A DNA stretch of 64,000 nt from Plumapathes pennacea (Eukaryota > Cnidaria > Anthozoa > Antipatharia > Myriopathidae). Shown piece by piece: positions 1-64,000 of the stretch (its first letter is position 1; every line of letters starts with the position of its first letter). The position numbers and the translations under genes are program-made. The notes under the pieces are model-generated. The model saw only the letters and a list, made by a program, of their open reading frames with translations. It made no database searches and was not told the origin of the DNA. Where the stretch lies: assembly GCA_964036295.1 (NCBI GenBank), contig OZ038465.1, positions 14,995,667 to 15,059,666 on the forward strand, written 5' to 3'.

Positions 1-567
1 TTTGTCAAACCAACTAATGATGTCACACTGATCTTCTTTACTTTGTTGTGTGACAAAACTGCAAAATGACAGAATCAAAATTTACTTCTTCCAGCAAAAT
101 AACAATAAGTTGTTTACTATTTACTATTTTGTAGTGTCAGTATATAAAAATACTAAATATGATATTGTAATTAATACACATTAAGTGCACTAATAAAGAA
201 GATGGTCATAGTGTATTATAATAATTAACTAGACTGGCCTTGCCAGTGAGCTCGCGGCGTGAGTTGGGTCGAGACCAGAATATAAAATGGAAAGTAGGGG
301 ACAAGAGCGGAACTCCCAAGAGAGACTTCCAATTTCTCACCATAAAAATATCACACAGTATAGAGAACTTGGCTTTTGACACCTTGCTCTTTTGACACCT
401 TGATTAAACTAAAAATTATTATTACAACACTCATACACTTGCTTCTTAAAGGTTGAGCGACCCTGCATCTTGAGAATGCGTGACATATCTTTTTATGCAC
501 AATCGATTATGACAGTTTGACCTTGACTCATATTTCTAATCAGAGGCCACGATTAATCCAGCCTTCG
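1..567. other. No gene seen
   Basis: AT-rich sequence with no open frame of protein character, no splice-bounded exon that I can support and no obvious inverted repeat. Confidence 0.5.
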
Positions 568-1095
568 CTTCACTACTTATGTGTTTTCTTTTGTTAACTC
601 AATACGTTTCTTCTATCAGGCTTTCGAGTATTCGTGCCCTGTAACAAATATAAAATTGAAAGCGAGGAATGTCACACGAGAGATGTTTACAATATTATTG
701 CGCTTTTGTTCACAGTGTGTTCAGTCCATTTGTGACTGCAAACTCAATCCTCAGAATTATTTAGGTGTATTTTTCATTTCTGGTATTTAATGAACATTGC
801 GAAACAAAGACTACATGATCGAATGAAAGAAACACTTCAACAGGCAATGTACGATACGCAGAAGAATTTTATGAGGCAACAGATGTCATGTACAGAGTAA
901 AGCATAAAGCGTCATTGTTTTACGGCTAAAGCTCACCGTAGCTTTGGTTTCTGTTTTCGCCCTGTTATCTTCCCAAAAGTATTTCGTGTCGCCACAGAAA
1001 GTTTCGTCGGGACTAAATACTTATCGGCGACAGAGATATTTGCAATACCCCAGAAGTACCATCAAACATTTGTTTACGGCTATTCTCAAAGCTTG
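568..1095. repeat. Tandem duplication, copy 1
   Basis: This block is repeated almost base for base at 1201-1703, a period of about 633 bp. Short frames inside both copies look alike only because the DNA is duplicated; none has recognisable protein character. Copy 1 continues into about 100 bp of unrelated sequence before copy 2 begins. Confidence 0.85.
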
Positions 1096-1200
1096 TGCGG
1101 TGAACGCGAGCCAAAATCTTTTCCTAAAATCCAGTTTATCCGTGCGCATTCCACAGAGCCAAATGGCGTTGAATTTGAATGGGATGCAGTTTACTTTTTC

Positions 1201-1703
1201 GCTTCACTACTTATGTGTTTTCTTTTATTAACTCAATACGTTTTTTCTATCAGGCTTTCGAGTATTCGTGCTCTGTAACAAATATAAAATTGACAGCGAG
1301 GAATGTCACACGAGAGATGTTTACAATATTATTGCGCTTTTGTTCACAGTGTGTTCAGTCCATTTGTGACTGCAAACTCATCCTCAGAATTATTTAGGTG
1401 TATTTTTCATTTCTGGTATTCACTGACCATTGCGAAACAAAGGCTACATGATCGAATGAAAGAAACACTTCAACAGGCAATGTACGATACGCAGAAGAAT
1501 TTTATGAGGCAACAGATGTCATGTACAGAGTAAAGCATAAAGCGTCATTGTTTTACGGCTAAAGCTCACCGTAGCTTTGGTTTCTGTTTTCGCCCTGTTA
1601 TCTTCCCAAAAGTATTTCGTGTCGCCACAGAAAGTTTCGTCGGGACTAAATATTTATCGGCGACAGCGGTACCATCAAATATTTGTTTACGGCTATTCTC
1701 AAA
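1201..1703. repeat. Tandem duplication, copy 2
   Basis: This is the second copy of the block at 568-1095, with a few substitutions and small indels. A 14 bp stretch of copy 1 near 1035-1050 is shortened here at 1665-1672. The similarity ends near 1703. Confidence 0.85.
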
Positions 1704-1835
1704 GCACAATTCTATCGCCCACATATCTCCTTCAAAATGGCGAAACTGCTCGCCCGGCAAGTCATGTGATGACAAAACGTCATCATAAATCACGTGAAAA
1801 TATGAACCAATCACCGTGTGCTGATTCGTAACCCA

Positions 1836-1876
1836 GAAAAAAAATAAAAATAAAAATAAAAATAAAAATAAAAATA
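1836..1876. repeat. (AAAAAT)n simple repeat
   Basis: Short A-rich hexanucleotide tract. On the minus strand it makes a Leu/Phe run inside a spurious frame. Confidence 0.8.
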
Positions 1877-1976
1877 TGACGATGATAAAGACACGCTTTC
1901 CAATCCTAAGCTCGTCGGCTTCGCCACGAGCAATTACTAAATAACAAGAAAGGGCTCTTTCAGGAGTCACTAAGAC

Positions 1977-2344
1977 TTATGAAATGGCCAGTTATATATT
2001 ATTAGTCGGTGTTAGGCTTTCTTCATATTCGTTATCTCAATGTATAGAATGTATAACAAAATGGACTCTGAATGAATCTAAATGGCTAAAACACAATGTC
2101 AGAATTCTCTCAATTGAGATTTGGTAGGTTTTATGATAACCCTGCCAAAATCTTGACCTTCCTTGAATAAAGCATATGAGTAGTTAAAGATGAAGAATAA
2201 TATTAGTAAAAAATTTACTCTTAGCTTGAACCCAAGAGATCACCTGCCAGTTTCTCCATGTATTACTGAATTGCATATTATTGCCTGTGTATTGAGAGTA
2301 GAACTTTGCTTTTGATCACACAATGAAAAACTGAGCCCACTCAC
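1977..2344. other. No gene seen downstream of the LRR exons
   Basis: The LRR gene must continue leftwards from its exon at 2345-2425, because that exon ends in a phase-1 GT donor. I could not find a convincing next exon here or in 1-567, so the remaining exons are probably outside the window. Confidence 0.4.
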
Positions 2345-5076
2345 CCATAGTGTTGAGACTGGAGAGATGTGTTAGGTCTGGCACTTCAGATATTTCATTG
2401 TTATTCAGAACCAATGCTCTAAGATCTGTCAACAGAAGGGAATGTTTAATCAAATTGTGCACCAAACTGGTGATGTTATTGCTATTGGGATAGACCTCAA
2501 ACACAACAGCATTAACCATCCATAAGTACAGTAAACTTAAAACCAGGTGCCCTACCATTTCCAGGTTCATTATCATAATGCAGATACTCTCAACCAGTCA
2601 AATGAAAATTGTGACTGATGTAGTAAGAATGATTAAAAGTTCAATCAGCCATCATCCGAGCAAGCTCCTGTATCAAAGCCAAGTCTTCCATTACCAACTG
2701 TATAATTCTGATGCTGCAGGGTGATCAGACATAAGTATAGGTAATCACATGATTTCGAGTGCAATTTGGAATAAATTAGCACGAGTGCTGTGCGAGTGCA
2801 ATTTGTGGTCTTTGAAAAATTTACGAGTGCTCATTTATTCCAAAATTGCATGAGAAATCATGTGATTACTTGTTAATAACATGCATACATAGAGGATATT
2901 ACACGGCGGCGCGAAGATATGAATTTTATTTTCGAGTGGTAAAAACAATATTTTACGAACGAGCGCTTCGCGAGTGAGTAAAATATTGTTTTTACCACGA
3001 GAAAATAAAATCCATATCTTCAAGCCGCTGTGTAATTTTCTTTTAATTTATTATATTAGACACGAGTGTTTTACGAGAAATTGCACAAACAACTGTGCAA
3101 AAGCGGGAAATGATGCCAATGATATCCTCACTAGTGAGGATATGGAAAATACGCCACTTGGGTCCCGGATGTAGTTTCGTATGGATTTTAAGCACAGTAT
3201 ATTTTCCAGTAAAACACTCGTGTCTCTATAATAAAATAATTTACGTCGCAAAATTCAATTTCGTTGCAATGACAAGTGTCTCAAAAACTTTGTTTTCTCG
3301 TAAACAGGATCGGAATCATCCTAAGGAAAGATAAAAACATGTTTTCTGTTTTGTTTGGCTTTGCAAATATGCACGCCAGCTGTTGGCAATTTTTAATTTC
3401 AAATTTCTGCACTCTTAATTTCACATTTCTGCACTGTTAATTACACATTTTTGCACTGTTTGGTATAAATTGAAGTGCGCTCAGCCAATCAGAATGCAGA
3501 AATTATTGTATGCATGTTATTAATACTGAAATTAAAGCTGACCCTTCTTGGGAGTGAAAGGGTTACTGTTACTCCGCCAGTTAAAAGCAAACTTAGCATA
3601 CTGCACTGTGAGTCATTTTATTCACAGGTACAGTAGATAACAGATACCAAAAGCTTTACTTTATGAGAAAAACTCATAGACCAGCTAAGGACAAAACATT
3701 GACTTGGCTTTCAAGTTTCAAAACTGAATGAATGATAAATTTCCCACATGAATGGCTGAAAGACTTTTGGTTACAGAAGGGATAATCAACTCAAAACATA
3801 CTTGATAGTGACTCCAGATGATGCACCTCTTGAATCTTGTTGTGGCTTAAGTTAAGAACTGTGAGAGAAGGAAACAAACACTATTCAGTTATCGAGGAGT
3901 TGGACGTTTACAGGTTGATATACTAGCCAAATCTTCCAGATTCCCATGTATAAGAAATCTCATGTTTCTAGTATGTTTAGAATCAATGGAAGCATTTAAA
4001 CAGAATTTTAAGCAGTACCAAAGAAAATATGAACAGTGCATGTCTCACACTACACAGGGGAAATACTACTGACTCATCATTTACAGTACATCCAGGATTT
4101 TTGGTCAACCTTTGCACTACAAGAAAACTCAGTTCAGATCACTCTCCATATAAGTCAAACTGTTAACATCCCCTTTAGTCACATGGGAGCATTTGAATGG
4201 CTTTCTGGGCCAGAGGGTGGAGAATTTGACTGCCAAATATCAAAAAGTTCAAATACCCAGGGTACACCTGCAAGTTTCTTTCTGGGGGCCAAAGTAAGAA
4301 TATGTACCTACCCATGAGGCTTTGCAGACCCCTGATTGCAGCAAGGCATTCAATGTGATTTTGGGACACATTGAGCCATCGTAGCTCCTTACACTCAGCT
4401 AATTACAAAGAGAAGCAAAGAATAGAACAGAAATATTAAAACATGGGGAAAAAAAGAAGAGGACAAAGCTTGTCAAACTCAATTCGAAACTGTGAATCAT
4501 TACTCACCAATTCCTTGCAGACTACTTAAAATGTTGTGGGACAAATCTAGTCTTTCAAGTCTGGTGCAAGAGCTATTGGAAGAAGATATGTTTTAATATG
4601 AGTTTAATATCGGGCAGCTCTTTATTTGATAGACTGAAGAAATATCAAATTGTATAGTGTATGGTAAGGGCCACACTCATATGGGAATCATAAAACAATT
4701 TGTTTCAGGGCTAATAAAGCAGTGCCACAACAGAAATCTTCGCAGAACTGTGGGCTTAGAAATTAAAGAATAAAAAAAGCTACTAGAGGGCCGAGGATAC
4801 GACTGACGTTAGCTCAGGCTAATCATACGTACGGTTTTATTATATCAAAGGGGCAGATCATAAGTAATAAACCCACAAGTTCTGCGTATATTTCCGCTTT
4901 AATCCTTAAAATCAATACCTTACGTCTCCTAAATGTCCAATGTGTTGATGAGACACGTCAAGCTTCTTGATTTCTTGCACATCCTGGCCGGTAATTTCAG
5001 TAATCTTGGAAAGACTCAATCGTCGCAGTTCAGCCGCCATTTTGTATCTGATTAGTTCCCAGTCTTTTTCGGCCAT
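2345..5076 (-). CDS. SDS22-type leucine-rich repeat protein, 5' part (5 exons)
   Basis: Exons 5076-4919, 4572-4508, 4398-4312, 3858-3802 and 2425-2345 join with matching phases (2,1,1,1,1) and GT/AG borders. The start is the ATG at 5076 (MAEKDWELIRYK...), with a second possible ATG 12 codons on (MAAELRRL). The joined protein reads as consecutive short LRRs of about 22 residues, one per exon: xxLERLDLSHNxLxSLxGI, xLRWLNVSQNHIExLxxI, VLNLSHNKIQEV and LRALVLNNNEISEVPDL. This spacing is typical of SDS22-like LRR proteins, which act as protein-binding scaffolds. The one-repeat-per-exon layout is neat but common. The last exon ends at a GTGAGT donor, so the gene continues beyond the left edge. I cannot name the orthologue; no catalytic domain is visible. 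Confidence 0.75.
2735..3526. mobile_element. Hairpin MITE cluster in an LRR-gene intron
   Basis: An outer inverted pair (TTAATAACATGCATACA near 2873 and its complement near 3508-3525) encloses a second strong hairpin at about 2905-3035 containing the AAAACAATATTTTAC motif in both orientations. A further adjacent hairpin is at 2737-2870. The region is AT-rich with CGAG-containing arms and has no coding potential. It lies in the intron between the exons at 2425 and 3802. Confidence 0.7.
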
Positions 5077-6476
5077 AGCCTCGTATTCGTACCCAGTGCC
5101 TTTCAATGAACACGCACAGACAGTTTTAACTACGTGGTGCTGATCTACACCTCCAACAGCTTTACTGCACAGCACGTGCACATAATCTGACTGCAGCCAC
5201 CTGCTGCCCTGACTAATCGGCGCATCGCCTTGATGACATCACAACCAACCCGAGCGCGCAGGCTCAGATGCAGCACACTTCATCCGAAAATGTGCGTACG
5301 CATTTTCAAAATTTCCATGATACGGACGAATGGGTGATTTATTTCTTCCTGATGAATCCTGAACCATTTTCCTAACTCGGTTTTCACAAGGCACGAGTTT
5401 ACCCAAAGTTATCCGCGAACAATCGTCCAGAATATATGCCGGGCTTTAGTGCGTTCTTTTTTAACTACTTGTGGGCTCCCATACAATACGGGGACTCTTC
5501 TTTAGCAAGAAGTAAGATGCATGTCTAGTTACGAACTAAACACATTTATTTCAAATAAAAACATTCTAAATTAATCTCAAATTTATCTACGAAAAACAAT
5601 TCCTCTACACCGCTTTTATTGTGTGATCACTGTGTGCTCGCACAGGCCGCCTAGTTACTATTGTAAGTGTTTTTAATTCATAGCTGCTTTTCAAGCCAGG
5701 CAGTTAGATCAATCCAGGCTTGAATTACGTGCAAATCAGTTAAATATTTTCCTTGATATCCTTGACATCGTCTTTATTTCTCCCTCTCCCTATAACAATG
5801 TTGTTGAACCCCGAACTGTCAACAAATTTGAAGTCCTACCCATTTTGAAACGGATTGTGAACAGTTGAGGTTGGTGAAGCCACTTTCACAATGACGCGCA
5901 GTAGCAAATAATACTTTTTACTTCCCGTATAAACGAGTGTTTGTCAAGTAAATCTCTCTGCTGAGCTTACTTTTGTTTCTAATAGCATCAAGACCAAAGA
6001 AGCAGTTTTCCACTCTTCCCGCCAAGTGTTTTCGTCAGGTGGCCCGCCAGAACATCTGCACTTCGCGAAGTGCGCATGTTTGTGAAAGTGGCTTATTCTA
6101 CTGTGAGGGATCTCGTAAGCCTGTCTATCCGATGGACTGCTTTTCTTGTCCTGATTAAATCTGGTCGGTGACATGTACTTCTACCTGGAGTAACCAAAGT
6201 GGACAACTTTCTCCCCTGGACGACAAAAAAAGCTGGCAAACGACATTCCACTAGTACCGCAGTTAAATATGAACCATCTAAAGCAACAGTGCTATTATCT
6301 CTTGACTCGTGTTTGTGTTTGCATTTTCACTGCAGTTGCTTAAAAGTTCTACTGAACGTCTACGCTTTGCAAAAACAGAAAAAGGTTTCTCAGCTGCAAC
6401 CTCAGTTCTTTAGTAATATTTTGGGTTAAACTGATTGCTGTAAGTTTAGCCTAAGTTCTTATCGTCACCACTGGAT
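5077..6476. other. Intergenic, no gene seen
   Basis: This is the 5' flank of the LRR gene and the 3' flank of the DED-UBL gene. I see no splice-bounded exon, RNA gene or clear repeat. The two genes point the same way (both minus), so 5077-5400 should hold the LRR-gene promoter, but I see no diagnostic element. Confidence 0.5.
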
Positions 6477-9400
6477 TCACTCCGGGACGGGAGGGGGAAC
6501 TTTAGTTCGTGTTGGCCCAGAAGAATGTGCAGGGGCCTGGCCAGAGCTGTGGTGTGAGCTGGGTCCGGATTCACTGAAAACGAAAACAAACGAACAAAAG
6601 TTTGTCATCATCAATTGGATACAAGTGGGCGATTTCAGATACAATAAGAGAACTAACGCACCTGCGACTTGGCAGGCTTGGGAAATTTCCAGGGTCACTG
6701 AAAAGCAAGAAGATAACAAGGCTATAGTGGGAAAACAATGGAATTTTTGACGCCGAATCATATTTACCTTTGGTACTGGAAGGGATAAAATACTCCATTA
6801 ATGAAGTAATACAAACTAGGGCATTGTCCGAACACGAGATCTCGATTGTTTACAACAATTTGTTAACGTACCTTGATACCAGTTTCAACTTCAAAGTTAC
6901 ACCAAGTTTCCTCTCAAACTTGCGAGTTAAGTCATCAACGTTTTTCTCAATCTCTTGATCCCCAATCAAACGAAGTCTGCCTTCTGAAAATCCGTCCGGC
7001 ACGCCCTGTCAACGAAAGGAAGGAATTAAATAGTTTTTTGACTTGATGTGACTTTCTTTGGTCAGTGGTTATACCCTTTTCCATTACGACTGAAACTTCT
7101 GTATTTAGACTATTAAGTGCAAGGCGTTACGACATAGCCCATCTCCAAATATTGCACGATAAAATGCAGACCAACTAATCTAAAACTGATAGGGGGCACC
7201 GCGAAAATACATACTTGAGGTCACTTCCCGTTGGCCAACGTTCATTGCAACCCAACCATATAACTGCGGGTAAAATTTCACATTGTGTGCAAGTCCAGAT
7301 TTCTTGTGCATAACGTATCATATAGAAATTATATTGAAGTTACTCATTGCTTTGGTTTCCAGTCTTAAGATTTAACATTTTTCTAATGTTGGACGTTTTG
7401 CATATGTTTCCTAAACCACACAAACTAAACATGAATTTGCTGCCGCGTCTAATTTTTGAGGGTTAATCAAAGACTTGCTCTGTGGTGTTTTACACACGCA
7501 GGCGGGGCCTCCTAGTAATGTACAAAGCTTGGGTAGAGGGGAGGATTTGCAGGAAGCAGCTGACGCTAATAACGTGGTCCAAAATCTAATAAAGGAGGGG
7601 TGTCTAGAAAACTAAGACCTCAGACCTAGAAAACTAAGACCCCCCAAAATACGCGAAACAATTCGATCGTTCCTTCTCGTAATTGCTTTAACCGGAAGCT
7701 GCTCGAGCGAGACATCAAACAATGCGGTATTTTTAGCCATTTCGCAAACATTCGGCAGGGTCTTAGTTTTCCAGATCTGGAAAACTCAGACCCCCCAAAA
7801 TACGCTAAACGATTCGACCATTCCTTCAGGTAATACCGGAGGCTGCTCGAGCGAGACATCAAACAATGCGGTATCTTTAGCCATTTCGCAAACATTCGGC
7901 AGGGTCTTAGTTTTCCAGTTCTGGAAAACTCAGACTCCCCAAAATACATATAAATAGCATAAAAATCACAAAAATAATCGCACGGTTCTCGCTTTCCTTC
8001 TGGAAAAATATGTCGGATCTCGTTTTAAATCATTTGTCAATGGAACTCGGAAGTGGATGTGTGCGACCTGTCATTTCTGCCATGTGACCTGACAAGAAAG
8101 TTATAACTTTAGTATCTCACCTCACACGTGTTTGATTTGGAACGTGGAGGAACTTAAGACCATGGGCAACGTCCTCCGCTATCTTCAGGTACAAGGACGA
8201 GAAACCGACTGCGTAAGCATTCTCAGTAGAGACGAAGTCCAGGAAATCCTGAAGAGAATTAACACGGCGGCCGATGCCGAAAGGGCTGAAATCGAAATAT
8301 AAGTATTCCAATATCATAGCCACAGGATTGCTGCAGAAGGCCTTCAGCTGAACGATATGTTCATCAGATAAACTGTTTAGAATTCGGGCTTCTTTCAGAA
8401 ATAAACGTTTCTCGCGTTCGTGCTTGCGAATCAGCTTTTTGATGACAACCACTTCACCGCCCGTTAGATCGTTGCGCCCTAAACACAGCACCAAAGCTGC
8501 CTCTTCCTATCTCCAGCTTTTCAGAAAGCTCATCCCAGCTAAATGTGGGTAATCCGGCAAAGTAAGGTGAGTCGGCTGACTGTCTTTTGTCAAAAAGTGG
8601 TAACTTTCTGGCCATCGTTAGCAGCATGCTAACCCTCGTTTGATGTCTCGCTCGAGCAGCTTCCGGTTAAAGCAATTACGAGAAGGAATGGTCGAATCGT
8701 TTAGCGTATTTTGGGGGGTCTGAGTTTTCTAGGTCCGAGGTCTGAGGTCTGAGGTCTTAGTTTTCTAGACACCCAATAAAGGAGCCCTGGAACAGCAACT
8801 ATCGAGAGGTTTGGTTTTGGTTTTCTGAAACACGAACTGCACTTAACAACAACGTCAAGACTGCTATCATTCATTTGAGAGATCACACCTTTAGAGTCAT
8901 TTCACGTTCCAGGAGTTGGATGGATTTCGGAAAAGCAACAAATCGAGAAGATATGGAAAATGGGAAATAAGGTATATTCTGTTAGATTGAAGTGATCTCT
9001 TACCCCAAGGCCACGAGTCTGTCTATTCACTCCAAATGAACACTCGCTCATTTCATCATCAAAAATCCCTAAAACAAAAAGAAAGTCATCAAATAGATGA
9101 TGGCGCATGATTTTTGTTTACGTCTCCGTTGATTACTTTGCGCGCTAAGTCATCCGGCATTGTAATCTAGCATCACCACATTCTTGGAATCGCAATACAG
9201 TCAACTCATTCAAACAGACAGCATGCAGATTTGGTCCTTGCATAGTTTTTCTGTAGCTGAACTTTTTCTAAGGCGGACACCTCTGTGGGACACTAAATGC
9301 TAGTCCTGAGGCTTAGAGAGAGTTCACTGTATGACACAATTATCTGCATCACGGCTTTTTTTAATGTTTGGTTTAGCCCACAGTTGAAATGTTTATCACA

Positions 9401-12400
9401 CGACATTATCAATCCTGTTTGAACCACAGTACAACAAGTGGACTTCAAAGACAAGCTGTCAATGAATGCAGCAACAAGCATTTCAGAAATGTCCGGCCTT
9501 AGAAGTCTCTAGTACAATACCTCGAGATCCCCCAAATCCTCTTGTACCGCTGCTGCCGAAGAGACTGGACATGTCGAATGATCGCGTGCCAGCAGACCCA
9601 AAACTACAGCAGAAACGATAAGAGTGAGTGAGAATACACATACAAAGGAACAGCACACCTGTGGTACACATTACACACAGACAAATGGACACACACAGTA
9701 GTTGTATTCAGCCTAATCCAATGCTACCGATGCACCTTCGTTTAGATCTTAGAGCGATTTTCGGATGTCGAAAGTAATCGAGTAATTGTTTTATTTTTGC
9801 ATTCGCTCGCGCCTGTGATGCTCCGAATAAGCCTAAAATCATTCTCAGCCAATCAGGAACAAAATGTAAAACTCGATTGCAATCTGCTCACGCAAGCAAG
9901 CAAATGGTAATGGCACTTTCTCTCACTGTTGATTGGTCTCCTCTTCAAAGAAACCAACCGCAAAGTAAATGTGTATTCTTACGGCCTCTGTGCTTGACGC
10001 TGTAATTTGTTTGGTTTAATTTTAGAGTCATCTAAAAAACCCTTCAATGAAACACTGACGAGCGCACACTCACAAAAAATGTTTTACCACACTTGAGAAA
10101 CTCCTGCCTTGCTGGGCACAAATGTCATATTAAACTTTGTGCTGTATATTCTCCTTACCTTCTTGTGCTTGAACCGAATCCCCTGTGCTGGCTTCTGGTT
10201 TCCGGAGGTTTAATGTCGATAACAGAACCATTCCTAATACCATGTTCAGTCAGACACATTGTGTCATCTTCTTCCAGGCATTCTTCATTGAACAGCAGCT
10301 GGGCCCCCTCCATCATCAGTCCGGTTTCCACCATCTGCTCCTTCAACGATGTCAAAGTAGCAAAGGTGTGCGTTCCCAAAGTTTTTGTGTCTTCAGAAGG
10401 TGGCTGTCTCACCTTGACGTCAATGGGTTCAGCAATTTGAAGCTTGACAACTGGTTCCCCATCCACAAATGCTTGTGCAAACTTCTCATGAAGGGGAAGC
10501 TTTTTCCCCTTACGTATTAGACGCAGCATGTCAAGAGGACAGTCGAGCTTCTCCTGTAGAAACACCAGCACCTCTTTGACACATGTCTTGCGTGGATCTA
10601 CTGGCATGATTATTGGATCTCGGTCAGGACACTCTATCTCAAGGTCCTCTTCGGCTGTGAGCACTCTTATGGTGTCTTCAAACTTTACATTGTACCTCCT
10701 AAAATGCATAAAACGTTTAACAACACTCTTTGTTACTTCTGTTAGCATTTATTCCTCAGGTGTCAAAATCACGGGTTTTGGTACCGTTTGGGGTGCTCCA
10801 TCAAACGCTGACGTTTTTATGTGACGTGGTACCGTTTAGGGGTCTGGTCTCAGTTGAATGAACTTTTATAGGGGTCAAAATAAGCTCGAGCCATGCCCGT
10901 TTTAGTTACCTCTTAGGGGTCAAAACTAAAAAATTCCCAACGAGCATCCCTGTTCTTTCTATGTGGGAGTCAACCCCCTGAGATTTACTTATACACTTCG
11001 GTCAGTGTTGATTGGAAGGAGTAGGCTTAGCACCCTACAGTTTGATAGGTGATTATCATTAAAATAGAGATGATTATTTAAAAAACAGTGTAAATAACTT
11101 TTATGCTAACAGAAAAGGTACTTATACGTACGCAAGGGGATTTGATCTGGACAACTCTTTGTTGTCATAGATCAAGCATGATATTCCTGTAATGCCACAA
11201 GTATCTGTGAGTTTATCTATGAGGTCGCCAACAGTGGCCTTTGAAGAGATAACCACCTCATGCCTGCCACTTGATCGCTTCATGGTTTCCACAAATAACT
11301 TGATTGCTTCAGGTGCAAAGACGCACTCAATAACACCATTGTCTTCTATGTCAAGACGTTCTGGTTTTCTGCGTGGAGCAGAAGTCTGGCTGTAGAAGGT
11401 GAGTAAGCCTGGTTCCCATGACGATCCACTTATCACTGTTGTATTGTTCTGACCACTTTCAACTAGCCACACACCAAGGAACCGGCCACCAAGCGTAATT
11501 TCCACTTCACATGCTGCACAGGAACAAAATATGATAACTAACTTTACTAATACAGTACAATCTCCCGCAGAGGGATTACAGTACCCTTGATTTAGGTTCA
11601 AGTGGTTGTTTATGGGAATTTCTCACCACAGGATACAGCTTTGAGCTACAACCAGTGTCAGATACTGTGGCTTTCACTCCCAAGCTCAAAATGCAGATTC
11701 TCCCAACCTTTTAAGATGAACATGTATGAGTGATGTAGTGAGAATTGACAGCTACATCAACTTTCATCTGAGCAAACTATCAAGTGGTATATTCTCCATA
11801 CTGCATGATATACCTCCGGTGGGAGACTGAAGGAGAAAATTGAAGTTGATCATTCTTGGGAGTGAAAGGGTTAACTATTTCTCCTGCTTAAATTTGCCCA
11901 CTATTGCAGGATGTAGAGTTTGCAACTACAATCAAAATAAATTGTATGTAGTGAAGAGGGAAAAACGGTTATTATGTTTTGACTGTTTAATTTACTCCTT
12001 TTGGTTTAATGTGTTCCAAGAACTATTGTCCCCAGTTGATGAAACAGAAAACTGCTGTAAAATCACAACCTTACCATATTCACTTTCATTGTGGACTTCA
12101 ATGCAAAACTGCATTCCATTTTCAATAATGACAAGACCATATTCTCCTTTACTTTCACAGTGTTGACCTTGTGGGATTCTCAGCAGAAAGCCTTCCTTGC
12201 AGTAACAGGGTACCGGCTTAAGTTGTGCCATGTTGTAAGCAGGACCAGTACCACATGCAGCAGCAGCAGCAGCAGCAAGTGGTCCAGAATAACCTCCTGT
12301 TTCATCAAGTTTGACACTCACTGAATGGCTTTCAGTGACAACTGTGGTGGTGGACTTTGCAAACTGTGCATGTGCATGCATAGAACCATGCACTGCAGAC

Positions 12401-15400
12401 TCTGAAGTAAAATCCACATCACTCTCTGAGGGGCCCTTGCTGCTACCAGCACCCACACCCATATATGCTGCTGCTCCTGGTGGTGACTTTTCCACTGGTG
12501 GGGCTGGTGTTGCCCCCTTATTTTGGCTGCCATCAGAATGAAGGGACCCAGATTGGTTTGAGGTTGTCACTATAAAACAAAATAGGAGATTTTCAGTGTC
12601 CAGTGGGTGTTGTTTTCCACTGGCTGAGAAACCAATTAAGCAAAATACTGTTTTACCACTCACTAGTTTTTCGCTCTGATTGGTCCTGGACTCACTTGGC
12701 GAAGTGCCTTGAGACTCCACAACAGTTTGACCATGTGATGACGTAAATTGTGGTAAATAAGACCACTGCAAACCAGTGGCAAACCAGTAAAAAATTTGCT
12801 AAATTTTTTACAGGAACTGGGGTAGATTGGTAAACTTAATCCAAAATAGGCTCAGTCCCTACCCTGTGCATCAGATGTTATCTCACTCTCGGAGGGCTCC
12901 GCGCTGTGTTGCCCCCAGCCCTCCGTCACCCGTGGTTTCACCCCCAGCCCTGGGCAGCCATGCAGTGGGGAGCTTCTGAGAGCAAGATAACCTCTGATAC
13001 CTAGGGTACTCAGTCCCCAGCAATCAACTATGGGCTGAGCCTACTGCTGAGCTGACTCTTGCCAAAAAGCTTAGAAAAGTGTAAACATGTACCATGATCA
13101 GTTTGTTCGCTGGGGCCCTTTGCTTTGTATGCCTTGCTTATTGGGTTACTGTCCTTTGGTCTTGCTCCTTGCTTTTTATAATCACTCAGAGCAGCTTCAC
13201 CCTCACTTGGGCTCTTGGATGCAATTTCTGGATTGCTATTCATGGCAGCTGTCAAAGAGGAAAAGAAACTGTACCATAACCTACATACAGTGCAGGTGTA
13301 TATAAACACTGAGGAAGCCAGAGGGCCAATCAGTCAACAGCTTTTTTTTATCCACAACATTAGTATAGACTCCTTCACAGATTTTAATGCATGATGGGTG
13401 ATCAAGGCAAGAACAAAGAAACATGGTCATGACGCATGTGAGAAGTCTTGGTTTATAGTGAAATCACTCACAATCTAGAACCACTGAAAGCATGCAAATG
13501 ATAATTTGGAGTGCTCTGAAGTTTCACTGATCAGAAAAACAAATGTATAGGCAGTCATTTTCCCTGATTACCCATCATGCATTTAAATCCGTGAAGGGGT
13601 CTATTAGCAAAACTCCAGTCTGCCTTGCAAAAAGGATTTCTTTTGCAAATATTTATCGGCTTGATCTGAAAATCACTGTGCTGAGTTGACATGCATAACT
13701 CTGAGGATTTTGCATTATGGTAAGGGTCTGATATCCATATTTCCATGGCAACAGTACAATTTTACGACAAATAAAATATATAATTCATTGCCCAGTACTA
13801 TGTATATTGATTTTCAGGTTAAATTAATAACTTTTTTGCAGAGCAATCTTTATTAAGAGGTGCCAGCTGGCAACAACAATAAAGCTACAGCGTGTGGGGT
13901 GATTATGAAATAAATACTCTAGATTAAAATACACTAAAAAAAACAGTGATAATAATAATCATTGATAGATAAAGTTTGTTTGGCATTTTACAAGAAATTG
14001 GTCTGACAAGTAATTATCTGGCTTAAGGCCATCTGACAGTTCCACACACCCCTGACTGTACACTAAAAAGTATGTCTCTTTGTAAAAGGGTTAGGGAGAG
14101 CCACGGTGAGCGAGGTTGGCTCTCCACTTGTGGCTTGGATGACCAGGTAAAGTGGTGGTCCCATCACCAGACGTAAAAAAACACAGGGACGTAAAAGAAC
14201 CACCAAGGGCATATCCGAATCTCTGGCAGTGACCCCCCTCAAGTGATTGGAAGGAATGATGAGATCATACATGGACTGAGGGCAGCTGCCTAAGGCGTCT
14301 ATACAAGCTGGAGTCTGATTTCATCTCATAAACACACTTACAACAGACTGTAATGCCTCATGAGACAGTGTGATATGTGCGACATATAAGAACCTTCATT
14401 ATTATTATGAACTAGCAGGACCCCCGTAAAATACGGGGATCGGATTTCTTTTTTCTAACCCTAACATCAAAATCTCTCTGTAGTACATAACCACTCGACT
14501 GTACCACTTGGTGAATTGCCGATCGATTGACATCAAAAGCTCCCCGTTTTTCGAAATTCTTTTCTTTCTTTTCTCCTTTTTGAATTCAATTTCGAGCATC
14601 TCAAACGCAGTTTACTGCGTCAAAGTACAAACGTCCCTGCAGTGCATGTACCACTCCATCATACTCAGCTCGTCGAACCACCAATCATCCGACATCAAAA
14701 TCTTCCCGTTTTTTGAACATGCGGCAGCATCAGCCCCTTATCCAGACACCTGACAGCTGAAATTCTATTTCTACACTAAGACGGAATTCTCACCTTCAGT
14801 ATTCGCGTCCTCGGAAAGGCTGCGGTCGAGAAGATTTCTGGCTTGCTTGTTTGCTTGCTTGATTCAATTCGAATTGACGATATGGTAATTATGACTAACG
14901 ACTACACGAGCATTTGTTGTGTCAGAAATTCAAACACGCATTATCTAATTACCGGTTTAATTTGTTGCATCACAAATCGTAATTATCAATTTGTTACACA
15001 CACACGAGCCGCGGTCAGCGGTTGCTTAGCGTATTATTATATAGAGATTGCATGCACTGAAATTGACTCACCAGATGCTTCTTCAGTGGTAGATCCAGCA
15101 CCTTCACCACCTACATCTGTGACAACATCGTCTGGCAAAGCTCCACTAACTTGAGGCTCCGGCATGCTCTCAGCAGCTGTAGAATGAAGCTCCGACACAC
15201 CCTCTACAGCTTTAGAATGAAGCTCTGGCATGCTCTCAGCAGCTGTAGAATGAAGCTCCGACACACCCTCAACAGATTTAGAATGAAGCTCAGACATGCT
15301 CTCAACAGTTGTAGGTTGCGGCATCTTTTTTTCTACACTCATGTCTGTTTGTTGATGGTGATCTACATCCATGTCAGTCTTTTGAGCATCATCAGTCTTT

Positions 15401-16383
15401 TCTGTAGGTTTGTAATGAGCTTTGATTGGTTCACCTTCCTTCACTAAAATAAAAGGAAGACGTACAAAATACAATCATGTGAAATGCAATATTTTGTATA
15501 GCATAGTAACACCAGTTGCATGACTTTTAGCCTGATTTTTAGTGTCTCAAGTATATCCACATACTTCCACTGACCCCCCCCCCCCCCCCCCCCCCCCCCC
15601 AAGGAAGTTCTTATCACAGCACTCTTAAGAGTAAAGACTGAGATGGGTTACCTGCTGCCTTTCTGGGATGGGGATTATTGTCCTGTGCTGGCCCATCACA
15701 GACTGCATCATAACCTAGAGGAAGATAGGAAATTTGAGAAAACTAATGCCAGAGGAAACCATCTGTCCGGCCACGAAGAAGTGAGTTTCACAAGAAATCC
15801 TGGAAGTACTTGTGTTGCTGTGTTACATACTAGGCTGTCAGACTTATGGCCAAGAATGGGCCTCGGAAAAATATATTTAAACAAGGCCACAAATTAACAC
15901 TGTAGATTTACCAATTATTTCTTTTTTCGATTCTATACTTTGACTACTTCATATGAGAGAAGACGATAGTGCTTCTCAGCGTTCGGTAGAGATTACTTCT
16001 TACTGGTAACACGTTTGTTCTGTTTTCCTAAAATGTATATTTTAGGGATTTTAGACGTGTAAAACATTGTACATACCATTCAAAGACATTTTTTCATCTT
16101 TAGGTGCGTCATATTGTTTACTGAAAACCTGAAAGAGGTGCTGATTCTGGATTACATCTTCTGACAAATCCTGGCGCCCGACTGCATCAAACGCTTTCTT
16201 CAAGTATTCTGGAGTCAGCTTCCGAACTTGTTCCAGCGCGTGGAATAACTCGTGGGGCTGCTTCATCTTCTCACTCAACCCATGTGGAACATCATCCACT
16301 AAAAGATACTTCAGTTCATTAAACTGTTTCTCATTCACATTCTTGGAAAGTTGCAGGACGTACATGCGAAGTTCTATACTCAT
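6477..16383 (-). CDS. Death-effector-domain protein with three ubiquitin-like folds (12 exons, 909 aa)
   Basis: Exons 16383-16077, 15714-15652, 15443-15072, 13248-13093, 12569-12075, 11513-11132, 10698-10159, 9603-9521, 9068-9004, 7005-6872, 6697-6662 and 6573-6477 join in frame (2730 nt including the TGA), every junction with AG/GT and matching phase. Residues 1-75 are a DED (LKYLLVDDV, HELFHALEQ, FDAVGRQDL). Residues 124-220 are acidic and contain SELHS repeats. Residues 300-464 are Ser/Ala-rich with a poly-Ala run. About 422-510 is a beta-rich domain (EYGLVIIENGMQF, GRFLGVWLVES, LLTFYS). About 549-607, 611-680 and 684-755 read as ubiquitin-like folds (for example TCVKEVLVFLQEKL...RLIRKGKKL and GAQLLFNEECLEEDDTMCL). 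Residues 772-800 are Gly/Ser-rich and the tail is Pro/Ser-rich. A death-fold oligomerising adaptor with ubiquitin-like surfaces is the inferred role. The DED exon is nearly identical to that of the peptidase gene at 53867. Intron 9 holds a Mutator-like element. Confidence 0.82.
7598..8774. mobile_element. Mutator-like (Pack-MULE-type) element with captured kinase fragment
   Basis: The element is 1177 bp. Its ends are perfect inverted repeats beginning GGGTGTCTAGAAAACTAAGA, and the similarity continues inwards for about 130 bp (7598-7735 against 8640-8774). It is flanked by a perfect 10-bp direct repeat AATAAAGGAG at 7588-7597 and 8775-8784, the long-TIR and 9-11 bp target-duplication pattern known for Mutator elements. 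The left arm holds an additional partial tandem copy of the TIR (about 7770-7940). The interior contains no transposase but does contain a protein-kinase fragment. It sits in intron 9 of the DED-UBL gene, in which it should be spliced out. Confidence 0.87.
8121..8627 (-). pseudogene. Captured protein-kinase N-lobe fragment inside the Mutator-like element
   Basis: From an ATG at 8627 the minus strand reads a leader, then a glycine-rich loop GRGSFGAVF. A frame change near 8466-8472 follows, after which the next frame continues with VVVIKKL (the VAIK lysine), a helix-C-like stretch ending ARILNSLSDEHIVQL, a hinge-like MILEYLYFD and HGLKFLH just before the place of the catalytic HRD loop. It stops at a GTGAGA splice-donor-like site at 8121, so the captured piece looks like genomic exon DNA, not cDNA. 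The fragment lacks the catalytic loop and DFG motif, so it cannot be an active kinase. The parent looks like a RIPK/tyrosine-kinase-like receptor-adaptor kinase, but the family is uncertain. Confidence 0.75.
9770..10085. repeat. Interspersed repeat also found at 19350-19560 and 44165-44420
   Basis: The stretch with CGATTGCAATCTGCTCACGCAAGC and the following GGCACTTTCTCTCACTGTTGATTGG resembles blocks near 19405-19500 and 44290-44400. No coding content. Confidence 0.5.
12250..12282. repeat. (GCA)n microsatellite encoding poly-Ala
   Basis: A GCAGCAGCAGCAGC tract lies inside exon 5 of the DED-UBL gene and encodes a run of alanines on the minus strand. Length variation between individuals is likely. 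Confidence 0.8.
12858..13008. mobile_element. Hairpin MITE (ACCCTGGGTGCC family)
   Basis: Imperfect inverted ends (TACCCTGTGCATCAGATGTTAT and its complement ending ACCTAGGGTA) enclose a GC-rich centre with the CCCCCAGCCCT motif. The same structure recurs at 51113-51263. It lies in the intron between exons 4 and 5 of the DED-UBL gene. Confidence 0.7.
14412..15049. repeat. Interspersed element with CCCGTAAAATACGGG end
   Basis: It begins with a short palindrome CCCCCGTAAAATACGGGG and ends near GCGTATTATTATATAGAGA. The end motif CCCGTATTTTACGGGG recurs in reverse at 17862-17884. A partial relative with the TCAAAGTACAAAC block and the same TATTATTATATAGA end is at 52370-52666. No intact frame. 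It lies in intron 3 of the DED-UBL gene, ending just short of exon 3. The class is not clear. Confidence 0.55.
15571..15600. repeat. Poly-C tract
   Basis: About 28 C residues in a row within an intron. Its length is probably unreliable in the assembly. Confidence 0.9.
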
Positions 16384-18326
16384 TTTCACTTGAACGCCTT
16401 GGGTACGTATCACTGAATAGACATTTGTTTAACATCTGACACAAGGTCTCCACAAGGCTGTGTGATCCTTTATCTCCTACCCTGCAGGGTGAAGGACAAC
16501 CAAATAATCGACCCCAGTCATGAATGAATTACCGGATTTCACTTCCAAACTGAGTTCCTTCCCAAGTGGGTATTCCCCGTGACGTCACATCTGCGCTGCG
16601 CTTGCGCCATTAATCATTTCCGCCATTAATCACTTCCGCTTCAGTCTCGTACTCAGACCCTCTGTCTGGGTACGAGATTGTTCCGCAGTGCGGTTGCTTA
16701 TAAACTTTATTTAACGTGTGAACATGCACGGAGGGGGGAAAATATTTCCTCTCTCGCGTGTATCGAGTGAACCTTTATCAGCACGTAGACCGAGTTGCAG
16801 TTTATTTTTGTTTTACCTGTTACAATTTGTATACAACAACGTTCCGGTTGAAGAATAAATAAGCGCCCTCTCTCCAATATGACTGAACTGCACCTGTGTG
16901 TACATAAGAGTCAGAAGGAAATGCCAACGTATTTTCCAGGGAATTGGCAAAGTTAGTAAAAATCCACTTTAGGCACAGCAGTTACCAAAATAGTAGCGCA
17001 AAATGTACAATCTTGTAATGTGAAAATAATGCTGGTAATGTTTGCGGTAACTTTCTTTCCTAGTTTTCTAACGATTCGCAAAAAAAAAAAAAAAAAAAAA
17101 TCTGCAAAAGTAGACGATTCACACATGCAATTAAATTCGTCGTATGAATCGAAGCGACTATTTACGTCGTCCAATGGACGAAGTTAATATAAATTAATAC
17201 GTATCACCTAAATTAATACATATCATCTAAATTAATACATATCATCTAAATTAAAATTCCACGCTTGTGCGACCTCTAAACCTAATTCAACTGCCAGACT
17301 TTAGAATCATGCAACTAAAGGTCCTGCTACTCGAGACAATTTTTTTGCAATTTGCAACGTAATGCCTTTGCGAGACAAGTTGCAGAAGAAATTGCATGTG
17401 TAACACCCTTTCTTTGCCGCAACTTGTACCGCAACAGAAGAAATAATTGCGAGACAAGTTGCAGGAAAAGTAAAACAGTCTTTTACTTTTAGTGAAATGT
17501 TTCATAGAAGTTGTAAAGAAAATTGCAAGCGTCTGTCACCCGACGCCAACTTGCAATAGACAGATTTAGCAAAGACAACGCGGCTCACGACGGCGACGTG
17601 ATTCGTCACCATTTGACCGATAAGGACTGGGCCGAGGACGCCGTCACTTTCTGTCGATAAAAGTGATTTAGCAAACATGGGACGGCGGTGAATTTTATTC
17701 TCGAACGCCAGTATATCGTGTTAATTGTGTGGATTGGAATACATGGCAGTAGGATAGGACTCGGGCAACTTGAGCACTTCGAGTGAGGAGTGCGCAACCC
17801 CTTCACTCACAAGTAAGCTGGACAAAACTCAGCACAATGCATGTTAGAAAAAAAAGATTCCCGTATTTTACGGGGTCCAGCTAGTATATTCTATTGTATT
17901 ATCGTAACTTTCGACATGAAAGTAATCCAGTGCTGTATCCTGTGGTGAAGAATCCCATTAAATCTTTTTTTAAATCTCGCGTTCAACTGGGTTGCGCTTG
18001 ATTTGCGTCGTGCTTTCGTCGATCTTCGTCTACAAAGATGGCTGGTGGTCTAAACGCTGTTCGTGATGCTTTAACTATTGCATTCACTGAAAATCTCATA
18101 GACGATGTGGAGTTTGCTGTGCTCTATGATGCGAACAGGTCAAAGCCGAGTTTTCCGTACTGGAAGTTTGATGAATTTGTCTGGAACAACTGTACAACAA
18201 AGCCATGAGTGAAGTGAGGGCAGCTGTGGAGTGGCTGTTTGGGAATATTACAAATTATTTCAACTTTGCTGTCATCAACGTTGCGTTGCAAGTTGCAGGA
18301 GAAAAAAAAGTGTAACAGGATCTTAA
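16384..18326. other. Spacer between the DED-UBL gene and peptidase copy 1, no gene seen
   Basis: 16384-16745 is the upstream flank of the DED-UBL gene and should hold its promoter; I see no diagnostic motif. 16766-17045 is the same sequence as 42756-43030, the 3' flank of the second peptidase copy, so it marks the end of the duplicated peptidase unit. A poly-A run lies at 17080-17100. From 17330 to 17540 there are many TTGCAA-containing repeats in both orientations. No exon supported. Confidence 0.55.
16766..17045. repeat. 3' flank of the duplicated peptidase unit
   Basis: Begins CTTTATCAGCACGTAGA and is closely similar to 42749-43030; part of it (AGCAGTTACCAAAATTGG...) also recurs at 46765-46815. 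This shows that the peptidase copies were duplicated together with their downstream DNA. Confidence 0.8.
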
Positions 18327-18617
18327 AGCCTGGTTTCCATATGATTGTTTCGATCACCGAAATCGTTGGGGCCGCCCAGAGGTTTCCATATGATCCTCTC
18401 AATCGCTCGAGGTGGCTTCCATTACAAATATTTATATCGCCCCGATCGCCGGAATCGTCTGAGACACAACCAGGGCGATCCTTGCGACGGCAATCGCTTC
18501 CACCACCGGAATCGCCTGTAACTGTGTTTCCATATAATCGCCTCAATCGCCCTGATCGTCTCACTAGTTTTGCAGACGATTCAGGCGATCGAAGTGATCA
18601 TATGGAAACCAGGCTTA
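18327..18617. mobile_element. MITE with AAGCCTGGTTTCCATATGAT ends and TTAA target
   Basis: Inverted ends starting AGCCTGGTTTCCATATGAT at both sides, flanked by TTAA, with GATCGCC-rich subrepeats inside. The corresponding position of peptidase copies 2 and 3 (about 43208 and 47995) has no element: GTGTAA(CA/TA)GGAAACAGCCC runs straight through. It therefore inserted into copy 1 after the duplication. Confidence 0.82.
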
Positions 18618-18661
18618 AGACTAAAAACAGCCCAATCAGGAAGAGCAAGACACGCGTAACA

Positions 18662-21600
18662 TCACTGATGGACGTCGGCTTTGAATTCAGTTTTCAATCG
18701 GAGCTTGCGCCCGGTCTTCTCCTCCAGTTTCTTCAGCACCAGCTCCATGGGGCAGGCCAGAGCATAGATTGCACTGAATGTTGTGTCAAAAAAGCAGGCG
18801 AAGAGGAGACCAACCGCCTTGCCCTCAGAGTCAAAAATCACAGCTCCACTATCTCCTGGTGCGGCAAACGACCGTGCATCCGTCGGATTTCCTTTGATAA
18901 GCAAACAATTGTGGCACCAAGCCGCCTGAAGCTCCTGTTCCTGCGAAAGAACAATAAACAGGACTTGGTATCATCGGCACGCTGATCGAGGCGTTTTTTG
19001 AGAACACCGCGGAAATACTCTTTTCGGCCGTGCGGTCACTTTGCTTTTGAGTCAACGGTTATTGCACATAACCGTGGAGTCAAGTTAAATGTAACGCTCG
19101 CAAGTCTTCAAGTCTTAGCCAAGAAACTCAATACTTGGACTTGATACTTAAATACAGTTTAGTTCGTAGTTTAGTTTTAGATTGCAATTTCTTAAATACA
19201 GTTTAGTTCGATGCAATTTCTATAACATAAGTTGTGCACAGGAAAAACCGGGCTTGCACACGATGTGAAAATTTACCTCGAATTATGAGAAGTTAAATAG
19301 CCATGGCGACGAACGCCGACCAACGGAAGTGACGTCAAGAACGTATTTCCGCGATGCCGTTTTAGGGTAATCGTGCCATTGCTTTGGTTTTGCGTTTAGG
19401 AACAAAGGCAACACAAGATTGCGATCTGCTCAGGCAAGCAAGTGGCCATGGCGTTTTCTCGCACTTTTGATTAGTTTCTTTTTCAGAGTAAACTAAACGC
19501 AAATTACTTGGGCTCTGAATGATTGAAAGCTTTTCTGCGCATTAAATAAATTTGGTTTTGGGGTTTGAAAGTATCCGAAACCGCCGTAAAGCTGTGTTTA
19601 CAAAGGTGCGTTTTCGTTTAAAAACGATGCAATTTTACCTCCCGTTTTATAACGATTCCGCTTTTGGGTGTTTTAAGATCGATGCATTTTTATCGCAGTA
19701 TTCGATCGTTTACGTGTACAAACAAGATGTAAAAGCGCATCGAAATCAAATGCAACCTATTTTGACAAGCCTCTGTTGTACTTACTAAGGCCCGGGTTAA
19801 CGCCGTACTTTACATGAGCCGAACTCAATGCAAATGAGCAAAAATCCATTGTTTGAGCTAATTTGCATTGAGTTCGGCTCATGTGAAGTACTACGGTAGA
19901 CTTACAGGTCGATCCCAGCGTCCATGTAAAGCGCGTGAGATACACGTGTTCCGACATTGCCCGACCTCCCCGTGTATTTTATTGTGAAACTTTTCCTCAG
20001 CTTCCAGCCTTTAACTGTAGTTTGTAATCTCTCTGAACAGGTAAGCACGGTGAAGTGGCAAGTCTGACTTTTTTAGGAAACCCCTATTCTATCATTATTT
20101 TTTATTATATAGCCACTTTAACGTGTATAAGCTTTTTATAGTAAGAAGTAGAATATATAACGTACCAGACTTTCATCTGTTTGGACATTCGCCCCAGGTG
20201 ATGTTCCCTTCTGCTCCTCCGTCTCGTAGTACGGTAAACACTTTGCTTCCTTTCTACAACCGATGCACTCACAAAATGTTTTCAAACTTGGCGCGTCCAC
20301 TAGTTGTGCGTTCTTTGTTTTGGCACACGACTCGCAAAGATATTGCGGATGGAAATCATGCATCTGGCACTGTTCTATGTTCCGACAAAAGCAACACAGT
20401 CTTCGGTCAGGCAAACCGGTTTCTGCACCATTCCATGTGATGCTCCTTTCCTCGGCACAAGATTTACAAGTATCATGTCGGAGAGCGTAATGAGGGAAAC
20501 AATCGGCTTCCTTTCCGCATCGGGCGCAGTTTGCAGTCTCAGGCTTACCGTTCACCCCTTGTCCTTCAAAGCAGGATGTACAATAAAATCGAGGCATGGC
20601 GACGTGAAAAATCGACTTGGCAGGCTTGTTGCATCCAAATTTAATGTTACTGTAGTGCTGCCCATGCAGATACATGTCTCGGCTTAAAATGAAGCCTTTA
20701 GTGCTTTCAGTCGTTCTTCCACACTTGCGTACTGCTTCACCACTAACTATCTCGCTCAACTTCAGGCATTCGCTTGGAGGTGTCTTTGGACCAGAGGCGA
20801 GTTGAACAAGTCCATCCCACTGAATCTCCGGCACCTCTAGTTTGGCAATCCCCGCGTCGATGTAAAACGCTTCATCCACTCTATCCATTCCATTGATTTT
20901 CACATTACCTTTAAGCCCATCGGCGTACGTTGCAATTTTTCTGGGCTGCTCTTCGTAAATCTCGAGGAACTCTTCCTTCAGTCTTGACAGCTTTGTCCGC
21001 CGTCCCTCCAGCGGTCCGAGAAGCTCGCTATTTCTCGTGCAAAAATCATTCAGTTCTTTCCACAGTCGCTCTTTGTGCCACTGACCGTAATCGTCTAGCC
21101 CAGTGCTTACTCTCTTTTCCTTCACCTTTTTGAAATCCGTTGCGAATCGTTCTTTGTAATCGTCCAAGATTTTCTCCAATGCTCTGACATTGTCACGTAA
21201 CGACGGCTGAACAATCGACGTATATTCTTTTTCCTGTGTGCCGCGCAGGACATGATAGCAAGAGAGGGCAAATACGTCCCCTCTCACGGCCTCGTCTTCA
21301 ACCAATGCACCCAGGCTTCCAGCTACGTTAACTCCCTCACGACCTGAAACGATAAAACAGGAAATGCTGTAAAAGAGGAAAAAGCTTTAACACGATAAGC
21401 CAAACCTAAAATTACTCGGTCATGAGTGCACATGTGCATAATCAGCTCGCAAAACTTAAAATCGTGAGGCTAAAGCCCCGTGCACATGGGCAAGTTTTGT
21501 ATGACAAGTTTTCTTTGACAATTTTTTTTTTTGCTCGTGTGCATGAGAAAATTTGGCCAAATTTACTATAACAAATGCATTTGCTGAAAAGCTGGCGTGT

Positions 21601-24600
21601 TAGCTTTTTTATGACAAGGAAAAATTGTCACATGTGAAATTTGCTTCTGTACACGAAAACGTGCCAAAGTTTTTCGAAATACTTTAGTTTCCAGGTCTCT
21701 ATTTGCGAGCGTGTTCGCACGTCAAGATGGCGGCGTTCAAACATTGACAACAGAGTATTTGAATTGGTCAAATAATCGCTTAGTCAGACGACTTATTTTC
21801 TCTTTCAAGATTTAAAATTCGTCTATTCGATAAATATGCTGCGATTTGAGCGTTGGCGATTTATACAGTTTATACTGTTGACAAGCCGTTCTAAGTATGG
21901 CTAGATTTGAGCGCCGCAGAAGCTAGCGAAGAAAGGTCCGTGTACTTTGAAATAGACCCGTCAGCTTTTGCTTTGATTTTGGTAGAATGTTAACCCGTTT
22001 TGAGGTTCAGATACAAAATAAATTGAATTAGCCGTTGAAGCTCATTAAATATGCGCGCCGTGTTATTTTAAAAAGACGCATGTGATAACTCATGACCAAG
22101 CCCCTTTAAATTAACTCTATTTGTGAAGCACTGCATCAGTATAGTTAGGCCTGAAACGTCGAACTTCACATGCGTCGAATACAATGCCAATGAGCAAAAT
22201 TGTGTTCGACGCATGTGAAGTTTGACGTTTGAAACAGGCCTTTGCTCAGTTTTGGCCACACGTTGAAATCTCCCAGCAACAACCACGATGAGGGGCGCAA
22301 ATCTGCTGTCACACCGGAATGTAAAAACACTGATCCTTCCTAAGTGAACGTAGCCTATTCGTTTACCCCTTAGCTGGTATTCTACCATTCGTTTGGTTTA
22401 CTGTCGACAAATTGTAATAGTATTTTATTCAAGCTCACGGTCAGGTAATAATCTCTTCAGTGGAGACTTTCGATGCTTGATTCAGTTAACTTGTCCTGAC
22501 TACACTGGCGAGAGCCAGTTTTGCCACCGAGGCTTGAGACGGTAATAATCGGGACGCTATCTAGTTTGTTTTAAATTCGTCTGATAGTCGCCCAGGAGGC
22601 GACCTGATGTCGAAACAGTAGAAATTATGCCACGTTCTGGGTTTTATTCCAGGAGACTCACAGCACCCAAGCAACAGCCAGAACACCTTTAGCCGTAACG
22701 TTACTAATAAAACAAATCATGCAATCACTTGAGAAAATACCAGTTCTAAAGTAAAGACTTTCCCTATTTAGCTTAAGGTGACTTTGTTGTAATTTCGTCC
22801 ACGACAAACTTGCAACGATCATTCAGCAATATTTGTGAAAGAATTCGATTTAACTGGGAAAAGATATTTTCAGTGATATTATAGCTCAAGTGGACAGCAC
22901 TTTTTAAACAAAATCGCACCCAGTGAAAAACTTTGCTGGTACCTATTTTTGTAAAATTTCCGGAATTAGCTTATATTGACTTAATACATACCTTAACCAA
23001 GTTTTAGCAAAATCGTTGGAGCAGAAGTAAATTTCATGGCAAAAATGATGGCCTTATTACCTCCGCTCTTCTTATGATCCAAAGTTTGTCATGGACGAGT
23101 GTGCCCAAACTTACAACGGAGTCGCCTTATTACCTCCGCTCTTCTTATGATCCAAAGTTTGTCATGGACGAGTGTGCCCAAACTTACAACGGAGTCACCT
23201 TAATTAGTCGAAACCATTGCAAACTACAGGGTCAAGGGATATCTGAAAATGTGGTATTTCTAGTCGTTTATATGAATGCAGTTAGGAAGAAAGTTATCTA
23301 CTTTACCAATGCTGACTCCAAGCTTCAGTGGGCTCTGAAACTCTTGAGTAACCAGTATGCTTTGATCATCATTGCACTCCAACCAAAATCCCTCCAGGAC
23401 ATCAACAGGAAATCCTGCTATTGTGCAAGGTATCCTGTACTCCCCCCATGGAATGTTTCCTTTACCAAGAACATACACCGCAATACAAGGAGTGCTGCTC
23501 TGTGTAAAATCTTTGACCTTTAATGATGGGAAGACACCAGTGATGTTGCTGTGCTGAGAAAACAGGTCAAGGTTCTTCTTGATGGCTACGGCTATCTCAG
23601 CAGATTCTGTTATTGTAACGGGCTTGAAGCCTAATGGATAAGACACACATGGCACGTGGACAGGATCATTGAAAAGATCAACCCATTCCAGCTTCACACC
23701 CAGTGGACTGAATCGTTTCTCTGCCTCTTCCTTTAAAGATTCTGATATTCCACCATTACCAGGACAGATGTAGAACGTGACAACCTTGGGACTGGCTCCC
23801 TTTCCATACGCCAGGACACGAATGCACTCTTTGTAACAAGCTGCAAATTCTGCAGCCTCTTTATGTATGGGGCATACACCTGAAAGATTAGGTAAAACTA
23901 TTAATGTTAATCAATCAATCAATCAATCAATCAATCAGAAATAAAAAAAACACAGGATTTATCATGCATGGCGTTTTTCAAATCGTACACAACGCCGTAA
24001 CAAGGCTGCTGCTTGGCTAACGCTTGTTGAAGCGGGAATGTACTAAAAAAGTCGTTCTGTTATTGCAGTGTGCCCTGTTTCACTATTTTAGTTTATTTGT
24101 ACAAATATATCCGAACAGTAACAAATCCTATTAACTTAGCATTCCTTCATTGATTAATTAATGAATTCATGCTCAATATAACAATATTTACCAGATGCTC
24201 CGTCCTCATTCCCATGGTACTGTTTCAAGTTTTGCATGGTCAGACGTCCGCCAGTGTTGTCGATCTGCGCCTGCAAGCGCTCACTCGGAGACTGAAGATC
24301 TAAAGCAAGGCGTATCAGTTAGCTCAACCTTGACTTGGTGAGTCCAATTGTCCTCTTGACAAATTAAACAGGGAACGAAGAAAAAGATCAACCCGAGTCA
24401 TATCGGAGAACTAACTATGTCTTATACAATAATTTAAATGACATTATTAAAAACGGTTCATAAATACAGTCCAACCTGTATGTAACGGTCACCCTCGGTA
24501 CTTTAGACATTGGCCGCTTACTACAGGTTTACCAAAATACTTACTGGGCATGGACAGATTTAAAGTCAAGTAATTCTAGACACTGTTTTCTTTTTGTTAT

Positions 24601-25730
24601 TTTTGTACCCTTACGATATTGATGTATGAATTATGTTGATGTTGCAATAAAATCGTGAATTGATATGTGGTTTAGGTTTCCATTCATAGGTGGCTGCTTA
24701 ATACAGGTCAAAATAGCAAAGACAGACAAACACGGGACTGCTCAAGGGTGGCCGCGACCGCTTAATAGAAGTGACGGTTTAATACTGGAAAGTCACTCAA
24801 AGAAGTCAACATTGCAGTTCTTTGTACGTGTGTGCCAACAACAGTGTGAGTACCATGAGAAAAATGACCTTTCTGGGTTGCTTGGTTGTTCCCGGTTGCT
24901 GATACAGGTTTGATGATACTTGCTTTATCACAGCCATCCATATTTCCTGTATTGGAAACGACTGAGGGCGGAGGGACGACAACAGGCAAGGTTTTACTGA
25001 CACTTGATCCTTTGCTTACTTGGCAATACTGAGGAAGTGTTTGAGAGATAGACTTAGCCGGGACAACAGGTGGTGCCTCCATTGGTTCTGCGTGGTCCAG
25101 GGTTGAGCTGCTCTGTACGGTGTACCACTTCGCTTCCGTTTCTATTTTCTTTGACGTCCCCACCGTCCACGAGTCGCTTTTGGTTTTTTGGCTGGTTTCT
25201 TGTGACGCACTTGTTTGTCCCCCTGAGGGAAGGGGAGTGTTAGCCGTGTGGTCTCCACCCTTGTGAATTGCAGCGTTCATTGAGTAACAGACGCCGGAGT
25301 TTGTCGGCCTCAAGGGGCTCATCAAACTTTCCGCAAACAGATCATTCGGGCTTGATGGACTGCTTCTAGTATCGCCTGCAGATGAACACAATATGTTACT
25401 ATAATTCAAATTCTACAGCATCTTCACAACTATCAGGTCTAATGTCAATACCAGCCATAGGGTTTTGAATATGGCTGATAGTACAACAACTGTTGCTTGC
25501 CACTTCTATTACACCAGAATCAGAACTTCAACTTCTTGGTATTCTTAAACTGAATGGATATATACCTCGTTTTCGCCGCGTTGTCCAAATATCTTCCTCT
25601 TCCGCGCCATGATTAAACGTGGGGGAAATGTTTCCGTAAGGACGGTTCTTCTGGTAGGAAGTGCACTGCCGGAAAGGGCAACACCATCGAAGGTAGGACC
25701 TGAGGAGCCGCCGCGGGCGCCTTTTGTCTT
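18662..25730 (-). CDS. Trypsin-like peptidase with zinc-finger insert, copy 1 (5' end not found)
   Basis: Exons 25730-25566, 25375-24869, 24299-24192, 23879-23307, 21343-20166 and 18940-18662 join in frame (phases 1,1,1,1,0) to a TGA, giving about 935 residues. The last three exons match the complete gene at 48031-53867: a two-part linker domain, then the peptidase with His (ALSCYHV), Asp (YIDAGIAKL) and Ser (APGDSGAV) all present, a charged helical insert, and C-x2-C-x5-C-x2-H/Y zinc-finger-like modules. The first three exons are different from that gene: a basic, Ser/Thr/Pro-rich region (KNRPYGNISPTFNHG, SSPSSPNDLF) and a short helix. The first listed exon starts at an AG acceptor with phase 1, so at least one upstream exon is missing; no DED was found in 25.7-42 kb. 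The exon-2 donor (GTCATT) is weak. Probably a functional protease, but the N-terminus is unresolved. Confidence 0.75.
19795..19903. mobile_element. Hairpin MITE (ACATGAGCCGAACTC)
   Basis: Two arms of about 33 bp (GTACTTTACATGAGCCGAACTCAATGCAAAT type and its complement) are separated by about 25 bp. It belongs to the same broad family as the hairpins at 22146-22247 and 50745-50872. It lies in the intron between the last two exons of peptidase copy 1. Confidence 0.7.
21470..21720. repeat. Partial MITE copy (AAAGCCCCGTGCACATG end)
   Basis: Left part of the element that is complete at 45850-46337. The right end is missing, and the sequence changes after TCTATTTGCGAGCGTGTTCGC. Confidence 0.6.
22146..22247. 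mobile_element. Hairpin MITE (GGCCTGAAACGTCGAACTTCACATG)
   Basis: Inverted arms of about 40 bp with GAGCAAAAT near the loop. A longer relative is at 50745-50872, in the equivalent intron of the third peptidase gene. Confidence 0.75.
22774..23204. mobile_element. MITE with TTAA target and internal tandem duplication
   Basis: The ends are TTAA-GGTGACT(C/T)(C/T)GTTGTAA and its complement ending GTCACC-TTAA. The right terminal block of about 72 bp is present twice in tandem (23052-23123 and 23125-23196). The same terminal family (GGGC(G/A)CACTCGTC...ACAAACTTTGGATCATAA) forms the ends of the large inverted-repeat element at 54152-56282. Confidence 0.78.
23906..23938. repeat. (TCAA)n microsatellite
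   Basis: About eight tetranucleotide units in the intron just upstream of the linker exon of peptidase copy 1. Confidence 0.9.
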
Positions 25731-25780
25731 CTGCAATAAGTTTTATTGTTTCACCGACGTTGACGTCGTCCTCTCCCGTC

Positions 25781-26023
25781 CTGGGCCCGGTTTTTCGAAA
25801 GTCGATTAAGCTAATCCAGGATTAACGAAATTCTTTCTCTCGACCTCTCTGCCAATATACTGCAGGATTTTGTTCGAAGATGGAATAAAAAGCTTGTTCC
25901 AGCTTACAACGTTATCAAGAAAGTCGTTGTGGACGAAACTTTCACGTTTTAGGCTTATAAATGACAAGAAAGTTTAGACCTAATCCAGGATTAACCTAAT
26001 CGTGCTTTGAAAAACTGGGCCCT
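25781..26023. mobile_element. MITE with CTGGGCCC(G)GTTTTTC ends
   Basis: Inverted ends CTGGGCCCGGTTTTTCGAAAG and CTTTGAAAAACTGGGCCC(TGG), with a second inner pair TTAATCCTGGATTA. It is also present in unit 2 at 30535-30779, so it predates the segmental duplication. Confidence 0.8.
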
Positions 26024-26390
26024 GGTGCTTAAACTCTCTAATAGCAAATTCGGCGACAACGGTAAACAGTTTCGTAAACACTCTGTCAAATTCTTAATAG
26101 CCTGGTTGTGTGTCTAGCCGGAGTACCGAAGCGAAACCTGAGCAGGACAACATAACGAGACAGTGTATGTTTCATGTTGTAGCTTACGGCCAAGCAAAAG
26201 TGCAACGACTATATAATCCTGCAAGCATAGTTCCGACTTTTGGTTTGATCGCATTGTATTCTGGGCAGGTTTGGCTCAAAAAAGTGAACTTTACAATATC
26301 CATCATTTTGCATTTCAAGCTTGGAGCCTGGTAGATGTTTACGTTTTAGAACGGATAGAAGTTGACTGAGCAACAAGCGTTAAGTGCAAA

Positions 26391-26698
26391 ATGGCGGATG
26401 TTGTGGAGTTGGTGCTCACTTTTCTGAACCAAGCCTACCCAGAATACAGTGCGATCCAACCAAAAGCCGGAACTCTTGATGCAATAGGGAAAAAGACCTC
26501 AAAGTATTGTGGAACACTGGAACACATACCATGTTTGATGTCCTCAACTGCGTCGACAAACTGGCCCTGCCACACAACAAAACAAAGACACTGATGTCAT
26601 TGGATAATATCGATACTCCTTTCAATAACGCCACGCCAGTGAAGTGGACACTACTTTGTGAGAGATTGCCTTGCAGGGTCAAGAGCAGATCGGTTTAA
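26391..26698 (+). pseudogene. Possible small coding remnant (MADVVELVLTFLNQ...)
   Basis: An ATG frame reads MADVVELVLTFLNQ and is preserved in unit 2 at 31142 with one substitution (AYPEY/TYPEY), but a 1-2 bp indel after TLDA changes the frame between the copies. I do not recognise the family. It may be a relic first exon of an unrelated gene or chance. Confidence 0.25.
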
Positions 26699-26962
26699 AC
26701 TTGCTTGCAAGTTTGCACAGGCTTTCTATTTTCACTTAACAGTTTAATATGACCTTCTGCTTTCTTGCATAATACGTTTGTCTTCAGATCTGGGAAATTC
26801 GTCTGCGGTGCTACCATTGACCCTTGGATATGACCGTACGTTCCAACGACCTCTGTATATTTTATCTCATTGAACCTCTTGTCGGCTTCCTTTTTAAAGA
26901 CCAGCTAGTAAACGTAATGGTTATATTTAAAATAATGTCAAAACGCGTGACGTAAAGATAAA

Positions 26963-27250
26963 CTAAGTTGATTTTTTTACGTCAGAATTTTGTCGTGAAG
27001 TGTTCGCAATGGATATGTACAACCGTACTGTCTGCAATCTAAATTGACCATGTATGTCCAAGCACGTCCAAGTGTATTGACCGTTTTTGTACTTTGTGAG
27101 TGGCGTTTTGATCTTTTCCACTTCTCTGTTCTTTTGCGCCCAGGGATAAAAATTAAATACTTTACTAGGAACAGTTTCTCGCTGCATACAAGTTTTCTTG
27201 GCGTATATTTCCAGAAAGGGTGCAAAATAAAAGTGTTCATCTGGCAACAC
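26963..27250 (-). pseudogene. Unrecognised coding-like frame (unit 1 copy)
   Basis: The frame contains DEHFYFAPFLEIY and VFNFYPWAQKN, and stays open in both duplication units (here and 31736-32008) with mostly conservative changes over its first 60 codons; the two then diverge by a frame change. A second minus-strand frame, EADKRFNEIKYTE, lies just downstream (about 26690-26890; 31429-31704). These could be neighbouring exons of one small gene. No family recognised. Confidence 0.3.
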
Positions 27251-27654
27251 TAGATTCTTTAAGGACTATTAGATCAATTGGTATTGTTCAGAATTTCCGC
27301 AAAGCTAGGGAAACAATTATGATTGTTTTATGTAAAAAAACATCGGGGAATTAGACGCAGGATTGTAGGTTGTGAAAAATAAATGCTGCTTCTTTTCATC
27401 TATTTTCGTAGCGCTGATGTACTGCAAGCTTCGCGCTCGGGAACCTGGCAAGTATGTAGTTCACGGGACTAAAAGCAAAGAAAGCAACATTAATGATGAT
27501 CTTACACTAAATGTTCACTGTACGATGCATAGTATTTGTATTTTGCAGACTAAGATGAGAAGTATGCATTGGCTTATGCAGAATGTATTTGCAATTGCAG
27601 TGGTGGATTCAGCTACAGCTACCTGTCTATAAACTCTTCAGACCCCCCCTCGCC

Positions 27655-27690
27655 CCTTCTCTCTCTCTCGCGCGCGCGCGCGCGTGCGCA
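27655..27690. repeat. (TC)n(CG)n low-complexity tract
   Basis: CTCTCTCTCG followed by a run of alternating CG. It is shorter in the unit 2 copy near 32428-32452. Confidence 0.85.
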
Positions 27691-28757
27691 ATTTGCGGGA
27701 TCTAATCGAGTTCTGTACCATTTTTTCGGTTTCTGCCCCGCTTTTCTTCTTGTTATCCACGTTCTGACTTTCCTGTTGGAGAAGACAACAACAAACGTTT
27801 TGATTATTATTTTACTGTGTTTTGAGCGAAGGATTCATTCTCGAAGAATTCTCGAGCATAAACCGCACCTTTGTTTGTAACTTTTCCATTTGTTTTATGC
27901 ATTCCTGGATATCTGCCATTCAGACAAAATCAAATCCTTTAACATTTAACCCAATTAGTTTCTAGATTCGCAAGCCACAAGTGTTTTTACTGACCTCTGA
28001 TACTCGATGTGCATCCTGAATCTGTCCCTGAAGTTTGGTAGGTAAGTTTAGCATTAAGAACAATGTTTATTCTTCTTAAATGTAACTTGGGTCTTTGAAG
28101 TTCCCGGCAATACAGTCAAATCTCTATTAAGCGGAGATAGCCAACTAAACGTTTAATAGAGGTCTGCTAACAGGTAGTTAATTATTAATTACATTGTGGC
28201 TGACTGAAACGGAAGCTGGTAAAAAGGGAATTTGACGTGCGCTGCCTAATAATGGCATTTTTACATTGATTACATTTGTGTTTGATCAGCTGCTAAACGA
28301 AACTGAACATGCCTGGCTTATCGTCGTGTCATCTTGCATTGTTCTCTAGGTGACCGTTTAATTAATAGAGGCGATATCCAATAAAATTAGCCAATTGGGG
28401 ATCTAAATGGTGACCGCGTCCCCCTGAGTCCCTCTTGGAAAAAAAATCATTGTAGCGTTACAATTTAGCGTACACACACGTATTATACATTGTCGTAAAG
28501 GTCTTGGACTGCAGAATATAGATCTGATGTTATCGTGTTCAAGCACATTGAAGTTGAAGTACGATTTAAGTTAATTTGAAAATTGACTGTTTTGAAAACG
28601 GGAATCAAAACTTTTGTCGGTTTGATTCGAAAATGCTAAAACAACTTTTATGCATTAGATTTGGCTCATGAAAAGTTTGGTGTCTGAATCAGTCTGGTCA
28701 CTGTTTGAGTGTGGCCTCTGTTGTAAATAGCTTGCAAGTAATTAAACTCACTGATCA

Positions 28758-29959
28758 TCCCCGAGCGAAGCGAGGGTAATAATCACAACGCTAATGCTGT
28801 AGTATCGCGCTATTTGGAGATTCCAAGCGGGTCGCCATCTCGAAATCTAATGTTCGTGTGTGTGTGTGTCTGTCTGTCAGTCTGTCTGGCGTACGACCTC
28901 GTCCCCAGGGCTATCCGCGTTAAGCAACGACAAAGGATCGATCACGTGTCCCGCTGTAGTTTTACTGATACTCCGTGAACGAAGCAACAATATCGTAACT
29001 GCGTTCACGAAAATGAATTTGAAAACTGGAAAACTTGAAACAGAACGGTCTCGCGAAGCTCGTCTTCAAAAGAGAAGGGAACAGGCACGGCCAAGGCGAA
29101 ATCGTGAAACGATCGAACAGCGCCAAAAGACGACAAACATGTTATAACCGACAGCATCATGAACGGAAGCGTGCCGAAGAAACGGCTCCGCAATTGGAAT
29201 AGCGCTTGAAAGCAAATCGGGAGCTTCAGACGCCGTTTTGTGTTAAACTCAGATACTTATTCAGAAAGGACAAGCAACAAAGGTCAGTCAGTGGAAATCG
29301 AACAATTACCGTGACAAATATATTCTATCCCGTATCTTGTAACTCGATCACTTCAAGAATGTATTAAAATCTGTATGCTGATCATTTCCCTCGAAGTATT
29401 GTTTTAATACGCTTCTGTTGCCAGTTTCGGCTACCGTATTCGCTCAGAGCAATCGGAACTTGGAGTCTTGAATGATTTAGTCAGATGTCTTATTTTTTCT
29501 TTCAAGACTAAAACTGTAACAAATGCTGTAATCAGAGACGCGGTGATTGCAGCGCGAATCGTTCACAAGCCCTTTGAAGTATGACTAGGTCTGAAGCCCG
29601 TGTATAATTTGAAGTAAACCGTTCAAGTTTTGCTTTGATTCTGGGAGAAATCATGCTGTTTTGAGCGGCATACAAAACAATTCGAGCTCATTAAATATGC
29701 ATGTCTGAGTCTAGTGCATGCAGTCAAGAGTAAAAAAAATCGCACAGGAAGCCTATTTAATTGTACTGCCTATGAATTCAAAATTGGAAAATCAGTGTTC
29801 CTTTTTTCCCGTACTACGGCGGCCGACCAACTTCAAAATTTAAGTACTAAATTTTGAGAACGTGCTTGGCAGACTGTATGAATTAATTTGACGTGCCGAC
29901 CGTGGGAAATACGTACGGCGTCACGCAATCGACTCTTTTTTCAACGCAAAAGTACCGCA
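28758..29959 (+). mobile_element. Helitron-like element, 3'-truncated
   Basis: It starts with TCCCCGAGCGAAGCGAGGG directly after an A, as Helitron 5' ends do (TC at an A/T target), and matches the complete copies at 33117-34432 and 59281-60614. It carries a short basic frame (TERSREARLQKRREQ, RRNRETIEQRQ) resembling the Arg/Glu-rich N-terminus of Helitron helicase proteins, broken by frameshifts. The last ~190 bp, including the CTAG 3' end, are missing; the sequence switches directly into duplication unit 2. Confidence 0.82.
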
Positions 29960-30308
29960 AAGCGCTCAATCGGAGACTGAAGGTCTAAAGCAAGGCGTAT
30001 CAGTTAGCTCAACCTTGACTTTGTGAGTCCAATTGTCCTCTTTACAAATGGAACAGAGGACGAAAAAAAAGATCAACCTAAGTCACGGAGAACTATGTCT
30101 TAGAAGAATGAATACTGACAATAATTTGAATGACATTATTAAAAACGGTTCATAGATACAATCCAACCTGTATGTATCAGATCTAATGTCACTCATTACT
30201 AGTCATAGGGTTTTGTATATGGCTAATAGTACAACAACTGTTGCTTGCCACCTATATTACACCAGAATTAGAACTACTTCAACTTCTTGGTATTCTTAAA
30301 CTGAATGG

Positions 30309-30473
30309 ATATATACCTCGTTTTCGCCGCGTTGTCCAAATATCTTCCTCTTCCGCGCCATGAGGAAACGTGGAGGAAATTATTCTATAACGACGGTTCC
30401 TCTGGTGGTAAGTGCACTGCCGGATAGGGCCTCGAAACCATAGAGCGTTGGGCCTGAAGAACTGCCGCGGGCG
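30309..30473 (-). pseudogene. Relic of the first known exon of peptidase copy 1
   Basis: It matches the exon 25566-25730, ends with the same EEEDIWTTRRKRG and keeps the same GTATAT donor, but the middle differs strongly. The next exon of the gene is deleted from this unit, so no product is expected. Confidence 0.6.
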
Positions 30474-30534
30474 CCTTTTGTCTTCTGCAATAAGTTTTAT
30501 TGTTTCACCGATGTTGCCGTCGTCCTCTCCCGTC

Positions 30535-30779
30535 CTGGGCCCGGTTTTTCGAAAGTCGATTAAGCTAATCCAGGATTAACGAAATTCTTTCTCTCGACCT
30601 CTCTGCCAATATACTGCAGGATTTTGTTCGAAGATGAAATAAAAAACTTGTTCTAGCTTACAACGTTATCAAGAAAGTCGTTGTGGACGAAACTTTCACG
30701 TTTTTAGGCTTATAAATGACAAGAAAGTTTAGACCTAATCTAGGATTAACCTAATCGTGCTTTGAAAAACTGGGCCCTG
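30535..30779. mobile_element. MITE with CTGGGCCC ends (unit 2 copy)
   Basis: Same element as 25781-26023, carried along by the segmental duplication. Confidence 0.78.
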
Positions 30780-31735
30780 GTGCTTAAGCTCTCTAATAAC
30801 AAAGTCGGCAACAACGGTAAACAGTTTCGTAAACACTCTGTCAAATTCTTAATAGCCTGGTTGTGTGTCTAGAGTACCGAAGCGAAACCTGAGCAGGACA
30901 ACATAACGAGACAGTGTATGTTTCATGTTGTAGCTTACGGCCAAGCAAAAGTGCAACTACTATATAATCCTGCAAGCATAGTTCCGACTTTTGGTTTGAT
31001 CGCATTGTATTCTGGGCAGGTTTGGCTCAAAAAAGTGAACTTTACAATATCCATCATTTTGCATTTCAAGCTTGGAGCTTGGTAGATGTTTACGTTTTAG
31101 AACGGATAGAAGTTGACTGAGCAATAAGCGTTAAGTGCAAAATGGCGGATGTTGTGGAGTTGGTGCTCACTTTTCTGAACCAAACCTACCCAGAATACAG
31201 TGCGATCCAACCAAAAGCCGGAACTCTTGATGCAAAGGGAAAAAGACCTCAAAGTGTTGTGGAACGCTGGAGCACATACCATGTTTGATGTCCTCAACTG
31301 CGTCGACAAACTGGCCCTGCCACACAACAAAACAAAGACACTGATGTCATTGGATAATATCGATACTCCTTTCAATAACGCCACGCCAGTGAAGTGGACA
31401 CTACTTTGTGAGAGATTGCCTTGCAGGGTCAAGAGGAGATCGGTTTAAACTTGCTTGCAAGTTTGCACAGCTTTCTATTTTCACTTAACAGTTTAATATG
31501 ACCTTCTGCTTTCTTGCATAATACGTTTGTCTTCAGATCTGGGAAATTCGTCTGCGGTGCTACCATTGACCCTTGGATATGACCGTACGTTCCAACGGCC
31601 TCTGTATATTTTATCTCATTAAACCTCTTGTCGGCTTCCTTTTTAAAGACCAGCTGGTAAACGTAATGGTTATATTTAAAATAATGTCGAAACGTACTTG
31701 TCAACGTGACGTAAAGATAAACTAAATTGATTTTT

Positions 31736-32008
31736 TTACGTCAAAATTTGGTCGCGAAATGTTCGCAATGGATATGTACAACCGTACTGTCTGAAATCTA
31801 AATTGAGCATGTATGTCCAAGCCATCCAAGTGTATTGACCGTTTTTGTACTTTGTGAGTGGCGTTTTGATCTTTTCCACTCCTCTGTTCTTTTGCGCCCA
31901 GGGATAAAAATTAAATACTCTACTAGGAGCAGTTTCTCGCTGCATACAAGTTTTCTTGGTGTATATTTCCAGAAAGAGTGCAAAATAAAAGTGTTCATCT
32001 GGCAACAC
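31736..32008 (-). pseudogene. Unrecognised coding-like frame (unit 2 copy)
   Basis: Counterpart of 26963-27250. The first 60 codons agree with few replacements, then a 3-4 bp length difference shifts the frame. Function unknown. Confidence 0.3.
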
Positions 32009-33116
32009 TAGATTCTTTAAGGACTATTAGATCAATTGGTATTGTTCAGAAATTCCGAAAAGCTAGGGAAACAATTATGATTGTTTTATGTAAACAACAT
32101 CGGGGGATTAGACGCAGTGTAGGTTGTGAAAAATATATGCTGCTTCTTTTCATCTATTTTCGTACCGCTGATGTACTGCAAGCTTCGCGCTCGGGAACCT
32201 GGCAAGTATGTGGTTTACGGGGCTGAAAGCAAATAAAGCAACATTAATGATGATCTTACACTAAATGTTCACTGTACGATGCATAGTATTTGTATTTTGC
32301 AGAAAGATGAGAAGTATGCATTGGCTTATGCAGAATGTATTTGCAATTGCAGTGGTGGATTCAGCTACCGGTCTATAAACTCTTCAGACAAACTGAATGC
32401 TGTTACCGCCACACCCCCCCTCCCCCCTTCTCTCTCTCTCGCGCGCGCGTGAGCAATTTGTGGGGTCTAATCGAGTTCTGTACCATTTCTTCGGCTTCTG
32501 CTGCTGTTTCCATCTTAAGAGATAAATCGCCGCTCTTCTTCTTGTTATCCACGTTCTGACTTTCCTGTTGGAGAAGACAACAACAAACGTTTTGATTATT
32601 TTACTGTGTTTTGAGCAAAGGATTCATTCTCGTAGAATTCTCGAGCATAAACACTTAGGAAGTTTCTCATCTTCTTTTCATTTGTGAAGTTCTTCACTTA
32701 ATCTATTCCGTAAGTATGCATGGTTTAAAATAAATGGGTAGAATTATGAAATGTGTAATCATGACCATAGAATTTGAAAACAACCGCACCTTTGTTTGTG
32801 ACTTTTCCGTTTGTTTCATGCATTCCTGGATTTCTGCCATTCAGACAAAATCAAATCCTTTAACATTTAACTGAATTAGTTTCTAGAGCCGCAAGCCACA
32901 AGTGTTTTTACTGACCTTCAAAACAGTCTCGATGTGCATCCTGAATCTGTCCCTGAAGTTTGGTAGGTAAGTTTAGTATTAAGAACAATGTTTACTCTTC
33001 GGGGTAAATGTAACTTGGGTCTTTGAAGTTCCCGGCAATACAGTCAAATCTCTATTAAGCGGGGATAGCCAACTAACCGTTTGATAGAGGTCTGCTAACA
33101 GGTAGTTAATTATTAA

Positions 33117-34432
33117 CTAGAAATACGATAATCGCAGATACCCCTCGCTCTGACATTGATGGGACTTTTACTTTGGTACTCCCAACAAGAGTAGCCTTTG
33201 TTTTGTACCGAAATGTTGACTCAATCTTTTCTTCGAAGTCAAATGCTACACGCAAAGGAAGGAGAAATAGAATAGTGTGTGTTATACTTTTGCGTTGAAA
33301 AAAAGAATCGATTGCGTCACGAAGTACGTATTTCCCACGGTCGGTCGGCACGACAAATTAATTTATACAGTCTGCCAAGCACGTTCTCAAATTTAATATT
33401 CAAATTTTGAAGTTGGTCGGCCGTCGTAGTACGGAAAAAAAGAACGAGTTTCCAATTTTGAATTCATAGGCATTACAATTAAATAGGCTTCCTGTGCAAT
33501 TTGTTTTTACCCTGGACTGCATGCACAAGACTCAGGCATGCATGTTTAATGAGCTCGAATTGTTTTGTACGTGAACGCGCTCAAAACAACATGATTTCTC
33601 CCAGAATCAAAGCAAAACTTGAACGGTTTACTTCAAATTATACACGGGCTTCAGACCTAGTCATACTTCTAAGGGCTTGTGAACGATTCTCGCTGCAATC
33701 ACCGCATGTCAAATTACAGTATTTGTTACAGTTTTAGTCTTGAAAGAAATAATAAGACATCTGACTAAATCATTCAGGACTCCAAGTTCCGATTGCTCTG
33801 AGCCAATACGGTAGCCGAAACTGGCGACAGAAGCGTATTAAAACAATGCTTCGAGGGAAAATGATCAGCATACAGATTTTAAGGCTCTTTCTAAGTGTAA
33901 GCAGACCTTTGTTGCTTGTCCTTTCTGAATAAGGATCTGAGTTTAACACAAGACGGCGTCTGAAGCTCCCGATTTGCTTCCGAGCGCTGTTCCCTTTGCG
34001 GAGCCGTTTGTTCGGCACGCTTCCGTTCCTGATGCTGTCGGTTATCAAATGTTTGTCGTCTTTTCTCTAGACGTATTTGGCACTGTTCGATTGTTTCACG
34101 ATTTCGCCTTGCCCGTGCTACTTCCCTTCTCTTTTGCAGACGAGCTTCGCGAGACCGTGCTGTGTCAAGTTTTCCAGTTTTCAAATTCATTTTCGTGAAC
34201 GCAGTTACGTACAGTTGTTGCTTCGTTCAAACCTTTGTTTGACCTCGCTTTGACGCTAATCGATAATTGTTATTACGTCATTGCCTTAGAGGTCGCCCTA
34301 TGACAGACTGACAGACTGACTGACGAACATTAGATTTCGAGATGGCGACTCGCTTGGAGTCTCTACACAAAGCGAATTTGCTGCATTAGCACCGTGATTA
34401 TTACCCTCACTTCGCTTCGCTTCGCTCGGGGA
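33117..34432 (-). mobile_element. Complete non-autonomous Helitron
   Basis: On the minus strand it runs from TCCCCGAGCG (34432) to a 3' end ...TATTTCTAG (33117), inserted between A and T. Unit 1 has the uninterrupted site (TTAATTATTA|ATTACATTGTGG near 28180-28200), so both ends are exact. It is 1316 bp long. It carries a basic coding remnant at 34190-33891 (ERSREARLQKRRE-type, RNRETIEQCQIRLEKRRQT, APQREQRSEANRELQ) that looks like the N-terminus of a Helitron Rep/helicase; no Rep or helicase domain is present. Confidence 0.9.
33891..34190 (-). CDS. Helitron-borne Arg/Glu-rich short ORF
   Basis: A 99-codon frame made of R/E/Q-rich helix repeats (RSREARLQKRREVAR, RNRETIEQ, ERKRAEQTAPQREQR). The same frame occurs in the elements at 28758 and 59281 with substitutions. 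By comparison with Helitron helicase-like proteins I read it as a retained N-terminal segment. It is probably not a working protein; its intactness here but not at 29012-29200 may be chance. Confidence 0.5.
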   Translation of the reverse strand: MNLKTGKLDTARSREARLQKRREVARARRNRETIEQCQIRLEKRRQTFDNRQHQERKRAEQTAPQREQRSEANRELQTPSCVKLRSLFRKDKQQRSAYT

Positions 34433-35094
34433 TTACATTGTGGCTGACTAAAACGGAAGCTGGTAAAAAGGGAATTTGACGTGCGCTGCCTGATAATGGC
34501 ATTTTGACACTGATTACATGTTGTGTTTTATCAGCTGCTAAACGAAACTGAACATGCCTGGCTTATCGTCGTGTCATCTTGCATTGTTCTCTAGGTGACC
34601 GTTTAATAGAGGCCGGATATCCAATAAAATTAGCCAATTGGGGATCTAAACGGTGACCGCGTCCCCCTTACAGTAATTAAGGTCTTGATAAAGGTTCGCG
34701 AGTCCCTCTTGGAAAAAAATCATTGTAGCGTTACAATTTAGTGTACATACACGTATTATACATTGTCATAAAGGTCTTGGACTGCAGAATATAGATCTGA
34801 TGTTATCGTGTTCAAGCACATTGAAGTTGAAGTACGATTTAAGTTAATTTGAAACTTGACTGTTTCGAAAACGGGAATCAAAACTTTTGTCGGTTTGATT
34901 CGAAAATGCTAAAACAACTTTTATGCATTAGATTCAGCTCATGAAAAGTTCGGTGTAAATAGCTCTGTTGTAAATACTGCTTGCAAGTAATTAAACTCAC
35001 TGATCATAAATAAACCAAGCAGCAAACGTGCACAATGTCTCGATATCATGACGTGGATGTTTGCCCCAAACGTATAACAAGTGTTGGCTCTATG

Positions 35095-35310
35095 CTTGAC
35101 TTGCAACCACGCGTCACGCGACCGCAGCACCCTCAAAATTAACAGATTGTACCTTTTTGACTCCAGAACTGAAAAGATCGCACCTGAATTAGTCCACATG
35201 CCAATTTTGGATTGTCTAGGCTTAACTTTGGCGAAGTACCGGCAATTTGCTTTTTGGAGATTTGGTCGGATTTAATAAAAGTTTGTATGCGGCCGCCATG
35301 TTGATGGACC
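35095..35310. repeat. Inverted repeat arm (partner 38310-38490)
   Basis: Contains CACGCGACCGCAGCACCCTC, TTTTTGACTCCAGAA and GCGGCCGCCATGTTG; the reverse complement, with about 80-85 percent similarity by eye, is at 38310-38490. The two arms are 3 kb apart and point inwards. Confidence 0.7.
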
Positions 35311-36966
35311 AAAGATTGTCCACCAACATTCCCAGCTGCTAGTTTCCCGAGTGTGTGAGGGTACTTAGCTCAGGCAATCGCACATCAATTCGTCGTTTTC
35401 ACTAAAATAAACCTCTTGCGCGCCGTCATTTTCGGGCTAAAAGTGGTCCTGAAAATCCCGTGTCCCCTCCCCTTGGCAAACAAAGAGCCATGATAATCTG
35501 ACAAACATTCTACTATATCATGTTTCAGTCAGTCTCTCTTCTTTGATTTTGTGAAATCTTTCTCCTCGCATTGGCGATTTCAAGATTAGCGCATTGATCC
35601 GAGTATTCTGCATCAAACGACGAAAAATAACGAAAATACAGATACCTACAAACACTGATATCCATGTTGACCTATGCCAAGGCGACTGTCTGAACTTGTC
35701 GTCAGAGTTAAATACGGTCTCCCTTCATTTCAGTTCGTCGCAGAACTCAAACGTTCACGGTGGATCAGTTCCTTTGATAGCTGACAGCTGAGGTTATGAA
35801 GCTGGCCGGAACTTGCCGCGAACATTCACGTCAGTACGATAAGTAAAACCTCACTTTGTTCGACTCATTTTAGCTTCTCGCGGAAGCTAGTGTTTTGCCA
35901 GAGCCGTTCTCCGAATTGGAATAACTTTTAAATAATTTAGCCGCACATGTCTTCATAATTGGTTTAAGTCTCCAGGCAACACAAATAAACAAGTCGCGTT
36001 AGATTAATTTTGCGAGCCAAAGCACGTTCCTCGTCGGTGTAAGGTGTATTCAGTATGTATCAGAGCGTTCTTCAGTGGGAACATTTCATATTTAGCTCAC
36101 GAATCCACAAAGTGGGTCGAAAGTGGATTGCGAGGTATTGTAATTACTTTGTGGTTCCCTGTTCCCACCCTCTGTTGTCAACAATGGGTTTCCAAGTAAA
36201 GCAGTTGCGGTTTTCCAAATTTGGGCATGATGAGGTTCGCGCAATAGTGCCTGTCGAACAGGTCAGTTTTAAAAGCAAAATGTTGTCGTAGTTTGTTGTT
36301 GCGACCAAATTTTTGTTCGGAACGTGTTCTCATTTTGAAGGTTGTCATGCGTTCAAAGTTTGTTTGGCCATTGACCATGAAATCGGTTGTGTTTCACTCT
36401 GCTGTGTTCTGCGTTGTTATGCGACATTTTGGCGCGGTGCCACGAAGGTTAAACAATCAGTAGCACCAATATCGCAAACAAATCTGAAGTTGTTGGTTTA
36501 GTATCCGCCAATCTGCAGTGACAGTAAATACGGCTTGGAAGATACTAGGCCAAAAAGATATTGAATCTCTTGGCTATATAAAAAAAAGCCAAAAATATCC
36601 ATTTCCGGTGAATGCTTACAAGTTCATACAGTATGCAAACTATCACTTTAATTATCAATTCTTGGTTTGCATGTGACGTCATAAAAAGCCATCTCAAATA
36701 TAACGTATCCTATAAGTCCAATTCACTGATATGTTCAAGACTATTTTGCCTCAAGACTTTAAGAAAAATTCTGGATCGATACAAAATATCTATTGGGAGC
36801 TATGGACGTTTGAATACCGTGACAACAAAGCCGTGAGTATGAGCGACTTTGGAATGGGGTACTAAGAAGTCTTTTATTTTAACGATTTTTAAAAGCTTGC
36901 CATTCAAATTCTGATTGGTAACGGAAGTGCATCTTTGTGCTGATCCAAGTTTCAGATCTGTGAAAT
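35311..36966. other. No gene seen
   Basis: AT-rich sequence between repeat blocks. Short plus-strand frames at 36055-36291 and 36313-36501 have no recognisable domain and no splice context that I trust. Confidence 0.45.
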
Positions 36967-37441
36967 GCCTTTAAAGTGCACATAAGCCCAAAAATGATAT
37001 CTTTGCAATCGATTCTACATAAAGTAAATAGTCGACTGTCAGAATATTTCTGTGTTTCAACATTGCGCCTATGAGTTATAGAGGTTTATATTTCGAATAT
37101 GGTAAAGACGTGACGTCAAATAAAGGAGTAATTCCATGTTATTTCTTTCTCTTCGTGATTGGAACTGTTTTCAGATTCATAAAATATTTGGTAAAATCAT
37201 TTATACAAAATTCAAATATAAGATGGACGTTGGTAAAATGTCATTTACGTCCACCAACAAGATTTTGTATAATAAATTGTTCCTTCTTTGACGTCACGTC
37301 ATTACCATATTCAAAATATAAACCTTTATAACTCAAAGGTGCAGCGTTAAAAGGTAGAGTTATTCTAATAATCAACATGTTTCCTTCATGTAGATTCGAT
37401 TGTAAAGATATCATTTTTGGGCTTATATGCACTTTAATGTC
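36967..37441. mobile_element. Foldback MITE with long arms
   Basis: Arms of about 165 bp: TTTAAAGTGCACATAAGCCC... and GTTATAGAGGTTTATATTTCGAATATGG... on the left are repeated in reverse order and complement on the right (...CCATATTCAAAATATAAACC... and ...GGGCTTATATGCACTTTAA). The arms are separated by about 150 bp. No coding content. Confidence 0.85.
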
Positions 37442-37662
37442 TGGGTATCCTTCTCTCTGTTTCTGTATTAAGTGTGTGCGTTTTCCCAATTCTTAAATTT
37501 TCTCAATTTCCCAGAAAAGAATCATTTCTTCTAGAAAAGTTTTAGCGTGAACACAGATGCGACGCGACATTTTGGCAGCGGGCCAGCTGATTCAAGCTAA
37601 CGGAAATACGTCACAAATTATCTTGTGGTGTAAGGGTGCCTGTGGCAAATGCCATTTTTTCA

Positions 37663-37663
37663 T

Positions 37664-37699
<36 letters not shown>
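37663..37699. repeat. Poly-A tract
   Basis: About 36 A residues; could be the tail of an unrecognised retroposed sequence or a mononucleotide repeat. Confidence 0.85.
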
Positions 37700-37707
<8 letters not shown>

Positions 37708-38309
37708 AATGCAGTAGACACATATGCACCTCACAGGTGCCTATTTTTCGTCATTTCACACGGTTAAACTATTTCGTCACGATGCCGAAAAACATTGTTT
37801 GTAACTAATTTCCGACTTCATGGTACAGCTTTGAATCAGTTTCCGCGACGACAGAAGGCGGAGAACGCTTGGAGCAGGGAATACTTCAAAGGCATGGTGA
37901 GAAAATACCGCCACGTGGGTCCCAGGAGCGTGAGATTTCTCACAAAAATCGTTTAACATGTATAGAAGGGGTTTATACATGGTAAACGATTTTTCGTCAT
38001 TATCTCGCGGGAAATGACGAAAAATCGTTTACCATGTATATGATTTGTTATTCGTATCATCTGGTATATACTATGCACAGGGTTAAGTAAATCACAAAAA
38101 ATCGTTTATATCATATTTCGCGCAAATCACAAAATTCGTGATGATCTGATCAACCGTGACAGGCGCGTGGCCGACTAAAATCGGTGCTTGTGTCTGAATT
38201 CTAAAGTTTTCCTCCACGAAACATTTTAAAATTGGCACTGCGAAAGATGTGAAGTAACATAACATCAAACTGAGTCACAGATCAGCTTCATTTCGTGTTC
38301 CGAGTTCCA

Positions 38310-38490
38310 CTAACATGGCGGCCGCATACAAACTCTTATCAGATCTCAAAAAAACAAATTGCCGCTGCTTCGCCAAAATAAAACCTGGACAATCCAAAAT
38401 TGGCATCTGGACTAATTCACGCATGCTCTTTTTATTTCTGGAGTCAAAAAGATACAATCTATTATTTTGGAGGCTGTTGCGGTCGCGTGA
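38310..38490. repeat. Inverted repeat arm (partner 35095-35310)
   Basis: Reverse complement of the block at 35095-35310, including the GGCGGCCGCATACAAACT end. Confidence 0.7.
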
Positions 38491-38989
38491 CTTGTGAAAC
38501 CCGTGAAATCCGCGTCGATAATTGTTTTCTCTCAATTAATATAGAACACTTTTTAAGCTCGCGTTCACCACAAAGTGGTGAAAAGCGCAGCTTTATGTGA
38601 TTAGTCACCTTTTCTTTACACACGTCTTTAGTTTGGATGCAGCCTAGGCTGGAGTATTATGGTCTTTGGTGAATATGTAGATGTCGAAAATAAGCTGTGC
38701 ATGATATGAGTAATGAAGTCACCGATAGACTTTTTTCTCCAGACGGTCTCGTTCCGGTTAAAAGATTCGGCAGTGAAGAATTTCAAATTCTCCCATTTCG
38801 AGCGCCACACTATTAAGTATTATAATTTTCACCCTCTGCCGCCTTGTGCGAGGGTGTCCATTTGAATATATATACATGCCTTTATTGTGATTTATAGTGT
38901 TCGATATGTAGACTACAAGGGTAAAGCCAAAGCCAGAGGCTTATGTGACACAGGTTAAGCGGAAAATTTGCAAAATGACAGATTATCTA

Positions 38990-41040
38990 TTGTGGGACAT
39001 TGGGAAGGATCGCAAATAATTAATTAATAAAGAAGCATAAAACTGAGTACTATTACAAGTAGGATCTAGGGAATGCAACTGATTGTAGGAGGAGAAAATT
39101 AGCTAAGTTATCACAGTAAGAAAATATGTCTTCAGTAATTTTTTGTGGTTGTGTTGTTTTAGAGATTGTCAGAGGTATTGAGTTCCAGACATGGGGATCT
39201 TGTTATCTGATAGCAAATTAATATCTCAGAAAGTCATAGTGAAGGTCATTTCTGTGTCTAGTGTTGTGGTCATGGTATTCGAGGTTAAGTCTGAGGAATG
39301 AGGACAAGGAATTAGGAAGGAGTTTGTTTAGATGAGAAAAGACAAAGCATGAAATCTGGAATTTATAGATATTGGAAACAGTTAGTATATTAAGTTTATT
39401 AAACAAGGGCTGTGAGTGAGCATAAGTTGAGGAGTGAGTGATAACTTGAATAACTTTTTTTGTAGGATTGAGAGAGGTTGTACATGTGTATAGTAGGTTG
39501 AGGCCCAAATTAGATTACAATATTGTAAATATAGTAAGACAAGTGAATTATGGAGAGTTCTGAGAGTTTATAATCGAAGAATCGACGACACCTATTGATG
39601 ATACCTATTGCTTAGTCTTCATAATTAGATTGTGGGGCATCCATGACAATTTTTCATGTAGTGTAATTCCAAGAAGCTTTGTGTGCTCAATCGTATCAAT
39701 GTTAACTCCGTTTACGTGAAGGGGATTATCTTAAGAATTAACTTTTTTTCTTGCCGGGTGAAATAGAACATACTTAGTTTTGGTAGGATGAAGGGTTAGT
39801 TTGTTAGCTGTTAGCAAGGATGCAACATGCTTGAGTACAGTATGATATCCATCAGAGATTTTATGTCCTTGTGTTTGGCAAATAGATTTTTGTCATCAGC
39901 AAAGAAGATAAAAGCTAGGTAACTATAGAGCAGTTAAAAATGTCATTTATGTACAGTCGGCTCTCTCAAAGCGGACACTCTTTAAGGCGGACACCTCTAA
40001 AGCGGACAGAAAATTTGGTCTCTGCCGAATTTCACTTGTTTCTCTGTAACTGAACTCCCTCTAAGGCAGACAGCGGACACTTTTTATCAAACATTACATT
40101 CAGAAAACCTCTCAAAGCGGACACCGGATGTTTCCGAAATTTTTATAACAGACCTGAAGTTAGCGCAATCTGATGACAGGTTAATCTCTGGTTTTAATAA
40201 AATATACCAGACCTGACAGTAGGGAGTAATCAATGCATACCATCACTTTTCCCATCAGTTATACACTTTACTGGCAAAAAGACACACTTGCGCAGCCCTT
40301 TGCTGGAGTCACTTGCATTCTTCTGCTTTTTTGCATCTTGGTTTCGATCAACAGTTTTAATCTTCTCGTTTTCTTTGTCCATGCACTTTGCTATCCAGGT
40401 CACAGCCTCTGGAACACTTTGAAGCTTGTACTTACAAAGTTTGTAATAAACGGAGGTTATGAACCCTGACTCCAAGTAAAATAACAAGCGACACAAACGA
40501 GTTTTGCTATTAAGGTTAATTCACAAACATTTAAAGTGCGTATGAACTGTGTCAGATTCCGTTAGGACTAAAAGCGATGCAACTGCTCCATCATGTGATT
40601 ACATTGTACACTATAATAAAGCACTGGTTTCAGTTTTGAGGTTCAGGTTATATCAACTCTCTCTAAGACGGACAGTAAATTTGGTCCCGAGGGTGTCACA
40701 GTATATTTTGTTGTATGATGACTTAGTGTTATCTAAGTCAACATACTTCTGTCTGTTGCTTAGGTAGCTCTTTATCCAGAATAGGGGTATTCCTCTGAAG
40801 CCAAAAAATTCAAGTTTGCCTTGTAGAATTCGGTGATTATTTGTGTCAAACGCTTTCTTGAGATCAATAAAAATGCCTATTGTGATTTCATTGTTTTCAA
40901 ATGCTTGGAAGGTTTGGTCCACCAATTCAAGCTGGACAGCCATCCACATAGTGTCTTTTTCTAAAACAGTAGTGGTGATCATTGAGAATATTAAATTTGT
41001 AAGGAAGGCAGACATTCTGAAATAGACAATTTGTGCCGGG
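38990..41040 (-). mobile_element. LINE reverse-transcriptase remnant, split by a DNA transposon
   Basis: On the minus strand 41015-40697 encodes an RT fragment with the catalytic-region motif IFIDLKKAFDT and the following GIPLFWIKSYLSNRQ. The C-terminal part continues at 39950-38990 (FFADDKNLF with the DD of the RT active site, then LNPTKKVIQVITHSS, NKLNILTVSNIYKFQ, YHDHNTRHRNDLHY). A pogo-like element at 39954-40696 separates them. Several frameshifts make it inactive. The motif style is that of Jockey/CR1-group non-LTR retrotransposons. Confidence 0.8.
39954..40696. mobile_element. Pogo/Tigger-like DNA element, copy 1 (inserted in the LINE)
   Basis: It begins CAGTCGGCTCTCTCAAAGCGGACA directly after TA, the classical pogo-type start, with several GCGGACA subrepeats. 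The right end (CTCTCTAAGACGGACAG...GAGGGTGTC) is truncated compared with copy 2. It contains a minus-strand frame (40496-40230: SVPEAVTWIAKCMDKEN) also present, broken, in copy 2. Confidence 0.75.
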
Positions 41041-41245
41041 ATTAATACAGTAGGCTCCAGTTGTTCAATGTATAACTATATCCAGTAGATAAGTTGCTAT
41101 CCAGAATAAGCAATGTCCTCCTAACTACATTTATGCGAGATTGCACCAAAATCGCCACAGAATGAAGTTCTTAGTTCTTGATGCTTTGCATTATTTTTAC
41201 AGTCATAATAAATAATTTATTGACCTGCTCTTGCTATGAGATATG

Positions 41246-42041
41246 CAGTCAACTCTGCCTAAGGCGGACACCCTCGGGATCAAATTTATTGTCCGCCTTA
41301 GAGAGATTCATGTAGCCTGATACCTGAACCTCAAAACTGAAACCAGTGTTTTTTTACAGTGTACAATGTAGTCACATGACGGACCGGTTGCGTGTCTTTT
41401 AGTCCTAATGGGATTCAACACAGCTCATACGCACTTTGAACGTTTGTGAATTAACCTTAACAAAACTCGTTTGTGTCGCTTGTTATTTTACTTGGAGTCA
41501 GGGTTCATAACCTCCATTCATTACAAAAAAACCTTTGTAATGCACCTGTGGTGTTGCAAGTCTTGCATCTTGCACGCGCTGTGAGCTGTTCATTAAACTG
41601 GCCCCCACATCATCGACTTTTAGCTTGCAAAGAGGCAGTGACCTGCTTTAAACTGCCGCTGATCAAAACCAAGACGCGAAAAAGCAAAAGAAGAATGCAA
41701 GTGACTCCAGTAAAGGCTGCGCAAATGAGTATTTTCGCCTGTGAAGCTTATAACTGATGGAAGACGTGACGATGTGCATTGAATACTCCCTACAGTATGC
41801 ATGTCTGGTATATTTTATTAAAACCAAAGACGTACCTGTCATCAGATTGCGCAAATTTCGAGTCTGTTATAAAATTTCGTAAACATCCGATGTCCGCTTT
41901 GAGAGGTTTTTTGAACCAAAATTTTGAAAAAAAGTGTCCGCTGTCCACCTTAGAGTTCAGTTACAGAGAATCAAGTAAAATTTTGCAGGGACCAGATTGT
42001 CTGTCCGCTTTAGAGAGGTGTCTGCTTTGAGAGGGTTACTG
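41246..42041. mobile_element. Pogo/Tigger-like DNA element, copy 2 (opposite orientation)
   Basis: It starts CAGTCAACTCTGCCTAAGGCGGACA and ends GTCTGCTTTGAGAGGGTTACTG before TA. The interior matches copy 1 in reverse complement (GTGACTCCAG(T/C)AAAG, ACTTGGAGTCAGGGTTCATAACCTCC). No transposase domain seen; non-autonomous. Confidence 0.75.
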
Positions 42042-42297
42042 TAACTAATGGCTACTGCGCATGATCATGACAATGGCTTTTTCGGTTCTACTAATCGTAC
42101 GCATTTTACTCACGTTTTGTCCCAACTATTTCTTACAGCATCTTTTAGAGTAAGATTCATAGTAAAATGATTTGAAAAAATTACACTTGGATTGCTGGTC
42201 GTTGTACTTTATCTGAATCCTGTGAAAGGTCAATATTTTAGAAAGACTTTGGGGATATAAATTTTCTGGTGGATTTTTGAGATATTGCTGGCCTAGT

Positions 42298-42737
42298 TCA
42301 GAAGTCAGCCTCCTTTCTTTCTTCTTTTTGAGGTTTAAAATGCTGTAATGCCTCCAGTGGAAGATCGCTGTAGAGATAAACAACCTTCATGCGCAACATG
42401 CCCCTCACTTTAATGAATATGAAGGCAGCGGATGAAGCAAGTGTCACAATAATAATAGCAAAAGTCGTAGCAATCATGAAGTAAACGATATTTTGGATGA
42501 TAATGCAATCTGCATCCACATATTGTTTTGATTCATATTTCAACTTCTGTCTATAAGTATTGCCATCGTAGTCTTCGAACTGCATCGCCTTGATGTTGGG
42601 AAAGATGCAGGGCTGCAGGTGGAAATCTAGCAGTTCTGCTTCAATAAAATGGTTTGTGGTTTGACAGTTTTCCAGGTCACATAGTTCCTTGTTGAGTTCT
42701 CTAAATCTGTGTTCTTGTTCGCTGTTAAAGTCCTTAA
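42298..42737 (-). pseudogene. Orphan terminal exon of a single-pass membrane protein
   Basis: An open frame from an AG acceptor-like site at about 42737 to a TGA at 42298: a Cys-containing ectodomain piece (ELCDLENCQTTNHF, LLDFHLQPCIFPNIKAM), then a hydrophobic segment (IVYFMIATTFAIIIVTLASSA) and a basic, charged tail. It reads like the C-terminal exon of a type I membrane protein. Immediately upstream the sequence switches to the 3' flank of the duplicated peptidase unit (42749), so any preceding exons have been displaced. Family not recognised; it may be a fragment left by the duplication breakpoint. Confidence 0.5.
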
Positions 42738-43247
42738 ACTTTTATCAGCACGTAGAACGAGTTGCAGTTTATTGTTTTACGTTTGTATCTCTGTTACAGT
42801 TGATACCACAACATTCCTCTTTAAAAATTAAATAAGCGCCCTGTCTCTAATATGATTGAACTGTACCTTTCTGGACACAAGAGTTAATTCGATCGGTCAG
42901 AGGGAAATGTCAACGTATTTTCTGGATAATTCACAAAGTTAGTAAAACTCCACTTCAAGCATAGCAGTTACCAGAATTGGTAGCGCAAAAAGTACAATCT
43001 TGTAATGTGATGATAATGCATTCATCATCAATATATCATATGGCTTGTAGTGTTTGCGGTAACTTCGGTTTCCCAACGATTCGCAAAATAAATCCTCAAA
43101 AACTGTTTCTATGAAAAATGTCTGACACCCCACACCAACCTGCAATGCTTTGCTGTCATAAAAGTTGCGTTACAAGTTGTAGGAGAAAAACAAGTACCTC
43201 GTGTAATAGGAAACAGCCCATTCAGGAAGAGCAAGACACGCGGCACA

Positions 43248-45747
43248 TCACTGATGGACGTCGGCTTTAAATGCAGTTTTCAATCGGAGCTTGCGCCCGG
43301 TCTTCTGCTCCAGTTTCTTCAACACCAGCTCCATTGGGCAGGCCAGAGCATAGATTGCACTGCGTGCTGTGTCAAAAAAGCAGGCGAAGAGGAGACCAAC
43401 CGCCTTGCCCTCAGAGTCAAAAATCACAGCTCCACTATCTCCTGGTGCGGCAAACGACCGTGCATCCATCGGATTTCCTTTGATAAGCAAACAATTGTGG
43501 CACCAAGCCGCCTGAAGCTCCTGTTTCTGAAAGAGAACAATGACCAGGACTTGGCATCACCCCGGGGGGGGGGGGGGGGGGGGGGGTACTCCCATACATA
43601 AGCTATACAGGTATGTGCCATCCCAAAGGGTATCATTTTCAGCATTTTAGGCCCCATCCACACTAATCTGGATAAACAAAACGCATTGAAAGTTTTCCGT
43701 CCACACTATCGTTATCGCTGTCCACATTAATACGCTGGACTGACCGAAAACGCTAAATGCCGGGATTGAGCATGCGCACAGAGATCACATGATCATCATG
43801 ACGTCAGGCGTTTTCGTAAAGCTCCGTTTTCGATGTCTACACTACAACATGAAACTGGAGTTTTTAAAAATATCCACTCTGGAAAGCGCTTTCGAAAATA
43901 TCCGCTTTCGGTCAACGAAAACGCGTCTTGGTGTGGACGGAAGGCCAAAACGGATAAATAAATATACGTTTTTAAATTTATTCGGATTAGTGTGGATGGG
44001 GCCTTTGACTGAAACAGGGAATGAATTTTGAGCCTTTGGTCTGAAATGGGGTAAAAAAAACTGTCGAAAATCTCATATTTCGGTCTGAGATAGGGTGAGG
44101 GTTTCAATCCCAGGTGGTGCACTCCCACCCAAAATTTTGAGGAGAACCCCTCCTCCCGGGGGCATCATCGGCATGGTGCTCGAGGCGATTTTTGTCGATA
44201 ATCGTGTCATTGCATTAGTTTTGCGTTTGCTACCGTGTTGGATTGGCCCGAACAGCATTTGCATGGCAGCATTCTCGCTCAATCAGAAACAAAGACAAAA
44301 CACGATTGCAAACTCAGGCAAACAAGAACATGGCGATGGCGTTTTCTCACACTGCTGATCGGCTTCTACTTCAGAGTAAAACTAAACGCAAATTACTTTG
44401 GCTCTGATTGATCGAAAGATTTGGTTTGGGGTTTTGAAAGCTGCACTATCAGGAACAGAAGCGTTTTAAAAACGCAATTTTTAAGAAACCATTATTCTGT
44501 CATTATTTTTTATAACTACTGCACCTTGCATAAATTTTTGATAGTAAGAAGTAGAATATAATTATAACGTACCAGACTTTCATCTGTTTGGACATCCGCC
44601 CCAGGTGGTGTTCCCTCCTGCTCTTGCTCCGTCTCGTAGTACGGTAAACACTTTGCTTCCTTTCTACAACAGATGCACTCACAAAATGTTTTCAAACTTG
44701 GCGCGTCCGCTGATCGTGCTTTCATTTTTTTAGCACACGACTCGCAAAGATATTGCGGATGGAAATCATGCATCTGGCACTTTTCTATCTTCCGACAAAA
44801 GTTACACAGTCTTCGGTCAGGCAAACCGGTTTCTGCACCATTCCAAGCGATGCTCCTTTTCTCGGCACAAGATTCACAAATGTCATGTCGGAGAGCATGA
44901 TGAAGGAAACACTCAGCTTGCAAACTACAACGAGTACAGTTTCCAATCTCAGACTCACCATTCACCCCCAGTCCTTCAAGGCAGGATGTACAATAAAATC
45001 GAGGCAGGGCGACGTGAAAAATCGACTTGGCAGGCTTGCTGCATCCAGAATTAATGTTACTGTATTGTTGCCCATGCAGAAACATGTCTCGGCTTAAAAC
45101 GAAGCCTTTAGTGTTTTCAGTCGTTCTTCCACACTTGCGTACTGCTTTACCACTAACTATCTCGCTCAACTTCAGGCATTCACCTAAAGGTGTCTTTGGA
45201 CCAGAGGCGAGCTTAACCGGTCCATTCCACTGAATCTCCGGCACCTCTAGTTTGGCAATCCCCGCGTCAATGTAAAACGCTTCATCCACTCTATCCATTC
45301 CATTTATTTTCACATTACCTTTAAGCCCATCTGCGTATGTTGCGATTTTTCTGGGCTGCTCTTCGTAAACCTCGAGGAAATCTTCCTTCAATCTTGACAG
45401 CTTTGTCCGCCGTCCCTCCAGCGGTCCGAGAAGCTCGCTATTTCTCGTGCAAAAATCATTCAGTTCTTTCCACAGTCGCTCTTTGTGCCACTGATCGTAA
45501 TCGTCAAGCCTAGTGCTTACTCTCTTTTCCTTCACCTTCTTGAAATCCGTTGCAAATCGTTCTTTGTAATCGTCCAAGATTTTCTCCAATGCTCTGACAT
45601 TGTCACGTAACGACGGCTGAACAATCGACGTGTATCCTTCTTCCTGTGTGCAGCGCAGGACATGATAGCAAGAGAGGGCAAATACGTCCCCTGTCTCGTC
45701 TTCAATCAATGCACCCAGGCTTCCTGCTGCGCTAATTCCCTTACAAC
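43248..45747 (-). CDS. Trypsin-like peptidase with zinc-finger insert, copy 2 (5'-truncated)
   Basis: Exons 45747-44573 and 43526-43248 join in phase 0 and are both fully open. They encode the whole interrupted protease domain: His in ALSCYHV, Asp in YIDAGIAKL, GRTTENTKGF, the zinc-finger-like modules, and Ser in APGDSGAV. The upstream acceptor (TTTCAG, phase 1) is intact, but the linker and DED exons expected next are absent: 45.85-46.34 kb is a MITE and the copy-3 flank starts by 46.76 kb. It is very close to copy 3. Without a new 5' exon it has no start codon, so it may be a pseudogene. Odd feature: the coding parts show no stop or frameshift, so the truncation is recent or an unseen first exon is used. 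Confidence 0.72.
43563..43586. repeat. Poly-G tract
   Basis: About 23 G residues; the same place in copy 3 (48340-48350) is only CCCGGGTGGGGGG. Likely a collapse-prone assembly position. Confidence 0.9.
43650..44003. mobile_element. MITE with GGCCCCATCCACACTAATC ends (copy 2 intron)
   Basis: Inverted ends GGCCCCATCCACACTAATC(T/C)GGATAAA on both sides and CGTTTTCG-rich subrepeats inside. It is nested in a larger symmetric block (43587-44150). It is carried by both peptidase copies 2 and 3 in the same intron but not copy 1. Confidence 0.82.
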
Positions 45748-45849
45748 CTGAAATGATAAAACAGGAAACGCTCTAAAAGAGGAAAAAGCTTCAACACCAT
45801 AAGCCCAACCTGAAATTCCTTGAAGGGATTCGGTCATGAGCTGCGCATG

Positions 45850-46337
45850 CGCATAGGCTAAAGCCCCACGCACATGAGCAAGTTTTGTATCACAAGTTTT
45901 TTTTGCTCGTGTGCACGAGAAAATTTGGCCAAATTTACTATGCCAAATGCATTTGATGAAAAGCTTGCGTGCTAGCTTTTTTATGACAAGGAAAAATTGT
46001 CACATGTGAAATTTTCTCGTGTACACAAAAACGTGTGAAAGTTTTTCGAAATACTTTAGTTTCCAAGTCTCTATTTGCGAGCGTGTTCGCATGGTCAAGA
46101 TGGCGGCGTCCACAACATTGACAACAAAGTATTTGAATTGGTCAAATAATCAAATGAGCCTCTTACTGGAGGCTTTGAGATCACACGAAAAGTTTACATA
46201 ATACCAAGTCAGAAGGAAAAGAAAACGAAAGTTTGTCAAAAAAACTTGTCAAAGAAAAGTTGCTCGACCGTATACACGGGCAAATCATTTGTCACAGAGA
46301 ACTTGTCATAGAAAACTTGCTCCTGTGCATGGGGCTG
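45850..46337. mobile_element. MITE with AAAGCCCCACGCACATGAGCAAG ends
   Basis: Inverted terminal blocks of about 60 bp (AAGTTTTGTATCACAAGTTTT and AAAACTTGCTCCTGTGCATGGGGCT). A left-half copy is at 21470-21720 at the equivalent place of peptidase copy 1, suggesting an insertion older than the duplications. Confidence 0.75.
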
Positions 46338-46817
46338 AACGTTTTCAAGTTTAAATAATGGCGGATGAAGCAAAGTGGAGCTCGAGCACAACAAAGTACA
46401 AATTGCGTCACGTCGTTTGTCTTAAAGCTGAGATACATTATCAGGAAGGAAAAGCAAAGTTCACTTGGTGGAAATCGAGCAGTCGCCAAGGCAAATTTCA
46501 TCGTTTCTAAATAAAATTGCCGAAATGTTTTGCTTGTCACGGGCGCTGCAATGGAAATGATAATTTTCGCAAGTTACATGAGGACTGCTGTGTTTTAAAA
46601 TCATTGACGACGGCAAGTTATGCTAGCCATATCCTTGTGTGTATTACTGACTGTATCACTTGAAGAAATATAGAAGCCTGCTGTTCTTGTTTATGCTATG
46701 GGCCAGTGAATTTTACATGAACCCAATGAATAACTTTCTGTCGACAGTTTCAGCTGGTGCTTCACTTCAAGCATAGCAGTTACCAAAATTGGTAGCGCAA
46801 AAAGTACAATCTTGTAC

Positions 46818-47781
46818 ATCCTTCTCAAAATGTTTTGGAAGAGTAGGTTATTTGCTAGGAGGAGTAGGCTTGGTTGAGTGCCGAAGGCACGAATTGCTAG
46901 GGGGGTCCGGGGGCATGCTCCCCCGGGAAAATTTTGAAATTTAGGCTCTCTTAAATGCCGTGTCCAGCATTTGTGAGCACTTTTTTCAGATGTTTAAATG
47001 TTTCAATCATGTCTTTTTACTATATTCTAAATCAAGTATAAACGATAATTGACAAATGTGGTTTTTTCCACTACAGGACTTCAGCCTTCTCAAAACCAGC
47101 AGGCCAGGAAAGAAACACAATGAGAATAAAGTTAACATATTTGAGTGTTGAACTAACTCGATGACTGGTTCAGCATTAGGCCCGAAAAACTGTGCATTAC
47201 CCGGATTGTACTGACAGAAATTACCGAGACGTATTCGGAAATCAATACAAAATGAAATCCGAGTAAACTGCTCAGAGCGTGCATTCAGTAAATGAATGTA
47301 AATCTGTAGATATGTCATACGCGAAGTATTCCTTCCTTTCTTGGCGCTTTAGCGAAAAATGTTGTTATCTTCGTTCCTGTTCGCTTCTCTCTCTCCCGCC
47401 GCCCGCAGTCGTTTAAGTCAGCACATTGCTTCGCAACAAAGCCATTGTGAAATCAAAGCCATTGTGCAAAAACCAGCCACCATTCAAAATGGCGGTAAAG
47501 AAGTGACGTTGCCCAGATATTTCGAAACTGCACTTGTTTTTCAGTAAAATCATGGTGATTTATTTACTGGAGTGAATTTGCCTGACGATAAGCAGTTACC
47601 TGGATCCAGACACATGATTCTATGTGAGTTTGGACTCAACGCATCTCTCAGAAAATCAGCATCTGCTTGACTGCGTGTTTATAAGAAATTGTTGTTGTTA
47701 GAAATTGACGTGACGGAAGCGGTCAAAGTATCAGACGAGGCGGCTCAATGAGCCGCCGACCGCCTGGTTTTGAGAAGGCTG
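46818..47781. mobile_element. Inserted element with CCTTCTCAAAA ends
   Basis: It starts CATCCTTCTCAAAATG and ends CCTGGTTTTGAGAAGGCTG. On each side is CTTGTA, and the flanking DNA is continuous with 42975-43000 (GTACAATCTTGTAATGTGATG), so this is a clean insertion into the 3' flank of peptidase copy 3. Inside are the GGCGGCTCAATGAGCCGCC palindrome (47739-47757) and CTCCCCCGGG motifs. No transposase seen. Confidence 0.78.
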
Positions 47782-48030
47782 CTTGTAATGTGATGATAAT
47801 GCATTCATCATCAATATATCATATGGCTTGTAGTGTTTGCGGTAACTTCGGTTTCCCAACGATTCGCAAAATAAATCCTCAAAAACTGTTTCTATGAAAA
47901 ATGTCTGACACCCCACACCAACCTGCAATGCTTTGCTGTCATTGACGTTGCGTTACAAGTTGCAGGAGAAAAACAAGTACCTCGTGTAACAGGAAACAGC
48001 CCATTCAGGAAGAGCAAGACACGCGGCACA

Positions 48031-51000
48031 TCACTTATGGACGTCGGCTTCAAATTCAGTTTTCAGTCGGAGCTTGCGCCCGGTCTTCTCCTCCAGTTTC
48101 TTCAACACCAGCTCCATGGGGCAGGCCAGAGCATAGATTGCACTGCGTGTTGTGTCAAAAAAGCAAGCGAAGAGGAGACCAACCGCCTTGCCCTCAGAGT
48201 CAAAAATCACAGCTCCACTATCTCCTGGTGCGGCAAACGACCGTGCATCCGTCGGATTTCCTTTGATAAGCAAACAATTGTGGCACCAAGCCGCCTGAAG
48301 CTGTTTCTGAAAAAGAACAATGAACAGGACTTGGCATCACCCGGGTGGGGGGTACTCCCATACATAAGCTATACAGGTATGTGCCATCCCAAAGGGTATC
48401 ATTTTCAGCATTTTAGGCCCCATCCACACTAATCTGGATAAATTTGAAAACGGAGTTTTCAAACAAAAACGCATCGAAAGTTTTCAGTCCACACTATCGT
48501 TTTCGCTGTCCACATTAATACGCTGGACTGACCGAAAACGCTAAATGCCGGGATTGAGCATGCGCACAGAGATAACATGATCATCATGACGTCAGGTGTT
48601 TTCTTAAAGCTCCGTTTTCGCCGTCCACACTACAATGTGAAACTGGAGTTTTCGAAAATATCCACTCTGGAGAGCGTTTTCAAAAATATCCGTTTTCGGT
48701 CACCGAAAACGCGTCTTGGTGTGGACGGGAGTCCAAAACGGATAAATAAATAAATATAGGTTTTCAAATTTATTCGGATTAGTGTGGATGGGGCCTTTGA
48801 CTGAAACAGGGAATGAATTTTGAGCCTTTGGTCTGAAATGGGGTAAAAAAAAAAAACTGTCGAAAATCGCATATTTTGGTCTGAGATAGGGTGAGGGTTT
48901 CAATCCCAGGTGGTGCACTCCCACCCAAAATTTTGAGGGGAACCCCTCCTCCCGGGGCATCATCGGCATGGTGCTCGAGGCGATTTTTGTCGATAATCGT
49001 GTCATTGCATTAGTTTTGCGTTTGCTACCGTGTTGGATTGGCCCGAACAGCATTTACATGGCAGCATTCTCGCTCAATTAGAAACAAAGACAAAACACGA
49101 TTGCAAACTCAGGCAAACAAGAACATGGCGATGGCGTTTTCTCACACTGCTGATCGGCTTCTACTTCAGAGTAAAACTAAACGCAAATTACTTTGGCTCT
49201 GATTGATCGAAAGATTTTCGGCGTATTAAACTAATTTGGTTTGGGGTTTTGAAAGCTGCACTATCGTTTGAAAACGATGCCATTTTACCTCCCGTTTTTA
49301 CTATTTGCACGAAACAGGAACGGAAGCGTTTTAAAAACGCAATTTTTAAGAAACCATTGCTCTATCATTATTTTTTATAACTACTGCACCTTGCATAAAT
49401 TTCTGATAGTAAGAAGTAGAATATAATTATAACGTACCAGACTTTCATCTGTTTGGACATCCGCCCCAGGTGGTGTTCCCTCCTGCTCTTGCTCCGTCTC
49501 GTAGTACGGTAAACACTTTGCTTCCTTTCTACAACAGATGCACTCACAAAATGTTTTCAAACTTGGCGCGTCCGCTGATCGTGCTTTCATTTTTTTGGCA
49601 CACGACTCGCAAAGATATTGCGGATGGAAATCATGCATCTGGCACTTTTCTATCTTCCGACAAAAGTTACACAGTCTTCGGTCAGGCAAACCGGTTTCTG
49701 CACCATTCCAAGCAATGCTCCTTTTCTCGGCACAAGATTCACAAATGTCATGTCGGAGAGCATGATGAAGGAAACACTCAGCTTGCACACTACAACGAGT
49801 ACAGTTTCCAATCTCAGACTCACCATTCACCCCCAGTCCTTCAAGGCAGGATGTACAATAAAATCGAGGCAGGGCGACGTGAAAAATCGACTTGGCAGGC
49901 TTGCTGCATCCAGATTTAATGTTACTGTATTGTTGCCCATGCAGAAACATGTCTCGGCTTAAAACGAAGCCTTTAGTGTTTTCAGTCGTTCTTCCACACT
50001 TGCGTACTGCTTTACCACTAACTATCTCGCTCAACTTCAGGCATTCACCTAAAGGTGTCTTTGGACCAGAGGCGAGCTTAACCGGTCCATTCCACTGAAT
50101 CTCCGGCACCTCTAGTTTGGCAATCCCCGCGTCAATGTAAAACGCTTCATCCACTCTATCCATTCCATTTATTTTCACATTACCTTTAAGCCCATCTGCG
50201 TATGTTGCGATTTTTCTGGGCTGCTCTTCGAAAACCTCGAGGAAATCTTCCTTCAGTCTTGACAGCTTTGTCCGCCGTCCCTCCAGCGGTCCTAGAAGCT
50301 CGCTATTTCTCGTGCAAAAATCATTCAGTTCTTTCCACAGTCGCTCTTTGTGCCACTGATCGTAATCGTCAAGCCCAGTGCTTACTCTCTTTTCCTTCAC
50401 CTTTTTGAAATCCGTTGCGAATCGTTCTTTGTAATCGTTCAAGATTTTCTCCAATGCTCTGACATTGTCACGTAACGACGGCTGAACAATCGACGTGTAT
50501 CCTTCTTTTTGAGTGCCGCGCAGGACATGATAGCAAGAGAGGGCAAATACGTCCCCTGCCACGGCCTCGTCTTCAAGGAATGCACCCAGGCTTCCAGCTG
50601 TGCTAACTCTCTCATAACCTGAAATGATAAAACAGAAAACGCTGTAAAAAAGGAAAAAGATTTAACACGATAAGCCAAGTAGTGGCTCATTGAACCTAAA
50701 CTTCCTTAAATTCACGTAAGTTGCGAAGCAGTACATTAGTAGAGTTGGGCCTGAAACGTCGAACTTCACATGAATGGAATACAATGCAAATGAGCAAAAT
50801 CTATCAGTAAATAAATTCAGCCAATTTACATTGTATTCAACATATGTGAAGTTCAATGTTTGAAACAGGCCTTAGCTCAGTTTTGGCCTCACATTGAAAT
50901 CTCCCAGAACCACCACAAAACAGTCAGTGGTAGATGATTGTGTTGCGGGAACAAAGCAAGGAGAAATCGGTTGGTTGGAGGCAGATATAGACCGAGGGGC

Positions 51001-53867
51001 GCAAATCTGCTGCTACACTGGAATGTAAAAACACTCATTCCTAAGTGAGTGTAGCCTTCGCTTACCCTTTGGCTGGTATTATAAATGTTTGGTAGAACCT
51101 TTCTCTACCATGATGTATTGTACCCTGGGTGCCAGAGGTTTCTCGCTGTTGGAAGCTCTGAGCTGCGCGGCCACGGAGGAGGGTCCATGGTTTGGCCCCC
51201 AGCCCTATGCAGCCGTGCAGCTCGGAGCTTCCAAGAGTGAGAAACCTCTGGCACCCAGGGTCTGTGTACTGTCAACAAACTGTATTTATTCAAACTCACG
51301 GTCAGGCAATAATTCCTTTTGTGAAATCAGTGGAGACTTTCAATGCTTGGTTCAGTTAACTTGGCCTGACTACACTTGCAAGAGCCAGTGGTATTTCCAC
51401 TTCGGCGAATAATTGTTAAATGTGGTATTTCTAGTCATTTATATAAATGCAGATAGCAAGAAAGTTATCTACTTTACCTATGCTGACTCCGAGCTTCAGT
51501 GGGCTCTGAGACTCTTGAGTAACCAGTATGCTTTGATCATCATTACACTCCAACCAAAATCCCTCCAGGACATCAACAGGAAATCCTGCTATTGTGCAAG
51601 GTATCCTGTACTCCCCCCATGGAATGTTTCCTTTACCAAGAACGTACACCGCAATACAAGGAGTGCTGCTCTGTGTAAAATCTTTGACCTTTAATGATGG
51701 GAAGACACCAGTGATGTTGCTGTGCTGAGAAAACAGAGCAAGGTTCTTCTTGATGGCTACGGCTATCTCAGCAGATTCTGTTGTTATAACGGTCTTGAAG
51801 CCTGATGGATAAGACACACATGGCACGTGGACAGGATCATTAAAAAGATCAACCCATTCCAGCTTCACACCCAGTGGACTGAATCGTTTCTCTGCCTCTT
51901 CCTTTAAAGATTCTGATATTCCATCATTACCAGGACAGATGTAGAATGTGACCACCTTGGGACTGGCTCCCTTTCCATACACCAAGACACGAATGCACTC
52001 TTTGTGACGAGCTGCAAATTCTGCAACCTCTTTACGTAGGGGGTAAACACCTGAAAGATTAGGCAAAACTATTAATGTCAATAAATCAATCAACCAATCA
52101 ATAAGAAAATCAACAACACAGAATTTTTCATGCATGACCATTTATGATATGACAACAGTGAATCAGATTATGCACATGAACTGTAGTCATGTCTTCAGCC
52201 CATTACAGTAAAATGTATGTGAGCAAAACCTCGTTATAATGAAACCTTGTTACAACCTTGTGTATAATGAACATATTTTCCCAGTCCCTTGGCTTTCATT
52301 GTATCAAGGTTTCAGTGTGTTTTGGTTTTGCATTTGCCATGCTGTTGGAATGGTCCAAACAAGTACTGCAGCACTTTTGGCAAGTGTAGTTTACAGTGTC
52401 AAAGTACAAACTTCTCTGTAGTGCGTGTACCACTCAACCGTACCACTCGCAGCATCAGTCCGACATCCAGTCACCTGACAGCGCAAATTATCCTTTAAAT
52501 TTATTTCCGATTTCTAAAAGAACTGTGGTCAGCATACGAGACCAATATTTATACTTAATTTCACTCAATGTGGTGGCCATCTTGGATTTTTATGATGAGG
52601 AGGCCTGGGAAAGAGCGTTACAGACAGACGAACGGAAGTGGCTTAGTGTATTATTATATAGATTGAATTTGACTGAAGCACGATGAATTGGCACAACTTT
52701 GATTAAATTGGCACAACTTTGATTCAGACATCGAACTGAATTTACCATTCCACCAAACTTAAGAAATTTAGCTTGAGGCTTTTCCAGTTGTTTGTAGGGA
52801 TTTCAGGAGCTCAGATTTGAAATTTATGCTTTCATACGTTATTTATAGTAAATATGTCATGCATTTGGTGTCTGAATCACAGCTGTGCAAAAGTTGTGTA
52901 GCATGGCAGAGCTTGTTGAACTTAATGCTTAGTTGAAGTTAATTGAAACATTTGATTCAGACGTTGTGCTATAGCAATAATAATATTGTTTACCAACATT
53001 TCTTTTGTTATTGTATTTTTGCCAATTGTAAAACAAAAGAACTCTTTGCTTTAACAGCCAATATATCTCTGGTTGACACATTAAGAGGTTTCCTGCTGTA
53101 AATTTGAGCACTGCACACAAAAAGTCTGTATGAGAAAAAGAAGCACCATTTCTGTGATCTATTTTGATTTCCTAGTTTGACTATGTAAGATGATCACGTG
53201 CGAGTAACACCAAAAATACTCAAGAGCGTAAGCCGGGAAGATGTGAGTGCTTTTTGTTGCCTTCCTAGCTCAAAATGTGCAATAATAAGTGCGTTATCAT
53301 TGCAAAAGAAGAGTTTGACCTCCTGTTTCTTAGAGAGTTTTGGGAATTATTTTTTGGTGTTACAGTGAAAGATGCTTGGCATCAAGGATCTTAAGAAAGT
53401 GGCAAAAAATTCTCAATAATTGATTGATAATTATTGCAAATAAATTGTGTTGGTACAAGAATTGTTTCGTTTTACCGTGATCATTACTCAAGTTTACAGC
53501 GGAACTCACTTAATAACAATTAGGTGACTCCAGCTCGACTCTAGCATCGACTCTTATACATACCATATATTGGGGTTGCATCTTGAGGTGAATCATTTTG
53601 CTTGGATAAAACCTGAAAGAGGTGCTGATTCTGGATTACATCTTCTGACAAATCCTGGCGCCCGACTGCATCAAACGCTTTCTTCAAGTATTCTGGAGTC
53701 AGCTTCCGAACTTGTTCCAGCGCGAGGAATAACTCGTGGGGCTGCTTCATCTTCTCACTCAACCCATGTGGAACATCATCCACTAAAAGATACTTCAGTT
53801 CATTAAACTGCTTCTCATTCACATTCTTGGAAAGTTGCAGGACGTACATGCGAAGTTCTACACTCAT
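48031..53867 (-). CDS. DED-containing trypsin-like peptidase with zinc-finger insert, complete gene (4 exons, 777 aa)
   Basis: Exons 53867-53564, 52050-51478, 50618-49438 and 48306-48031 join in frame (phases 1,1,0) from ATG to TGA. Residues 1-75: DED (LKYLLVDDV, HELFLALEQ, FDAVGRQDL). About 103-285: a two-part conserved linker (RVLVYGKGASPKVVTFYIC; then TPCIAVYVLGKGNIPWGE and FPVDVLEGFWL). From about 288: a chymotrypsin-like fold (GVSIG, GSLGAFL) with His323 (ALSCYHV), Asp455 (YIDAGIAKL), the strand KCGRTTENTKG and Ser716 (APGDSGAVIF). A charged helical insert fills 342-445. Between GRTT and Ser lie three modules: C565/C568/C574/H577/C585/C588, C609/C612/C618/H621/C629/C632, and C652/C655/C661/Y664/C694/C697, the last split by intron 3. 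No signal peptide, so cytosolic. I infer a DED-recruited protease in cell death or immunity; substrate unknown. Confidence 0.86.
48416..48795. mobile_element. MITE with GGCCCCATCCACACTAATC ends (copy 3 intron)
   Basis: Same element and position as 43650-44003, in the last intron of the complete peptidase gene. Confidence 0.82.
50745..50872. mobile_element. Hairpin MITE (GGCCTGAAACGTCGAACTTCACATG)
   Basis: Inverted arms of about 45 bp around an AT-rich loop; the same family as 22146-22247 and in the same intron of the paralogous gene. Confidence 0.75.
51113..51263. mobile_element. Hairpin MITE (ACCCTGGGTGCCAGAGG family)
   Basis: Near-perfect inverted ends ACCCTGGGTGCCAGAGGTTTCTC enclose a GC-rich centre with CCCCCAGCCCTATGCAGC. 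A diverged copy is at 12858-13008 in the DED-UBL gene. Confidence 0.8.
52340..52672. repeat. Interspersed element (TATTATTATATAGA end)
   Basis: Partial relative of 14412-15049, sharing the TCAAAGTACAAAC block and the 3' end. It lies in intron 1 of the complete peptidase gene. Confidence 0.5.
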
Positions 53868-54151
53868 TTTCTCTTGACTGTGTTGGTTATCGCTCCTCTA
53901 AATTGGAAAGGACATTCTTCGAAACGACTGTAACAACAAGACGTCCATGAGACACCAAAAGGCTGCCCTAACGTTCCCGGCCATACGCGTGTTACCGTTT
54001 AAAGTACTTTTCGTCCAAGACATGGAAACCGAATTGTCCGGTAAAAATATGGCGGACGTGGCCTGACGGTCGGGAAACGAATTCCCACGTAAGAATGGTT
54101 ACCCCTCCCCGCAGTCTGATTATATTATGTCAGCGGTCGTCAATAGGAATT
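53868..54151. promoter_or_regulatory. Upstream region of the DED-peptidase gene (promoter expected)
   Basis: This is the only unique sequence between the start codon at 53867 and the inverted-repeat element at 54152, so the core promoter should lie here or in an upstream non-coding exon. I see no TATA box at a convincing distance. It shares no obvious sequence with the region upstream of the DED-UBL gene (16384 onwards), although the two DED exons are almost identical. Confidence 0.3.
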
Positions 54152-56282
54152 TGGGCGCACTCGTCTATGACAAACTTTGGATCATAACTTTTCTGGCTTT
54201 TATGCGATTCCTATAAAACTTTAAGAAACGTTGCATCTATCATTCAGCAATAATATGACAGATAGCAATAAAGAAATAATCAACCAGCTTGCAAAAAAAA
54301 AAAAAAAAAAAAAAAGAAATAAATAAAAAATCGCGCCGCGGGGAGAGTTGTCCGGATCCCAAGCCAGTTCGAGGGGCAACCCTTGCCTAACACCCGTCCA
54401 CGATCAACGAACGGGGAGAGATAATTCGGCCCCCAAGCCATGGTGAATTATCCCTAAATCCGAAGAGCGCTTAAATGCTAAGCCGACTTATTAATTATAT
54501 GCACCGAATCAGGTATATATAGTTTCAGGCAAGAGGCCTTTCATCCATATGGGATGTACATTTTTATCGTCGTTCCTTGCTTTATGAATAAAAATTGCAC
54601 CGTCCTATTGTTATAACCGGTTTAGCTACTTCTATATCCCCGAACCACTTATCCGACTTTGAACTCAAGGTTCAATGTCAGAAAGGCCTGTTAAAGCAAA
54701 CTTGGGACTCGGCGCATGCGCAACAGTACATCTGATTTTTCTTGGTGAGACTGTGGCCAATCTCGTATCCAGACTCTTCCAGACTCTTCCAGACTGGACA
54801 CTGGACTTTTTTTTTTTTTTTTTTTTTTTGAAACGTTCACTAACAACTTTTCAGCTTCGGCTTCATGAGTTTCACCGACAGAGTATCGAGTTTTTATTGA
54901 CAGCTATCGAAATCTATCAAATTCTCTTAATCACGCCCATTCGTTTGAATCCACGAGGAAACAGTTTTTCTCCCTCCCTTCTCCTTGTATTTAAAATGTA
55001 AACCCCGGTACGTCTTCAAAGAATACTCTGATCGTGGGACTAACAAAGTGCCTAGGGACAGGGAAAATGTGTTCGTTATGTCCGGAGTTTATTATATCAG
55101 AAACCTGGTTATAACGAATTTGTGAGTAAACGACCAAACATTCGTTCTATCGGTGTGGTTAATTTATGCTTTAAAATTAACCAGTGTTACGTTGCACCAT
55201 CCAGCATTTGGTCTTATTTTACAATACTACAGTATCTGAATTGGGCCCATTGCTTTGGGTGATTAGCCACTTAGACGTTAAGCATTTGTCTTGATCTGAT
55301 TCGCGTTGCCAATCACCGTCGTGTGATATTGTATCGGGGTAAATTGTAAGTTTGCCATTTATCCGTTACATCGGGGTAGATTGTAAGTTTGGGATTCTAG
55401 ATTGTGTTCGTTATATCGACATTCAGTTCTATACATTTTATTTTCTGTAACTTTGGCCGGTTGAGCTGAAAAAAAAAAAAAAAAAAAAAGAAGACTTGCA
55501 GAGCCATCGATATTTCCAAAGCACCAATTGAATATACAACAAATGATAATGAAGTCAATGCTTTTGCCAAAGCCGAAGCCGGAGCCGAAGCTGAAAAGTT
55601 ATTAGTAAACGTCTCAAAAAAAAAAAAAAAAAAAAAAAAAGTCCAATGTCCAGTCTGGATACGAGATTGGCCACAGTCTCACCAAGAAAAATCAGATGTA
55701 CTGTTGCGCATGCGCCGAGCCCCAAGTTTGCTTTAACAGGCCTTTCTGACATTGAACCTTGAGTTCAAAGTTGGATAAGTGGTTCGGGGATATAGAAGTA
55801 GCTAAACCGGTTATAACAATAGGACGGTGCAATTTTTATTCATAAAGCAAGGAACGACGATAAAAATGTACATCCCATATGGATGAAAGGCCTCTTGCCT
55901 GAAACTATATATACCTGATTCGGTGCATATAATTAATAAGTCGGCTTAGCATTTAAGCGCTCTTCGGATTTAGGGATAATTCACCATGGCTTGGGGGCCG
56001 AATTATCTCTCCCCGTTCGTTGATCGTGGACGGGTGTTAGGCAAGGGTTGCCCCTCGAACTGGCTTGGGATCCGGACAACTCTCCCCGCGGCGCGATTTT
56101 TTATTTATTTCTTTTTTTGCAAGCTGGTTGATTATTTCTTTATTGCTATCTGTCATATTATTGCTGAATGATAGATGCAACGTTTCTTAAAGTTTTATAG
56201 GAATCGCATAAAAACCAGAAAAGTTATGATCCAAAGTTTGTCATAGACGAGTGCGCCCAATGAAACTCCGGAGGCACCTTAA
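54152..56282. mobile_element. Large inverted-repeat element, arms about 700 bp
   Basis: The arms 54152-54873 and 55562-56262 are reverse complements of each other with high similarity and are separated by about 690 bp of AT-rich DNA without coding potential. Their outer ends (GGGCGCACTCGTCTATGACAA...) belong to the TTAA-type MITE family seen at 22774-23204, and the right end runs into CACCTTAA. Poly-A/T runs of 20 or more occur at 54295, 54808, 55470 and 55617. Either one foldback element or two copies inserted head to head. Confidence 0.8.
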
Positions 56283-56529
56283 AGGTGAAGTAATAGGGGC
56301 AACATTTTCTTGCAACTCGTCGTGCAACAAAGTTGCGGCCTGTGTTGCACGTATTACTACCTACGTACCCAACAAAATTTCGTAGACTCGGCTTCTACTT
56401 TTTGCAAAATGTTGCCGCAACTCGCAACAAGAAATTTTGTTGCAGAACAAGTTGCGTGCTGCAACTTGCTATGCAACTTTGTTGCGCGACAAGTTGCAAG
56501 AAAATGTTGCCCGTATTACTTCACCTTTA
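56281..56529. mobile_element. Hairpin MITE (AAAGGTGAAGTAATA ends)
   Basis: Inverted ends AAAGGTGAAGTAATAGGGGCAAC and its complement (GTTGCCCGTATTACTTCACCTTT), rich in GTTGCAA words. It abuts the inverted-repeat element at a shared TTAA. Confidence 0.82.
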
Positions 56530-57360
56530 TTTAACGGCGAAGTTTTTATCATTTCTATATTTAGAAGTTTAATTGCTATTTTTTGCATTTCCTCTGTAGA
56601 TATACTTTACGTCAGATTGTGCATTTATATTCCCGGGGTAATCAGCGACACGCGCGTTGGCCGCGCGGACCAGATTGGCTTGTCTTTCGCAAAATCACTG
56701 TTTACATGAGTTCGGCCTCACTCGGAAACTCTTCGTACAATTAGATTCTAGGTTCTGTCGGTCCAGGTGGTGTAGGCCGATGTGATCTGATGCCGACATG
56801 CTGGTCCCAAACTCGTACCCAGACTCTTCCGCTATCTTACGGCGCATGCTTGACGAAAACGGAACGAAAGCTCTGGAACGGACAGACGATTTTTAGACAA
56901 TCATGATTCGTTATTTCAAACAATACGAACACGAAGGAACACCAGCGGGAAAACATGGGGGAGTTAATGTCTAATTCGCAACCGATGTCGAAGTTTGACC
57001 TGGGATGCAAAGGGCGAGGCACCACTTGACTGGTCCAGTGGGTGGGTTAGGCGGGGACCCGACTGAGCTTAGGTGCTTGGCGGGTTGCTAGGAAACCGCC
57101 TCCTAGCTATACTTTTGTAAGGTATCACACTGACGACGAGCCAGCGGAGAGGGAACAAGGGCGGGGGCGAGATAAGTGGAAAAGCCGACTGGATTAGTCG
57201 AGAGATGTTGGAGAGGAACGACCTTGAGGTGTATGAGGAGTACGACTCTGCGACCTAGGACCATTTAAAGCTCTATAAGAAAAGGAGACCAGTATTCCAT
57301 TTAATTTTTTTTATAAATTTGCACACATGAATAAATCGTGTTTACACTGACTGTCCTTTG
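56530..57360. other. 3' flank of CHTF18, no other gene seen
   Basis: No exon, RNA gene or strong repeat is supported here. Several AATAAA-type words lie downstream of the CHTF18 stop (for example ATGAATAAATCG at 57327, minus-strand sense not matched), so I do not assign a polyadenylation site. Confidence 0.4.
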
Positions 57361-60300
57361 TTACAAGAAATCTTGGATTTTCACGGTCTTCCTCACAGCG
57401 TTGCTGAAGCCTTCTTTGAAGCGAAACCAAATCACGCTCGCTTGAGACTGTACCGCCTGATTCTCTGTGCTGCCGTCTGCAAGAAAGAAAGCAAATTGTA
57501 TGATGATACACTATACACAATTTCACTCATGCAGATCAAACTGAAGATTCTACAACTGAAACTACACAAGACTTGCCCTTTCACTGTTAAAAGACGAATC
57601 GACTAAACCTCGAAAACCAATTCCTAGACGGGCCATTTCCGAGTTGCTTCTGTCTCAAAACAAAAACGACTCCTTTTCATAAGAAATGTTTGCCTCGGCG
57701 TGAACAGAGGCCAAATGTAACCCAGAATGGGGCGACACATCCGGGACCTTTGTTGAGTCGCCAGCACTAAATTTGAAGCTAATCAGTAGACCGCGAAGTT
57801 GGGCTTACGTCACGGTTGCCGTAATTTTTCACGTTTTCGACGCCAGGAAAACCAAGGCGAGTAGAATGTCGCAGTAAGAAGTTGTTGCTATTTCAGGATT
57901 TGCCACCTTTAGCTGAACGTGACAGTTGAGTCAGATCAAGTGGCTTTTCGCGGCTTGCAGGCTCCGGAATACGGAAATCTTAAACTGCCCAAAGTAATAA
58001 CGACAGCTTAGCGTTGGCCAGGGCAGGGCAGCCACAATCTAAGAAATCTTTGCTCTCACCTTGAACTTTTGACTTAGATTGAATTGGTCGCCCAAAGAAA
58101 TCCAAAGCGGGCTGAAAGAGAACATTTCAAGCTCTGGTTAATGTATGAACGAGCACGTACCTTTCATGCCCAAACAATTCACCTCGATTAAGAACAGACG
58201 CTCCTTCGCTAAAAGCCCGAATTTATCTTTCGGCTTTCGCCCTTGATATACTGTGGGCTGATCAGCCGAGTGTGAACTACCATCAAGTACATGTATACAG
58301 AGGCAAATTCTCCCGACTTACTCATCAAGAAGGTATGAGTAGTGTCGGGAGAATCACTAGTCTGATCAGCTTGACCTGTATGATGACCTGTTAGTTTCTC
58401 CATAATAAGCTACATACAGTTGACTATGTATTGAAAGGAGAATTTTGCTTCTGATCTCTCTTGGGATAAAGAAAAATACACCAATTTGGCTAGAGACGAA
58501 ACACAGTCCCAGCATGTCATGAAATCGGCTACCTTGGTTTTCTTGACAACGGCTTTGCTTGTGTCAAGGTTCAGAACAAGTGCCTTTGTTTTCTTTTCGT
58601 CTTTCTGGTTGCGCCTGCTATCTTGGTCAGCGGGCCGGTTATGCGCAGTAAGCATCCGTTCTGCTCTCCTCATTTTTTCTAAATCAATCTGCGCGGGGAA
58701 AAATGATACAAAGCTCAGATAATAACGAGAGAAAAATAATCTTAACAACACAAACGTAAAATTATAAGCCCAGCAGATTTTGAAACGCAAAGTTCCCTCC
58801 GAATATAAGCCCCTCCGAAAATAAGCTCCCCAAAAAAGACCTTTGAAAAATATAAGCCCCGGGGCTTATTTCGGAATTTTACGGTAATATGATACAAGTA
58901 CAAGACAGGATCATCCTCTCTTGACAAATACAAATACACGCATACATAAATACCATACATACATTACGCACACATACACATACATACAGTACGCACCTCT
59001 CTAGCAATCATCTGTTTTGATGCATACGTGAGTTGTTTGTGTTGAGGCTGACCAGGAAACTTGACCACTTCTTCAATATTCCTGCAACATTAAACGTTTT
59101 ACCTTGACATCGTGCTGCATACAAGACGCATACTAAACTACGTGTCAAACGCATAAAATCTGCACGCAAGACGCAAAAAAAAAAAAAAAAATAAAAAAAA
59201 CTACATCAGACGTACATAAGACGCACACAAAACGCACAAGACGTCTGCAAGACGCACACAAGACTCGTACAAAACATACACTAGAAATACGATAATCGCA
59301 GATACCCCCTCGCTTTGCCATTGATCGGACTTTTACTTTGGTACTGCTCAACAAGAGCAGCCTTTGTTTTACCGAAATGTTGACTCGATCTTTTCTTCGA
59401 AGTCAAGTGCTACACGCAAAGGAAGGAGAAAAAGAACGTTGTGTTTTGCGGTACTCTTGCGTTGAAAAAAGAGTCGATTGCGTGACGCCGTACGTATTTC
59501 CCACGGTTGGCACGTCAAATTAATTCATACAGTCTACCAAGCACGTTCTCAAAATTTAATACTCAAATTTTGAAAGTTGGTCGGCCGCCGTAGTACGGGA
59601 AAAAAGGAACACCGATTTTCCAATTTTGAATCCATAGGCAGCATAATTAAATAGGCTTCCCGTGCGATTCTTTTTACTCTGGATTGCATGCACCAGACTC
59701 AGGCATGCATATTTAAATGAGCTCGAATTGTTTTGTATGTGAACCCGCTCAAAACAGCATGGTTTCTCCCAAAATCAAAGCAAAATTTGAACGGTTTACT
59801 TCAAATTATACACGGGCTTCAGACGTAGTCATACTTCAAAGGGTTTGTGAACGATTCGCGCTGCAATCACCGCGTCTCTGATTACAGCATTTGTTACAGT
59901 TTTAGTCTTGAAAGAAAAAAAAATTGACTAAATCATCCAAGACTCCAAGTTCCGATTGCTCTGAGCGAATATGGTAGCTGAAACTGGCAACAGATGCGTA
60001 TTAAAACAATACTTCGAGGGAAAATGATCAGCATACAGATTTAATACATTCTTGAAGTGATCGAGTTACACAAGATACGGGATAGAATATATTTGTCACG
60101 GTGCTTGCCCTTTCTGAATAAGATCTGAGTTTAACACAAAACGGCGTCTGAAGCTCCCGATTTGCTTTCAAGCGCTGTTCCCTTTGCGGAGCCGTTTCTT
60201 CGGCACGCTTCCGTTCATGATGCTGTCGATTATAACATGTTTGTCGTCTTTTCTCTAGACGTATTTGGCGCTGTTCGACCGTTTCACGATTTCGCCTTAC

Positions 60301-63300
60301 CCGTGCCTGTTCCCTTCTCTTTTGAATACGAGCTTCGCGAGACCGTTCTGTTCCAAACTCATTTTCGTGAATGCAGTTACGTACAATTGTTGCTTCGTTC
60401 AAATCTTTTTTTCTTCCGAATGTCAGTAAAAACACTGGCGGAGACGCTAATCGATAATTATTACGTCATTGTTGCTTAGGCACCTGGCCTAAAAGGTCGC
60501 CCTATGACAGACTGACGAACATTAAATTTCGAGATGGCGACACGCTTGGAGTCTTCAAATAAGGCAATTTTGCTGCATTAGCATCGTGATTATTACCCTC
60601 GCTTCGCTCGGGGAAAACGCACACACGACTCGCACAAGACGTATACAAGACGCATACAAATGTAATAATTAGATCAGTGCACTGACTGGTGTATTTAGAT
60701 CTAGCCACTGGTGTCAAGCCTGTGCGACAGACAGACAGACAATGCGAGAAACTCACGGGTCCAGGATGTACGTATACTGTCCCTCGGGATTTCTCTCCTG
60801 GTGATACGTCAGGTTGTACGCGATCATGGTGTCGATGAGTTCCGCCATTTGTTGCTTCTCCCGAGCGGAGAAAAGTTGCGTGTTCACCTGAGAAGGACAG
60901 CGGTAACTAGATAAAAATTATCAACCACAATCCTTTACGCGCCTGAAATATCAGCCCCTAATTTTCGTGGCAAACTTCTCCTTTCAACACATAGTCAGCT
61001 GTGACCAAAAGTACACAGTCACACAAACGTAATCAGCCTGCACACAGGCTCTCCGCTTTGATTTTAGATTTTTCTTCGGCGCGGACAACCTGGGACGAAT
61101 GACAAACTGGCAACACCCCCCAGGTTGTCACTCGCCCCAGGTTGTTCGCGCCGAAGACAAACCTAAAATCGAAACGGAGAGCCTGTATGCTGGCTAATTA
61201 CGTAATAAGCAGTTTATACTGACCGGCCTGAGTGTGGGCGTGATGACCTCTAACAAGAGCGGGAAAAGTTCAAGAGACACCATCCGGATATCGATGTTCT
61301 GTCTGATGCGAGGAGACGACTCGCTCTTCAACGAGTCCACCAAGTTCACTATCCGGGCCTGCTTCTGTCGACTCTGGAGAAATTATGAACAAAACAAACA
61401 AACAAATAAACAAATGAACACATTTATCGCGTTGCGTGAAAGTAGTCTTGGCTGTTTACACGGGGCAGTTGTACGTAGATCAATCATCGATCCAAGCTTG
61501 TTGAAGCCTTGGACGGTCACGCCTTTCTTGTACGTCCAAGAGCTTTGTTCTACTTACTCTTCATGCAGAAGATAACTGTGTATATTCACTTCTATTCTAC
61601 CTTATTTTCTACAAGTGTCATTAACTTTTTCACTCCAAGAACCAATCAACTTCGTTCCCAGTTTCTCACCAAACATTTATCACACAATTCACAGAAAACT
61701 TGGCTTTCCATTTCCCACTTCTTTTTTTCTCCATGTGAGCACAGTGCTATTTGCGTTCAGTTCTTCTCCTGTTCCTTTGTAAAAGCGGCGGCTTCGATGT
61801 AAATACGTAAAGTACGCGCTTACCTCGTACTGACTGCTTGGGTAGCTCAACTTGGAATGAGCGGGAGACGCAAACAGTAGGTGGAAAACCACGGACAGGA
61901 AGGGGCTGTATCGACGCAACATGAAGTTCTGCGATTCAATAACGTGGCGCTCTACAAAGTCCGAGAACTCCAGCCATTCAGTTCCGGAAACAACCTGAAA
62001 TATATAGGACAATTACTTTACAATGAAGTGACTACTAGTCAGCCAACCTGGTTTTGTTTAGCACAACGCAATGCAGGATGTACAGTTATGATGCAATTAT
62101 ATTCGGTACATTGAGATTTATGAGTAAGAATACTTTAGCAGAACGAAGTACAGAGAACTGCACAGATATTTATAGAGTAAAGAAAAGGCAGGAGACGTGG
62201 ACTGTACCACACCACAGAACAGTAAAGACTCCACACAGTGTACAGGACAGAACAGCACGACACAATAAACTCTCAGAAACTTTGATTCCGGTGCATTGCA
62301 TGGTCCTAATTTGTCGTAAGTCGACTTACCAGTTCAAAACTGGGATCTTTAAACTTCACTTGCAGATAATTCTCAAAAAGGCCTGAATGAAAGAAAACAA
62401 TCTTTTTCACTACGCCAAGCCAAGCCAAGCCAAGCCAAGCAAAAAACAAAAAACAAAAAACAAACAAAAAAAAAAAAAAAACTACAGCTACAAATGAAGG
62501 TAATACCTTGAGCAATTTTGTCGTACTCGCCAGCCGACGTGGCAGAGTGTAAAATGGTGTGAAAACGACTCGCTGTGTTAGACATTCCTTGTTTGTCCGT
62601 GGAACCAACACCAGCATTTAACATCGGTAAGAAGCCGTTATCTCCAACTCCATTTCTTGCAGCCTCGTTGCCCGTAGTGGCCGCAAATCGGCGCCGTTTT
62701 GGCTTGGGGAGCTGGAATATCTCCTGCCACACCGAAAATAAACTCCGGTGCGCATCTTTCTGACCAATATCCATGGACTGGATTTGTTCCAGTACTACAC
62801 GACCGTGATGTTTATGCACAAACTGGAAATTAAAGAAGTACGGACACTGGATTTTCAAAACACAACAACAAAGCGGACATGTTGCAGAAAGCTAATACGC
62901 AATTATTTTGAAGTTTATCCAACATATTATGGCCGTCACCGCCACTTCATGACGATGGTCTATAAAGATGTACATTCAGCATTCAAGGAGTTTAGCTGCG
63001 TCAGAGTTGTGACCAGCTTCCACATGGTTTCATAGCGCAGTCATGACCATGACCTGGTCTGACCGAGCGTCGCACCACCGGTATCGCAAATGTCATGAAT
63101 TAATTGAATCCCGTTGAATCCCGGATTTTTTTCTGGGCTGTCCTTGCAACTGCTTTTAAGTTGCTTCATAAATCTGAAGGCCACCTTCAGTGACAATAAT
63201 AAGGGGAAAAAAGGCGGATTTATTCCGTTGTTACTGCTATCACCGCTAAACCCATAAATACCACTTCCTAAAAGTTTCATACGATTCTGACCTTAGGCCA

Positions 63301-63812
63301 AGAATGAGCATTTTCCGAAAAAATGCAAAGGTTGCTATAATTCTCTTCTCAAACTAACTGGCAAATCATTTTACCCCCTAATAACAAGGATTCTGCAAAC
63401 ATTCATTAGTTTGGCCTAAAAATCACTGTGGAGAGTTGTCATGCATAGTTCTGTGCAATGAATTACGTTGAAAAGTACAGATTAACTCGTTTTTTATATG
63501 TGTGCAGTTTTTTACTTATGCGTTAGCATTTTTTACTCAGGTCTAACCTGCAGTGTGTTCAAACATGACCGGATATCGTTGTCTGCCTTCTCACTCAGAG
63601 CAAGGAGAGTTGTCATGTCTGTTGATACACATTCTTTCCTTGATACCTGCAAATAAACGAATACAATTAGCAACTTTTCATACTACAACGTCGTAAACAG
63701 TGCACTATACATTATTACCTCTTGCAGTCTGTTGGCAAGCCTTCCTGGTATCGTGGTAGGAAAGGGGACAACAAAAGCGACTTGTCGAAGCTGACGTAGA
63801 GAAGCCACGTAC
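57361..63812 (-). CDS. CHTF18: Ctf18-like clamp-loader large subunit, C-terminal part (11 exons)
   Basis: Exons 63812-63719, 63646-63548, 62822-62507, 62382-62330, 61994-61824, 61373-61224, 60887-60757, 59081-58997, 58688-58533, about 58112-58061 and 57476-57361 read in frame to a TAA. In family terms it is the large subunit of the alternative RFC complex that loads PCNA and supports sister-chromatid cohesion and checkpoint signalling in the nucleus. Recognition is by ordered motifs: RLANRLQE, then the sensor-2-like region DNDIRSCLNTLQ that closes the AAA+ module, RSLFSVWQEIFQLPK, the helical domain, KQLTYASKQMIAREIDLEKMRR, DFFGRP, and the diagnostic C-terminus VIWFRFKEGFSNAVRK...IQDFL that in Ctf18 binds the Ctf8-Dcc1 partners. 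The Walker A/B part lies beyond the right edge. The donor of the exon 58688-58533 could also be about 45 bp further on, and the 58061 exon edge is uncertain by one base. A Helitron sits in the intron 60757-59081. Confidence 0.93.
59100..59280. repeat. ACAAGACGCAC-type minisatellite, left part
   Basis: Degenerate repeats of (A)CAAGACGCAC/ATAC, including a poly-A run at 59176. The array resumes at about 60615-60660 on the other side of the Helitron, so the Helitron landed inside it. Confidence 0.75.
59281..60614 (-). mobile_element. Complete non-autonomous Helitron in a CHTF18 intron
   Basis: Minus-strand ends are TCCCCGAGCGAAGCGAGGG (60614) and ...ATTTCTAG (59281) followed by T. It is 1334 bp long and closely similar to 33117-34432. 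It carries the same Arg/Glu-rich frame (60435-60028), here fused to a different upstream frame. Same orientation as the host gene, removed with the intron. Confidence 0.88.
60615..60665. repeat. ACAAGACGCAC-type minisatellite, right part
   Basis: Continuation of the array at 59100-59280, interrupted by the Helitron. Confidence 0.7.
61043..61188. mobile_element. Hairpin MITE (CAGGCTCTCCG(C/T)TTTGATTTTAG)
   Basis: Arms of about 60 bp that include TTCGGCGCGGACAACCTGGG and its complement, separated by a short C-rich loop. It lies in a CHTF18 intron. Confidence 0.82.
62405..62485. repeat. (AAGCC)n and A-rich tract
   Basis: Four to five CAAGC units followed by (CAAAAAA)n and a poly-A run, just downstream of the CHTF18 exon at 62507 in transcript sense; a long pyrimidine tract on the minus strand. 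Confidence 0.85.
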
Positions 63813-64000
63813 CTGAAAGATAAAATAAAAACATTGGAAGAAACGACAAACAAGGCACACAATCACAGAACAGTTCGTCAGCTAATTTCTAATCACTGGC
63901 TTAAACCTTGGCAGCAAGGGGATTAAAAACAGGTGATGCTTCGGCAAATTATTGGAGGGCTCGCAGAGTGCAAAGAGACGTCTTGGTTTAATTTCTCCGG
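63813..64000. other. CHTF18 intron at the right edge
   Basis: The exon at 63812 starts with an AG acceptor and phase 2, so this is intron sequence leading to upstream exons outside the window. I see no exon in it. Confidence 0.5.

Follow-up and report, generated by a model that had tools for sequence, protein, structure and literature searches.

Gene A, on the minus strand of the window (the 64,000-nt stretch of Plumapathes pennacea DNA analyzed here), was predicted to join a death effector domain (DED) to a protease with a conserved His-Asp-Ser triad. On balance, we lean towards the view that its product would be a cytosolic serine protease of the NAL1 and bacterial trypsin-endonuclease kind, which is tethered to the DED and switched on by DED assembly.

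Organization of gene A and its paralogous copies

When spliced in silico from the window sequence, the four exons of gene A gave an open 777-aa product. All introns were of the GT/AG type, with phases 1, 1, and 0, and the fitting sites and phases supported the complete four-exon gene of 777 aa that the initial annotation had proposed.

53564..53867, minus strand: exon 1, start codon and DED (residues 1–101 and the first base of codon 102)
51478..52050, minus strand: exon 2, residues 102–292 (102 to about 194 without domain assignment, then the NAL1_N-like domain at about 195–290)
49438..50618, minus strand: exon 3, residues 293–686 (His323, putative helical insertion, Asp455, GRTT at 501–504, cysteine modules)
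48031..48306, minus strand: exon 4, residues 687–777 (Cys697, Ser716 in GDSG, stop codon)

The catalytic motifs were SCYHV at 320–324, YIDAG around Asp455, and GDSG at 714–717. The first half of exon 2 had 0 matches in the PDB at E up to 10 (phmmer), and the candidate explanation that it is a second NAL1_N copy was unsupported (hhalign probability 4.2).

The genome searched comprised 290 Mb in 24 contigs, and the copy counts from it are lower bounds. Relatives of exon 3 were found at least on C4 (copies A, B, and C, with A being gene A), C12, C10, and C1. Exon 4 had relatives in at least copies A, B, C, C12, C10, and C1, and exon 2 in at least A, B, C12, C10, and C1, together with a broken fragment elsewhere on C1. 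Exons 2, 3, and 4 occurred in order on C4, C12, and C10, with open frames when joined at C12 and C10. The initial annotation would have been undone by exons belonging to different genes; the collinear recurrence of exons 2–4 at the paralogous loci C12 and C10 indicated that these three form one gene. The copies B and C in the window were as follows.

23307..23879, minus strand: copy B exon 2
20166..21343, minus strand: copy B exon 3
18665..18940, minus strand: copy B exon 4
44573..45747, minus strand: copy C exon 3, part of a tandem duplicate of the gene's 3′ half
43251..43526, minus strand: copy C exon 4

Copy C (43251–45747) lies just downstream of gene A. Its frame is open and its acceptor sites are intact, and it is a candidate for an alternative 3′ protease cassette. 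Ahead of exon 2 in copy B, on the minus strand at about 24870–25375 and 24192–24299, there are S/T/P-rich and short stretches that resemble exons, with splice sites that look plausible by eye; copy B may have an N-terminus unlike that of copy A.

Other sequences were noted around the copies. Pfam on ten hand-picked open reading frames gave a sub-threshold CARD_2 match (E 2.9e-5) near copy C1. This CARD-like frame, at about 9846739–9846969 of C1 (L090), lies about 3 kb upstream of exon 2 and has no clear donor site, and the open reading frame between the two looks by eye like a reverse transcriptase. On C12, a 482-aa open frame (about 10041234–10042679; L086) is located 3.5 kb upstream of exon 2; judged by eye, it presumably resembles the C-terminal part of a CHAT (caspase-like) protein. 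In the window, a protein-kinase-like exon was found at 8117–8506 on the minus strand (Pfam PK_Tyr_Ser-Thr, E 4.6e-8). A 467-nt inverted repeat (54309–54775 and 55652–56118), with arms 100% complementary and 876 nt between them, is perhaps a recent mobile element or a fold-back.

The dN/dS between copies A and B was 0.57 over exons 2–4. By region, the ratio was 0.11 for the NAL1_N-like domain, 0.26 for the helical insertion, 0.30 for the Ser part, 0.48 for residues 438–520, 0.73 for the cysteine region, and 0.74 for the first half of exon 2. At residues 293–345, around the His, it reached 1.47, on small counts of 13 non-synonymous and 3 synonymous changes. The locus might be degenerating, with tandem copies in a repeat-rich region of which some are non-functional: copy C is without exons 1 and 2, copy C1 has frame breaks in exon 2 and, in the joined sequence, close to the beginning of exon 4, and large inverted repeats are nearby. 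However, A and B are open over exons 2–4, with the overall dN/dS given above and intact splice sites, and we consider decay of the locus very improbable.

The death effector domain and its predicted join to the protease

Residues 8–77 of gene A matched the Pfam DED model (PF01335) with E 3.2e-10 and 40.6 bits, above the cut-off of 35.9, so that the N-terminal DED claimed earlier was recovered in the predicted product. It contains an RxDL-type motif (R70-Q71-D72-L73), as in the charge triad of DEDs. A six-helix DED fold and self-assembly of the gene A product would be expected from the predicted domain.

Exon 2 of gene A contains no Met, and therefore copy A requires an upstream coding start. 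This exon has no Met in copy B either, whereas in C12 and C10 an in-frame Met is present close to its start. The DED exon is located 1.5 kb upstream of exon 2 and fits copy A in strand and phase. Position, phase, and splice sites thus point to a join between the DED exon and exon 2 in copy A.

At least 42 DED matches were found in the 290 Mb, and among those listed only the two in the window were near family members, one upstream of copy A and the other 2.3 kb downstream of copy B. No DED among the listed matches was upstream of copies B, C12, C10, or C1, and no first exon common to several copies was found in the stretches compared. The DED was probably gained by copy A through exon shuffling, and the ancestral animal form was probably without it.

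16077..16383, minus strand: second DED exon, core nearly identical to the gene A DED, 2.3 kb downstream of copy B

The two DED exons were 95% identical over 303 nt. Four successive 50-nt blocks of the core had 49, 50, 49, and 50 identities; the exon ends were weaker and the flanks unrelated. A core so alike between unrelated flanks looks like the result of gene conversion between the two exons. The second DED exon seems to begin a separate gene, placed by eye at window positions 16383–12075 on the minus strand and continuing with S/T-rich exons. Further on, at 10155–10748, there is a ubiquitin-like sequence (Pfam ubiquitin E 9e-4, below cut-off), which may be part of this second DED gene.

The DED exon of gene A might be foreign to the protease gene and be instead the first exon, or a remnant, of some other DED gene, with the protease starting in an unseen exon or at a Met in frame just upstream of exon 2. 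Such an origin would fit the other copies, which are without an upstream DED among the listed matches, and the near-identical twin exon 37 kb away that appears to start a different gene. Copy B seems by eye to have other, S/T-rich upstream exons, and the reading frame of exon 2 extends upstream without a stop as far as a Met at 52141 and includes a hydrophobic stretch. However, the hydrophobic residues fall on the tract that precedes the acceptor, and the DED exon has canonical splice sites and a fitting phase. It is also on the right strand and only 1.5 kb upstream; with at least 42 DED matches in 290 Mb, chance placement there is very unlikely, and a local copy would land so by chance in roughly 0.4% of cases (1.5/64 × 1/2 × 1/3). 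We regard a foreign DED exon as unlikely and retain the predicted DED-protease join. The stretch at 52051–52141 on the minus strand, in which the exon 2 frame is open to the Met, is probably the acceptor tract and possibly an alternative start.

Kinship, catalytic residues and insertions of the protease

The plain domain search left the protease part unsettled, because the Pfam matches of the 777-aa protein to Trypsin_2 (0.024) and Peptidase_S64 (0.16) were below the cut-offs. NAL1_N, Nal1_C, and the caspase catalytic domain were not among the Pfam matches at E up to 10, a setting at which the HMMER filters drop most matches above 0.1, and Pfam gave no match to Endonuclease_NS in the 777 aa. 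The best phmmer match of the gene A protease was the alphavirus capsid protease (0.038, over residues 693–755). Seven plasmid records were obtained by tblastn (E 0.3–8), each non-significant alone; five were annotated as DNA/RNA non-specific endonucleases (E 0.3–3), and two look unrelated. The Rhizobium protein from this search aligned with gene A in three collinear pieces, at residues 201–344, 487–517, and 714–762.

A scan of prokaryote genomes with patterns containing the HVL or GRTT motif found 58 relative loci. Five were short open frames of 314–356 aa (L004, L025, L052, L053, and L059; L025 is archaeal), nearly all others were 563–768 aa, which is the fusion length, and two were longer. 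Endonuclease_NS was present in L006, the one fusion scanned. NAL1_N and/or Nal1_C were listed for all three stand-alone relatives scanned (L004, L025, and L059), above the cut-off in L025. Two profiles were built, one from 15 of the 58 relatives (bacterial and archaeal) and a second from 30. The 15-relative profile found the solved NAL1 structures in the PDB with E 1.8e-12, and on the 777-aa protein it scored 89.7 bits vs. 3.4 for the best of 200 shuffles. Its matches on gene A were three collinear pieces, 195–349 (52.9 bits), 494–513, and 703–760. The hhalign probability against this profile was 98.5 over 198–345 for gene A and 99.5 over 194–331 with four animal copies, and the profile-profile alignment ended at the first insertion. 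When the profile of the four animal copies was searched against the PDB, NAL1 structures were not among the matches at E up to 10; the top matches were to helical proteins (0.038), besides weak ones to fragments of S1-type proteases (1.2 and above). A Nal1_C search of the 290-Mb genome gave 0 matches, as did its controls.

On these profile matches, the predicted protease of gene A is classed here as a relative of NAL1 and of the bacterial trypsin-endonuclease proteins and as a member of neither, because it has no direct NAL1 Pfam match and no endonuclease domain. An NAL1_N-like domain, unnamed in the initial annotation, precedes the protease at about 195–290. The nearest relatives found for the protease are bacterial and archaeal proteases and the bacterial trypsin-endonuclease proteins. 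The trypsin type suggested earlier agreed with the conserved catalytic residues, and the kind is now sharpened to that of NAL1 and the trypsin-endonucleases. A classical secreted trypsin was rejected, since the protease matched relatives of the NAL1 type and the Pfam matches included no classical Trypsin model.

NCBIfam gave nothing convincing for three relatives and no match for exon 3. PADLOC gave only a type IIG restriction enzyme on exon 3 (0.0092), which was taken as chance, and no match in any of four relatives scanned. With regard to a possible defense role of this protease subtype, Walker-type open reading frames flanked only 4 of the 58 relative loci in the stretches examined. No relative was found in viral contigs, where one pattern search had 0 matches and another had 23 without a relative. 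In three Rhizobium loci, an open reading frame of 328–330 aa directly precedes the trypsin-endonuclease gene:

L001, 1888–2880: preceding frame, annotated 'hypothetical protein'
L016, 2894–3883: preceding frame
L028, 2888–3871: preceding frame

The catalytic codons of gene A, assigned by homology, and its insertions were located as follows.

50527..50529, minus strand: His323 codon, catalytic His
50131..50133, minus strand: Asp455 codon, catalytic Asp
48217..48219, minus strand: Ser716 codon, catalytic Ser
50197..50439, minus strand: His-Asp insertion, charged, residues 353–433, with a short aligned stretch at 412–418
49438..49887, minus strand: cysteine-module insertion, exon 3 part, residues 537–686

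In the alignment of all 58 loci, H, D, and S occupied the triad columns in 58/58 relatives and in the four animal copies aligned (A, B, C12, and C10). Rows had been trimmed at xNxHV and GDSG, and the conservation of His and Ser is partly built in, because finding and trimming the rows used motifs that hold them; Asp was not selected for. The alignment thus upheld the presence of His323, Asp455, and Ser716, with Asp at 58/58 unselected. A two-barrel fold with the triad brought together would be expected from these collinear conserved residues.

The protease fold had been described as interrupted twice, and the spacing relative to the 58 relatives agreed with this. The His-Asp distance was 42–90 residues in the relatives (median 42) vs. 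132 in copy A, 159 in C12, and 243 in C10, and the length of the insertion, which is probably helical, varied between paralogues. The GRTT-GDSG distance was 41–52 in the relatives vs. 213 in copy A, 206 in C12, and 176 in C10. In this stretch, none of the 58 relatives had a C-x2-C, and 34 had any Cys. The profile match in C12 continues, at a low score (12.3 bits), across the strand that immediately precedes the cysteine block, and this puts the block between that strand and the Ser loop. Its elements in gene A are the pair 547/550, module 1 (Cys565–588), module 2 (Cys609–632), and module 3 (Cys652–661).

Invariant in all six copies (A, B, C, C12, C10, and C1) were the C-x2-C pairs 547/550, 565/568, 585/588, and 609/612 and the single Cys574, Cys618, and Cys697. 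The six copies amount to about three lineages, because A, B, and C resemble one another closely, and so do C10 and C1. Ten of the invariant cysteines span 547–618, and the pair Cys547/Cys550 is an extra one before module 1. Copies A, B, C, and C12 all had Cys632, 652, 655, and 661, for which C10 and C1 showed gaps in the alignment. Cys629 aligned only in A, B, and C, and C12 has a Cys nearby. The C-x2-C-x5-C-x2-H/Y modules of the initial annotation were present as described in copy A; however, the His in the fourth position varied in paralogues. His577 of module 1 was Phe in C12 and C10, and His621 of module 2 was replaced by Arg in C12, while in C10 it fell in an alignment gap, with a Tyr at the corresponding place as judged by eye. 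The fourth position is not a conserved metal ligand, because His occurred only in the near-identical A, B, and C. Nor was the last metal pair assigned to the next exon supported: Cys697 was kept in 6/6 copies, but Cys694 was kept in three and replaced by Arg or Ser in the other three.

Between A and C12, 15/18 cysteines were conserved vs. 31/123 other residues (p 3e-6), and between A and C10, 11/12 vs. 25/97 (p 1e-5). Between A and B there was no significant excess (18/19 vs. 110/141, p 0.07). This pattern supports a structure held by cysteines, and the invariant C-x2-C pairs would probably hold zinc. No B-box, RING, or other zinc-finger family was among the Pfam matches of the 777 aa at E up to 10, under the same HMMER filters.

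Instead of a metal or redox switch, the cysteine modules might form a scaffold or docking platform for a substrate, a ubiquitin-like protein, or nucleic acid, a reading to which we give slightly less than even credence. Module counts differ, at about three each in A, B, C, and C12 but about one and a half in C10 and C1, with the triad conserved; the module region also changes faster than the Ser part (dN/dS as given above), and its similarities in the PDB were all non-significant, e.g., those to CONSTANS B-boxes of plants (E 7.6 and 9.9) and to the restriction enzyme PacI (1.9). On the other hand, the modules are in the loop directly before the Ser loop, where movement would be expected to affect catalysis.

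Proposed activity and comparison with known systems

DEDs assemble by like-with-like contact, and DED caspases are switched on by the crowding that assembly drives. For the DED-tethered serine protease that we favor, the DED of gene A would join DED assemblies, e.g., with the near-identical DED of the neighboring gene. Assembly would crowd the protease, which would be switched on or brought to its substrate, and the concentrated protease would start substrate cleavage. The helical insertion and the cysteine modules may be partner- or substrate-binding elements, or allosteric elements, near the active site.

A pseudoprotease, i.e., a protease-like fold acting as a peptide-binding adaptor, was also considered. 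One study of bacterial conflict systems reports trypsin-like domains that are inactive in this way (PMC7159879), gene A has large insertions beside the active site, and the elevated dN/dS around the His, on its small counts, points the same way. However, all three triad residues are conserved in copies A, B, C12, and C10, and the Ser part is constrained (0.30); we therefore think a pseudoprotease improbable. Returning to an active DED-tethered protease, a fuller version would be that death-fold assembly activates a serine protease of bacterial kin as an alternative to a caspase, that the cysteine modules gate it, and that gene conversion maintains the likeness of the two DEDs, which would make gene A and the neighboring DED gene a homotypic pair. 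We put this combination forward as a doubtful proposal.

Animal DED signaling is regarded as the business of caspases. If the favored reading is true, cell-death adaptors could activate a non-caspase protease, and the survival of a non-caspase branch in animal immunity becomes directly testable. The cysteine modules offer a defined insertion for asking how such a protease is regulated.

The DED initiator caspases resemble gene A in that their N-terminal DED recruits a protease. They differ from it in that gene A would encode a serine and not a cysteine protease, with a single DED. NAL1, a plant trypsin-like protease (7y77, 8hau, 8pme, and others), shares with gene A the NAL1_N-like domain before an S1-type domain. 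The likeness extends to GR(T/S)(T/S) and GDSG, and the link runs through the bacterial profile, not a direct match. To our knowledge, NAL1 has neither a DED nor cysteine modules. The maize NAL1a degrades a TOPLESS-like corepressor, according to the available part of its description (PMC12915138).

No description of a DED fused to an NAL1-type protease was found in the literature searched, including the available parts of PMC8195603, PMC6321704, PMC5013795, and PMC11797021, a scope that lies outside most subscription papers and annotated eukaryote proteomes. The principle of linking a death fold to a trypsin-like protease is not new, because it is reported in bacteria in the parts available of PMC8195603 and PMC13236601; what the literature searched did not describe is the predicted animal DED version. 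In bacterial conflict systems, trypsin-like and caspase-like peptidases alternate in the same positions, and the same peptidases are tied to adaptor domains, some of them death folds (PMC7159879; PMC8195603; both as partly available).

Among the bacterial systems, and as far as the available parts of the sources describe them, NucA-trypsin (System 3; Kaur et al., 2020, PMC7159879) has a homologous pre-domain and protease with collinear motifs. It differs in its C-terminal endonuclease domain, in having no DED, and in the absence of C-x2-C from the GRTT-GDSG stretch (0/58 relatives). In nuclease-protease pairs, a trypsin-like protease activates a pro-nuclease (PMC12799240). In LypABC of Caulobacter (PMC13236601), the architecture of LypC is like that of the relative loci, judged from its description and not from the LypC sequence. 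LypA carries a CARD-like and a trypsin-like domain; unlike the DED in gene A, the CARD is on LypA and not on the LypC-type protease. The peptidase Ser of LypC is required for lysis, whereas its endonuclease residues are dispensable. The fusions of bDLD1 or bDLD3 to a trypsin-like peptidase (PMC8195603), compared by description, share the combination of a death fold and a trypsin-like peptidase; they are bacterial, and the available part of the source mentions no cysteine modules. By analogy with these systems, the product of gene A may work like the death-fold-recruited peptidases.
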